Part shown: one piece after another, positions 1 to 64,000 of the stretch | Position numbering within the stretch: position 1 is the first letter of the stretch | Layout: the number at the start of each line of letters is the position of its first letter | Assembly: GCF_051622035.1 (NCBI RefSeq) | Contig: NC_135355.1 | Location: 23,738,486 to 23,802,485 of the forward strand | DNA length: 64,000 bases | Reading direction: 5' to 3' | Origin: Arctopsyche grandis | Lineage: Eukaryota > Arthropoda > Insecta > Trichoptera > Hydropsychidae | Program-made: the position numbers and the translations under genes | Notes under the pieces: model-generated | The model's input: only the letters and a program-made list of their open reading frames with translations | Databases searched by the model: none | Told to the model about the DNA's origin: nothing

Positions 1-866
1 ACAACTTGATAAATTTGAACCCCTCGGCCTAAACAGGTAACAGTATACCTGCTGACTATTCATTGTCTCGAGGTTAACTACATCATCACTCCATCAACGA
101 ACTTTCACTTTTTCTCCTGAATTTATGAGAAAAAAATCAATTGTAAACCCACACATCATGCATATCTTATATTATATGTACACATGTATGATAAGTATTA
201 TAAATGGTATTAAAACGACTACGTTACTATAATCACAAAAGAGTATATTTTATCAATATATTCTTTTATAATTGCAAATACTATAATTGAAACACACTTC
301 AATAAAACCAAACTATTGAAAGTTATATTTAAATTCATATTTCTAGTAATTGTGCAAATTATACTGCTAAGGTTACATATGTACGTCGACCATCGACCTA
401 ACCGACTTTCCAAAGGACACTTAACATAATTTAGGACTGTACACATGCAATTTGCACACGTGATTGGATACCAGTTTAGGCTGCCATGTTTACACGTTTG
501 TTATTGATTTACTAATTGAATCGTCACAACATACATGTTGAGAACAGAATGGTGAACGTATCAACTTATTAAAATTCGCAGAAGCATCTTCATATTACAA
601 CATCGTTACATGTTTATTAACAAGAAATCAAACACAACTACAATAAGTATATTTTTAAAAATAATTCCTTTGAACATTTGAAAGAACAAATAAATATTCT
701 TTAAATTCAAACATATTGTTGAGTAATTGATACAAGGTTTCTCGAACATTCATTTGAAAAGTCAAATACAATTTGATTTATATTTAAGATTTATGTTATT
801 TTAGGCATTCAGATCGTGTTTTGAAAATAGCACACAACTGTCCGATTGTAAAACTGATATGATAAG
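1..866. other. AT-rich DNA, no gene recognised
   Basis: I see only short chance reading frames, microsatellite seeds of the ACATATGT type and no splice-bounded coding stretch. Confidence 0.5.
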
Positions 867-1550
867 GTGATCAATTGTGACCGAGACCCACTACTGAGAA
901 AATACACATTTATGTATGATTATGATAAACCAGTGGAAGTAGTAAATAATTATTTATATTTAGGTCAAATAATTGACATGTCTGGTAGTAAAGATGAAGA
1001 GATAAAGAGACGTATGAAATTAGGATGGAGTGCATTGGGACGGATGAATGCTGTTTTTAAATCAAAAATGCCACTCTGCCTGAAGAAAAGGATCTTTGAT
1101 CAATGCGTTTTGCCAGTGATGACGTATGGATGTGAAACTTGGACACTGAACGCCAAGATGCTAAATAAAATCCAATGCACTCAAAGAAGTATGGAACGCT
1201 GTATGCTTGGCAGAACGAGGAAAGACAGAAAGCGGAACACGTGGGTGAGAAGTATGACAAGGGTAGTGGACATAGTGGATAGAGTGAAGAGATTGAAATG
1301 GCAATGGGCGGGTCACGTAGCTAGGAGGATGGACGAAAGGTGGACAAAAGAAGTGTTTGGATGGTACCCGAGAGAAGGCAAAAGAGTAAAAGGAAGACCG
1401 CATGGAAGATGGGTGAACGAAATTAGGAAAATGTGCGGAATGAGATGGATGAGTGTTGCGCAAAACAGAGACGAGTGGAAGCGTGTTGGAGAGGCCTTCA
1501 TCCAGCAGTGGATGGCGAATGGCTGTAAATGATGATGATGATGATACAAT
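867..1550 (+). mobile_element. 5'-truncated RTE-type LINE, C-terminal fragment
   Basis: An open frame at 867-1532 encodes the C-terminal part of an RTE-clade endonuclease-reverse transcriptase. It shows the post-RT NNYLYLGQIID segment, the VMTYGCETWTLN segment, and a tail with RLKWQWAGHVARR followed by a GRP...RW motif and a DEWKRVGEAFIQQW ending. The endonuclease and the YADD catalytic core are absent, so this is a dead 5'-truncated insertion. It ends in a short (ATG)n run at about 1529-1546, the kind of microsatellite tail that RTE elements usually carry. A shorter and more damaged relative lies at 29650-30300. This sequence differs from the two full-length RTE elements in the window, so at least two RTE lineages are present. 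Confidence 0.85.
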
Positions 1551-3600
1551 CAAAGAGAAAAATGGAGGTTTTATTGATCGAATGTACAATTTATGAAATT
1601 TAAGCCAGTGGAACATTTTAGCATTTGAAAACTGCATATATGTACATATGTATGTACTTACGATTGACAGCATCTGCACATTATTCTGAGATTTTCTTCT
1701 ACCCGTTGTTATCCACTCGACGACGACCATTCTCAACTGAATTCTAGATTTCAGGCAGAGCGACTCTCGCGTCACAGTTTGTTCTCAAATATTTGTTGAC
1801 AATCGCTAGTTACCTATTTACCTATTGAGATAAAAAATAAAAAAAATCATGAAAATAACTAACAATCAAATTTAAATTGCTATGATAAACAAAACAGTCC
1901 CTAGCTTTTAAAACACGAAATGTATTAAGTTAGTACATGCAATCACATTTTTATTGAGATTATTATACCTTTTAAGCATACAAATTTATTTGTGGAAAAA
2001 CAATCGTCACAATTCGATGAAAGATGTGAAATAAAAATTAGTCGTCATATTCAATAGACCTAATTGTTCCTATCTTATCTAGAAATACGTACACATATTG
2101 AGTGCAATATACGTTCTGTAAAATCCGATATAAACTTCGAAAAAAATTGCTCGTAAAATTGATTGTATTACTAAATAAACTTTAAGAAAATCGTATCATA
2201 TCTCAAGGCATTGTTGTAAATAAGAGCAGAAATTTGATCGTAGCATTTTCAATAGCCACAAAAGCATTATTGTCATCATTATAATTACACTTCAACATTC
2301 CAATGACCAATGTAACGTTGATAAAAATTGCTTTACTATTATTGATATTTTGTACTAGCGTTATTATACAAAAATTTCAAACAGAAATATAACATCTCTT
2401 TTTGATTAGCCGAAGTAAAATTAATGAGCTAATTTGAAACAGACGGAATTGAACACGAAACAATTAGAAAACCAAGATTTATATATACATTTACACTAGT
2501 GTCTGAATATCTTTAATTATCTGCACCTTGGACCATTCTTTATCATTTGGATGTAATAATGGAAAACGTTGTGGGAAATCACGACTTGCTAATTCTCAGA
2601 GACGAGTGTTTGACTTCCACAAATGTAACACGTCACAAGACGATTCTTCGAAATTTAATTAAGGATATTACATATGTTTTTGCATAAATTAATAAGGTAT
2701 TATATTAGGATACGATGACAAAAAAATACAACTGTAAAAATTGCTGATTTAATCAAAACAAATCTAACATACAAAATTCCGCGAACATTGATCACAAAAC
2801 AATAGCTTGAAAGATAAGGAAAATATGTATACAGAATTAAAGTCATCAAGTGCAAAGCGTGAAGGTTGAAACCACTACCTATTATAATATTCGAGAACAA
2901 CTTGAAGTGATTGAGATATTTTCTGTATTATATTTTTCATTAAAATTGAATACACACTCGTAGATTAAAATTTTGCACTAAATTAGCGAATGGTGCAACC
3001 GCAGACCTTGCATCGATCGACCGTTTCGTCCTTCTCGACGCATAAAATAACCATTTGCGAAATTCGAAAATTATCTCGCTCCATTGGAATAGAACAAATA
3101 ATACTCTATAGTTACTAATATAAACGAAAAACAAAATACAAAGTCTCGGGCGCGAGCAATCGTTATAACAAGTATTTGTTGTCCCAATTAAAGTCATTGT
3201 GCTGAGCATTAACGTTCATATGTATATTTTAATATATGTACATATATATGTATTATGTAAATATGTACGCATATATGTATGTATATATTTGATTGATAAA
3301 TTTTCTCTCGAGGTAAAAAATTTCTTTCAAAATGACTAGATTGTAATATAATACTTACGTAATATGTAAATGAATTTCGATTAAAATCGTCTAAAATACT
3401 CACTTTGAGTTATACTCAATCATTATTTTCACTTTGCAGAAAGTACATATTAACATACGGTGAAAGTCACAAAGATACGAGTACGTTCTAATAATCTAAT
3501 ACATTAAGTTATTATAATCATTCGTTCGAATATATAATATATCGGTTGCTCTCAAACTTTGTGTATGTACATATGTATGTATATGTACATATGTATATAT
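1551..3600. other. AT-rich intergenic DNA
   Basis: No protein-coding stretch is recognisable. It contains ACATATGTATGT microsatellite tracts around 3215-3290 and 3560-3610. Confidence 0.5.
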
Positions 3601-3611
3601 GTATATTCAAT

Positions 3612-4150
3612 GTACTCGTAGACAGGGCCAAGGAGAGGGGGCGGGGGGGGCCCGGGGTAAAGTTCCAGGGTCTGGACTATTCGAGGGGCCCCGTGTCGAG
3701 ACGTCCAAAATCAAAAATTCCGGAGAAAATCATAATAATAAATCGTAATAATAATTATATTTAAAAAATAAATTGAATCGTATCTGTTATATCATATACT
3801 TTGTTATTCAATTATTTTAAAAAATATCAACCAACATATATGTATGTAGGTATTTTTCTAATAGTTCTGATAGATTTTTCGCATACTAAAAATCTAGATA
3901 TAAGATGTTTATTTTAAAGTTTGTCATAGGGCCCGGAACATTATTTTTTCTCAGGGCCCGGGATTACTCCAGGCGCGTAACTACTATGCCGCACGGGCAT
4001 GCGGTACATGCGGGCCTTTTAGATTTAGGGGCCCAAAAGGTTTTCAAATTAAGAAATACTAGACATTTTTCAAATACAAATATTGAAACAATATTTAAAA
4101 TTTTATTGCGGATCGAATTTTCACCCATCTTTACTCCTTCTCACGACATT
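3612..4150 (+). mobile_element. Fragments of GC-rich hAT-like repeats
   Basis: G/C-rich blocks with GGGCCCGG cores occur in AT-rich DNA near 3625-3700 and 3930-3965. From 3971 the sequence CAGGCGCGTAACTACTATGC begins the same element that recurs at 31952. That start resembles a hAT terminus (CAG-GGCG type). No matching right end or target duplication is visible here, so this is a partial copy. Confidence 0.5.
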
Positions 4151-4196
4151 CAATAGTTTTCCGTAATGGTACAGCAATAATAATTGTCTGCAATTA

Positions 4197-5040
4197 CACT
4201 GTTCGACATATGACGACTTTTATTTTGGTTCAGAGACGAGATACGACTTTTCTTGTAGATATATGCCCAGTGAACACGAATCTGGTAATAAAAAATGTTG
4301 ATTGGCTCGAGATTCGGAGATATGTGTTTTTTAAATCGCGCGATTTTTCTATATCTTGGTGTTATTCGGACGATGTCTCAAAATCTGTCAATTTCCTGTT
4401 AAAAATGAATATTGGAATCTATATTCGGGTATTTTATCTTTCATTTGTAGTACTTTTCAGCTTTCAAATGTCTCTTAGTAGTCATCCAGTTCAAATAAAA
4501 AGTCAAAAGTACGTACGAGCTTTTAGCTCGAAATTTTACCGATTTAAAATTCAGCACACTTGTATTTCTCCCCTTAGAATCGTATATCGTGGAAAGAGAC
4601 GGAGCTTGGCGAGTGTTAACGAAGTACTCACTGACCAAGCTCCGTCTCTCTTTCTCCCCTTGGAATCGTATATTGTCGAAAGAGACGTGGCATATCACTT
4701 CGTTCACATGATCGGCCGACATTAATTCAATTTTAAATTATTAATAAGTTACATTATGCCAGTGGAATTTTATTTAATTCTCATATAAAGATAATTTAAT
4801 ACATTATCCCTATTAATTCAATTGAGATTCGTTTAAATACGAGTAAACACTAGTACGAGCTTTTTGCTCGCAATTTTACCGATTTAAGGTTCAGCAATTA
4901 ACCCTTAACCAATTAACCCTTTTAAACGAAAACAAAAAATAGTGTGGCCAGAACACTATCCCAATAAACATCTTTCAAAATAGCATTAACAGTGCGAAAA
5001 AATCCCAAGTGAAAATACGTACTTTTGACTTTTTATTTGA
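4197..5040 (+). repeat. Partial copy of the CACTGTTCGAC foldback repeat
   Basis: The first ~320 bases match both arms of the palindromic element at 15768-17079. The start CACTGTTCGACA and the interior (ATGCCCAGTGAACACGAATC and following) are shared. Inside lies a separate hairpin, GAGACGGAGCTTGG at about 4598 pairing with CCAAGCTCCGTCTC at about 4637. It is not protein-coding despite a 171-codon open frame. Confidence 0.7.
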
Positions 5041-6740
5041 TATATGTTTTTAATATCGCTATTCTGTCTGTCTGTGTGTGTATCTGAGATAACAATCGCC
5101 ATACTATAAAAGTCGTTTCGATTCGACATACATACATATGTACGTCACAGCTAAACCACTGCCAACAAAATGTACGAATATAATATCGAAAGAAAAAACT
5201 TCTATATATGTACATATATGTATATACTGTCTGCTACCAATGTTTCCTCTGTGCTAATAGACGGCGTTAAGTCTCTGAGCATTTAGCGCCATCTATTGAA
5301 AATTTATTTAATTAATTAATTTTTCTATTGGTGTAATTATATTGTTTATATGTAGGTAGTTAGTTTTTTTTACTTTTAATTTTTACCTTATTTTCATATT
5401 AAATATAAATATTAAATTAAATATATTTAAAAGGTATTTGAAAAAAATACGACCACGTGCGGGTCGAACACATGACCGACAACATATTTCTTTTCATTTT
5501 TTTTAGCAAGGAAAAGCTAATGACCGTTCGACAGATTGGATAAAATAATATGTATGTGTGTGTAATGGAAAATTAAGCAATCAAACCGTCACTGGATGAT
5601 GAAGTAGATTAGTTGAATTCAATGATATACATACATATGTATGTATAACATCACACTTCAAAATTTTTGTTCAAATATTTATCTGCAATAATTATAATAC
5701 CTATGTACTTGTTATATGAGTTAGATTGTATACTCACGACATACATATGTACATATTATATATGGTATTTGCGCTCCTTGATAAAGCTGTAAATTCATAA
5801 TCGTAATCTTATCTACATAAAGTCAATCGACAGTAAATACTTTGCAACTCCCAAGATGTTTTAAAATACATACAAATATAATGAATTGCAAAATTATATC
5901 GGAAGGTATTGTAAATGACCAAAATACACATTCATATTATATAGTAAATATTTAACTTTTTCGCCGATTGCTTTGCAATCTAGATACATGTTTGAAAAAC
6001 GTCATATTAACGACCTCGTGCTCGAATGCTAATCTGAATACAAAGAGTTATTCTTCCAAAGGACGAAATCTGATTACAATAAATATTAATACGACACAAA
6101 AAAATTTGCATCCGTTCTCTCATTGTGAGCCCGTGTAATTTTGCAACTATACAATAATGATGACGTTATTCAGTAACGGAAGTCAATTATAATTTGAAAA
6201 ATGGAAATTTAAACCATCACATATGGAAAAACAAGAAAAATGCATTGTCGTTTCATACATGACCAATGCATAAATATTCGATTTCGATTCGTAAAACATT
6301 TTGTTGTGATTTTCCTACATGTGAAAATGTAATTTTCCTACATATTTAGGTGTTTGAATGTGAATATTCATTACCAATGCAAAAAATTATTTATTCACTT
6401 AATAAACATATGTATGTATGTAGGTACATACATATATATGTACATCGTACAGTTCCATGATAACTGAACGCATGACAAGAGAAGACACGACAACTGAACA
6501 CATGACTGTTGAACACAGTAACAAGTTCATAGTGAAATTAAAAAATACTGAACACAAACCGCAAAAAGTTTGAAATAGTATGTAATCGAAATAAAATGAA
6601 TTGTAAAAATACTCATGTTCTTTTTTTTACTTTATGTACGTAGTAACAATAGAGATGAAGTTTTGTGATCATGTGCAAATTCGGACTCGAGATTTTAACT
6701 GATTCGAACTCAGAATAGATCACTGATCACGTTTTCATGA
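5041..6740. other. AT-rich intergenic DNA
   Basis: No gene or clearly bounded repeat recognised beyond simple repeats, for example at 5630-5645 and 6408-6445. Confidence 0.5.
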
Positions 6741-6749
6741 TCTAGAAAA

Positions 6750-7700
6750 AAATGTGTGTGTGTGTATTTATCTGTGTGTCAATTTATTTGGGGTTTTTTG
6801 AACACCGTTCATACTATCGAACTAAAACTTAGTATCGGTTACTAAAATTCTTATTGATACGACACAATTTTTTTTCAAGATTTTAATTTTACCGGAAATG
6901 GTACCTGCTCATTATATACATATGTATGTATGTAGGTGTCCTCTTTTTTTAAGTTTTTAAATTCAATTATCTCCCAACCCACTAATCAAATCGGACTGAA
7001 TTTTTTTACATATAATAGAAATTATAAATTTTATACCCCAATATTTTTTCCTAAGCCGGAAGTAGTACTTTAACTCTAGAGAATTGAGGTTTTTTCATGT
7101 TTTTCTCAGAAATTCTTTGGTTTATTTATTTTTAAGTTTAATATCACGTTATATATCAAATTTGGTAAGCATCCGTCAACCGGAAGTGGCAGTTTACTCT
7201 AATTCGATTTTTTACCACTATTTTTTGCGAACCTTTAAACATATGTGCTCTTCCGGAAAAAAATCAAGTATAATTCTTGTATCAATGTCATGGAAATAAC
7301 AAAAAAATCACTAAACTCAATAAACCGGAAGTGGGATTTTTGCTCTTCAAAATAGAAAATCAAAAATATTGTGACCACGATTCTTTCCACACCCATGAAC
7401 GCATCAAGTTGAAAATTTATATTTGTATTCTTTAAGTACTACCTTAGAGCTGATACGGTTTTGGTCAGAATTCGTGAACTGAAAGTAGTATTTTTTTTTA
7501 ACAATATTTCATTATTTTATTTTGACCTTTTAAATTATTTTTATTTTCTTGATATTTATTGTGTAATAATAATATTAATTTGAAGTAATAAAAAAATTTC
7601 GAACAAAATCAGACAACCGGAAGTAGAAATTTTGTCTTGTGTAAGTTTTCTTACATTTGCGCTCAATTTGAATCAAAAATGCTCTCATAACCGGTATGTG
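6750..7700 (+). repeat. Degenerate ~145-bp tandem array (CCGGAAGT motif)
   Basis: A motif close to CCGGAAGTRGTA followed by a T-rich stretch and CTCT recurs at about 6893, 7053, 7178, 7323, 7479 and 7617, spaced roughly 125-160 bp apart. The units are very diverged. This could be an old satellite or an element with internal duplications. Confidence 0.55.
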
Positions 7701-7850
7701 TGAACGTGTATGTATGTTTAATTATCGAATTTTGTTTTGTGACCTTCTTATATTCCTCATATACATAGATCTAAGTCATGGTTCGGTCACATCCCAATTT
7801 TTTATATACATATATGTACATATGTGCAGGTTCTAAGGTACAGGTATACT

Positions 7851-8379
7851 TAATGTGACCATTTATTTTTGTCCTCAAAACGGGACATCTACCAATTTTT
7901 ACGTAATAGTATGTGTATTCAAGAAAACGCGTATTTTTTCATAGTTTTTATTTATTAATAAAAAGAATAGGAATGAATAATATAAATATAAAAAAATTAT
8001 GTTGTTTTATATTTTTCTGATGAACAGTTTTTTTTAAGTATTACTGGGTTTGCTTTTAAATAAGAATGAAATTCTTGACAGGATTTCTTAAAATTGATTT
8101 TAATTAACAACATTGCTTTAAGAACTGCGACTTGCAATTGCGTTTTTTCGGTCGTCCACAACTTGTTAATCTGTGAAAAGAATCTTTCTACGGGTGCATT
8201 AGGCAGGCATAAAATGTATTCAATAATTATACGATATATACATATAAAATAATTCAACAAATATACTCTATTTTTGAAAACGGGACATTTTGACGTCCCG
8301 AAGCTGTGCTCGGGGACAACGGGACAAGCTACCTAAAAACGGGACGGTCCCGTTCAAAACGGGACGTATGGTCACTTTA
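7851..8379 (-). mobile_element. Non-autonomous hAT derivative, 529 bp, with 8-bp target duplication
   Basis: The termini are TAATGTGACCAT (left) and ATGGTCACTTTA (right), imperfect inverted repeats. They are flanked by identical 8-bp direct repeats GGTATACT at 7843-7850 and 8380-8387, the duplication length typical of hAT. The minus strand (about 8260-7997) keeps the end of a hAT transposase: LPNAPVERFFSQINKLWTTE resembles the C-terminal dimerisation region of the family. Internal GGGACGTC/GGGACA repeats lie close to both ends. It is an internally deleted copy that cannot encode a full transposase. Confidence 0.88.
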
Positions 8380-10380
8380 GGTATACTTCATTATTTAATT
8401 GAAGTAAAATGGTAAAAGTCGATATATTGATATTTGATTTCAAATCTTCAAACAATTTTGTCCTTTATTTTATATGAAACAAATTTTTCGTATTTCACCA
8501 AATGTCTCTCAAATATAATAGAATATTTTTATGTATCCTAGGGTAAGCCATTTTATTTCAGTAATGAGATGACTGAGTTTGATATCCGACAGTATATACA
8601 TATGTACATATACACATATGTATATGTATATAAGACGTAGGTATGTACAAAAATAGTCATTTTGTTCCCGGAATTCGTGTAGGTCACCAGGTTCTTCGAC
8701 TTTCTCGGGAGGTTATTGCCTACAGCAAGGTAAAATTCGTAGCCTCGCATGTTCAGATATTATTTGCGGCAGTGATCGCCAACCTTGCTCAATGTTCCAT
8801 ACTGAGAGCATCATAAGGGCAAGCGTAGAGAAATTAACAATTCATGTACATATAATGAATCGATCTCCACGTCAACATGATGTGACGTATGATGACCACG
8901 GGTCATCATTCGTTGAAAAGTCTTTTGAAATTATCAATTGACTGCGGGGCATAATTAGCGCTTAATAATACCCATTGCTATTACTACTGAGTATGTATAC
9001 AGCTTCCAAGATAATTACGACGTGTTTTTGGCAGTCTACTCGATCTGTATAACCTACATATATTTATGAAACATTTGACGGAAATTTAGTGTGCATATTT
9101 TTGACAAAAACTATTAATGGATTTATACATAAGGTAACTTAATTATTAACAAAATTAAGGTTACATATTTGAATGATGAATCGTAAAAAAGTCCTTGAAT
9201 TGTGGTAGGCAATAGGCAATTAAAGCTCGAAAGATATACATCCCGTATAATTTCATAATTCCACGTGGTTTTTACCAAAATAAAACTTCAAAAAGAATTT
9301 TGGGTCAAGATCGTCACAGAATCATTGCGCGATTCAATGGTTATTTTATGCTTATTTTAATGACCTAATTCGACGTTGACTAAAAATACAAGCAAACGTT
9401 AAGAACCACCAAAAAAGACTTCATGACACATTTCATTTGCACATACATATGTACAATGTACATGTATTATACAATATATAATACATACATAAATCATTCT
9501 TTTCAACTCATCAATCTTCATTGCACTTCTATTTAGAAATTTATAAAAATTAAAATTAAAATTTATTTTATGTATATGTATGTACATATGTACATATACA
9601 CAAAACAAGGCAAGACAAATCACAACTAAACGAAATAAATTTGTAAGTGATAATTGGCGATATGATTTGTAATAGTGAGATTACTCAAAATCTCTGACGT
9701 GTTTAATTACCCACTGATTAAATTTGCTAACCACTCTAATACGATAAAATAATATATAGATACAAGTGATAAATATTATACTTTCCAGAAAATTATAATC
9801 AATATCTGAATTATGATGAATAACTATTCGGTTGTGTTGTTTAATTTACTACGCGAAGAAATTCACGTAGGCAAGTAAAAGGCATTTTTGCAAAACAATA
9901 AAATAATAATAAATATATTATTTTATATTAAATGAAACGGTTTTGAATTTCGATTACAAATCTAGAGTGTGAGGTCATAAAAGATGGAAAAAATGAACGA
10001 CTCAAGCAACGCGAACAGTAAACGAGTGATGCAATTAAAGCGTAACGTAAAAAATGTGAAAACGCTGTATACCCGCGTTCGGTTTAAAAAGAAAAAAATT
10101 AACAATAATAATTATTTGCCCCGATTTCTGAAAAATTAAACTACGTGAAAAAGATACACAATTGTACAACTCGATAGAAAGAAATATAAATTAAAACTCG
10201 ATACTTACATATATTCGTACTTGTACATAAACAAAATATAAAAGAAAACCGTTGGAAAATTTAGTTTAGAATTTAATTGTAAAAAAACCTAATGCGTAGA
10301 CACAATCATCAATTTTATTTACGCACTAAAAATAATTATTAAACTGGGGTTATTATTTAAATAAAATAGTATTCACTGTA
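8380..10380. other. AT-rich intergenic DNA
   Basis: Microsatellite tracts lie near 8590-8630 and 9570-9600. No coding segment recognised. A short CpG-richer patch at 10395-10470 stands out but has no other promoter evidence. Confidence 0.45.
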
Positions 10381-10521
10381 GCCTATCGTAGACTGGTATA
10401 GCGTCGACGTCGTACTACGCGCGCGTCCATTGACGTACTGATCGAGATCATCACTTTCTACGCGGGAAAACACACCAACTCAACAGTAACGACTAATCCA
10501 TTATATTTTTTTATATGATAA

Positions 10522-10715
10522 CTAGTGTTTTGCCTGTTGAAATTTCAGCGGGTGCTTTCGGATTGATACATGATTTAAAATAAAGTTACAATATGAACGG
10601 TAATAATTAATCGGTATTGGAACTGAAACAGAAATCAGGAATCGATTATGCCGATTAAATAATGCAATAAGAAACAATAATAAATAAAAGTCGAAATCCG
10701 AATCAGAATATGGAT
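10522..10715 (-). mobile_element. Helitron-like 3' end (truncated)
   Basis: On the minus strand the sequence ends in a short hairpin (CCCGCTG...AAACAGGC-type arms) followed by CTAG (10525-10522) and then T. This is the canonical 3' terminus of a Helitron. The opposite end is lost: the element stops at 10716, where a 70-bp block shared with 12541-12610 begins. Confidence 0.6.
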
Positions 10716-10785
10716 TTCTGTTGTGGTGATAGATAATGCGTCTTATCACTAGAGGTAGGACCGGAAGCGTGCCGTTCTTTATTTA
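10716..10785 (+). repeat. 70-bp copied junction of mariner transposase and MITE
   Basis: All 70 bases are identical to 12541-12610. They comprise 34 bases of the DD82E transposase (the VVVIDNASYH codons) and the first 36 bases of the MITE inserted there. It sits between a Helitron end and a broken Tc1 transposase gene. Confidence 0.85.
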
Positions 10786-11516
10786 CCAAACGAAGTCGTA
10801 CTGTTGACGTAGATATTTCACGTTTTCGTCCTTTAATTGTTGTTGAATATTTTTTTTGTAATAAATCGATTCTTGGGAACAAGCCTGGCGATTTTTCGAT
10901 CCACACGAGGGCCAAATTTTTTTTTAGTACCACTATTAGCTCGCCGCTTGAGTGTGGGGTCGCAATCAGTCTCCAGATTTTGTTTTATTTTTCTAATAGA
11001 CGCCCTACTAACACCCTCCATTGTCGCGATTTTGTTTTGAGAAAACTTTCCTGTATTTAATAATGATGTAATGCTTGCAATTTTTTCTTTAGAAAGATCT
11101 GATTTTTTACCCATCTAAAAAAATCCAATAAAAGTTTTACAAGCAATTTAAATCATAAAACAAAGTAAAATTTCGAGATATTAAATACCAACTTACCTTA
11201 GAAATATGATAAAGTTGCAGTAAAAGAGAAAAAAACACAGTGCTTTTCACAAAATAATGAATGATTTTAACGGAAACGCACGTCAATATTGAACAAAATT
11301 CAGACGCAAACCGATTTCAAACATCTTTCTTTTGTTTTTGAAGACCTTTTGAGGGATAATCCACCGATATTTTTTGCTAGTGAATAGAGTTGCATTTAAG
11401 GATAAGATCACAAAAAAAATGAGGCCAAAAGCTCCCATAATGAGTTATTTACGACCGTGACAAATTTACCCAAACGCATCTCGAGAGGGGTGGCGTAATA
11501 TTCTGGTCAGGGACTG
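10786..11516 (-). mobile_element. Truncated Tc1-like transposon
   Basis: Minus strand. The outer end at 11516 reads CAGTCCCTGACCAGAATATT after a TA, a Tc1-type terminal inverted repeat. The coding part (from 11114 downward) begins MGKKSDLSKEKI and continues with a paired-type helix-turn-helix: the SQNKIATMEGVSRASIRKIK segment is a typical recognition helix region. A frame change occurs around 10930-10833, where the sequence continues as RLRLV in another frame. The reading then stops abruptly at 10786 at the 70-bp junction block. The DDE catalytic domain and the second terminal repeat are missing, so the copy is dead. Confidence 0.85.
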
Positions 11517-11747
11517 TATATACTATTCACAATAGTATTATGGAGGATGGACGAATGAGACGACTGGCATGTTAATGCACGTGTTTATTATATGACAGCT
11601 GAAGACAGAGTGAGTAGTAGCTCTCCGAACCCAGCCGAGTTGGTTCCCACTCGCAGGAAGGCAACCAAACTCGACCATGTCGTATAAGCGAGCCGCCACA
11701 GTATATAGTATAATATATCTACTTTTTTAAAAACACTCTTAAGATAA
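11517..11747. other. Spacer between Tc1 remnant and DD82E element
   Basis: A moderately GC-rich 200-bp stretch that I cannot assign. It probably includes the 5' end of the DD82E element, but I see no clear inverted-repeat partner downstream. Confidence 0.35.
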
Positions 11748-13749
11748 ATGGAGAGATCATCCAAAGTCGGAACAGGCAAAGCTTTCAATAGCCAAGCAAA
11801 ACAATTAATATTAAATGTTTACATGTGGTGTGCACTTACACAAACATCTAATTCTTCGACGTTTCCTGTCATTGACATAGCTGCAAAAGCCCTAAAAGTT
11901 TCCAAATCTTCATTAAGCAAAATTATCAAAGAAAACAAAGATAACATATATGTACATATGTCTATCTTCTCCAACAAAAAAAAAAATAGAGAACACCAAA
12001 AATCCTATGTAGACAGTTTTGATGAAGATGTCATTAGGCGCACTATCCACAACTTTCATGTGACCGAAAAAAATTTGCCAACGCTTTCTCGAATATTAGA
12101 AAAATTAAAACAATGCATAGGGTTTACAGGCAAGCGCACTACTCTTCATAAGCTTTTGAAAAAATTGGATTCCACTGGACTGATATTTGTTTCAAGAGAA
12201 AATGTGTATTGTTTATAAAAGGATCACATTTTTAAGGTCGATAGCTCGATTTAGAGCAGTAGGTAGACCAATCGTGTATACCGATGAAACATATGTACAT
12301 ACATTCAACACACGTTAAGTCAATAGCGTGGGGAGATTCATCAGGAAGTGGCTTGAAAAATCCGGCATCCACAGGAGCGAGGTTTATAATTGTACACGCC
12401 GGTACAGAACGAGGCTTTATTCCAAATGCCTTTCTCATCTATAAGGCTCACCAAAGAACCGGAGACTATCACCATGACATGAACTTCGACAATTATATAA
12501 AATGGTTAACCGAGAAATTGATACCAAATTTGGAACCGAATTCTGTTGTGGTGATAGATAATGCGTCTTATCACTAGAGGTAGGACCGGAAGCGTGCCGT
12601 TCTTTATTTATCGTTCGCCGTGCATTGTTCATTTTTATGATGAACCTTTTTTTTGCACTCTAGCTTTGTAGTTTGTTCTATTTCCTGGAAAAAGGACGCT
12701 TCCGGTTCTACCTCTACTTATCACTAGTCACCGGAGCCTGAGGGGGCCGTGTATTGTTCAAAGGTTGTAAATGCATTGTTAAAGGTTTGCCGAACAATGG
12801 ATAGCACTGTGACTATCCTACCTCTACTTATCACTAGAGAGCGGGACGGAAATGCGCCAGCACAGGAAAAAATGCTCTCTAGAGATCAAAAAAAAAGGTT
12901 AACAATAGAAATTGTCAAAAGGATCCCGTTTCGGCGTATTCCGTCGCCGAAGACTGCTTATCACTAAAGAGCGGACCCAGAGCGAGCCGTTCATTGTTCA
13001 CATGTTGTAAATGCAGTGTTAAAGGTTTGCCGAACCTTTTTTACAAAGCATTTACAATAATTGAACAATAGACGGCGCGCTCTGGGTCCGCGCTTTACTT
13101 ATCACTAGAGGTAGGACCGGAAGCTTGCCGTTTATTGTTCAATTGTTGTAAATTCTTTGTAAAAAAGGTTCGGCAAACCTTTAACAATGCATTTACAACA
13201 TTTGAACAATAAACGGCCCCCTCAGGGTCCGGGCTTTACTTTTCACAATAAGATTCTTGACCCAGCGCCGACTTCAAATTCCAAAAAAGACATTATGAAG
13301 CAGTGGTTGACGGAAAAAAATATTTATTTCGACCCGCAAAGTTTAAAAGCAGAGCTTTATAAATTAGTATTGGAGAATAAATGTCGACATAAAAAAATTG
13401 TTATAGACTCTCTCTTCGAACAGCATGGTCATACATCTTTAAGGTTACCCCCATATCACCCGAAACTCAATCCAATTGAAAAGATATGGGCAGTAAATAA
13501 GGGATATGTGGCTTCAAGAAACGTCGAAATGACAATGGAGTGTAAAAAAACTTGTGCTTGAAAAAAGTGCCTTAATTAATGACGAGTGGAGTGTGATCAC
13601 GTAATAAAAGTAGAAGACCAATATATGAAAAGTGATCATGTAATGGACAAAATGGTTGACGACGATTTGTTGCATTTTACTGTCAACGATACACCGGATT
13701 CCTCGGACTTCGATTCAAACAAGGTTTTAAGCTATGTTGAGTTTGATTG
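11748..13749 (+). pseudogene. DD82E-type mariner/Tc1-superfamily transposase, interrupted
   Basis: The N-terminal part (11748-12218) has a helix-turn-helix region (AAKALKVSKSSLSKIIKEN). A frame change near 12210 leads to FLRSIARFRAVGRPIVYTDE, with the first catalytic Asp. A 4-bp microsatellite expansion right after ETYVH shifts the frame again, and 12284-12574 carries the second Asp in VVVIDNASYH. A 672-bp insertion (12575-13246) follows. Downstream, 13247-13561 continues exactly in register and has the third acidic residue in HPKLNPIEKIW. The acidic C-terminus ends near 13749. Skipping the insertion, exactly 82 residues separate the second Asp from the Glu. This is unlike the 34-41 of most Tc1/mariner groups but equals the spacing I recall for the DD82E 'Sailor' family. 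The element is inactive because of the frameshifts and the insertion. Confidence 0.8.
12575..13238. mobile_element. Array of five tandem hairpin MITEs sharing one 8-bp target motif
   Basis: Five units lie end to end: 12575-12716, 12725-12826, 12835-12956, 12965-13097 and 13106-13238. Each is preceded and followed by the 8-mer CTTATCAC (12567, 12717, 12827, 12957, 13098; the last copy at 13239 reads CTTTTCAC). Unit 1 has 20-bp terminal inverted repeats, TAGAGGTAGGACCGGAAGCG with one mismatch. Unit 4 has TAAAGAGCGGACCCAGAGCG-type ends. Unit 5 combines a unit-1-type left end with a unit-4-like right end. An interior segment (GTAAATGCA.TGTTAAAGG) is shared by units 2, 4 and 5. The 8-bp duplications suggest hAT-family mobilisation. 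The host is the DD82E transposase gene. Confidence 0.85.
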
Positions 13750-14305
13750 AAGAGTGATAAGTCATTTCGGACATTATTCTCTATCATTTTTAACTCTTCC
13801 ATATAATTTAAGAATGACGGCGTACCGTGATGTGAAATAAGGTCGGCTAAATTTTTTATGGCATTGAATCTTGAATGCCATATTACATTTTTCATTATCC
13901 TTTAAAGGTTTCTGATTTTCACTATCACTACTGAGAAATTCTTCATCTGAATTCGAAAAAATTCGTGATTCGACTTCAATATCTTAATTTTTGTATCTTT
14001 GATGAAAACATTCCCCTGGAAATGCGTCGATTTTTCGTTCCTCCCGCACAATTAAAATATAAATAATTTCACTGCAATATTATGGCAGCCGTGCAAAGAA
14101 GCATCAAATAAGTGAGATTGAATCGAATCTTAGTTTTGAATACGGTTTTGTTGACTTTTAAAAAGCTTATACCAAACGTCACTTTCGCTGTCAAATGTTG
14201 CGCTTTTAGTTTATGTGCAACGGCCGAAGGAAAAGTTTCTTAATCGACTTTAAATTTATAATCTTATAATTAATTAATCTTAAATCCTAATTGTTATAAT
14301 CTTCT
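13750..14305. other. Unassigned DNA downstream of the DD82E element
   Basis: Contains a 70-codon minus-strand frame (13895-13683) that partly overlaps the transposase tail. I do not recognise a protein family in it. Confidence 0.35.
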
Positions 14306-14317
14306 TATGTACTATGT

Positions 14318-14475
14318 ACTGTATGTACAAATAGCCAATAATTCGTCGATACTGTATGTTCAAATAGTCAATAATTCGTCGATACTGTATGTACAAACAG
14401 TCAATAATTCGTCAATACTGTATGTACAAATAGCCAATAATTCGTCGACACCGTATGCACAAATAGCCACATCCT
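14318..14475 (+). repeat. 33-bp minisatellite, about 4.8 copies
   Basis: The unit ATACTGTATGTACAAATAGC plus CAATAATTCGTCG repeats with a few substitutions. Because the unit length is divisible by three, the frame stays open (repeated LYVQIANNSSI), but there is no other sign of coding. Confidence 0.85.
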
Positions 14476-14479
14476 TTAA

Positions 14480-15175
14480 AATATTATAAAAGGAAAAAAA
14501 TATGAGTGCGTAATGTTTTCAATATTTTTATTATAAAACAATATTTTGAAATATTTACATAAAAAATAATCTCCAGTTTAATAAATAGTATATATGTATA
14601 TATGTATGTACATCAGTCAAACTATGACAAAAAAAAAACTATTATAATAGAGAACACATTTTAATACTATAGTTTAGCAATAATTAAATTTAGTAAAAAA
14701 AAGCTGTTACTGTGTATACCTAAATATATTATCTCACGAAGGTGTATTTTATATCACGATATGCACTAGTAAGAGGCATATTTTCTTCCCTCTAAAAATC
14801 TTCATAAATGTACTCAAAATGTATTGAGAATATTTATAAAGAATTTTATTCTAAAAAAGAAAATACCCCCCCCCCTCCCCTTTTACTAGTACGAATTGTG
14901 ACAATAATAATAAAAAAGTCTCCATAAATATATTCAATATATAAAATATTTACAATTATTGATTGAGTTCATAGATATGAATTATTGAAATTATTTTTTC
15001 CAAAATAAATTTCAAGACAACTGATTAATCAATTAAATAAATATTAAGTTATTAAAAATATAAGTACGTGTACAAAATAACAAAAAAATATATGCATATA
15101 AGAAAATCTCTTCATAATTTGTGAAAAATGAATTACGTTATGTAAAACTTGGTGAAATGTGATGTTTCGTTATGT
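14480..15175. other. AT-rich DNA, probable 3'UTR of the PPxY gene at its right end
   Basis: No coding stretch seen. A candidate polyadenylation signal for the minus-strand gene (AATAAA, plus-strand TTTATT at 14845-14850) lies about 330 bases past its stop codon. A poly-C tract lies at 14867-14880. Confidence 0.4.
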
Positions 15176-17392
15176 TCATATTCTAACAGCTTCATCATAT
15201 GATGGCGGAGGTGGGCAAGTCTCTGAAAATATACAATATATATGAATTCTCCATTGACAATATCAAAAAATCACTCTTTGAGCAATCACAATCGTTATAT
15301 AAATGAATGCAAACTATACCAAATCTTGAAGTCGAAGATTCAGTAAGATCTATTGTTGTGTATGCCGGAGGTGGAGCATGTACTACGGCACCAGTGGAAT
15401 TTGAAGATAACCCATCAGAATTTCGATTACCTGATATGGATGTTGGAGTATGGACTCTTCCTGTTACTACGAATATTGATGATTGTTGGTGAACGACACG
15501 TTTTCTACCTAAAACATGTGTAAAATATGTCTCAATATATGTAATTTTACATTATGACTAATCCTCTATACTAAAATGATAACAGATAAATAAGTTATGA
15601 AACAAAGCAAATTCAATATAAACTGATAAAAACAAATGAATTTTATTACAAAATTTGCTGTCACGATTGAAATACATACATACACGTTTTCCATTTCATA
15701 TAAATAACTAGTAGCCTGTGTGCACATAATAATAAAATATCGCAATTCTGATCAACGGAATTAATAACACTGTTCGACAAATGACGACATTTTTTTGTTT
15801 CAGAGACCAGATATGACTTTTATTATAGAATTATGCCCAGTGAACACGAATCTGGTAATAAAAAATGTTGTTTATCTAGAAATTCGGAGATAAATGTGTT
15901 TTATAAATCGCGCAATTTTTCTATATCTTGGTGTTGTTCGGTCGATGTCCCAAAATCCGTCAATTTCCTGTTCAAAATGAATATTGGAATCTATAGTCGG
16001 GTATTTTATCTTCCATTTGTAGTACCTTTCAGCTTTTAAATCTCTCTAAGTAGTCATCCAATTCAAATCAAAAGTCAAAAGTACGTATTTTCACTTGGGA
16101 TTTTTTCCCACTGTTAATACTATTTTGTATTGAGTTTTTTCTATTGAGACATGTTTATTGAGATAGTGTTCTGACCACACTATTTTTTGTTTTCGTTTAA
16201 AAGGGTTAATTGGAAGTGTGCTGAACTTTAAATCGGTAAAATTGCGAGCAAAAAGCTCGTACTAGTGTTTACTCGTATTTACACGAATCTGAATTAAATT
16301 AATATATTAAATTATCTTTATATGAGAATTAAATTAAATTCCACTTAGAAAAATCACATTTCGACTATTCTTGTGGATTAATAACAAAAATTCGTTTATT
16401 TTATCGAGGTAAGCCAGTTATCAATAGAATTTTTGATATTAATCCACAAGAATAATCGAAATATGATTTTTCTAAGTGGAATTTTATTTAATTCTCATAT
16501 AAAGATAATTTAATATATTATCCCTATTAATTCAATTCAGATTCGTGTAAATACGAGTAAACACTAGTACGAGCTTTTTGCTCGCAATTTTACCGATTTA
16601 AAGTTCAGCACACTTCCAATTAACCCTTTTAACCCAGATAGTCCTGAAACTTTTGATGAAACGAAAAAAAAATAGTGTGGTCAGAACAGTATCTCAATAA
16701 ACATGTCTCAATAGAAAAAACTCAATATAAAATAGTATTAACAGTGGGAAAAAATCCCAAGTGAAAATACGTACTTTTGACTTTTGATTTGAACTGAACA
16801 ACTACTTAGAGAGATTTTAAAGCTGAAAAGTACTACAAATGGAAGATAAAATATCCGACTATAGATTCCAATATTCATTTTGAACAGTAAATTGACAGAT
16901 TTTGAGACATCGACCGAACAATACCAAGATATAGAAAAATCGCGCGATTTAAAAAACACTGTATATCTCCAAATCTGGAGCCAATCAACTTTTTTTATTA
17001 CCAGATTCGTGTTTACTGGGCATAGATCTATAAGAAAAGTCATATCTCGTCTCTGAACCATTTTTCGTGTCGAACAGTGTAATTTATTAATAATTTAAAA
17101 TTTAATTAATGTCGGCCGATCATGTGAACGAAGTGATTTCCACAATATACGATTCCGAGAGGATAAAAAGAGACGGAGCAGTGTTAGCAGTGAGTACTTC
17201 GTACACACGCATGCACGCACGCATAGAACAATTATTATATAAGATAGGTATAGATACTTACGATTGTGAGGAGATACAACTTTGCAGCCATTGCAAAAAT
17301 ACATGCAAATTACCATCAAAGTGAAAATGGCAAATCCCACCGAGAAATAGAGTATCATACTCATTTTGATATGTTTAAGGCATCAGGTCAAT
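15176..17392 (-). CDS. Small single-pass membrane protein with two PPxY motifs (112 aa, spliced)
   Basis: Three coding exons: 17364-17262 (the exon begins at 17392 after a TTTCAG acceptor), 15508-15320 and 15222-15176. Donors are GTAAGTATCT and GTATAG; acceptors are TTTTAG and TTTTCAG. The coding total is 339 nt, exactly 113 codons. The start follows CATATCAAA, and an in-frame TGA lies just upstream. Residues about 4-24 form a transmembrane helix, followed by CNGCK and a basic HNRRKR stretch, so the C-terminus should be cytosolic. PPAY (81-84) and PPSY (103-106, near the end in PPPPSYDEAVRI) are WW-domain ligands typical of NEDD4-family ubiquitin-ligase adaptors such as Commissureless- or NDFIP-like proteins. 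I cannot name an orthologue; the NEDD4 role is inferred. The first intron holds a 1.3-kb foldback element. Further 5' non-coding exons probably lie upstream. Confidence 0.75.
15768..17079. repeat. 1.3-kb foldback (long palindromic) element inside an intron
   Basis: The left arm starts CACTGTTCGACA at 15768 and the right arm ends TGTCGAACAGTG at 17079. The two arms, about 580-600 bases each, are highly similar in inverted orientation. The spacer (about 16350-16475) itself contains a smaller inverted repeat (AATCCACAAGAATA type). One arm is repeated at 4197-4520. There are no transposase-like frames. The DNA right of it (17090-17215) also resembles the repeat near 4540-4740 in inverted orientation. 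Confidence 0.85.
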
Positions 17393-18005
17393 CTGAAATA
17401 ATAATAATAATTTACAATATACATATGTGAATTTCTTAATGAAAAATAAATAAATAAAATTGACATTTCAAAAGATAATAATAATTAGGGATTGTCGGTT
17501 TTTAAAACGAGGTATTTTTAATAAATTTGTAACATTCGAAAATCCGTTTTTTATGTCCAAAATACTCGTTTTGTCAGTTAATTTATTTATTCATATGCAT
17601 TATTTGTTCAAAACAACACCAATGATTAATTCGAGAAACCCTGACTCATCATACACGGAGATATTAATCTATTTTAACACATTTGTATGTATGTATTATA
17701 ATACATGTACATATGTATATGAAGATGTCACTTTTGAAGACACTCTTCTTCGAACATTGGCCCATTGCGCTCATATTCTACACCAGACTGTCTCAAACTG
17801 TGTTCCGCAAAACACTGCTGTTTCGCAAATAAATATCAACATAAATATGTAACGCAAAAGATACAATTGCATTATTTGATAAAGAAAAAACAACATAAAT
17901 CAATCATATGGCTTTAATTTTTTTTAAATTATGACTTAAATACCACACGAACAATATCAGCATTCCCTCAAATTATTGCATATAAAGTTCCATACTTATA
18001 TGCAG

Positions 18006-18200
18006 TGGCGTCACCCCAATTATGGAACAACGGGTTTCAAATTTTTTTTTCAAAAAATTTATTTTGAAAATATAATTATATATACATTTTTTTTCGTCTA
18101 AGGCACTATTACATGAAACTTCATTAAATTTCACAAGATTTTTCTAATTTTTGACAACAATTATATGAATTTTTAGACTAAATAACAGGTTTCCGAAAAC
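18006..18200 (+). mobile_element. Possible hAT-like left end
   Basis: CAGTGGCGTCACCCC at about 18004 resembles a hAT terminus, but I find no right end or target duplication. Confidence 0.25.
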
Positions 18201-18532
18201 CCATGGAAACCATTAGGGAGACAGCATTGCTTATATGTGTAGAAATTGCGAATAGTACGAGTATTCAATTGCATCATTAGATGAATTTCATTTAAAAAAA
18301 AAAATAGACTTAGTAATTTTTGATTACATACATACATATATACTCCTCATTTCACAGCATAGTGTATTCAAATTGTCTGTACCTCATTTGTGTTTTAACA
18401 AACTTTTGATTTAATATACTATTAAGTCTGATTTGTAAATAAACTATTTTTCTAAAATTCATATTAACAAACATCCCCTACACTATTAGTCAATTAAATG
18501 GGGATTTCACTGATGACAACTTCAATCACACG

Positions 18533-18731
18533 CAGTGCCGGTTTTAAGGGGGGGCTAGGTTGGGTAGCGCCCGAGGGCGCCGAACGATGCGCCAAAGGCG
18601 ATTTAAAATTTAAAATTAGAGCGCCAAAATCCATTCAAAATTTTAGATTAGAACGCCAAAGGCGAAAGTTCTTTCTAAGGATGTTTAGAAAAAATTGTCA
18701 GAGGGCGCCATCGGGTGTAAGGCCGGCACTG
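18533..18731 (+). mobile_element. 199-bp hAT-type MITE with perfect 8-bp target duplication
   Basis: Termini CAGTGCCGG...CCGGCACTG are flanked by identical ATCACACG at 18525-18532 and 18732-18739. The interior is GC-rich with GAGGGCGCC and GCGCCAAAGGCG repeats and has no coding capacity. The 120-codon frame across it is incidental. Confidence 0.92.
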
Positions 18732-18739
18732 ATCACACG

Positions 18740-20518
18740 ACAATATTCGAGCAAACAAAAATACTACACAGCAGCAAATTTGACTACAAAACAATATATT
18801 TTTTATTATTGCAATATATATGTAACATTGTTCCACCTTAAATACTCACTATCAAGTTAAGCGATAAATACGATTATTTTATAAGATCCTAAATACATAT
18901 ATCACAAACGTACTATTTCATACCTTCCAGCACCGTCACTATCTGTCTCATGATTGAAAAAATATATATTAGCAACTAACATATTTAAGTAATATGATTT
19001 CGTTAATACTTCTTTGAATATCTCACAATATTGAGATCTAGCAATTATCTTGTGTATTTCGATTGATGTAAATTCTATCATTATTTAAGTCTATAACTGT
19101 TTATCCTGTTCATAATTAACGCACCCAAACTCAAATTCCTCTAAATGTTTTCGATTCACATATCGCATTTAGTATGTAGTTTTTCAAACCAATTTACCAT
19201 CCAAAAACTGCCAATTTTTCAATATATATAGAACAAACTGTAAACTTACTACTAATATTGAGTCACTGATACTCACATGTTAAAAATTGTCGCGTCACAG
19301 GTAGACCCATGCACCTGAACGACAGTTATAAGTATGAGCAAAAATTTTAATTAATCATACCGACTACTATAATGGGATAGCCAAGATCAAACCTATTGTT
19401 TTTTTTATCTACTGATAACCTTATCAATAAGATACAATACGCATGTACATATATTCCGGCAAATCATGCCCATTGCTGGGTATTATCGATTGCAAGAATT
19501 GTAATACATGGAGTATTGCAATGTTAATGTCAAACAATCTTGTTTCCGAAACTGGAACAGCTTATTTTATAATGCTTAAATGGAAACGTCGTTAACCACC
19601 TTCAAAATAATTTACATGCATTTATGTATATTTAATCAATAAAATTGTTATCAACGTACATATGTATGTATGTATATAGACTTGACATGACATCTGGAAA
19701 TATGTACAAATTTCAGAAACAACTTTAATAATAAGTATAAATGTGATTTTATAGCCTACATACATATGTATTGTATAATGTCTGTATTGTAACCGTGATA
19801 AACTATTTTCAAATTCAATAAAAATGATTAAATTCAAAATAAGTCTGATAACCGACCAAAGTGGAATTCAATAACATTTAGCGCATTAATTTACTTTTGA
19901 GTATGTATTAAATAAACGTATTATAATATAATAATATAATATATGTACATATATAAAAACGGAAGGAATGTATGTGGTGGTGCATAGACAAGTATGGAGA
20001 TTTCAAAAAAACTAATTTTAGAATTATCAAGTTATTTAGGTGCCCGATTTCGATTATGACTACGATTACGACTTCGGTTGTGACTTCTTAAGGCAAAAAC
20101 ACACAGCGATGAACGTGGCACATGTTTTTTTTTACATAGTTTTAAACGTGCGAAAAAATGGGCCGTGCCTTGCACATATTCATGAAACGCCCAGCACGCA
20201 CCGTCCCAAAATGACCCCCTGGAGCGTTTTAGGTAAAATTGTATCCTTGTATTTATCCTTGCCTGATAGTGATCGATAACGGTGTATCCCATATTTGATG
20301 AAATGTAGGAGAACTTGTCGACATTCCACGTGCCACTAGGGTTTCTGAAAACCCGACGAATTCGGGTCCAATATTTTGAAAACCCGACAGATTCTGGTCG
20401 GATCTGGGTCCAAAATCAAAACCTTCCAATTTTAAATTCAACTTTTATTTATTTTTTATTTCGTATCATTATATTAGTAGTGAAAAGTGTAATTTTTTCT
20501 TCTTTAGTAATATATTAT
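18740..20518. other. AT-rich DNA with repeat fragments
   Basis: No gene recognised. Segment 19935-20045 (GCATAGACAAGTATGGAGAT) matches DNA at 39730-39755 and may be a Helitron 5' region. At 20050-20100 a run of CGATTACGA-like repeats occurs. Confidence 0.4.
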
Positions 20519-20520
20519 AA

Positions 20521-21300
20521 CTAGTGTTGGACCCGTTGATTTCAACGGGTGGTTTCGAAAAGGAATTGAAACTCGAATAAAAATAAAGTTAAAGATATTG
20601 AATCGACTGGTTTCGGAAAGAAATTGATGCACGAATTACGAATGACAAATTACGAAGTGATTACGAATTACGAATTACATTTTGTGCATCGCCGACGCCT
20701 CCGGCACCCCGGGGCCTTCGCCCCCGGCGCTTCTGTCGCTCCGGGGCCTTCGGCCCCAGCGCCACCGACGCCCTCAGCGCCCCCAATGCTTTCGGCACCC
20801 CGGGGGCTTCGCCCCCAGCGCCCCCGATGCCTCCGGCACCCCGGGCCCCGAGGCTTCGCCCCCAGCGCCCCCAATGCCTTCGGCGCCCCGGGGCCTGAAA
20901 AAACTGGGAAAATGAAAAAAATGAAAAAACTGAAAAACTGAAAAAAATGAAAAAACTGAAAAAATGAAAAAAATGAAAAAACTGAAAAAATGAAAAAACT
21001 GAAAAAAATGAAAAAACTGAAAAAATGAAAAAACTGAAAAAATGAAAAAAATGAAAAAACTGAAAAAATGAAAAAAAAAGAAAAAACTGAAAAAATGAAA
21101 AAAATGAAAAAAATGAAAAAACTGAAAAACTGAAAAAAAAGAAAAAAATGAAAAAACTGAAAAAAATGAAAAATATGAAAAGAAAAAAAAATTTGTTCCC
21201 CATACTGGTTGATTCATTATGTTCGGCGAGAGTTAGGACACACACCCACACACACACACACACACACACACAGATTACCGTATTTATATATATGATATGA
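20521..21300 (-). mobile_element. Helitron-like element carrying a GC-rich minisatellite and GAAAAAATGAAA tract
   Basis: On the minus strand it begins TCATATATATAAATACGG (5' end near 21295 or 21300, preceded by A). It ends in a hairpin, ACCCGTTGAAATCAACGGGT, followed by CTAG (20524-20521) and T, as in Helitrons. Inside, 20682-20900 is a GC-rich array of about 45-bp units (CCCGGGGCCTTCGCCCCCAG type). 20900-21185 is a purine-rich repeat of CTGAAAAAATGAAAAA, and 21240-21272 is a CA repeat. The long open frames on both strands here (105-215 codons) arise from these repeats and are not genes. Confidence 0.75.
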
Positions 21301-21705
21301 TATTCCAAATAGACAATAAATATGTAAAGTAATGTGAAATATCGACAGTAAAACAGAATGGTTGTATATTATAAAAATTAATAACATATTTTAATCAGGC
21401 TATTTGTTTACTGAAGTAAAAATTAATTATCAAATAAATACAGGTCAATATTAATATTCTTAAAACAATTCTCAGCAGAGGTATACCAATATTATCGGCA
21501 CATTTAGCAAATATGTGATTTTGTGTCCCTTTATTACTATCATTATTATTAAAGAATTTTTTATTTTTCCGAAAAATATAATGAAAACTATACCTATTCG
21601 GTATTAAATCGAAAACTATTCGGTCAAGAATAAAATGATTTTTTTAAGAGAATTACAAGAAATAATTAAAATAAAGTACTTACCGTTAGTGAAATCAGGT
21701 ATGAT
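21301..21705. other. AT-rich DNA, nothing recognised
   Basis: No coding stretch or bounded repeat seen. Confidence 0.4.
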
Positions 21706-21709
21706 GATG

Positions 21710-22590
21710 ATTAGGGCTTCTGACCCCTGGGTCGACCCAGGACAGACATTCCCGGGAATTCACGGGCTTTTTGTTGTCCCGTGTCCCGGGAATTCTTATA
21801 TCAAATCACAACAATTGGATTTTAAAAAATCTTGAAAATATACAACATTTTCACGACTGCACGAAGGGAAATAATAAATCAAATACACAAAGAATCGTAA
21901 AATATTCTCAAAGGTTTTTTGTTTAGCAGTACATATGTAAGTACAGCGCATTGCCAGAACGTGAAAGTTTTATGAGCATAATGGTTCTGTGCATTTGGCC
22001 AAAATCGTTTCTTGTAATTCTATTTTTGGAAAATCTCGATACGGAAGGATGAATTATTTATTATTACCTTACTGATGAATTATTCCGAGTATTGAAAATT
22101 AAAATCGAAGAAAGAAGAAGCCTATAACTGATTTTTTTAACATAAATTTTTAAAATTTATAATTTTATACCGAATAAAACATTCTTTAAATGTTGTAATA
22201 AAAGCGAATTTATATCATATGGTGAAACTATTATGAAGGGAGTACATATATCCTTCTTGTATTGACGATTCCACAATGGAAGACACTTTTTTAATGAAGA
22301 ATTAAACAAGGAGTTATCAAAGACAAATATGTATACAAAATAACGTAAATAAAAATAGCCTCGACTTTAAAAAATAAATTAAAATATACAGGCTGACAGA
22401 AGAAAAAAACGATAATTTAAAAAAATTGTTTTCGTCCCTTTTACCAATAAAACCAACTTCGACCAAAACTGAAAGAGTTTTTTCCATTGCTGGAAATTTT
22501 TGTACCAAATCTAGAAATAGACTTTCGGATTCTCATTTAAATATTTTAGTATTCTTAAGAAGCTACTTTAAATAAGTTTACTTTTATGAT
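21710..22590 (+). mobile_element. hAT transposon remnant
   Basis: At 21713 AGGGCTTCTGACCCCTGG starts a GC-rich terminal-like segment with CCCGGGAATTC repeats. Around 22440-22575 the plus strand encodes the end of a hAT transposase: the TERVFSIAGNFCTKSRNRLS segment is the classic C-terminal dimerisation motif. The intervening sequence is decayed, and no full transposase can be read. Confidence 0.65.
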
Positions 22591-22634
22591 TACATTTTAT
22601 ATTATGTGTTGCTTACTTTTTATATTTTATAAAT

Positions 22635-23400
22635 GGGTGTGACCAGTATTCTCGTGACCAGTTTTAGTGTGACGGGTGATCACGTGTGACCGATCTAGAG
22701 CGACCGGTTCACATTTGACTAGTAATCACCGAACCATATCAACAGGCGCAACACTACCATAGTATGTATATAATAAAATGGTACTTGCTGGTTATACATA
22801 TGGTCACATCTGAGCAACGAGTATACACACTTAATAGTACATAAAAAACCTGAATGGCTTCTAGGTGTTGAAAACAGTTTTAGTACACAACCAGTGATTT
22901 TCTTTACATCGAAAAATATCGATGAAAATCGAAAACGCATTTTCCTATATACATATTATATCTACATACATACCTACATAGTACATACAGAGCCGCCAAG
23001 AGAAAATCTGGGCCTTGGTGCATTCTTTTTCATTACACATACGTAAGACAATTTTATTTGTCATTAATTATTGCAAGCTTTTTTTCCGGATTTTTTCATT
23101 ATTAATTTTTGGCCAGTATTGCCTTATTGCAGAGAATCTCTTTAAATGGATTTGGATATTATATAACTATGCAACAGTTGCCGAGTCATACCACGATGTT
23201 TTTTATTTGAAAAGTCAATGCGTTTTCGATTTTTATCGATATTGTTTGAAGTAACGCCAATCACTGGTTGTGCACCATTTGCGTACTGTCACTTTACTAA
23301 AAACTGTTTGTGACAAATTCATGTAACTGCCGTGTATATACATAAGTGTTGTTGCAAGTGTGTATACTCGATGCTGGGATGCGCCCGCATTACCAATAAA
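22635..23400. repeat. Half copy of GTGTGACC foldback, and a second inverted repeat
   Basis: 22640-22735 matches one arm of the palindrome at 30785-31080 (GTGTGACCGATCTAGAGCGA). Farther on, 22880-22945 (CACAACCAGTGATTTTC...) is repeated in inverted orientation at about 23220-23275, giving a second foldback of roughly 400 bp. Confidence 0.6.
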
Positions 23401-23419
23401 GTGAATATAGTATTAAAAA

Positions 23420-25894
23420 AATTAATTTTAACAAGTTTTTATTGAATAATTGTTTCGTTATAAAATCATCACATAATCATATATAAAATACATAGTTAAA
23501 TTTTTCATATCTATCAATGAAAAAAAATAATTGAATTTCCAAAATAATTAAATGAAAGTTGACACATGAAACGTGATAACTTTTCAAAAATAAACGCTAG
23601 TAAAAAATTTCGGATTGTACTATTTTTCACTTGCATTTATAAAAATATATAAAAATTAGATTTTTTTTATTGTTTAAATTAAATTTAAAAGTTGACGATT
23701 TGAAATCATAACGGTGACAATAGCCATGGTGGCATAGCTAACATTTTTTTTTAATAAAACAAAATTTAAAGAGAAATAAATATAAAACAAACATTAAAAT
23801 TCATTTCATAGCAACAGTATTAATTTCGAAATTATATGTATCAACTTTCAATTCAACACATGTTAAACTTAAAATTTTTCTCAAAATACAAATGAAAAAG
23901 TTAATCAAAAAATGAGCAATGAAAAATATAGTTAAAACTAACAGTTCTTTTTATATTATACAATGCCCGACGAATCATTGTGCCTATTTCAAAGATTTAC
24001 TGTCATCGCATAATAATGCAATTACTCTGGACAAATTTAACATTATTAAATAACATCGCAACATGTTAATACTAAGCAATTAAATTATCAACTGTTAAAA
24101 TGTCAACACATCATCAATCGTCTTACCCATTTGTAGAGCCCTTGTAAAGCTTAAGATATATTTATTAGTCCTCGTTAATAATCGTAAATAGCTAAAACAC
24201 AAATAAGTATAAATGGTTTGGAATAAAATTATACAGCTTTGGTGTCAACTATTAACGATTTTTTCCTCGGATTAAAATTACAAAATACATTATTGAATTT
24301 CATTAAAGCTCGAAGATTCTAATTTACAACAATGGCATTTTTTTTTTGCAAAATCTGCAAAACCGTTATAACTATATAAATTAAAAATTACATTTACAGG
24401 TTGAAAATTTTACGTTTGACATCTAAAATTTAAAAAGAAATTAGTCAGTCATTTTTTTTAATCGTTTTATGCACATCAATCAATACAAACGTATAATAAA
24501 AAAAAACATAATAAGAGTATAAATAATTGTATATGGACTAAAACTTATAAAAGGTATGACTTGAATTATTATCTCGGCTATTCGCCGACACTATACGAAA
24601 ATACGAGTTTTAATATTTAATTTAGATGTACTTGAATCATACATACAACTCGAATTTGAAATTTTTCATATTTCCGTGTTTACATTGCATTTCACTGAGT
24701 GACCCGTATTCTCATGTCCATTTTTCCAAGCAATATTTTATAAATGGGCTAAAAATTAACTATAAAATAATATATTATAAAATTTGAGTAAATCCTAGTA
24801 CATGCGTGTAGAGAAATACATATGTCAAAATTTCACTTCGAGGAGTATTTGTACTTTTCATATACATTATAGGTCGGCATGAATCTTTCATTGATGCATA
24901 GAAAATATGATTTCGATAGATCTTTCTGGCACAAATCAAGGTTTAAAATGGAATTATGAAGACCTCTCTAAATAGCTACATATGTAAATACATGGAGTTT
25001 CAAAAAAGTGAAAATCATAATAAAAAATACATAAAATCATAGCCTCGGCTTACGGTAAATAAATAATGAGTACATACAAAAACATACAAATGAAAGTTGA
25101 ATCGATACACATTTCATCTAAACCTATTGCGGTCTTTAATCATTAGCATACTTATATTATGAGAAGTTGACCATGTTAGCAAGAAAGTCTTTCGGTGGTA
25201 GTGATGTGTATGAATACATTAATACATAAAAAGTATTGATGAAAAATCATGCACATCACATCATGGTCAACTCCTTGTAAAAGACCTACAGATTCGTCAA
25301 TATTACGAATGAAATGTTTAGGACAGACCTACTCTGGATCAATTTGAATTACTAACTAAATATATATACACATATAACAAAACAAAAACTATCTAAGCCT
25401 AGATCTAATAAATCAGTCTTGATAATGCAGAAATTGTGCACAAGCACAAGATTTAATCGTGTACACCGATACATGTAACTATATACCGTTTCATTGTATA
25501 TCGCTAAACGCTACAAGTGTACAGACCTGATTTTAACAAAGTAATTAAAACAAAACAATAATTCTCGGAAAACGTCTTGATATTCATATCCTCTTTAAAT
25601 GCGTGCGTTTAAGTGAATAGTTTATACCGAGAAAAATAACATTTCAGTTTAAATGGCATTTTGACACTAATAGTCCTTATAGTTAAAAGTAAAAATTCAT
25701 TCAACAGTTTACAATAATCAACATAACCAACTAAAAGTTTGAAATATAAAAGAGAAAAAAATATATAAAACAATTTGAATGTAGATATAGAAATTCATGA
25801 ACAGAATCAACAAAATTCATAAGCCAGAATCATACCAGACGGCACAAATGTTAACAACGGCATAATTTATAAAACAGGAATTATAAAAGTTCAA
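23420..25894 (-). other. Probable long 3'UTR and downstream flank of archipelago
   Basis: About 2.4 kb without recognisable transposons directly downstream of the archipelago stop codon, unlike the repeat-rich surroundings. A plus-strand TTTATTG at about 23436 would be a minus-strand AATAAA. The UTR extent is an inference. Confidence 0.35.
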
Positions 25895-27631
25895 TTAGTC
25901 CTCGCATTTGAGGCAGGCACCTGGCACATCAAAGTCTAAAACCATCAGTTTAGTCTCTTCTGTGCCATTGCGAGATCCAACTGCACACACGAGTTTGGTC
26001 GGAGACGCTCGTATCCTCCAAACTACACCGCCAGAGCCACCTGATCCGAGTGTGACTAGGTTGCGTATGAATTCACCAGTCTTCAGATCCCATAACTTAA
26101 CAGTTCCGTCGTCGGAAGACGTGATTACAAAACGACTGTTCGATTGCAACGACGTCACGGCCGACTGATGCTTATTTGAACCGGAGAGCGTGTGCAAACA
26201 CTGACCCGTATTGATATCCCACACTTTCACGGTGCTATCGGCATTGCCCGACACTAAGATGTTTGACCTCAGCTCCATTCCGGAGATGAGAGAGCGGTGG
26301 CCGTTCAGCGTGTGCTTCAGAGCGCCCGTCTCCACATCCCAAACCTTGATGGAGGTGTCGAGGGATCCACTGATGACGTGGACGCCGTCAAATTGTAAGC
26401 TATATATCCTATTAGTGTGGGACGCCAAGGTATGGAGACATTCCGCAGTCTCTGGATTCCATACTTTAACGTAATAGTCATAAGCGCCGCTGACAACTAA
26501 CCGTCCATCATATTGAACACATCTAACGGCCGCTAAATGTCCGACCAACACCCTCAAGCATTTGCCCTCAGACACTGACCAAACGCGGAGTGTGGCGTCT
26601 CGAGAGCCGGACACGACCCTGTCCTTGTAAAGCCTCATGCAGCGAACAGTTGACGTGTGACCGGTCAACGTTTTCAAGCATGCGCCCGTGTAAGCATCCC
26701 ACACGCGAAGTGTTCTATCTGTTGAACCACTGATCACTATGCGACCGACCATCTGAGATGACCATACACCGCCCGTATGACCGACCAGAGTGAGGAGACA
26801 TCGGCCCGTGTTGGCAGACCATACTTTAAGCGTAGTATCGTCAGAGCCGCTCAAAATCTTATTTCCATAAAACTGGAGACAAGTGATGACATGATCGTCG
26901 TGCCCTTTGAGAAATTTCGCCGTTTCGGCGCTTCTCTTAAAACGCCAATTATTTTCAATTACATGATGTCGCATGTAAGCCGCTTTCCACGAGCAAGCGG
27001 TGTCCGGCATAGAGCTGGGCCTTTTCCGCATAGGACCGATTCCTTTGCGTCTGCATTTTTCTTTCCATAAAAGTTTATCGTCAGTGAGGAACCTCCAATA
27101 GCGACATGTTTGAGCAGCTCGGAAAAGATCGACCGGTTCAAGGTAGCCGAGAACGGTCAAAGCTAGTTCACGAGGTAACAGAGAAATGAAGTCGCGTTGA
27201 AACAAGGGCTCAATAGCCTGCATCATGTGTCTTACTTGATCGGGCGCGCATCTCACAATAAGACTATCGATTGCAACTTTGCGCTCCGCAGGTGACCACT
27301 GTACAAATTTATTTAGCCAATGTCGCAGATCTGGTGGATTATTTTGTTGCATATTATTCCTACACGATTCAACTCCTGTCTCGCTGAATGGTTTCTTAAC
27401 AACTCCGTCTCCTGTGGATGGACTATCATCAGCTTTGCGTTTTCTTCTAAATCTATCAACCTCATCGCCCGATTGAATGCTTTCATCGTATTGATGTTCA
27501 CTATCGGAACCACTGGAACCAGCAACTTCGGCTTCATAATTTTCTTCTTCAGCACAAGCCTCATTCTCAGATTCGTGGTTCGGTACACATGTACAGACAG
27601 CTTCCTCTTCCTCGTCCTCCAATATCAGCAT
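25895..27631 (-). CDS. ago: F-box/WD40 substrate receptor, archipelago/FBXW7 orthologue (578 aa)
   Basis: Substrate receptor of an SCF ubiquitin ligase that binds phosphodegrons in proteins such as cyclin E, Myc and Notch (known for the family). An acidic N-terminus with a basic patch (RFRRKRK, 60-66) is followed by the dimerisation region (about 100-145), the F-box (149-195, LPRELALTVLGYLEPVDLFR) and eight WD40 repeats (about 238-570) that end in KLMVLDFDV. The arginines equivalent to human R465, R479 and R505, which hold the phosphodegron, are present as R330, R344 and R370 with the same spacing (14 and 26). The whole coding region is one exon. The TTTTAG acceptor lies at 27641-27643, nine bases before the ATG. 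If the 27922-28016 exon is spliced on, an in-frame TAA precedes the ATG, supporting this start for this isoform. Longer N-terminal isoforms from other first exons are possible. Confidence 0.97.
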   Translation of the reverse strand: MLILEDEEEEAVCTCVPNHESENEACAEEENYEAEVAGSSGSDSEHQYDESIQSGDEVDRFRRKRKADDSPSTGDGVVKKPFSETGVESCRNNMQQNNPPDLRHWLNKFVQWSPAERKVAIDSLIVRCAPDQVRHMMQAIEPLFQRDFISLLPRELALTVLGYLEPVDLFRAAQTCRYWRFLTDDKLLWKEKCRRKGIGPMRKRPSSMPDTACSWKAAYMRHHVIENNWRFKRSAETAKFLKGHDDHVITCLQFYGNKILSGSDDTTLKVWSANTGRCLLTLVGHTGGVWSSQMVGRIVISGSTDRTLRVWDAYTGACLKTLTGHTSTVRCMRLYKDRVVSGSRDATLRVWSVSEGKCLRVLVGHLAAVRCVQYDGRLVVSGAYDYYVKVWNPETAECLHTLASHTNRIYSLQFDGVHVISGSLDTSIKVWDVETGALKHTLNGHRSLISGMELRSNILVSGNADSTVKVWDINTGQCLHTLSGSNKHQSAVTSLQSNSRFVITSSDDGTVKLWDLKTGEFIRNLVTLGSGGSGGVVWRIRASPTKLVCAVGSRNGTEETKLMVLDFDVPGACLKCED

Positions 27632-27921
27632 TCTTACGGTCTAAAAACACGATAAACACCTCATTAATACATACATATTTTATCGAAAGGATTAAATTAA
27701 TATTTTATTAAAAGAAACCATTGACTGCTTACAGTAACTTCGATAACAGTAGAACATTAAAATATACATTTTATTATAATGTGTAAATATATTACATTAA
27801 ATTTTCTTTTGATTGTTTTTTATTCACTATAAAGCTAATATAAAAACATAGGAATAAGAAATGTTCATTAGTATGTGAACATATTATATTATGACTGAAT
27901 ATAAAATTATTAAACACTGAC

Positions 27922-28016
27922 CTGTTAATTTTGATTGTATCATACGTTCACATTATTCAAAAATGCAAGTATTCTTGTTGACCTTAAACACATGTTAACC
28001 CCAGTTTCTATGGAAT
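27922..28016 (-). other. ago: Putative 5'UTR exon of archipelago
   Basis: Minus-strand sequence bounded by a strong acceptor (CTTTTTCAG before 28016) and donor (CAG/GTCAGTG after 27922). It would splice to 27640 and places an in-frame TAA three codons above the AGA preceding the start codon. No protein is encoded across it. Confidence 0.5.
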
Positions 28017-28679
28017 CTGAAAAAGAAAAACATTTAATGTATATTTTCAGACCGAAATAAATATAATTCTTAATAGAATACTGACATTTTTTCCTGATAA
28101 TTCAATCAATTTATTCAATTAATGAGAAGAAAAAGAATTTAAAAAATCACATCTTAAAATGATGTTGAATATTCAAATTTTGCACAATACCAATTTTTGT
28201 AATATACAAATTGTAACAATGCTATCTACATATAAACTTGCAATTACTGTCGTTTTGCATTTAAGATTTAAAAACAATTTTTTTACATTCGATATTTTTT
28301 AAATCAAATAAATATGATATTAAAAAATTAAGCGTCAATTGCATTTTTTAAAAGTAAATAATTTGAGAAATGAAACAAAAACCATTTTACATGATGCTTT
28401 AAATACATGTAAATGGAAAAAATTATCAAAACTTTATTTAAAACTAATTTCTCGAATAAAATCCTGATAATTCAAGTTAAAAATATATAAGAATCCTATT
28501 TATCTAATCTACCTAATCATTAATGAGTAATTTTTGGGTCCTTGATGGCGCTCCTACTCGCTACTAACTGATAGTATTTAAAACGAAGCAGCGTAAAGCA
28601 TGGCTAGCTGTCACGTCATTTTCATACAACGCTACGTAACATTGTAAGACGTAAAATACCTTTCTGTTTTTATTTCTAA

Positions 28680-28918
28680 CTAGCTGAACCCGGCATGCTT
28701 AGTAATGCCAACGCATTCCAGTTTCCCCGTTCCCGTTTTTGGGCGATTTTTTTTACAGAAACCATCGCGGGCATGCACACAATAACTCGTGGAAGTTTCA
28801 TCACAATCGGTTGAATGGTATAGGAACGCATACGACAAAGACAAACAGATAGACAGACAGACAAATAGACAAACAGACAGACAAACATTGATTAATATAT
28901 ATTTAATATATATGTAGA
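28680..28918 (-). mobile_element. Short Helitron-like element, 239 bp
   Basis: On the minus strand the 5' end reads TCTACATATATATTAAATAT, preceded by A. The 3' end reads GCATGCCGGGTTCAGCTAG, followed by T. The interior contains a GTCTGTCTGTTTGTC tract. It is non-coding. Related 3' ends occur at 40624 and 49573. Confidence 0.75.
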
Positions 28919-29194
28919 TCAACTATACTCCTTAACAAACCATTAATGTTACATCCAAGACAATTTAGCCGACTAATCACATCCTTTTTTTCATTTATAT
29001 ACTTAACGATCCATCAATCTTCACTGAATTACCGTGATTCGATATTCAACAATAATTGGTTAATAAAAAAAGAAATTCACAAATTTGAAAATCATGTGGC
29101 TGGTTTTTATTTGAATGCTAATTAATTAATTTTACAAGCCCACACGGCAAATGATAATTTTTTCTCCTCAGATGTTAGATTTCTTCGGAATGTA

Positions 29195-29500
29195 GTGCTG
29201 GTGGTGGATGCCGTGCACTCCATAGACTGTGGGACACACGAATACCTAAATCCTCAAAAAGCAGGCAGTTTCAGAACTCCACAACATACAGAAAAAGGAT
29301 TTTTTCTTACTTTGGCCGTATTGCCCGGAAGAATGTGGAGAGTATGGAGAAGTATGTGAGTATTCACTGAAACACAAGAGGGAAGGTGATAATGGTTTCC
29401 CATAAGGTGATTGGATCAAATTAAAGAACTGATGGGATAATCCCTAAACGCCGCTTTCAACTCGGCACAAGACCGAGAGGAGTAGAGGTGGATCGTTAAC
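29195..29500 (+). mobile_element. Broken C-terminal fragment of an RTE LINE
   Basis: In shifting frames it reads FSYFGRIARKNVESMEK and later an LNAAFNSAQDRE-like segment. These correspond to the [16 protein letters not shown] tail and the final region of the full-length RTE elements at 45326 and 59771. Several frame changes make it non-functional. Confidence 0.65.
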
Positions 29501-29649
29501 CGGATTCCAGGTGATAAAAAACGACCACCACGCTCAGCATTGGGTAAACGAGGAAGAAGGAAAGGATTGTGAAATTAGCTAAAGTATTGAATAGAGTTAT
29601 ATTTTACAAGTCAGCTGGACAGGGAAAGTAGAAAAGTAGGATTAAAAAT

Positions 29650-30300
29650 TAACGTAGATAAGACCAAACTAATGTTCAATAGTTATTGCATGCCTGATAG
29701 CATTTCATTAGATGATAAAATAGTAGAAGTATTAAATAATTATTTATATTTAGGTCAAATAATTGACACGTCCGGTAGTAAAGAAGAAGAGATAAAGAGA
29801 CGTATGAGATTAGAATGGAGTGCATTTAGACAAATTAATTTTAAATCAAAAATGCCACTCAGAAGAAAAAGATCTTCGATCAATTCGTATTGCCAGTGAT
29901 GATATATGGATGTGAAACTTGCGACATTGAACGCCAAGATACTACACAAAGTACAATACACTCAAAGAAATATGAAACGCTGCATGCTTGGCAAAACAAG
30001 GAAAGACAGGAACTGGACTACGTGGGTGAGAAGTATGACATGGGTAGTGGATATAGTAGATAGAGTAAAGAGATTGAAATGGCAATGGGCGAGCCACGTG
30101 GCTAGAAGAACGGACAAAAGAAGTGCTAGGATGGTACCCGAGAGAATGCAAAAGGGTAATAGGAAGACCGCAGGGAAAATGGGTAGACGAAATTAGGAAA
30201 ATGTGTGGGGTGAGATGGACGAGTTGCGCAAAACAGACGGGTGGAAACGTGTTGGAGAGGCCTTCATCCAGCAGTGGATGCGAGCGGCTGTAGATGACGA
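29650..30300 (+). mobile_element. Broken RTE LINE fragment, same lineage as 867-1550
   Basis: The sequence parallels 867-1532: NNYLYLGQIIDTSGSKEEEI at about 29737, then NAKILHKVQYTQRNMKRCML and RLKWQWASHVARR. At least two frame changes separate these parts. It ends near TTCATCCAGCAGTGGATG at about 30263. Confidence 0.85.
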
Positions 30301-30308
30301 ATCTTTAA

Positions 30309-30494
30309 CTCTTTGAAGCATAGAGGTATCAAAAAGGGCCCATTTCTTTTTATCTTTTGCTGCATGGTGGGATGCAATTTATACCACTTCGAAAAATTAA
30401 AACTATTTGAAGCACAAAGGTTTATATGTCCCACTAATTAACATTATGTGCAACACGTGACTTTTTTTTGTTTCAAATATCGTGCCGCAAAGAG
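30309..30494 (+). mobile_element. 186-bp MITE flanked by TTAA
   Basis: CTCTTTGA at the left and CGCAAAGAG at the right form short inverted termini directly bordered by TTAA at 30305-30308 and 30495-30498. This is the target duplication used by piggyBac-type transposases. It has no coding content. Confidence 0.6.
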
Positions 30495-30779
30495 TTAAGG
30501 CTTCTTCGAAAATGAAAAAGTTACACCTGGGTGTCGTTTCTTTTTATTACAAGACTTTTACTAGTTTCACCGAATGCATTCGCAAGACGTTCCTTCCTAA
30601 AATATTTAGATCGTTTGAAACATCGCCATTTTGCGAGGTTTGGCCCTCAATCGAGATCTATCTCGATTGTTTTCGCTTCTCGTTGATAAACATAATCTTT
30701 ATATACGTTTAAAAATTCAAAAATTTTTATTACAGTTTTTGTTCGAACATAAAACGGTCGTTGCGAGGAATGGTAAACG

Positions 30780-31080
30780 GACTACTAGTCATATGTGAAC
30801 CAGTCACAGGACAACCGGTCGCTCTAGATCGGTCACACGTCATCATCCGTCACACTAAAACTGGTCACACCAGAAAATTGGTCACACCCAAAAATTCGAC
30901 CAATTTTTTATTTTTGTGGTCAATTGGTCACACTCAAAAATTAAAAATTGGTCGAATTTTTGGGTGTGACCAGTTTTTTCGTGACTAATTTTCGAGTGTG
31001 ACGGGTGATCACGTGTGACCGATCTAGAGCGACCGGTTGTCCTGTGACCGGTTCACATTTGACTAGTAATCACCAAACAG
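30780..31080. repeat. Foldback element with GTCACAC repeats
   Basis: Two arms of about 130-140 bases (GTGAACCAGTCACAGGACAA at the left; the reverse complement TTGTCCTGTGACCGGTTCAC at the right) face each other. Both are built from repeated GGTCACAC/GTGTGACC words. A half copy is at 22640-22735. Confidence 0.85.
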
Positions 31081-31219
31081 GACAAAATATACTCTTTCTC
31101 CCATCTATTGCAGCATTGACTGAAATAATATATTAATTAGCCACCGATTGAGTAACCATCAAATCCAATCCACTTGGATCTTTATCACAACTTGATTGGT
31201 TGATAATTTTGAAACAAGT

Positions 31220-31890
31220 GAAAAAGGGCGGAAGGAGTGGGGGGTGCCACTTTGAGTGGACATGAGTGGTGTGGATTGTACACCTGTCAAAGCGAAGAGA
31301 GTCGAGTGTACGGGCGAATCGTTCAGTGCGCATGCGCGTCCGCGTGTCGGGGGATGCGGGGCGCGGGCGGGGGTGCGCCTGGAGGTTATGCGCGGAGGGG
31401 ACCACTCGACCACTCGACCGCTCGATCGCTCGATCGCTCGATCAGTCGAGCGGGGAGCGGGGAGTGGCGAGGGCGAGGGCGAGGGTCGCTCGGGAGCACG
31501 AGGTCATTACCGTGGAGGGTCGCGGATCGCGGATCGCGGATCGCGGATCGCAAATCGCAGAGCGCACAGCGTGAAGTAGCTGGTGGCTGTGACGACTGTC
31601 GAAGCGATCCTCGTTTCCGTCCACGCTCGAGCGAGCGATCGATCGATCTCGACGAAGACGAAGACGAGGGCGATGATCGCGATTGGAGCCGCGCCGAGTA
31701 GCAGTAGCAGTAGCAGTGGGGTAGAAGTGGCGGTGGCGGTGGCTGTGGCGGTGGCGCCAACTGACGGCAGCCGTAGTAGCGGTGGTAGCGGCAGGCCGCA
31801 GACCGCACGACCCAGACCTGCCCGTCACCCCGACGCGCTCCAATCACGACCATTACCGATATTTTACGCGCTCGCCAATAAATATGTATA
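31220..31890 (-). promoter_or_regulatory. CpG-dense, low-complexity island; candidate archipelago promoter/first exon
   Basis: A sharply GC- and CpG-rich block in AT-rich DNA. It holds CTCGATCG repeats (31405-31445), GCGAGG repeats (31465-31490), five GGATCGC repeats (31522-31556), AGCAGT repeats (31699-31718) and GGTGGC repeats (31727-31757). Open frames exist on both strands (up to 172 codons) but are compositionally trivial. It lies 3.2 kb upstream of the archipelago 5'UTR exon. Promoter function is inferred from composition and position only. Confidence 0.4.
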
Positions 31891-31951
31891 ATCAACGACG
31901 ACAAATATAGACAACGCTAATCTTAGCAGGGCTGTAGAGCCCTGAATGACA

Positions 31952-32996
31952 GGCGCGTAACTACTATGCCGCACGGGCATGCGGCCCTTTTTAATTTAGG
32001 GTCCCAAAAATTTTTCAAATAAAAATCTTGAAAGTCATGTTCAAATTATTCATGTGACTAATATGAAACAATATTTAAAATTTGATACGCAACATATTGC
32101 GTGTGGAATGTTCACCCATTTGTACTCCTTATCACAACATTCAATAGTTTTCCATTGTGGTACAGTAATAATAATTATCTGCAATTATTTATTTTATATT
32201 GTTGCAAGATTTATTTATTTAACGTTTTGTTGACCATTATGGCATTGCGGGAAGAACCTAATGCCCCACAATGGCCTACATAATAAAATAAAATAAGAGA
32301 GGGAGAAAACAAAAGATAAAATAAAAAAATAATAGATACAACAAAAAGCAAAAGCATAAAATTAAGATGCAAAAAATTAAAAAAAGAAAAGTAAAAAAAA
32401 AAATAATACAGCATTTAACACAATCATAAAAAACTTTATAGTAATTAAAATATAAAATAAGAAAAAATACAAATAAGGAAATGTCTTGCACCTGCAGCCT
32501 GTTCCGATAAATAAGAACAAGCTACAACTACAAAACATCCCTGCGAAGCCCAAATGGAAGAGAGTAGATTAAGATTCCACTCATCCATCACATTCAAATT
32601 AAGAAAGTAATGATGAGCGCAGGTTACCAAACAAATATATTAAAATAATATCCGATAATCTACGCTCACCGAGGTGGAAAATATTGCATTCAGAGACGGC
32701 AGCAATGATTTCATTGAGATGTCGAATAGCTCTTGGTATAGGAGCCATTCGAAAAAGAACTGTGGGAGCACGAGGTACAACCATTAAATGATGATATCTA
32801 TCATGATGATATCTTTGATGAAAACGATGTTTAAATAAAATGTCTTCGAAAGATGTAATTGCTTAATATGCGACTTTAAAGGCAAGGAAAAAGAACATTT
32901 AAATTATGTGTACTAATTCCCAATTTAATTTAATTTAAAGGGGGTATTTTCTAATATTTACATGCGGGCCCAATTTTTCTAGTTACGCCACTGTCT
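31952..32996 (+). mobile_element. 1.04-kb hAT-like non-autonomous element
   Basis: The left end is CAGGCGCGTAACTACTATGC. The right end is the reverse complement of CAGTGGCGTAACTAGAAAAA. These form imperfect inverted termini of the hAT type. A clear 8-bp duplication is not visible. The interior is A-rich with no transposase. The left part recurs at 3971. Confidence 0.65.
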
Positions 32997-32999
32997 CAA

Positions 33000-35085
33000 T
33001 CGAATGTTTATCCATACGTTACGTATTTAATAAAAAATCTCACCGTACATATTGGGTGCGCACACTTAGTAGCGTCTTTGTCCGTTACGACCAATTGTAT
33101 TTCGCGGTTCTTCCAGGGGATGTCATTTAGAGGGAATAAGGAGGGGAATTTGCCCCCCTCCCCAGATCTGGCTAAGCCAGGAGCATGCGTGAACATGCGT
33201 CGAATGGGTGAACGAAATATATTTAAAAACGGGCGAATTCCACCATATTATGACATATTTAAATAATGACTCCAATCAATTTCATGATTATTTACAAATA
33301 AACATTTAGATGTGCTACTTTGGCGTGTCATTTATTTACCAGCGGACGACACATGTAGTCACGCAACAGCAAAATTTAATAGAAATACTTTAGATCATGG
33401 TGTTGTGGCAGCCCTGAGGTACTGGCCGTTAAACCATCGGTTGGCCAGCACTTCGAGGGAAGCAATCACTTCCTTTCCGGCTGTGGATATAAATTTTTGT
33501 GCACTAACACCGTCGTCTCACTCGCCCCATCCCTATAGTGTTTATAAAATGCTAAACAATATCAAAATATAATCAACACAGAAGAGAATGTACCTATTTT
33601 TACAGGGTTTTTATTAGTTTACAACCTTTTTTTTTATAAAAACATAATATTTTCGATGCTATAATATGATCAATATCTTTTCATCGTTGTGGCGGTGATA
33701 TGAAAGAAAAAAGAAAACGTGATAGGGGTGGGTAATATAGACCAATACTTCGATGTAGCGTAGAGGAGTGAGATAAATTAAAGTCTGCTTAAGAACAACG
33801 TTTTAAAATTCGCAATAGTTCAAAATAATTTATTGTAAAAGGTAAAAAATATTTCAAATGGTATGTATAATTATTTACCACCTGAATCATATAGTTAAAA
33901 AAAGTACAGAAACATTGTGTCATACAACGACTTTGAGATCATAAGTTTTACCATTATCACGTGATAAAACTTATTTCTTTAGCTAAAATAATCATAACCT
34001 TGAATAATAAAGCGTATGTAGGTGATTTTATTTGCCATTATTGATATATTATTATCATTAATTTGTAATGCTTAAATTACATTGTTGAGTGTTGAGGCCA
34101 ACTGTCACTAGTTTGATAGGTGTTTGCAAATTGTCAATTGCCGAATTTACTATCTACAACAATTGCTCTTTTTATAATTAAGCAGAGCTGTAGAGCTGAA
34201 GTCAGATACCAGGCGTTTTAACCAGAATCGGAGTCATTAAATATTGAGTGACTCCTAATCTAATTTCGCATTTAAACGCATCCTTTCCACATCTTTGGTC
34301 AAGATAATGCACTAATTATTTACATAACCTTCAAAGTATAAGTATTTTGGGAGAATATAAATGTTTTTTGATGTCTGATTGCATTTACCTGATTAGATCT
34401 CCAACTTCTTTTTTGTGGGGGTTTCTGAATATATGGTGTTATTGTGAATAAAAATATTAGAGATTGTCTAATATCTTATATTTTTTTTTACAATATTATC
34501 ACATCGTTAGTATTGCCTAATTTAACTTGTTTTTATTTAACACATCGAGTGCTAAAACCCGAAATTTTAATAAAAGTGATGGAACATACATTCTTGAAAG
34601 GGCAGAAGTTGAAAATGTAATTCAAAAATTCATATGAAAAATATTACCAAGCTTGTATTATATTAAAAATTTCAATGAAAAAAAAAAACCGTTTAATTTT
34701 ATAATCCGTCGCGATTCACCAAACTTATCACAGAACCAATTTATCTATCAAATTTTAATGTTTACTTCAACAGAGCTAAATAATGAGTTTTTTACACACT
34801 TCGACAAAGCTATTGATTATTGAAAAAAAATGCTAAAATTTCTGCTGCGGTTTTCGGTGATCCGATCGTAGCATTATTTAAATTTCATTGTTCAGTTTCT
34901 TTAATCATTATATATGTATGGATTTTATTGTTGTAATAAAAAAGCATCCTGTATTTATCCTTATTCTCATAAAACTGCCCTACATTAATCTAGAAAAATA
35001 TGATAACCATAATTAAATCTTAATATTGTGAACCTCTATGTAGAAAGAATAATTAATCTTTTATTACTCAATTGATTTATTAATA
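33000..35085. other. Intergenic DNA between the CpG island and the ppk genes
   Basis: No gene recognised. CAGGGGATGTCATTTAG at 33114 resembles the left end of the hAT MITE at 49902, but no matching right end is seen. The right edge includes a candidate minus-strand polyadenylation signal (AATAAA, plus-strand TTTATT at 35086-35091) for the ppk gene. Confidence 0.4.
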
Positions 35086-35193
35086 ATTACATTGTATGTT
35101 ACAGTCGTGCATGCAAACTCTAATTTACTTTGTCATAGTTAATACGTATGAGTAAGTGATAGATATAATATATTTTGATGATAATAAAACAAC

Positions 35194-38100
35194 TTATTGA
35201 TAAAAAGTTTGGTTGAAGTGTCTGTTATTATAATTGTATCTAGTGTTATTATGATGTAAAGAGTCAGCTATCAGAACTGAACGTCTGTTATTATAATTAT
35301 ATTGAGTGTTATTATGTTTTAAAGAGTCAGATATCAGAACTGAACGTCTGTCAATATATGGTTGTATGATTTGTTTTCTCTTGTTAGATTTTTGTATGCC
35401 GAATTTTCCCTTCTTTAATTTGAGCTTATTTGTTATATTTGAAATTCTCAAACTGTTCGATAGTTTTTCTCTCCAACTTTGTCGATTTTTAACTTTAATC
35501 ACAACTGTTTCATCGCCTTTGAGTGCGTTCCTACATCCGCGAACCAAAAGAAAATAAGGTAACTCAACCAAACTCAAAATGCTAGCACCAAGGAAAAGTC
35601 CAGCCGTGCCGCCCATCGATACTGAAACATTCAATCGATTATTAGAAGGGTGTATATGTTCACAATAGAGTAATCAGAACATAATGATAAATGGTAATGA
35701 TAATGTTTGGCCAACCTACATTCCACAATTTGCTTCGAGATGGCGTGACTATATACTATATAATTCAAAATGGGTTAGATATTACGTAATATTCAATAAA
35801 AATGGGTAGGGTGAATGGACGCATGTATAATTTTGTAACGTTTTCCATGTAAAACATAATTCCTATGAGTAGTTAGATATGTACGTTATGTAATTCACTC
35901 TTAGAAACTTTCAAGGTTTCTTTTGTGACATTCATAGTACAATTAACTGTAGGTATATGAAACATTTTATTGAAGTTTAAAATTGACCCATTTGATCATG
36001 ACCATAATAAATTGTACCAGTTTAACCAGTTTAATATACATATATGTATTTACACATTTATGATATCAATGCAACGTTGTTCCCAGATTTTATTTATATT
36101 CGGTCATTTGGATGATATTATGAGACAACGATGCTAATAGTTGTAATTTTCATTTCATGACAGTCAAATATTAATAAATCATAAATTATTCTCATATTGC
36201 TAAATCAGGTAACGTTTTGAAGAAAAACAACTTAGATGCAAGATTTTATTAATTAAGAGTAATATTATATTATGACACCAGTCGCAAAATTCGATTTTAA
36301 ATTTACGTAATATTCGACTAGCATTACTAACAGTTACCGAAGCAGTCGAATGCTGTGCTTCAAATGGCATTAACTTATAAAAAACATTAATATTCGTCAA
36401 ACATGATTATTAGGTACACATTTTTATATATTTATGTTACACATTTGCACATTTTTACTGGTTGCTTTGGTGAACAATCCTCAAATTCTTGCAGAATTGA
36501 GCTTCAGTGTTCCCAGCTAATTCAAGTACATTAAATGCCGCAGTTTGTTCTCCTCTCCTGTGGTACGTACCAATTTGATGGCTTCGTCGCCTGTCGCAAG
36601 GGACATCGAGCTCTTCAACCAGATTTTTGTTAGCTCGGGTTTGTTAATTCTAAAATATGCTGGTCTGGATGAGGAATTGTTTAATTTAAGATCGTAATGG
36701 TAAGAACACACAAAAAAGTGCGGTACGGGACGCGTAGGTGGACTCTAGCTGTGAGAGGCATATCTTCTTGTCACTATTAATTCGTACGATATTTATTATT
36801 TTGACAAGTTCTACATTTCTTTAAAAATAGGAATCACCGTTATCTATTACTAGTGGTCTTACCTGGCTTCGCTTGGTATTTGTAATATAAACCTAATTTA
36901 AGCCTATTTATCTAGGTAACACTCCTTTTTTTTTTTTATTAAATTTATTTGAATCGAAAAAAAAAATTCAAGGACAGCCAATCAGACACGAATGTTTTTT
37001 TTTTATATATAAGAGAATCGGAACTGAAATTAGGAACCGGGAATCGGAATTGGAAATGAAACATCAATTCGGATCCGGAACTGAAACATCAATAGGGATC
37101 CGAAACTGAAACAGGAATCCCGATCTGGAACTTGAACAGGAATCCGGAGCCGGAACTGGAAAAATAATCGGGATCCGGAACTGAAACCGGAACCGCAATC
37201 TAAAGCGACATCGGAATCGAAAACGGCATTGAATTCGATATCGATATCTTTGATTTGTTCGATGACGTCACGGATTCTACGAACTAAAACTTACATACAA
37301 AGTCTCTTTCGAAATTATATATTAGATTGTCAAACCTATGTATGTCAATACAAGGTTAAGGGCGAAATCACACAACATGGAATGCGATATGTGGTACATC
37401 GACAAGTTCTCCTACATTTCTTAAAACCATGCCGGCCGTACGGTCGTGGTATACGTGCCAGGTATGCCACATTTTTTTTATATATGTTTAAAACTATCTA
37501 AAAAAAACGTCCCACATACCGCGCTGTGTGATTTCGCCCTAAAACATCACTGAAAATACTCCAGAAGGGTGAGGTTTACGAAGGGACGCGACTGTACAGA
37601 TTTGGCCTACCAGCGATTTACCTTAAATGTGTTCTAATATTGCATTTTTTTTAAACATTGATTTATTTGTTTCGTATTTATCTTTATTCCTTTCCTTACT
37701 TTGTTTTTGCAATCATATTTCTTCTTGTATCTTTATTTTTACTTTGATGGCCAAAATTGTAATTAAAAAAAAATAAAATATGTATGGGTGTATGAATTTT
37801 ACAAAAAAATATTCCAAATACTTGTAGATCTCGAACCTTCCCTTCTTTTAGTAGTAGTGGATATTTTTGATTAAATCACCGCTATTCTTTTCCAAATGCG
37901 ATATGTAAAATATTATGAAAACCAATTGGTTGAAATGCTATTATCACTCACCTACTAAATCTAGTGGTCCTCTGACTACGTTCCTCTTAAAGCGTTCAGT
38001 AGGCAAGAAGTCTAAAGATATTTCGACTCTCGAATGCGAATAACTAGTCGCCATTCTATCATCGGCTATTATGGTGATATCGATTTCGGTACATGAGGGT

Positions 38101-41100
38101 TGACAATCGCAATAAAGCCCCGAGCGACTTCCCCAAGCTGCCCTCAGCACGGAAAGTTCTCCATAATGGTCATGGAGACACATGAGTCCTTGCAGATCGC
38201 AATGTTGACTTTGAGAAGTATTAGGCATAAAGAAATTCGTGCAATTGCATATTGCAAGTTGGGCATTTTTCCGACATTGCACCGTACATGCGCTGTAAGA
38301 ATGATGTGTGTATACAGATGGTGGATTTTCATCAGGATATTGGCATCTTCTACGATCTATTGACACTTCACGAGCTGCCAAATCGTTCTCGATGCTCTTC
38401 ATTGCAATGTGACGCCTATAATAAATAAAAAAGTAGATACCAATTAGAAATTTTACTTCGATTCACCATTTTTAATTAAAAACGCAAGTGCGTGACTTAC
38501 TTGTAGTGAATGTTTCCGGCAACGGCCAGTATGTCGGAAGTGAGAGATGTTAGAGCTGGTACTTCTTCTTCGCCAATTATGTAAACCTACATATGAGAGT
38601 TCGTTATTAAATAATTACAGTCGTACTTCGTATATATGTACATACATATGTAGGTACTACGTGTTTTTATTTGAATGTATCAATCAATGACTTACGTTTG
38701 CCGGAACGTGGACATTAAAAGATATGATACCGGGACCAGTTAATTTGTTATTGTTCATCGTTAAAGATTTACCGTTTGGATTCCTGAAATTCAGAAATTA
38801 TACAACCTCATTAAATAAACAAAAAATATATTATATATTCTTTTTCCGGTCAGGGTGTGGTTTTTATTTTAGAATGTCACAATTTTCCTTTAATAATTCA
38901 TCACAAATCAAAGCTGCTAAATAATCCATCCGCTATAGGAAGACACTCAGAACGAAAACAAACTGAGTGGTATGGGACGTCACGTGTCCTTGGCTTCCCG
39001 CTATGACTGAATTCGGGTGTACTTGCACGTGCAGAATGCATATGTTTGGGTGGTCGCACGTATATGCATATCCATATGCAACCGACAAGTTTCTCCTACA
39101 TTACTTCAAATATGGGGATAAAATATCACCAAAAACACTCCAAGAGGTGATTTTTGGAACTGTGTACCATGTATATAGCCTAGAAGTGCTGCATTTTTTC
39201 GCATGTTTCAAAGTATCTAAAAAAATATGAACCACGTACCACTCAGTGTGTTTTCGCCCTTAAGAAAACGTACATGCTGTCCTATTTAGCCTTTCAATAG
39301 TGTTGTAAGATTGCGGTATGGCTATCGCCATGTTTGGTGATTGTGGCGGAAACCAATTAAGTGTGGCGATAGCCATACCGCAAATTTACAACATGATGCC
39401 TTTAGGGCCGGGCCCCGCACCGCTCAACTCGCGAACAACTTGGTTGAGGGCGACCAGACCAATGCATGCAGGTAGATGGGACATGCCACACTCGTCAACT
39501 TGTTTGTCGCACACATTTCCATACATTTTTTCGTGTCGCGCAACAAGTCGGCCGACAAAGTTGTACGGTGCGGCCCGGACCTAAATCCACTTGTTTGGAG
39601 TCACCTAGTCCCCTTGTATCCTGCTCGCGAATACGCAAGTAATGCATGTGCGACAAAATAGTTAGATTTTCACGGCACGCCACAGGTATGTATGTACATA
39701 TGTATATATAATATATATTTTTTATGACATAGACAAGTATGGAAATTTAAAAAAATATGTTATAATTATCAGTACATTATTTAAGAAGATCGGGCCGTGA
39801 CCACTGACGAAGCCGAACACTGACGAAGATCATGCTGTGACCACATGCTCATTTGTACGTGGACGGTCGGGAGAGAGTACGGGAACGGAATGAGGGGAGG
39901 GGGGGGGCGATGTGAATTGACCGCAAATTCTGTGTATGCTGAAACTGTTAGAGATAAGAGCCTCAGTTGTGGTTCATGTATCGATTTCTTTCCAAAACCA
40001 CCCGTTAAAACATCAACGGGCACAATGCTAGTTATTTTATAAAAATTAAATTTTAGCAACCGGCTAATAACACTGAGCAACAAAAAAAAAAAACTACCAG
40101 AGTGGAGAATAATCAGTATTAAGTTTGACCCACTGAATTCGAATATGATAATTATTTTTGTTGTATTTATGATTATTCTTCAGGATACTAATAAATAATG
40201 TATACATTGCATCAATTTTAAAAAATAGTTGAATTTTATATCGTTTTACACGAATCGGGACAGTATTTTACATACATATATACTTACATACATACATGCA
40301 CTCGGATATTTTGTGAAGAATGGCTATGTATTTATTCATAATGGTATTTATTAGTTTCTATATGTATGTATATGTATGTATGTAATTCCAATTTATGTAG
40401 CTATAGTAGGTGCGGCCACTAGATTTGCAACTATGAATTCTGCAGTGTAAATTTTACCTTCTTTGAATGGAATTAATCGCATAACAGGGTCCGAGTTCCG
40501 TGTCTAGAGGCAAGAAATATTCACAACAATCGAAAAAGTCATCCACCCACGTGCAGTTGGAAAGCATTTCGTCGCATTTACTGCGAACCTGAAATAACAA
40601 TGTGCAAGTAATATTATATTAAACTAGCTGAACCTGGCATGCGTTACAATGCCAGAATAAGGCATGCAATTCCCGTTCCCGTTCCCGTTTCAAGTCATGG
40701 TTGGAGCTCAACGCCGTGTCGTCATAAACCAATTCGAAAAGTGGTTACCAACAAAAACATTTTCTTGACTATACAATGGCCCTTCATAATTTCGTGTCGG
40801 TAAAATCGTAATTGCGAATATTAAGTGGTTTTTTCCCGTTTTTATTTCACAGTAAGCTTCCCGGACATACAACAAATCCTGAAAGTTCCATCGTAATCGG
40901 TTGAGTGGTTTACGAGCCTTTATGAGACATACAGACAGACATACAGACAGATAGACAAACAGACACTTTTCAGAGGTAAATTGATGAAAGCTGCCCCAAC
41001 TAGTTATTTATTATCTCACTTTAAATTTGTCTTATTTCTATTAAAAATAATTCAATATTACCATATTTGCGTAATAAGTGAAGTTTCCCTTAGGACAGTT

Positions 41101-41994
41101 CGGGTCTGCGTCTTGAGTGGCGCAAAACTGATATAAATAGTAGCTCACTCCTTTATAGAAGGCAATTTCTTTCAGCACTTCTTCCAGATTAAAATCGTGC
41201 TCCGAGGTCCATAACCTATACAAATAACACTTTACGTAATGATAGTAAAAATACTGAGTATACATACGATAAAAATATATAATTCAATAAATTTTGCAAC
41301 CTCGTTTTTTTTTTTAAATATTACCAACTTTTTTCATATTGTCACTTTTCGATTTTTTAATATTTAAGATTTTATATACATATTTATACTTTATTACTTA
41401 CATATACCTACACATATATGTACATACATATGTATTTTAAAGCAATCAGTCATTCAGTAAAGTACCATTGATTTAAAAGTAAAACATCGAGTTGAATGTA
41501 TTCTTATTTCTTTAATACATTTATGGGGTACAGTTATAAATTTAGACATAGTTGACCAAAAAACTTGCTGTACATAAGGAGAAATAAATAAATACAGAAT
41601 ATTACAATTTTATTGTTGTGAAAATGCTTACTTATCGGATGCTTCTTCAATTCTGTCGTTGTTTTCAACTTCACAGATGGTTAAAGATGGGAATTCTGTG
41701 TTCCATTCTTTGTAAGTGGTTTCCACGACAAACGATATGGGATTGTTCTTGAAAGCGTCCCAGGAAGCGTACATCAATAGAATTGAACCATACCATGATA
41801 TCAACAAGCAAATAAACCAGAAAAGTCTAAAGACATTTAGACAGATTTAAAATTAAAGTTTAACTTTTGATTTAAATTTTTTTTCATTTTCATCATAATT
41901 ACCTTTCTGACCAATGTATTTTTCTATCAATACAAAATCTGATTCCATGAATCGATGTATTTTCTAAAAATTCTCTAAAAATGATTCCTAACAT
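35194..41994 (-). CDS. Pickpocket-type DEG/ENaC channel subunit (545 aa, 8 exons)
   Basis: Exons: 41994-41903, 41826-41632, 41215-41062, 40588-40458, 38783-38696, 38586-38501, 38415-37952, 35621-35194. All have GT/AG borders and total 1638 nt, exactly 546 codons. The product is an amiloride-class, non-voltage-gated Na+ channel subunit of the plasma membrane. The N-terminus has the gating dipeptide His16-Gly17 (TSIHGIRF). TM1 is about 32-52, followed by FPSLTICEVEN, then CDEML...C and GPCYAIN. The cysteine-rich domain (38415-37952) has CTVQCRKNAQLAICNC and CDCQPSCTE. TM2 has the selectivity motif GAS at 415-417 in GLFLGASILSLVELPYF. The cytosolic tail carries a 21-residue tandem duplication (RRSVLI.DSL..NNT). 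The start is short of residues before His-Gly, but the neighbouring gene ends 267 bp upstream, leaving little room for another exon. The last intron contains a Helitron and a MITE. I cannot assign a specific ppk number. Confidence 0.92.
36850..37326 (-). mobile_element. Complete short Helitron, 477 bp
   Basis: On the minus strand it starts TCTAATATATAATTTCGAAA after A and ends CCAAGCGAAGCCAGGTAAG...CTAG, followed by T. Those are the canonical A/T-flanked Helitron ends with a subterminal hairpin. The interior has GGAACTGAAAC/GGGATCCG repeats. It lies in the last intron of the ppk gene. Confidence 0.82.
37355..37545. mobile_element. MITE with GGGCGAAATCACACA ends
   Basis: Inverted termini TAAGGGCGAAATCACACA (left) and TGTGTGATTTCGCCCTA (right). 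A related but more diverged copy is at 38955-39262, whose right end TGTGTTTTCGCCC abuts TTAA. The superfamily is uncertain. Confidence 0.6.
38955..39262. mobile_element. Diverged relative of the 37355 MITE
   Basis: Inverted ends CGAAAACAAACTGAGTGG and CCACTCAGTGTGTTTTCG. It shares GACAAGTTTCTCCTACATT with the 37355 element. It sits in intron 4 of the ppk gene. Confidence 0.55.
39303..39690. repeat. Hairpin and GC-rich repeat cluster
   Basis: 39303-39395 is a palindrome (TTGCGGTATGGCTATCGCCA against its complement). 39595-39690 (GTATCCTGCTCGCGAATACG to GGCACGCCACAG) matches, in reverse, 54112-54205. The GCGAGCAGGATACAA word also occurs in the foldbacks at 56450, 56560 and 56970. Confidence 0.6.
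39707..40031 (+). mobile_element. Helitron-like 3' portion
   Basis: It ends in a hairpin CCCGTTAAAACATCAACGGG followed by CACAATG, CTAG (40028-40031) and T. The left part (ATAGACAAGTATGGAAATTT) matches 19985-20005. The 5' TC end is not certain. Confidence 0.6.
40624..41000 (-). mobile_element. Helitron-like element in a ppk intron
   Basis: The minus-strand 3' end GGCATTGTAACGCATGCC...CTAG at 40627-40624 is followed by T. A GTCTGTCTGTATGTC tract sits near the far side, as in 28680-28918. The 5' end is unclear. Confidence 0.55.
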
Positions 41995-42125
41995 GATGGA
42001 TTGTAATTCTTTTCCATTCCATAGATGGATACAAACTGAATCGTAAAGTATAATTTAGGATGTTATAAAGGGAATGACAACAACTAGATGCTTGTGATAA
42101 TACTACCCTTTGTATTCAAGTATCA

Positions 42126-42131
42126 TTTATT
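42126..42131 (-). terminator. Candidate polyadenylation signal of the upstream ppk gene
   Basis: Plus-strand TTTATT gives AATAAA on the minus strand, about 130 bases past the stop codon at 42262. It falls inside the 267-bp gap between the two ppk genes. Confidence 0.45.
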
Positions 42132-42261
42132 TTGTATAATACAGTACAATACAAAAATCAAGTGAATGATACAAATCTAAGTTGATTATCTATAACTACA
42201 ATATTTGTGTGCATATTAAATGAATCTTCACCCATATTGCTCGAACAGAAGCACAAAGGTT

Positions 42262-43853
42262 TTATTTGCGTTTGTAGTTTCGCAGCTCTTCCCAATACAA
42301 CTGTCTCATTTCTGTCTGTCTAGGACGACGAAACTTCGTAGCAGGTCCTCCAAAGAAATAGTAGAAAATTTCCACAACACTGATAATGCTACCACCCAAT
42401 ACCAAACCACATAATCCTCCAAGGCTACCTGGAATGCAATTTAAATGTCATCTACCACTTTGTATGATTAGTATTTAGCACAATGCCGCTAGACCGGTCA
42501 GTCGAGAGCTGCGCAATATTATGCAAATGCTTAAATTTCATAATTTGTTATATTAATATTGTATTATAAACATTGATACTTACTGAGTAAATCGTACCAA
42601 TTAAACAAGAGACCGTGCACCAGGTGAACGACGCTATCTCTTGAGAAGAATACGTGCAAAACGAGGTGATCTACAAAAACTATACCTTTTCTGAAATCAT
42701 CAATGGGTGTTTTTTTTTAATACCTAACTATTTAAAATAAGGTGTAAGAAAAAAATGGCATACTTAATTTTTGCTTTATCCATATCCGGCTGGCTATTGA
42801 CCGAGGCTGGTTGCAGTGGAATCGTATATTGATGTGGACGATACATAGCTTCTTCGCATGATGGAAGACAAAAAAAGCATGGCGGCTGTAATCCTTTGCC
42901 GGCAACTTCTCCATTTTCCAGCAGTAAATCTTCGCCGGACCAAGCCTGAGCCCAATTGTCTAAAACATATTCGAATATCAATTCAATAATAATATTAAAA
43001 TTAAATTATATTGCGTACGAGTACATATTATATATATCATAAAAGTACTGCACTACTGAAAAGCCAGCAATTTTCCAGTGAGCTATCACTAGAAAGAACA
43101 AAAATTTTCTTTAAGTCATCAAGTTTTCACTATATTATACATACATGTACGGCTGTATGCTGAAGAGAGGGGGGGGGGGGGGAGAAGGTAAAATTTCCTG
43201 GGGTCCGACTACTTTTAAGGGCCTGGTCCGAAATGGTAAGCGAAGTATATGAAGCCTGCACATTCCCGTCTGCCCAGCGGTGACGAATTCGTCATAAACA
43301 GTCAAGTACTTCATTTTTTTTTATTTTTAATCACTCTTTTTTTGTCGCTAAATTAAATTTTCCCCGGGGAATTTTCTCCCGGCACCTATGTATACATGTA
43401 TGGTTTAATTATAATAGAGCAAAGATAAAATTGAATAAAATAACAGAATGTATTAGTTATGTAAGCAATTTTTGGTAAAAAAAATCATAAAAATCTGATC
43501 AAGGATTGATATTAGATACCAATCATTCAAAAAGTTGAAGTTTCTCACGAGCAACTGATAATGTTTAAAAGCAGAACCGATCTCTTCAAAAAAGTAGCCG
43601 AGACCAACTATAAAAAAATAATGAGGTAGGATTAGAATAAAACAACAAAGGAGATCTGTGAATAAAATCATACTTAAAAACAAAGCTACGAGGCAAAATT
43701 AGAATTTGTTTCTAAATAGGTTATATAATATTTAAAAAATCAGATAACGTGCATCCAAAATATATACCACGGGGAGTAGTCTATATTATCAAAAATATCA
43801 CCCAAAGATAAAAAAAGCTTTGTAAAAAAAAGCCGTCCGTCAACATACACATG

Positions 43854-43929
<76 letters not shown>

Positions 43930-46900
43930 TACATATATACCAGGAAGGCCTTACAGGTAAGCCTTAATGCGCCTTCCTGGCCAATTACAAATTACAATTA
44001 CAATTAGAATGCAGCATTTTTATTACAAGTCGTTGAATTACGAGACACTGAAAAACTCGCAAATTAACGAGACATCTATGAATTGTACATAAATTTTATT
44101 GTACATTAATCATACTTCAAATAGTGGTGACATAGTAGGTAGGAAGGATTTATAGCCAATTTTTAAACGGGAACCGTTTCAAAAATTAAATCAGAGAAAA
44201 TTGGCAAACTCTGATAGGAAACGATCGACCTGCAGTCACAATATCCAAGTCTGACCAGCAGCACTACAGCTGAACTCCGAAAAATTCTTTACCAGTCGAG
44301 GTCGGCTCATGGGATCGAACCCGGCGCTTCTCGGTGTTAAGCAGAAGCTTAACGACCGAGCTATGCTGCTGGCTATGTATGTATGTATGTACATATATAT
44401 GCACTAGCATATCCAGAAATGTCGCGGGTTGAGCGAGCTCGGTGCGGACGTGTGTTTGTGTGTTGTTCCCGATAAGTATGTAGAATTTTGTGTTAAATTG
44501 GAGCTAAAGAGGAGGTGCTGGGATGAGTATGTAGCTCTTCTGGCGCCTCGCAAGTTAGTACATATTCAGAATCATTACCTATGCTTGATTTCATATTTTT
44601 TAAATGGAATTTAAATTTATAATATTTTCATATTTACATAACTACCCACATAATTTCGATCACATTTCTTTTGATAATAATTTACTATTAACGTCGATTG
44701 ATTTATTAATGATAGTATTGATAATATTTAACGTTGAATTATTTCATATTTAATATTGAGTGAATGGTTTGATATTTAATGTTGAATTATTTCATAATTG
44801 ATTATTTAATGTTGAGTGTTGAATTATTTCATAATTGATTATTTAATATTGAGTGTTGAATTATTTAATATTTAGTTTTGATAATTTAATATTTGATATT
44901 GGATACTTGTACTCAACGTTAACGTTATTGTTTGGTACTAATTTCATAAATATTATGATTGTGAATAAACTGTCTATATATGTAAATATATCATAAATGG
45001 AAACACACGTCCGTCCGCACGGAGTAATTAATAAGCTCAGAGCAGAGCTCCATGCAACCGCTCAGGTCCCCAAGTTGCAAATAGGGGAACGACTCTTGCA
45101 GTCAACTGCCATGGCGACATGGTGGTCCTGGACAAGGAGCGCTGAGATAAGAGTGGTGATGAGTGAATCCGTGGTAAGTTTCACTCTATAAAATGTCACA
45201 CAACACTATGACGGTCTCAGGTCAGCGGCGAGTAAGTGCCGCCGCTTAACAAAAGCACAACCCGGTTTTCAAAGGTACCGTATCATCTTTGACAGAGAAG
45301 GAAACTCTATAATAAATCCCTGGTAGTGGGCAGCAGCTCTGCCAGTATAAGATGTCAAAACATTTACTGCGCTGTAGAAGGAAGTGGGAATCCACTGCAG
45401 TATTCTCCCAAGATAACTATGATGTACAAAAATAAAAGTGTGAAGAAGTCTGACTCTCCGGCTGACACCCGGCGCCTTCGAGGTTCCAGGTCTCACGGTG
45501 TGAAATTGGCTACTGGCCACATGCATGTGACTCACCAGGCATCATGTGGAAAATATGCGACTGGAGAAACTTTACGGAACAAATCCAAAATAGGTACTTG
45601 GAACGTTAGAGGACTCCTGAATCCTGGGAAAACACTGGTTGTTGAGAAAGAGATGTACAGTCATGGGCTAGATATACTCGGAATCTCGGAAACGCACTGG
45701 AAGAACAACGGCCATTATAAAACTTCAAATGGAAATACGATATATTTTTCTGGTAACCAAGATTCGTCACATAGCGGTGTCGCGGTGATCTTAGCATCTA
45801 AATTAACCAGTGCACTAATTGGCTACAACCCCATAAGTGACAGACTTATACACTTAAAACTCAACACGCATCCGTATAAACTAAACATCCTTCAAATATA
45901 TGCTCCTACTGCAGATGCCGAAGATATTAAAATAAATGCGTTCTATGCTTCACTACTCGATACATTGTCAAATATCTCAAACAAAGAAATGACCATCATT
46001 CTTGGTGATTTTAATGCCAAAGTCGGTAATAATAGCAACATTGATAACATAGTAGGTAAATATGGATTGGGTATTCAAAATGAGAGAGGAGAGAAACTTA
46101 TAAGTTTCTGCATTGAAAATAAAATGTCCATTATGAATACTTGGTTTCAACATCATCCTAGGCGATTGTACACTTGGATATCTCCTGGGGATCGTCACCG
46201 CAACCAAATCGATTATGTATTAATAAATTCTAGATGGAAATCATCGATACATAACGTCAAAACATATCCAGGTGCAGATTGCGGATCGGACCATAACTTA
46301 CTTGTTGCTAAATTTCGACTGAAATTGAAAATGATTAAAAGACATCAAAATAAAGCAATTAAACTCACCAATGATGATGTAATTAATTTTGGCAATGTAA
46401 TCAGAGAAAAAGATGCAGAATTCCAAATAAATCCTAATGTAGATGTAGAAGAGTCTTGGAAAATTTTTAAAGATCTCATAATTCGGTATGCCAGAAAACA
46501 TCAAACACCGCAAAATGAACATCGTAAGTCTTTTATCTCTGATTCAACTTGGGTTAAGATAAAAGAACGTAAAAGACTTAAACAAACTGGCATAACATCG
46601 ACAGAATATCTTGAAAGGTATGCAATATTACATAAAGATATTCAAAGGAGTTGTAGGCGGGATAAAGCTAAATATATAAATGACATATGTGAGGAGATAG
46701 AAAAACACGCATTAAAGAATCAGGCAAGGGATATTTTTCACAAAGTAAAAATCGTCACTCAAAAATTTTCACCCAAAACTTGGACAATAGATGATCAATT
46801 TGGAAACACGCTTACAGATATTGATGTGATACTCAACCGATGGAAAGAATACTGTTCGGAATTGTACAGTGGTAGTTCGTCGACCTCAATTGTTTCCCTA

Positions 46901-49900
46901 ATTGATGATGTCAGGGAGCCTGACATATTGACATCTGAAGTTGTAAATGCCATAAAGAAACTGAAATGTAAAAAGTCTCCTGGCAGCGATGGTATACAAG
47001 CTGAACTTCTGAAAGAGCTTGGTGAAACTGCGATAAAGGCGCTATGTAATATGTGCAACAAGATCTGGGTAAACGGAGTATGGCCGAAAGATTGGGTCAA
47101 TTCAATATTCATTCCCTTACACAAGAAAGGATCTACAAAAAAATGCGAGAATTACAGGACCTTAGCCTTAATATCGCACTCTAGTAAAGTATTGCTGTAT
47201 ATAATTAAAGATCGTTTGAGCAGTTACCTTGGATGGCAAATACCGAACGAACAAGCAGGGTTTGTAAAAGGCAAAGGGACGAGGGAACAAATACTGAATA
47301 TACGTCAACTCATTGAAAAATGTCGGGAGTTTCAAACTCCAGCCGTTCTTTGTTTTATAGACTATAAAAAAGCTTTTGACTTTGTGAACTGGGACTATCT
47401 GTGGAAAGTTCTACTGGACATGGGAGTCCCCATGCATCTTGTAAAGATAATACATAACTTGTATAATGATAACAATGCAGTAGTTCGAATCAATTCGCTA
47501 AACTCGACAAATTTTCGAGTACAACGTGGAGTAAGGCAAGGGTGTATATTATCTCCAGACCTATTTAATATATATGGAGAGTATATAATGCGTAGAGCAC
47601 TGGATGGTTGGAAGGGTGGAGTGTCCATTGGTGGTAAAAAACTATCCAATCTTCGGTATGCGGATGACACAACGCTCATAGCTAATAATCATGAAGAAAT
47701 GGCCGAACTGATCCGTCGTGTTGAGACAGAGAGTAATGTGCTTGGCCTCCAGATAAACCGCCCCAAAACAAAAATTATGATAATTGACCGTCACCAACAG
47801 CTGCAAAACAACAACTCAGCTTTAAACGGTATAGATGTGGTTGATAATTTTGTCTATCTGGGGTCACTCATATGTAACAACGGCGGCAGCGAATTGGAAA
47901 TATGGCGCCGGATTACATTAGCAAAATCGGCAATGTCACAACTAACGAAGATTTGGAAGAATAGAGCCATTACAACTGCTGTCAAAATCCGTCTCGTGAA
48001 GAGTCTCGTTTTTTCTGTCTGCCTTTATGGTGTCGAGACGTGGACCATGAAGGCGGCGGATAGACGGAGAATCGATGCCTTCGAGATGTGGTCCTGGAGA
48101 CGGCTACTGCGCGTGCCTTGGACCGACAAACGCACGAATGTGTCTATTCTTGAAGAATTGAAAATCAAGGATAGATTGTCAACAATATGCCTGAAACGTA
48201 TATTGCAGTTCTTCGGCCACATTGCACGAAGAGGTGAGGAGAGCCTGGAGCGGTTGGTTGTGGTTGGTAGCGTCGAAGGCAGAAGAGCCAGAGGCAGATC
48301 CCCCGCACGCTGGACTGACCAAGTATCTGCAGCGACGGGCGCTTCCACGGTAGCAAGTCTTCGCCTGGCCGAATTTAGAACTGAATGGAGGCAGCTGGTT
48401 GACCGCACATCATAGTCACGATCCTCAGTGATGAGGGAACCGACAGCAATATATATATCCAGAAATGTAATGTAAGGCTCTGTAGATATGTATGTATATA
48501 TGCACTAGCATATCCTTTCAAGCTTAGTTATGTACGTGACCTTTGAATTATCACGTACCTGAAAACGCCACAATAAAAAAATCATGCAATTATGTAAAAT
48601 TAAAATAGAAAGACCTAATACAGAAATCAAAATATATTGTGAATAATGAATTTAAATGTAAAATTAAGTATTTATACATTTGAAATTAAAATCGTTCAAG
48701 GAGGGGGGGGGGGGGCATAGTACCCATAGCACCCCCATTTGATTCGCCTATGTATGTATGTATATACTTATTAAAGATCGAACAGAAAATTTCTTAAAAC
48801 AATATGGACACTAACCCTCCCATCTTTTCAAACACATGATGGCAGTGAGATCGCATACATCGTCGATAAATTGAAACGGTGCGAAGAAAGGTAGACAGCC
48901 ACAGGTGGTGTGCATATTCCTCAGACGACAGCTGAGCATGCAATCGCTGAAAGAATCGACGAATTTTTTCTTGTCCGATTCGAAAAGACATCCTCGGGTC
49001 GATGGTGCCAAACTTTCAACGGCACTTGTGCTAGTTATTGAAACGGCGTCCAATGAAAGGTATACTTCTGTCCTAGGGGCTGTGGGTATTTCATAGCAAC
49101 CGCCACTGTATACATCGGGATAGTCACCAGAGTTGAAAATCAACACCTGAAAATTATAAATGTTTTATTCAGCATAGAAGGTTATCTAGAACAATGTTTC
49201 AACTACAATGCAAGTGCCGAACAATTGAAACATAAATCAAATGAAATATGTATGAAGATAAATTAATAGATAGCTTATTTAAATCTATGTATAAATAAAA
49301 TTGAATGGAGGTGAAGGTATGTATTTTTTCAGCAGTATTCGGTCCGATTCTGAAACTATAAAAAGCTGGAAGATAGTTTTATTTTATTTATTTTTATTAT
49401 ATACATATGTATATACCAGGAAGGCCTAATAGGTAAACCCCAATACGCCTTCCTGGCCAATTACAAACAATGCAGCATTTTTATTACATAAGTCGATGAA
49501 TTACGAGACACTGAAAACTTGAAATTAACGAGAAATATGTGAATTTTACTTGTACATAAATTTTATTGTACACTAGCTGAACCCGGCATGCGTTGCAATG
49601 CCAAAAATATAATGATTTTCCAGTATTTTCCTATACTTAATTTCAAATTTTGACATAAACTCTTAAGGTCCAGCTTCAGATATGTGTAATGTATGTATGG
49701 TAATATGTAATCTACCTCGACTCGGTATCCCAACTTTTTCATTTCAGATTTATATTTAATATATAATTCCTAATATACATTCTAAAAACAGGTTAGTTTC
49801 TATGACGATATATTTTCTTTTCGATTCAAATAAATTCGGTCCCGGCCCCGGGGGTACCGAAGGCTCTGGGGGTGAAGGCGGCGGAGGAGCAGGCGACGAG

Positions 49901-52059
49901 GCAGGGACGTCATTTCAGCTTTTTCTTAGGGGGTCCATTGGTCCATTGTGATATTATATTTGCGGGCTGTCGCTGAGTTGGCTGTCACCGAGTTAGCTGT
50001 CGCAGGGCCGAAATAACGCAGTGCCCACTCATCACGGTGCTGAATCATCGCGTCGTCGAGAAAAACCTATCGCCGAATCGGTCTCGTCGCCGAATTGACC
50101 GGGTCTCTTTCTAACAATTCGCTCCACAGGTCGAAACATTTCTAAGAATTTTACCCAAGGAATAACATTTTACAAAACAAAATATAACTTTTTTTCCAAA
50201 ACTAATGGGTGGCAATTGCCCCCCCTATGCCCCCCCCCCTCCCAAATGACATCCCTGCGACGAGGGCTCAGGTGCGGAGGGCGCAGGCACCGGATTCTGG
50301 TGTACATATAATTTCGAAAGAGACTTAGTATATATGTATGTTTGTTTGTTCGTGACAGTCAATTTAATTAAAAAAAACAAATGAATATTCAAATAAATTT
50401 AAATAAAATAAATCTATTCAAATAAATTTATATAAAATAAGTCTATCCAAATAAATTTAATAAAAGGTTTACTATAAGATTAGTCATGTTTAAGCGGTTT
50501 ATATTACAAATACCGAGTGAAGCTGGGTAAAACCACTAGTACTTATATAAAACACATATTCGAAAAAGTTTCACATACTGAAATACTTATTTTACGAGAT
50601 AAACATTAGCTTTTAAAAATGTTTTGTAAGAATTAATTTTGAAACGTTTTTAAAATATTTTAAAGGTCTGTTAATAGTTTAAAATCTATGAATGATTAGT
50701 GATTACAACATGTCTCGTATATTAAAGATATTATATACATGTATTCAAAAAAAATTTTTATATACAATATACAAACTCCTGTTTAAGGAGACAAAAAGTT
50801 GAGAAAACGAGTCTCGAGATATGTAAGTTGGTACAATGGACCAAGCGCACCTTATAATAATATAATATATGAATATATGTACACTAAATCCAGCATTCGG
50901 CACACTCGTATACAGATAATCTTCAAGCATTGGATTCAACAATACAGATAGGCCACGATCTTGTCCAGACATTGCCATTAATTTTGGTCCTTTATCAACA
51001 GTCAAATTACTGAAATTATTGATTTACTCACCTTAATTTTATAAATTTTGTTGTGTTAAATATATATTATTATTATAAGTTAAATAATTTAAATACGTTA
51101 GAAATGCGTCGCCTATTCTTCCATAATTAAAAATACAACAGAAACCTTCCATAGTTTTGCGCATTGTGAAAATTTGCGAACATTCTCTTGTAACACCTCG
51201 CCATATACAACGAATCAATATTTCATCGCAACTGGGCGCCAGCTAAAATATAATTTATTTTTATTTTAATAAAGCAATTTATAAAAATTGCACGAACTGC
51301 CGTACATCTCTCATCAGTGTCTCCAGGTTATAAGGTTCGAGGATGCCGTGAAGCGTTTCCATTTCATCATCTTCAGGCATCTCCAAATCTAAAGCGAGAC
51401 CCAAGAAACTCAGCAACTCAACTAATTTTTCTACGTCATACGGCAGGGACTTGTTGGCAATTCTGAAATGGAAACATGATTGAATATGTACACACATCAT
51501 TGAATTGTTCATAGTAGGTAGTTTAGTTAGATTGCGAGCTTTTACAGCGACTCGGCTAGTTTTGTTGCTTTGGCACGACTTATTTTATTGTAGGGGCATA
51601 TTGCTACAGCAGGATGAGGTACAGTAGAAAGAGACACGTCAGTTGGGGCACGTGTTGTAGCCACAGGGGCTAAAATGGCTCCATTTCCGGCTACCCACAG
51701 TAGCCAAAGTGCTACTCCAGTTGCTACAGCATGTACTATGCGCCACATCCATCTGAATACAAGTAAAAAAATATTTAGTTTGATATGTAACACCTAGTTT
51801 TTGTATGAATTTTTAATAGGAGTTTAATTTAGACATACCTTTCCCAATTTTCCATGGTGTCGTCGACGATATATTGATAACAGTTAATCGAAGAATTTTC
51901 GAAATATTCCTTACCGGTCTTTTTGAATCTACCCCAACACACGCCAACGAATGTCTTCAATTTTTCAAACGAATTTAAGGCAAACTTTTTAATTTTGAAA
52001 TTATTTGGGAGCAATCCTCCATTCTCACCTCCCATAACAATATTTTTTCGTCTGTTCAT
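42262..52059 (-). CDS. Pickpocket-type DEG/ENaC channel subunit with altered gating motif (556 aa, 9 exons)
   Basis: Exons: 52059-51839, 51752-51546, 51462-51294, 51242-51097, 51009-50883, 49146-48816, 42959-42764, 42690-42584, 42428-42262. The total is 1671 nt, exactly 557 codons, with GT/AG borders throughout. Features of a two-pass channel: TM1 about 75-97 ([19 protein letters not shown]), [37 protein letters not shown], and a Cys-rich domain with [20 protein letters not shown] and [15 protein letters not shown]2 carries the selectivity motif GGS (513-515) in [18 protein letters not shown]. The N-terminal segment that normally reads His-Gly is Asn59-Cys60 here ([10 protein letters not shown]), a striking loss of a gating residue. 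The 5.9-kb intron 6 holds a SINE and a full-length RTE LINE, and intron 5 holds Helitrons and a hAT MITE. The gene is a tandem paralogue of the gene beginning at 41994. Confidence 0.92.
43140..43400. repeat. G-rich repeat fragment
   Basis: A poly-G run (43165-43180) followed by GGTAAAATTTCCTGGGGTCC and, near 43365-43385, CCGGGGAATTTTCTCCCGGC. It is similar in character to the repeat at 3612-3720. The 76-codon frame at 43683-43453 shows no channel homology. Confidence 0.35.
43860..44374 (-). mobile_element. tRNA-derived SINE with expanded (TA)n tail
   Basis: On the minus strand the head reads GCCAGCAGCATAGCTCGGTC (A-box-like TAGCTCGGTCG, 44363-44353). It is followed by a B box GGGTTCGATCCC (44322-44311), the two internal RNA polymerase III promoter elements. 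The body continues to GCGCATTAAGGC and CCTTCCTGGTATATA. It ends in a ~60-base AT dinucleotide run (43865-43926) that I read as its expanded 3' tail. A 5'-truncated copy is at 49395-49572. Confidence 0.8.
44423..48454 (+). mobile_element. Full-length RTE-clade LINE, copy 1
   Basis: A 4.03-kb element flanked by ATATCCAGAAATGT direct repeats (44409-44422 and 48455-48468). It has a 0.9-kb 5' region with two 37-bp tandem units (44781-44854), one long ORF (45326-48415) and a very short 3' UTR ending CGACAGCAAT plus an AT microsatellite tail. It lies in intron 6 of a ppk gene, antisense to it. A near-identical copy is at 59735-63767. Confidence 0.93.
45326..48415 (+). CDS. RTE endonuclease-reverse transcriptase, intact (1029 aa)
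   Basis: One ORF encodes the apurinic-like endonuclease and the reverse transcriptase used for target-primed retrotransposition. Endonuclease landmarks: TWNVRG at 91-96, Glu122 in ISETHW, Asp228 and Asn230 in GDFNAKVG, and SDH at 321-323. RT landmarks: SPGSDGI (551-557), Asp679 in [19 protein letters not shown] (737-744) and YADD (778-781). The C-terminus has the [20 protein letters not shown] segment and a GRSPARW motif typical of RTE/BovB-like proteins. All catalytic residues I can check are present and there is no stop. It differs from copy 2 at only four residues (for example Cys850 and Trp860 here against Ser and Arg there). Arg860 of copy 2 looks ancestral. Confidence 0.96.
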   Translation: MGSSSASIRCQNIYCAVEGSGNPLQYSPKITMMYKNKSVKKSDSPADTRRLRGSRSHGVKLATGHMHVTHQASCGKYATGETLRNKSKIGTWNVRGLLNPGKTLVVEKEMYSHGLDILGISETHWKNNGHYKTSNGNTIYFSGNQDSSHSGVAVILASKLTSALIGYNPISDRLIHLKLNTHPYKLNILQIYAPTADAEDIKINAFYASLLDTLSNISNKEMTIILGDFNAKVGNNSNIDNIVGKYGLGIQNERGEKLISFCIENKMSIMNTWFQHHPRRLYTWISPGDRHRNQIDYVLINSRWKSSIHNVKTYPGADCGSDHNLLVAKFRLKLKMIKRHQNKAIKLTNDDVINFGNVIREKDAEFQINPNVDVEESWKIFKDLIIRYARKHQTPQNEHRKSFISDSTWVKIKERKRLKQTGITSTEYLERYAILHKDIQRSCRRDKAKYINDICEEIEKHALKNQARDIFHKVKIVTQKFSPKTWTIDDQFGNTLTDIDVILNRWKEYCSELYSGSSSTSIVSLIDDVREPDILTSEVVNAIKKLKCKKSPGSDGIQAELLKELGETAIKALCNMCNKIWVNGVWPKDWVNSIFIPLHKKGSTKKCENYRTLALISHSSKVLLYIIKDRLSSYLGWQIPNEQAGFVKGKGTREQILNIRQLIEKCREFQTPAVLCFIDYKKAFDFVNWDYLWKVLLDMGVPMHLVKIIHNLYNDNNAVVRINSLNSTNFRVQRGVRQGCILSPDLFNIYGEYIMRRALDGWKGGVSIGGKKLSNLRYADDTTLIANNHEEMAELIRRVETESNVLGLQINRPKTKIMIIDRHQQLQNNNSALNGIDVVDNFVYLGSLICNNGGSELEIWRRITLAKSAMSQLTKIWKNRAITTAVKIRLVKSLVFSVCLYGVETWTMKAADRRRIDAFEMWSWRRLLRVPWTDKRTNVSILEELKIKDRLSTICLKRILQFFGHIARRGEESLERLVVVGSVEGRRARGRSPARWTDQVSAATGASTVASLRLAEFRTEWRQLVDRTS
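49395..49572 (-). mobile_element. 5'-truncated SINE copy
   Basis: Matches the body and 3' end of the SINE at 43930-44110 (CCAGGAAGGCC...CGCCTTCCTGGCCAATTACA and the ACGAGACACTGAAAA segment). The tRNA-like head is missing. It directly abuts a Helitron 3' end at 49573. Confidence 0.75.
49573..49800 (-). mobile_element. Helitron 3' end (minus strand)
   Basis: The minus strand reads GGCATTGCAACGCATGCC, GGGTTCAG, CTAG (49576-49573), then T: the same 3' end as at 28680 and 40624. The 5' limit is not clear. Confidence 0.55.
49800..50539 (+). mobile_element. Helitron with GC-rich interior, interrupted by a hAT MITE
   Basis: The 3' end is TACCGAGTGAAGCTGGGTAA, ACCA, CTAG (50536-50539), then T. The interior (GGCGGCGGAGGAGC, GCAGGCACCGGATTCTGG, TACATATAATTTCGAAAGAG) matches the complete element at 52851-53255. 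Its left boundary is approximate. Confidence 0.65.
49902..50257 (+). mobile_element. 356-bp hAT MITE with perfect 8-bp target duplication
   Basis: Termini CAGGGACGTCATTT and AAATGACATCCCTG are flanked by CGACGAGG at 49894-49901 and 50258-50265. It is nested in the GC-rich part of a Helitron, which in turn lies in a ppk intron. There is no coding capacity. Confidence 0.92.
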
Positions 52060-52850
52060 CTTGGGTATATTATTAGATTTGAAATAAAATAAATCAAATT
52101 ATTTTAAAAATTAAATTTATACGAAAACATTCCAATGTGTCGACGGAATTGAAATGAATCGTTATATTTGTGAACATTTCAGTAGTGTAGTGAAAATCAA
52201 TATTTATGATTGTATTCAAAATTTATGAGAAAGCTTTACGAATTGTACCGGATATCCGGCACAAGCAACTTTTATGTGTATGTAGATGAGTTTTAATACT
52301 ATAAAGTATATTTATACTCGGGATAAACATCTCATAAATAAAATGTTAAATTATCGGGTAGTGCAAACGATGTTCTTTAATATTCATACTGTCACGTTCC
52401 AGGGGTAGTTAATCGTTTAAAAAAGTTTATTAGGATGATGACGATTCAGCCAACATTCCAATCAATATTTATTTTTTTTATTTTGTATACATAAGTTATG
52501 AAAAATACTAAGGGTGCGGCTTACATAGCCGATTCAATGATTTTAATGTTTTTCCAATCACAAATATTTTATCTTATCGCAATTTTATAGTTTTGTTATT
52601 CCCATGTATGACCGTGTGAACATTCCAAATTAGATTGAAAACTCAGTATGGGTATAGTACGTAATAATACATATATGTAGTATATACATACATATGTATG
52701 TATGCACACATGTATATGAATTCAATTTTAATACCGATTGAAGTCGACATATAAAAATGGTAATAACACAGTATTTTATTGGTGATCAGACAACTGAACG
52801 CACTATTTTATTAGTATTACTATTTCAAACTTTTTGTGGGTTATGTTTAA
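52060..52850. other. 5' flank of the ppk gene pair
   Basis: No transposon recognised in the first ~600 bases upstream of the ATG at 52059. The promoter should lie here, but no clear core element is recognisable by eye. A microsatellite lies at 52675-52705. Confidence 0.35.
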
Positions 52851-53255
52851 TCTAATATATAATTTGGAAAGAGACTTTGTATATATTTATGTATGTATGA
52901 TTCGTTCGTTGGTTCGTAGATTTTTTTTTCGATTAATAGGCGCCGATTTGATTTTTTTCGATTCAAAGGATTTGAAGGCGCCCCGGGAGCGAGGGCGCTG
53001 AGGGCGAAGCCCTAGGGGGCTCAGCCGCGGGGGTGCAGGCGCCGGATTCTGGTATACATATAATTTCGAAAGAGACTATATATGTTTGTTTGTTCGTGAC
53101 AGTCAATTTAATAAAAAAAAAGCAAATGAGTATTCAAATAAATTTATATAAAATAAAACTATTCAAATAAAATGAATAAAATGTTCAATATTAGATTAGT
53201 CATGTTTAAGTGGTTTATATTACAAATACCGAGCGAAGCCAGGTATTACAGCTAG
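52851..53255 (+). mobile_element. Complete short Helitron, 405 bp
   Basis: Starts TCTAATATATAATTTGGAAA after A. Ends ACCGAGCGAAGCCAGGTATT, ACAG, CTAG (53252-53255), then T. The GC-rich middle (GGCGCCCCGGGAGCGAGGGC) is followed at about 53050 by a second 5'-like segment (ATACATATAATTTCGAAAGA). It therefore looks like one Helitron head joined to another nearly whole copy. Confidence 0.85.
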
Positions 53256-54110
53256 TAGACTATAAGTTCACATGTCGAAGTGTGATCTTATGTGTTGAAC
53301 AGTCATGTGTTCAGTTGTCATAGAACCATTTTTTATTATATTTTATTAAGTCAACGAAGATGAATCAAAAGATACCGTCATACGTACTTACGACAAGTGG
53401 ATGTACTAATGTACGTAGGTACGATTTAATTGGACACTGTTCTGGCGCACGTTGTCCAAGTTGTGCAACAGAATTCGAGGACAATGGGTTGTTAAATTAC
53501 TATAGTAGTTACATATGTACATATGTATGTGTATCAGAAGCTCAACACTCACGCTGCATTGCGTTGGCCAATGCAAGGCAATAGAAAATGGTGAATCTTC
53601 GACGAATGGAAGCGCAACCATAACAATCTTGACCCTGTTACGTGACTTGTGCGTAACAACATTTTGATCGGAGCACCTATATACATACGTATGTATGTAT
53701 GTAGCATTCGAATGTATGGGGTCAAATTGAGTTTTATACATTTTAAGCTATTTATAAATAAATTTCTTAATCACGATTTTCAAATTTCAACATTGGGGAT
53801 TAAAAATAATTTCCACTAATTTTATGTACATACATACATATATGTGTGTACAATACAGAAATTTTCAAATAAATCATCCTCTAAAAATTCGATTTGTGTT
53901 CATGACTATTGCAAATAAAATTTTGGTGACGTGACAACATAAGGTGATACCGGCTAGTCACTCCATTCTAAAACTTTATCAAGCAGAAACTAATCTACAT
54001 ACTTACATGTATTTGTATGTACAATGTCATTTACGACTAGTCAGTACGAATCGATAACTTAAATTTATACCCAATTACTATGTAAGTACATACATACATA
54101 CATACATATC
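53256..54110. other. AT-rich intergenic DNA
   Basis: Only microsatellite-rich, non-coding sequence recognised. Confidence 0.45.
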
Positions 54111-54111
54111 A

Positions 54112-54230
54112 GTGGTGTGTCGTAGAAATCTCTTCGTTTTTATCGCACAGCCTTGCTTACGTATGCGCGAGCAGGATACAAGGGGACTCAGTGACGTCAT
54201 ACAGAGTCCCGTCGGTACATAATATAAGCA
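54112..54230 (+). mobile_element. hAT-like terminal fragment
   Basis: CAGTGGTGTGTCGTAGAAAT is a hAT-like end. The following ATGCGCGAGCAGGATACAAG matches, reversed, 39600-39690. No partner end found. Confidence 0.4.
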
Positions 54231-56090
54231 TTCTTATGAGCCTCCATGTTTTCGACTTACACGAGAATAACAATTTTAAAATACGAGTATACATAACGAT
54301 AATCTAACTTTGATTAGAAGATGATGCTCCAAATTTCAATAGAAGATAAAATTGCCCAATCTCTCAATATTAATGTCTTGCGGACAAATTTAAAAGCCGA
54401 TAAAAACCAAAAAGCCAAACAATAAAATAATAAACAGGTGAATTCATTTTACTTAAAGTTGAAAACTTTTGTAATTTTCAACTTTTTTAATTTTTATAAT
54501 TTTACAAAATTTTGTTAGTTCCATGCTTAAATTTTATTTTTTTATGTATTTGAATATTTTTTTTAGCCTTACACATAAGCGCATTACATCCGCGAGCCGG
54601 CATTATGTATACAATTAAAAGAAGTAAATAAATATTATTTTTTGAAATTTTAAAATATCTTTGATGTCTTAATAATTACATTGTTTCACATGTGTACTAA
54701 CATTTTGAAAGAAAGTTATTGTCAAATATACGTAATATGGAATTTTATGGGATATGGACATACTTTAGAGTTCGAACTGAAGTAAATAAATTTGTGTATG
54801 TACATACATAGTAAATACTTGCGTATAAACACTTGCAAAATATTCTATTGCAAAAAAAGTAAAACAAAACAGTCAAACTGTGCAGCTAATTTCCAATGAA
54901 AAAGTCAAACGTAAGCTCGATTAAAACCATGTCAAGTTTGAAAATTTCGCCTCATCGAACATAATTTTAGTTAAATAACCCAACAGATTCAAAATAGAAT
55001 TTACCTTGACCCAAACCGATTACTTCTGTTTACCGTTTTCAAGGTATTGACTCATCCAATACTTTCGACGTCAAATTGCATTCTATTGATGAACCTTGGA
55101 ATTTCATCTTATCGCGAATTTTAAGTTATTTTAATGTATTCGAATTGTTTTTTTATATAATTTATTTATATTAGTGGGATATTTGTTGATCTGGGGCATT
55201 GATCTATTGATCTTTCATGCCAATACCTAGTTTGCACGACGTGGACGTGTGATTCCATGGAAATGCAGCATGACATTATTTTGACCTATAATAAATTCTT
55301 ATATCATATAATCAAATTTCAATTCACTACATAATAATAATGATAATTTACTTATTTAGACCACTATCTAAATTTACAGTTTTTTAATTAGAACCAGCAG
55401 TTTTTTTATACTACCTCTCAGTAGGTACTCTGTCTATGAAAGTTTTACGGTTTGTTTTTACAACTTTGGGATACATATATTACATACAGGGTCATTTATT
55501 CGAATCAATCAAATTCGTGATAGGAGGAGAAGTGAAAACAGCTTGACTTACTGCAAAGGCAATATGTAAGAATAATAATAGTAATAATCATTATCGAAAG
55601 TTATCGAAATTGATGAGTAGACGAGTGCTTTGTAAGATGACGACAATATATGTATGTACTTAACGCGTGATGATTGCATCAAAGTATGTACATATGTGCA
55701 TATAATATGTATGTAATTTGTTTTTGGACTTTTGATCACGTAAAGTGTGTTGCAACTTTATTATTTAATTGTATTTGATCCGTTGATTTTCCTATTTTCT
55801 AATTTAAAACTAAGAGTTTGATCGCGCAAGGTTCGAGTTACGATCTACAATAAGGTCAACTGATATTCGAACCTTTGCTAATTGAAATCAGGGGTCTCAA
55901 ACCTTTCAGAACGAGGGCCAACTAGAAATATTTTAAAATTTAGTATACAGTCAGGCCAAATTTCACAGTTTATATTTTATACTTATGTATGTTTATATGT
56001 ATGTATGTACATATGTATATACCAGAAAGGCTTATAAGTCATCCGCTGTAAGAAGAGACTTAGGTAAAAAGTTAGTACATATGTACATGC
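54231..56090. other. AT-rich intergenic DNA
   Basis: No gene recognised. A 20-25 base echo of the SINE 3' end (TATACCAGAAAGGC) lies at about 56018-56031, just inside this stretch. Confidence 0.4.
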
Positions 56091-56289
56091 TATCTCTTTC
56101 AGCGCCTCTCGACCAATAGCATTTCATATAGAAAATAAAAAAATTGGACGTACGAAATGCTATTGGTCGAGATGGTGTGAAAAGGACAGATTTTCACAGT
56201 TTTAGTTCAGGTTTTAGTTCACAATATCCTAAAGGGAAAGAAATTTCCCAAATAAAAAAAGACATAATATTTCGAATCATCAATTGTTG

Positions 56290-56720
56290 TATGGAACAAC
56301 TGGGTCTACGTGACGAGACAGAATGTTAAATTACAGAAAACAAAAATATCGGAAGGCAAAGATCGAAAATCGAAAGATCTTAAGTCGAAAGATAAAAAAA
56401 AAATGGTGCATGGTAAACGGTACATACTCACGTACATACTCACTTAATTTGCGCGAGCAGGATACAACAGGAACAAGAGGAACAGGCTTTTCCTCCCGTA
56501 TTAATGTGCGCGCGCAGAATACGGGAGGAAAAGCATGTTCCTCTTGTTCCTATTGTATCCTGCTCGCGCAAATTAATTGAGTATGTACCGTTTACCATGC
56601 ACCATTTTTTTTGATCTTTCGACTTAAGATCTTTCGATTTTCGATCTTTGCCTTCCGATATTTGCGTTATCTGTAATTTAACATTCTGTCAAGTCACGGA
56701 GACCAGGAACAACTATGTAA
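56290..56720. repeat. Foldback element A, ~420 bp
   Basis: A near-perfect palindrome. TATCGGAAGGCAAAGATCGA, an AAGATCTTAAGTCGAAAGAT block, ACGGTACATACTC, GCGCGAGCAGGATACAA and CCTCCCGTATT on the left are all mirrored on the right. The axis is in GTGCGCGCGCAG near 56508. The outer arms include CAGAATGTTAAATTACAG and its complement. A smaller inverted repeat (CTCGACCAATAGCATTTC) lies just left at 56107-56170. Confidence 0.9.
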
Positions 56721-56825
56721 GTCGTCTGTAAAATTTGGCAATTTATAAAAAGGTACGACTGATCTAGATTTAGATAATGGGTATCGCCGGTCTTGGAGGC
56801 TTAAGGTTTCTGAAAAACGGGTCTA

Positions 56826-57172
56826 CCCCACGGGATCGAATTAGAAATGCACGAAAAACCAAATATCGGAAGGCAAAGATCGAAAATCGAAAGATCTTAA
56901 CTCGAAAGATAAAAAAAAGGGTGCATGGTAAACGGTACATAATCACGTACATCCTCACTTAATTTTCGCGAGCAGGATACAACAGGAAAGAGAGGAACAT
57001 GCTTTTCCTCCCGTATTAATGTGCGCGCGCAGAATAAGTGAGTACGTACGGTTTATCATGCACCCTTTTTTTTGATCTTTCGACTTAAGATCTTTCGATT
57101 TTCGATCTTTACTTTCCAATATTTGGTTTTTCGTGCATTTCTAATTCGATCCCGTGAGGTGCACCCCTGAAA
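56826..57172. repeat. Foldback element B, ~345 bp
   Basis: The inner arms are nearly identical to foldback A (GGAAGGCAAAGATCGAAAAT, GTGCATGGTAAACGGTACAT). The outer arms are different and again palindromic (GGGATCGAATTAGAAATGCA and its complement). Near the axis one side is shortened compared with A. Confidence 0.88.
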
Positions 57173-59734
57173 AACACATGGCTACGAGTATTACTTTTAC
57201 CCACCAAGATTATTCAGAACAAATCTGTACATATTTACATAGACATATTCGTAAACTCGCCCCTTTCAAAGGCTATATATAATAATTAATATTAATGCTA
57301 TACAAGCTAGAGTGATTATTGCAAATTTGTTTTTCGATGATTAATTTTATTGAAAATTTACGATTGTGATTATGAATTTTTATTTTGATGTATTTATTTT
57401 GTCTTTTTGTTTTTTGTTATATGTTATATTATTTTTATTATTTCATAATTTTTATCATATTATTATTCTTATTATTTTGATATTTTTATTATACTGTTAT
57501 TTCTATTTTTTTTTCTTTTTGTTTTCTCTAACTATCTTACTCTATTATCATTTTTGTTTCTTATTTTAAATGTTTGAGCTTTTCTTTTTTTTACCTACAT
57601 GTGAAAATTATTAATGGTTTACTTAACATAATTATGTTTTTTTACTATCAATCTATGTAACTTAATAAACTGTAAATTTTCCAAATAAATAAATAAAAAT
57701 AAATAAAATAAAATACACTTTCACTTCACCTAGATCTCTTCAATACAATTCGAATGAGGAGTTTAAGCAGATTCTCATGGATACAGAGGTAATATATGAC
57801 CAAAATATTATTAAATGAATGAATTCTAGTTTAATAGTAATCTTTGTCATTGTTTGCGACTAATGGAACACTCCAAAGATATTTGTCATGATAATACAGC
57901 CCCATGGTTTGGATACGAAGCGAAACAAGAGTTCGTATCGAATTCAAGGATAGCTTCGGATATGATTTGCATTGGATATAACCTGATTGCATTCGAGTCT
58001 GTGCAGCGAGAGGCGGCATAATAGCAGTTCCGGATCTGGCGCTTATGCAAGACGTTGCTGACCAGCCGATAACTATGCTGGTGGTGGTGGTGGAGTCAGG
58101 ATCGAGAGAGGGGCTCGCCATCATCATCGTTGTCTTGGGAGATCACCAAAGTTGACCAGTTGACCATTCAGACGACGAGTGTCGACCGTTACATTCCCTT
58201 CCATCATCATGCTGAAAGGCATACAAAAGCGTGAGTGTTTTGACAACTACTATGTTACCCGGAGGTTGCCTTAAAATTTATCCATGTTTGTCTGCTATTT
58301 TTTTATGAATACTATTGGTAAGTTTGAGACGGAAATTGTTGCACAATAGTCGTGTCAAATGCATCGCGTTTTGCCGGTTGGATAATGGTGTAAAAAGTGT
58401 GTTGAAATGTCAGCCAAAAGTTATGACCGCTAATAACGGGTGTGAACTGTGTGAATCGAGCTCAATTAAAATATGTATGTACGTATATTCAGCACATTGG
58501 AAAATATTCAAGTAATATATTTATGTATGTATACAAAAAGTGTTTATAAACATGAATAAGTTGAATGTTTGTATGTATGCAAATAAATCTATAAAGTTTT
58601 CAATTCAAAACCACAACATTTTGTATACAATTTCACGATTCTCTAACTGCATTGAGTATAGACTGCATGTTATTGGAAGGGGTATGCAACCGAAGTCAAA
58701 ATTCATACAAATATTTTAAAAAAGTTTTTCAATCGACTAGTAATATTATAAAATATATGTATAATATTAAATATTTGAGTCTAAAAATGCATTTGTTTAG
58801 TTTCTAGTCAAAATATTTGTGACATCAATTGCCGCTTCATTCTGTTTTAAATTATTATCTACCTAATTTTAAATGCAAATTCATTCCTCTTAAGAAGGAT
58901 TGTTTCACTTGATGCAATATATCAATGCCCAAACTTCGCTTTACGTGAAATATGCGACTAAGCTCCAAATACATATGTACATATGTATGTGTATTTACAC
59001 AATACTTCGTATTAATATATGTATATATATATATATATACATATATATGGGTATGGACAGAATCCAGGCGACAACATTTTTGACCTTTCTAAGATGAAAA
59101 AATCCCAATTCCAATTCCAATTACAATACAAATATTATAAAATATTCAAACGAAGCCATCTACTTTCAAATTGAGTGGGTAGATAAAAATAATCTCGAGT
59201 TTTCACGAAAACTACATATACATATGTACATACATACATACATACATGTGTTATCCACATGTAGGTTGCGTACAAAAAAATCAATAAATTTTATAATATT
59301 ATAATTTAAAATTACATGAAATTTTTATTAATTTAGAAAAAGCCAACGAAAAGATGTAAATATTGACTTGATTTTATTTTAATACTACTAAGAATAAAGA
59401 TTATGGTTCAAAAATAGCGTTTTTTTATTTTTATAATTAAAATTAATCTTTTATAAAAAATTGATTATCTCTATGCTGTATCTATGTACATATGTACATA
59501 TATAGCGTTCAGAAGTGTTAATCTTTATACGATTTTGACCGACAGTGTATGTATATGTACATACCTTAAGTACAAAAAAATAAAATATATTGAATCTATT
59601 ATTATGTACAGATTCCTATTTTTTTAAACATACATACATATGTAATGAAAATATATTCTCAGTTTATTATATGTACATACATATGTATGTATGTTTATTC
59701 AAATATGATCCAAAAGAATACAAATTATTCATTA
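57173..59734. other. Intergenic DNA; possible unassigned exon
   Basis: Mostly AT-rich. A higher-complexity patch at 57830-58250 has a 98-codon minus-strand frame (58127-57831) starting MMMASPSLDPDSTTTT with an in-frame TGA upstream. A nearby plus-strand stretch 57733-57789 is bounded by AG and GT. I cannot connect either to a known protein, so neither is called as a gene. Confidence 0.35.
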
Positions 59735-62700
59735 TATTGCTGTCGGTTCCCTCATCACTGAGGATCGTGACTATGATGTGCGGTCAACCAGCTGCCTCCA
59801 TTCAGTTCTAAATTCGGCCAGGTGAAGACTTGCTACCGTGGAAGCGCCCGTCGCTGCAGATACTTGGTCAGTCCAGCGTGCGGGGGATCTGCCTCTGGCT
59901 CTTCTGCCTTCGACGCTACCAACCACAACCAACCGCTCCAGGCTCTCCTCACCTCTTCGTGCAATGTGGCCGAAGAACTGCAATATACGTTTCAGGCATA
60001 TTGTTGACAATCTATCCTTGATTTTCAATTCTTCAAGAATAGACACATTCGTGCGTTTGTCGGTCCAAGGCACGCGCAGTAGCCGTCTCCAGGACCACAT
60101 CTCGAAGGCATCGATTCTCCGTCTATCCGCCGCCTTCATGGTCCACGTCTCGACACCATAAAGGCAGACAGAAAAAACGAGACTCTTCACGAGACGGATT
60201 TTGACAGCAGTTGTAATGGCTCTATTCTTCCAAATCTTCGTTAGTTGTGACATTGCCGATTTTGCTAATGTAATCCGGCGCCGTATTTCCAATTCGCTGC
60301 CGCCGTTGTTAGATATGAGTGACCCCAGATAGACAAAATTATCAACCACATCTATACCGTTTAAAGCTGAGTTGTTGTTTTGCAGCTGTTGGTGACGGTC
60401 AATTATCATAATTTTTGTTTTGGGGCGGTTTATCTGGAGGCCAAGCACATTACTCTCTGTCTCAACACGACGGATCAGTTCGGCCATTTCTTCATGATTA
60501 TTAGCTATGAGCGTTGTGTCATCCGCATACCGAAGATTGGATAGTTTTTTTCCACCAATGGACACTCCACCCTTCCAACCATCCAGTGCTCTACGCATTA
60601 TATACTCTCCATATATATTAAATAGGTCTGGAGATAATATACACCCTTGCCTTACTCCACGTTGTACTCGAAAATTTGTCGAGTTTAGCGAATTGATTCG
60701 AACTACTGCATTGTTATCATTATACAAGTTATGTATTATCTTTACAAGATGCATGGGGACTCCCATGTCCAGTAGAACTTTCCACAGATAGTCCCAGTTC
60801 ACAAAGTCAAAAGCTTTTTTATAGTCTATAAAACAAAGAACGGCTGGAGTTTGAAACTCCCGACATTTTTCAATGAGTTGACGTATATTCAGTATTTGTT
60901 CCCTCGTCCCTTTGCCTTTTACAAACCCTGCTTGTTCGTTCGGTATTTGCCATCCAAGGTAACTGCTCAAACGATCTTTAATTATATACAGCAATACTTT
61001 ACTAGAGTGCGATATTAAGGCTAAGGTCCTGTAATTCTCGCATTTTTTTGTAGATCCTTTCTTGTGTAAGGGAATGAATATTGAATTGACCCAATCTTTC
61101 GGCCATACTCCGTTTACCCAGATCTTGTTGCACATATTACATAGCGCCTTTATCGCAGTTTCACCAAGCTCTTTCAGAAGTTCAGCTTGTATACCATCGC
61201 TGCCAGGAGACTTTTTACATTTCAGTTTCTTTATGGCATTTACAACTTCAGATGTCAAGATGTCAGGCTCCCTGACATCATCAATTAGGGAAACAATTGA
61301 GGTCGACGAACTACCACTGTACAATTCCGAACAGTATTCTTTCCATCGGTTGAGTATCACATCAATATCTGTAAGCGTGTTTCCAAATTGATCATCTATT
61401 GTCCAAGTTTTGGGTGAAAATTTTTGAGTGACGATTTTTACTTTGTGAAAAATATCCCTTGCCTGATTCTTTAATGCGTGTTTTTCTATCTCCTCACATA
61501 TGTCATTTATATATTTAGCTTTATCCCGCCTACAACTCCTTTGAATATCTTTATGTAATATTGCATACCTTTCAAGATATTCTGTCGATGTTATGCCAGT
61601 TTGTTTAAGTCTTTTACGTTCTTTTATCTTAACCCAAGTTGAATCAGAGATAAAAGACTTACGATGTTCATTTTGCGGTGTTTGATGTTTTCTGGCATAC
61701 CGAATTATGAGATCTTTAAAAATTTTCCAAGACTCTTCTACATCTACATTAGGATTTATTTGGAATTCTGCATCTTTTTCTCTGATTACATTGCCAAAAT
61801 TAATTACATCATCATTGGTGAGTTTAATTGCTTTATTTTGATGTCTTTTAATCATTTTCAATTTCAGTCGAAATTTAGCAACAAGTAAGTTATGGTCCGA
61901 TCCGCAATCTGCACCTGGATATGTTTTGACGTTATGTATCGATGATTTCCATCTAGAATTTATTAATACATAATCGATTTGGTTGCGGTGACGATCCCCA
62001 GGAGATATCCAAGTGTACAATCGCCTAGGATGATGTTGAAACCAAGTATTCATAATGGACATTTTATTTTCAATGCAGAAACTTATAAGTTTCTCTCCTC
62101 TCTCATTTTGAATACCCAATCCATATTTACCTACTATGTTATCAATGTTGCTATTATTACCGACTTTGGCATTAAAATCACCAAGAATGATGGTCATTTC
62201 TTTGTTTGAGATATTTGACAATGTATCGAGTAGTGAAGCATAGAACGCATTTATTTTAATATCTTCGGCATCTGCAGTAGGAGCATATATTTGAAGGATG
62301 TTTAGTTTATACGGATGCGTGTTGAGTTTTAAGTGTATAAGTCTGTCACTTATGGGGTTGTAGCCAATTAGTGCACTGGTTAATTTAGATGCTAAGATCA
62401 CCGCGACACCGCTATGTGACGAATCTTGGTTACCAGAAAAATATATCGTATTTCCATTTGAAGTTTTATAATGGCCGTTGTTCTTCCAGTGCGTTTCCGA
62501 GATTCCGAGTATATCTAGCCCATGAGTGTACATCTCTTTCTCAACAACCAGTGTTTTCCCAGGATTCAGGAGTCCTCTAACGTTCCAAGTACCTATTTTG
62601 GATTTGTTCCGTAAAGTTTCTCCAGTCGCATATTTTCCACATGATGCCTGGTGAGTCACATGCATGTGGCCAGTAGCCAATTTCACACCGTGAGACCTGG

Positions 62701-63767
62701 AACCTCGAAGGCGCCGGGTGTCAGCCGGAGAGTCAGACTTCTTCACACTTTTATTTTTGTACATCATAGTTATCTTGGGAGAATACTGCAGTGGATTCCC
62801 ACTTCCTTCTACAGCGCAGTAAATGTTTTGACATCTTATACTGGCAGAGCTGCTGCCCACTACCAGGGATTTATTATAGAGTTTCCTTCTCTGTCAAAGA
62901 TGATACGGTACCTTTGAAAACCGGGTTGTGCTTTTGTTAAGCGGCGGCACTTACTCGCCGCTGACCTGAGACCGTCATAGTGTTGTGTGACATTTTATAG
63001 AGTGAAACTTACCACGGATTCACTCATCACCACTCTTATCTCAGCGCTCCTTGTCCAGGACCACCATGTCGCCATGGCAGTTGACTGCAAGAGTCGTTCC
63101 CCTATTTGCAACTTGGGGACCTGAGCGGTTGCATGGAGCTCTGCTCTGAGCTTATTAATTACTCCGTGCGGACGGACGTGTGTTTCCATTTATGATATAT
63201 TTACATATATAGACAGTTTATTCACAATCATAATATTTATGAAATTAGTACCAAACAATAACGTTAACGTTGAGTACAAGTATCCAATATCAAATATTAA
63301 ATTATCAAAACTAAATATTAAATAATTCAACACTCAATATTAAATAATCAATTATGAAATAATTCAACACTCAACATTAAATAATCAATTATGAAATAAT
63401 TCAACATTAAATATCAAACCATTCACTCAATATTAAATATGAAATAATTCAACGTTAAATATTATCAATACTATCATTAATAAATCAATCGACGTTAATA
63501 GTAAATTATTATCAAAAGAAATGTGATCGAAATTATGTGGGTAATTATGTAAATATGAAAATATTATAAATTTAAATTCCATTTAAAAAATATGAAATCA
63601 AGCATAGGTAATGATTCTGAATATGTACTAACTTGCGAGGCGCCAGAAGAGCTACATACTCATCCCAGCACCTCCTCTTTAGCTCCAATTTAACACAAAA
63701 TTCTACATACTTATCGGGAACAACACACAAACACACGTCCGCACCGAGCTCGCTCAACCCGCGACTT
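59735..63767 (-). mobile_element. Full-length RTE-clade LINE, copy 2
   Basis: Inverted relative to copy 1. It is flanked by TAATGAATAAT direct repeats (plus-strand ATTATTCATTA at 59724-59734 and 63768-63778). It has the same 5' start (GTCGCGGGTTGAGCGAGCTC), the same 37-bp repeats in the 5' region and the same 3' end, with an intact ORF. Confidence 0.93.
59771..62860 (-). CDS. RTE endonuclease-reverse transcriptase, intact (1029 aa)
   Basis: Same domain order as copy 1 at 45326-48415: endonuclease (about 87-330), RT with [11 protein letters not shown] and YADD (778-781), and a C-terminal GRSPARW motif. The four residue differences from copy 1 are Thr112, Ser850, Arg860 and one His near residue 1010. 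With no stop or frameshift and distinct target duplications, the copy looks recently inserted and potentially competent. The antisense frames of 60-110 codons over it are shadows. Confidence 0.96.
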   Translation of the reverse strand: MGSSSASIRCQNIYCAVEGSGNPLQYSPKITMMYKNKSVKKSDSPADTRRLRGSRSHGVKLATGHMHVTHQASCGKYATGETLRNKSKIGTWNVRGLLNPGKTLVVEKEMYTHGLDILGISETHWKNNGHYKTSNGNTIYFSGNQDSSHSGVAVILASKLTSALIGYNPISDRLIHLKLNTHPYKLNILQIYAPTADAEDIKINAFYASLLDTLSNISNKEMTIILGDFNAKVGNNSNIDNIVGKYGLGIQNERGEKLISFCIENKMSIMNTWFQHHPRRLYTWISPGDRHRNQIDYVLINSRWKSSIHNVKTYPGADCGSDHNLLVAKFRLKLKMIKRHQNKAIKLTNDDVINFGNVIREKDAEFQINPNVDVEESWKIFKDLIIRYARKHQTPQNEHRKSFISDSTWVKIKERKRLKQTGITSTEYLERYAILHKDIQRSCRRDKAKYINDICEEIEKHALKNQARDIFHKVKIVTQKFSPKTWTIDDQFGNTLTDIDVILNRWKEYCSELYSGSSSTSIVSLIDDVREPDILTSEVVNAIKKLKCKKSPGSDGIQAELLKELGETAIKALCNMCNKIWVNGVWPKDWVNSIFIPLHKKGSTKKCENYRTLALISHSSKVLLYIIKDRLSSYLGWQIPNEQAGFVKGKGTREQILNIRQLIEKCREFQTPAVLCFIDYKKAFDFVNWDYLWKVLLDMGVPMHLVKIIHNLYNDNNAVVRINSLNSTNFRVQRGVRQGCILSPDLFNIYGEYIMRRALDGWKGGVSIGGKKLSNLRYADDTTLIANNHEEMAELIRRVETESNVLGLQINRPKTKIMIIDRHQQLQNNNSALNGIDVVDNFVYLGSLISNNGGSELEIRRRITLAKSAMSQLTKIWKNRAITTAVKIRLVKSLVFSVCLYGVETWTMKAADRRRIDAFEMWSWRRLLRVPWTDKRTNVSILEELKIKDRLSTICLKRILQFFGHIARRGEESLERLVVVGSVEGRRARGRSPARWTDQVSAATGASTVASLHLAEFRTEWRQLVDRTS

Positions 63768-63778
63768 ATTATTCATTA

Positions 63779-64000
63779 CCAAAGTTTAATTTAAATTATT
63801 CATTACCAAAGTTTAATTTAAAATATCAATCAGAAAACGGGCAAATTGGATATGCGATAAATATGCCGAAATAAAAAAAATATTTAAAATGTAAAAGATT
63901 ACCCACAAACAAAGTTCAAATTAAAAGTGCTAATTTTTGTACCCGTCATTGTTATTATGGAGTATAATCATGGTTTACTTCAGTGATGCACAGCCTTTTT
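63779..64000. other. AT-rich flank to window end
   Basis: Contains a short direct repeat (TTATTCATTACCAAAGTTTAA twice, at about 63769 and 63797). No gene seen. Confidence 0.5.

Follow-up and report, generated by a model that had tools for sequence, protein, structure and literature searches.

Unlike hAT-like MITEs standing in a row between copies of one octamer: a probable case of serial insertion into a single duplicated target in a decayed transposase gene

Transposable elements can form tandems by inserting more than once into one site, a described route that is enabled by the duplication of the target (PMC12628747). McGurk and Barbash (2018), as cited in that article, reported dimers of transposable elements and the expansion of hobo to 16 tandem copies. 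Hobo, which is a hAT element, is among their examples of tandems formed by multiple insertion. The array that we describe here from Arctopsyche grandis follows the same logic as those tandems, as they are cited in PMC12628747 and PMC12368964, in that a duplicated target stays available. It differs from them in that its units are short, belong to several dissimilar types, point in both directions and have exchanged ends. Tandem hAT-like MITEs have also been described at inversion breakpoints of the Atlantic cod (PMC12368964), and these resemble our array in the lack of a transposase, in their inverted repeats and in the occurrence of chimeric copies. The cod units, however, measure 167-169 bp, are highly similar and lie inside long inverted repeats, and since the cod text uses neither 'TSD' nor 'target site', no target copies between units are reported in it under those words. 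The coral CMITE arrays (PMC2872659) are alike in that full-size MITEs stand in tandem, but they are piggyBac-like (TTAA), and their units and spacers are highly similar, which is read there as slippage. A literature search over titles and the beginnings of abstracts brought up no case that we recognised of dissimilar hAT MITEs strung together at a common octamer, which is no proof of absence. Multiple insertion into one site is already known, and the present array is an unusually mixed example, given its mixture of units, its change of orientation and its hybrid ends.

The array occupies positions 12567-13246 of the window, by which we mean the whole stretch of 64 kb that was analysed (33.9% G+C). 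The initial annotation had described six near-identical octamers that delimit five units, and this is borne out by the mapped octamer starts and by units of 142, 102, 122, 133 and 133 bp (Table 1). The octamer copies in the block are identical at 47 of 48 positions. Counted on both strands of the window, CTTATCAC has nine exact matches against 2.00 expected, a number reached by none of 100 shuffles; five of these are in the block, one is in a copy of the left junction (10742) and three are elsewhere. A scan of the window for runs of at least four octamers at a spacing of 80-250 bp, limited to octamers that passed a low-complexity filter, returned only CTTATCAC, two words shifted by 1-2 bases and ATTGTTCA, the last being an arm word inside the units of this same array. 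The 20-nt end TAGAGGTAGGACCGGAAGCG has four matches in the window at up to three mismatches, three in the block and one in the junction copy, where 0.00 were expected. When the block was compared by BLAST with the whole 64-kb window (E up to 1e-3), the junction copy, at 10742-10785, was the only match elsewhere, and the units are thus clustered at this site. Thirteen structures in the window passed a scan for exact 8-bp duplications combined with a 14-nt end match of at most three mismatches, and 4 of the 13 lie inside the array; the same scan on five order-1 random sequences gave 0, 0, 0, 1 and 0 structures. It detected no run of at least four octamers outside the array in the 64-kb window.

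Table 1. Features of the array, its host gene and the copied junction. Positions are those of the window. 'A-type' and 'D-type' are names for unit ends coined in this analysis; the strand of units 2, 4 and 5 is their orientation relative to unit 4, the reference. Folding is given as the DNA folding z-score, followed in brackets by the number of 200 shuffles that fold at least as well; own-end identity is ungapped over 24 nt.
Feature	Position	Strand	Folding	Own-end identity	Remarks
Copy of left junction	10713-10785	+			Transposase (29 nt), octamer, unit 1 (36 nt); repeats 12538-12610
Left part of decayed host transposase	11748-12574	+			Reading runs through three frames and meets stops; DDE_3 match of ORF 12284-12577 is weak (14.4 bits, under the cut-off)
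Octamer 1, CTTATCAC	12567-12574	+			Within host codons of the ASYH stretch
Unit 1, 142 bp	12575-12716	.	-5.62 (0)	88%	Hairpin; A-type ends on both sides, TAGAGGTAGGACCGGAAGCG / TAGAGGTAGAACCGGAAGCG
Octamer 2, CTTATCAC	12717-12724	+			
Unit 2, 102 bp	12725-12826	+	-0.62 (47)	46%	Hybrid; right tip TCCTACCTCTA is A-type; no significant hairpin
Octamer 3, CTTATCAC	12827-12834	+			
Unit 3, 122 bp	12835-12956	.	-2.96 (1)	54%	Most dissimilar of the five; weak match between its ends TAGAGAGCGGGACGG / CAGTCTTCGGCGACGG
Octamer 4, CTTATCAC	12957-12964	+			
Unit 4, 133 bp	12965-13097	+	-13.45 (0)	92%	Near-complete hairpin; matched D-type ends
Octamer 5, CTTATCAC	13098-13105	+			
Unit 5, 133 bp	13106-13238	-	-9.37 (0)	58%	D-type core inverted relative to unit 4; A-type left end
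Octamer 6, CTTTTCAC	13239-13246	+			One mismatch
Right part of host transposase	13247-13561	+			NKILDPAPTSN through the PYHPKLNPIEKIW stretch; ORF 13187-13561, DDE_3 34.3 bits, cut-off 28.6

Pfam places an F-box/WD40 gene and two pieces bearing amiloride-sensitive sodium channel domains in the rest of the window, which also has two LINE copies and numerous inverted repeats. The LINE copies, at 44421-48453 and 59733-63765, lie in opposite orientation, are both 4033 nt long and are 100% complementary (rounded); each has a 1040-aa open reading frame, the two differing by eye at few residues, and a domain scan of the first copy found endonuclease and reverse transcriptase domains. Either these are recent insertions or the pair is an effect of the assembly. 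Nested long inverted repeats at 15790-17060 and 4220-5040 belong to a foldback-like element, to which partial relatives exist at a distance of about 11.6 kb, and at 56302-57166 there are repeated palindromic arms with words like GATCTTTCGACTTAA. Solo MITE-like structures are present at 49894-50265, with the 8-bp duplication CGACGAGG and the ends CAGGGAYGTCATTT, and at 18525-18739, with the 8-bp duplication ATCACACG and ends beginning with CAGTGCCGG.

Judged from its sequence, the gene that carries the array is a decayed transposase of the IS630/Tc1 type (DDE_3), and the octamer is part of the DNA of this host gene. The left flank ends in VVVIDNASYH and the right flank starts with NKILDPAPTSN, and with one octamer kept the frame is open across the joint and reads VVVIDNASYHNKILDPAPTSNSKK. 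The initial annotation was therefore right that removal of the block restores the transposase codons. It also placed the block inside the transposase core. DDE_3 is matched by the right part (Table 1) and by the joined flanks (201 aa; 47.5 bits, cut-off 28.6). The joined score is about the sum of those of the two parts, which leaves nothing extra to the joint itself. A score of 43.5 bits was obtained with the IS630 model, under that model's own cut-off of 100. We found 155 plasmid records that match the host transposase, 14 of which cover at least 80% of the query; the eight matches listed are all IS630 transposases, with 24.6% identity over 88% of the query (E 4e-4). Upstream of the array the reading runs through three frames with stops, which means that this transposase copy has decayed apart from the insert. 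Pattern searches, which reach close relatives only, confirmed none of five matches to the right part (104 aa) in viral contigs and none of 26 matches to the joined transposase in genome contigs. The block does not look like an intron, as its ends, judged by eye, are not GT-AG. Downstream of the host transposase, at 14317-14469, there are 4.6 copies of a 33-bp tandem repeat.

Nine of the 10 unit ends start with TAG or TAA, as expected from the hAT-like ends in the initial annotation; the description fails for the right end of unit 3, which starts with CAG. The 8-bp target-site duplication that is a feature of hAT-type MITEs is present at all six boundaries, five times exactly and once with one mismatch. 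Matched terminal inverted repeats of the TAG/CAG type, ungapped over 24 nt, occur in two of the five units, and a gapped end match of unit 3 was equalled by 69 of 1000 shuffles and is not significant. The annotation had also seen five hairpins, and these are clear for units 1, 4 and 5, borderline for unit 3 and not supported for unit 2. Units 2 and 3 may be debris, the former having neither matched ends nor a hairpin and the latter no significant end match. The octamer conforms to nTnnnnAn, the stated target preference of Hermes (PMC10368747) and of hobo (PMC11226609), which is a weak point as 11.7% of the octamers in the window conform too. No transposase with such ends turned up, so our assignment to hAT depends on the ends and on the length of the duplication. 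Viral contigs searched for exact matches to the 20-nt end, or to the octamer plus the end, yielded 0 stretches in either case, and a search of genome contigs for the end pattern also gave 0 stretches. The sole viral-contig match to an inner-arm pattern was put aside as chance: over 13,384 bases of that stretch, nothing matched the block better than the 22-mer itself (E 0.002).

Compared globally in the better orientation, neighbouring units are 59% (1-2), 48% (2-3), 47% (3-4) and 85% (4-5) identical. When unit 5 is reverse-complemented, unit 4 agrees with it at 113 of 133 positions, compared with 97 of 133 when it is read directly; in the core the counts are 79/85 (93%) in reverse complement and 62/85 directly. 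Units 2 and 4 carry the loop word GGTTTGCCGAAC in forward orientation, unit 5 in reverse. Hence the units do not all point the same way, and the earlier description of the chain as head-to-tail does not hold. Of the first 71 nt of unit 2, 64 agree with the reverse complement of unit 5 and 58 with unit 4 read directly. Over their full length, units 1 and 3 are strongly unlike units 2, 4 and 5. Between units 1 and 3, and between units 1 and 5, parts of the cores show a relationship in reverse orientation (0 of 200 shuffles in each case), so the units are part of one wider family and are not wholly independent in sequence. That unit 5 mixes end types, as had been noted, is confirmed: the 24 nt of its left end are 96% identical to the left end of unit 1 and 58% to its own right end, while over positions 25 to 60 its left arm shares 92% identity with unit 4's right arm and 39% with unit 1. 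The switch lies in or near a shared GCCGTT. Unit 2 is a hybrid too, which had been missed, and it carries an 11-nt right tip of the unit 1 type, TCCTACCTCTA; elsewhere in the window this word occurs exactly only as the reverse complement of A-type ends, at 10750, 12575 and 13106. These hybrid ends are what one would expect if neighbouring elements had been fused by deletion or template switching; alternatively, units 2 and 5 may have arrived as ready-made hybrid elements.

We consider it likely that the array arose by serial insertion of related hAT-like MITEs into the same duplicated octamer, followed by an exchange of ends through recombination or template switching. Several related but distinct elements would have inserted successively into the 8-bp target CTTATCAC, which would have lain in a transposon of the IS630/Tc1 type, the copy of which at this locus has since decayed. 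Each insertion, presumably carried out by a hAT transposase, would have duplicated the octamer, so that every element came to be flanked by two complete target copies, open to the next; the octamer may be a hot spot, which is more than a single locus can show. That the insertions were serial, whatever their order, and the manner in which ends were exchanged are inferred; the octamers, the unit ends, their orientation, the hybrid ends and the in-frame flanks are observed. Recombination or template switching between neighbouring arms may then have produced the hybrids, unit 5 by giving a D-type element an A-type left end and unit 2 by joining one element's left part to another's tip. If arms were swapped between neighbours in this way, the array once held more ends, and perhaps more units, than it does now. 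Repeated targeting of one octamer was the first of two options offered by the initial annotation, and it is the better supported one, although the annotation had taken ordinary transposition to give one element with two target copies and so overlooked the described multiple insertion into one duplicated target (PMC12628747).

The main argument for serial insertion is that the octamers are nearly identical while three of the four neighbouring pairs (1-2, 2-3 and 3-4) are hardly alike and so are no recent duplicates of one another. If neighbours and octamers had diverged together, the chance of an identical 8-mer would be about 0.015 for pair 1-2, 0.0028 for pair 2-3 and 0.0024 for pair 3-4, in a rough test that assumes equal rates; for pair 4-5 it is 0.27 and uninformative. 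Multiple insertion is recognised by a copy of the target between neighbouring elements that are not recent duplicates. Such a copy stands between all neighbours here, and recent duplication is possible only for pair 4-5, which is 85% identical and inverted. Units 2, 4 and 5 are alike enough that some local copying with inversion may have occurred among them. The internal octamers equal the host codons and are most simply copies of this very target, which would mean that the chain was built here.

The annotation's second option, in which a unit and its octamer were amplified as a tandem, has to be weighed against this. One MITE with its octamer would have been duplicated in place, by slippage, unequal exchange or a rolling circle, and the copies would have diverged later. 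The end motifs common to the units and the core common to units 2, 4 and 5 speak for such an origin, as do the 1.9 copies of a 141-bp period that Tandem Repeats Finder reported over 12986-13246 and the coral CMITE arrays, which their authors ascribe to slippage (PMC2872659). We nevertheless regard it as quite improbable. The near-identical octamers contrast with neighbours 1-2, 2-3 and 3-4, which can hardly be aligned, and unit 5 is inverted against unit 4; since slippage, unequal exchange and rolling circles alone give one orientation, the mixed orientation counts for serial insertion. In the corals, moreover, slippage was inferred from elements and spacers that are highly similar (PMC2872659), and this is not so here. 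A satellite or tandem array has similar units in one orientation, and this block does not, only the 1.9 copies being reported as a tandem repeat. It is harder still to believe that the chain is a single composite element that moved as a whole with the octamer as part of its repeat, and we would give this almost no weight. The outermost octamers do flank the whole block, and part of the left junction is present twice, but the outer ends of the block (unit 1 left and unit 5 right) match at 62% over 24 nt, and the second junction copy is a 73-nt fragment that includes DNA of the host gene. The internal octamers of a ready-made chain would also equal the host codons only by chance (1.5e-5, calculated for one 8-mer and equal bases) or through sequence-guided targeting.

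The junction copy bears on the role of repair as well. It lies 1.8 kb from the original junction and has one mismatch in 73 nt, with 70 nt (10716-10785) perfect. Next to it is a minus-strand helix-turn-helix fragment that by eye looks Tc1-like (ORF 10833-11114; HTH_7 23.8 bits, equal to its cut-off), and one frame extends this fragment to 10786. The copy stops at arbitrary points and looks like filler DNA from break repair. Its 70 perfect nucleotides show that DNA was also copied at this locus by means other than transposition, though not one unit at a time. A mixed route, in which one or two insertions were followed by break repair with template switching between hairpin arms, so that copied and inverted pieces came to make up most of the chain, would draw on this copy, on the hybrid units 2 and 5 and on the reverse-orientation relations of cores 1-3 and 1-5. 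Two hobo insertions in flies with extra duplications are likewise said to fit microhomology-mediated break-induced replication (PMC11226609). We think such a route unlikely, because repair copying must put an octamer at every boundary, whereas the copied junction (10713-10785) ends arbitrarily, and because of the strong dissimilarity of units 1 and 3 to units 2, 4 and 5 over their whole length. The template switching that the annotation had considered thus keeps a secondary role, in the hybrid ends of units 2 and 5 and in the junction copy, and serial insertion into the duplicated octamer stays our preferred reading for the chain itself.

Why one octamer should have been used repeatedly leads to a further idea, which we put forward as a conjecture with a small chance of being correct. 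An octamer flanked by element ends might be a much better target than a bare octamer, so that targeting would reinforce itself. A transposase sitting on the resident ends would draw in elements of any subfamily with compatible ends. If this is true, chains would grow at single sites, and such sites would be a workshop for end swapping and for new MITE subfamilies. Being a single locus, the array serves as an example of a process already described and does not establish a new one. In a small space it preserves a natural record of several MITE types that, on the reading we prefer, were repeatedly inserted into one duplicated target, and in which end swapping can be seen. Should chains of this kind be common in the host genome, they would reveal where new MITE subfamilies and the first units of satellites come from, and also whether hAT transposases prefer targets beside resident ends.
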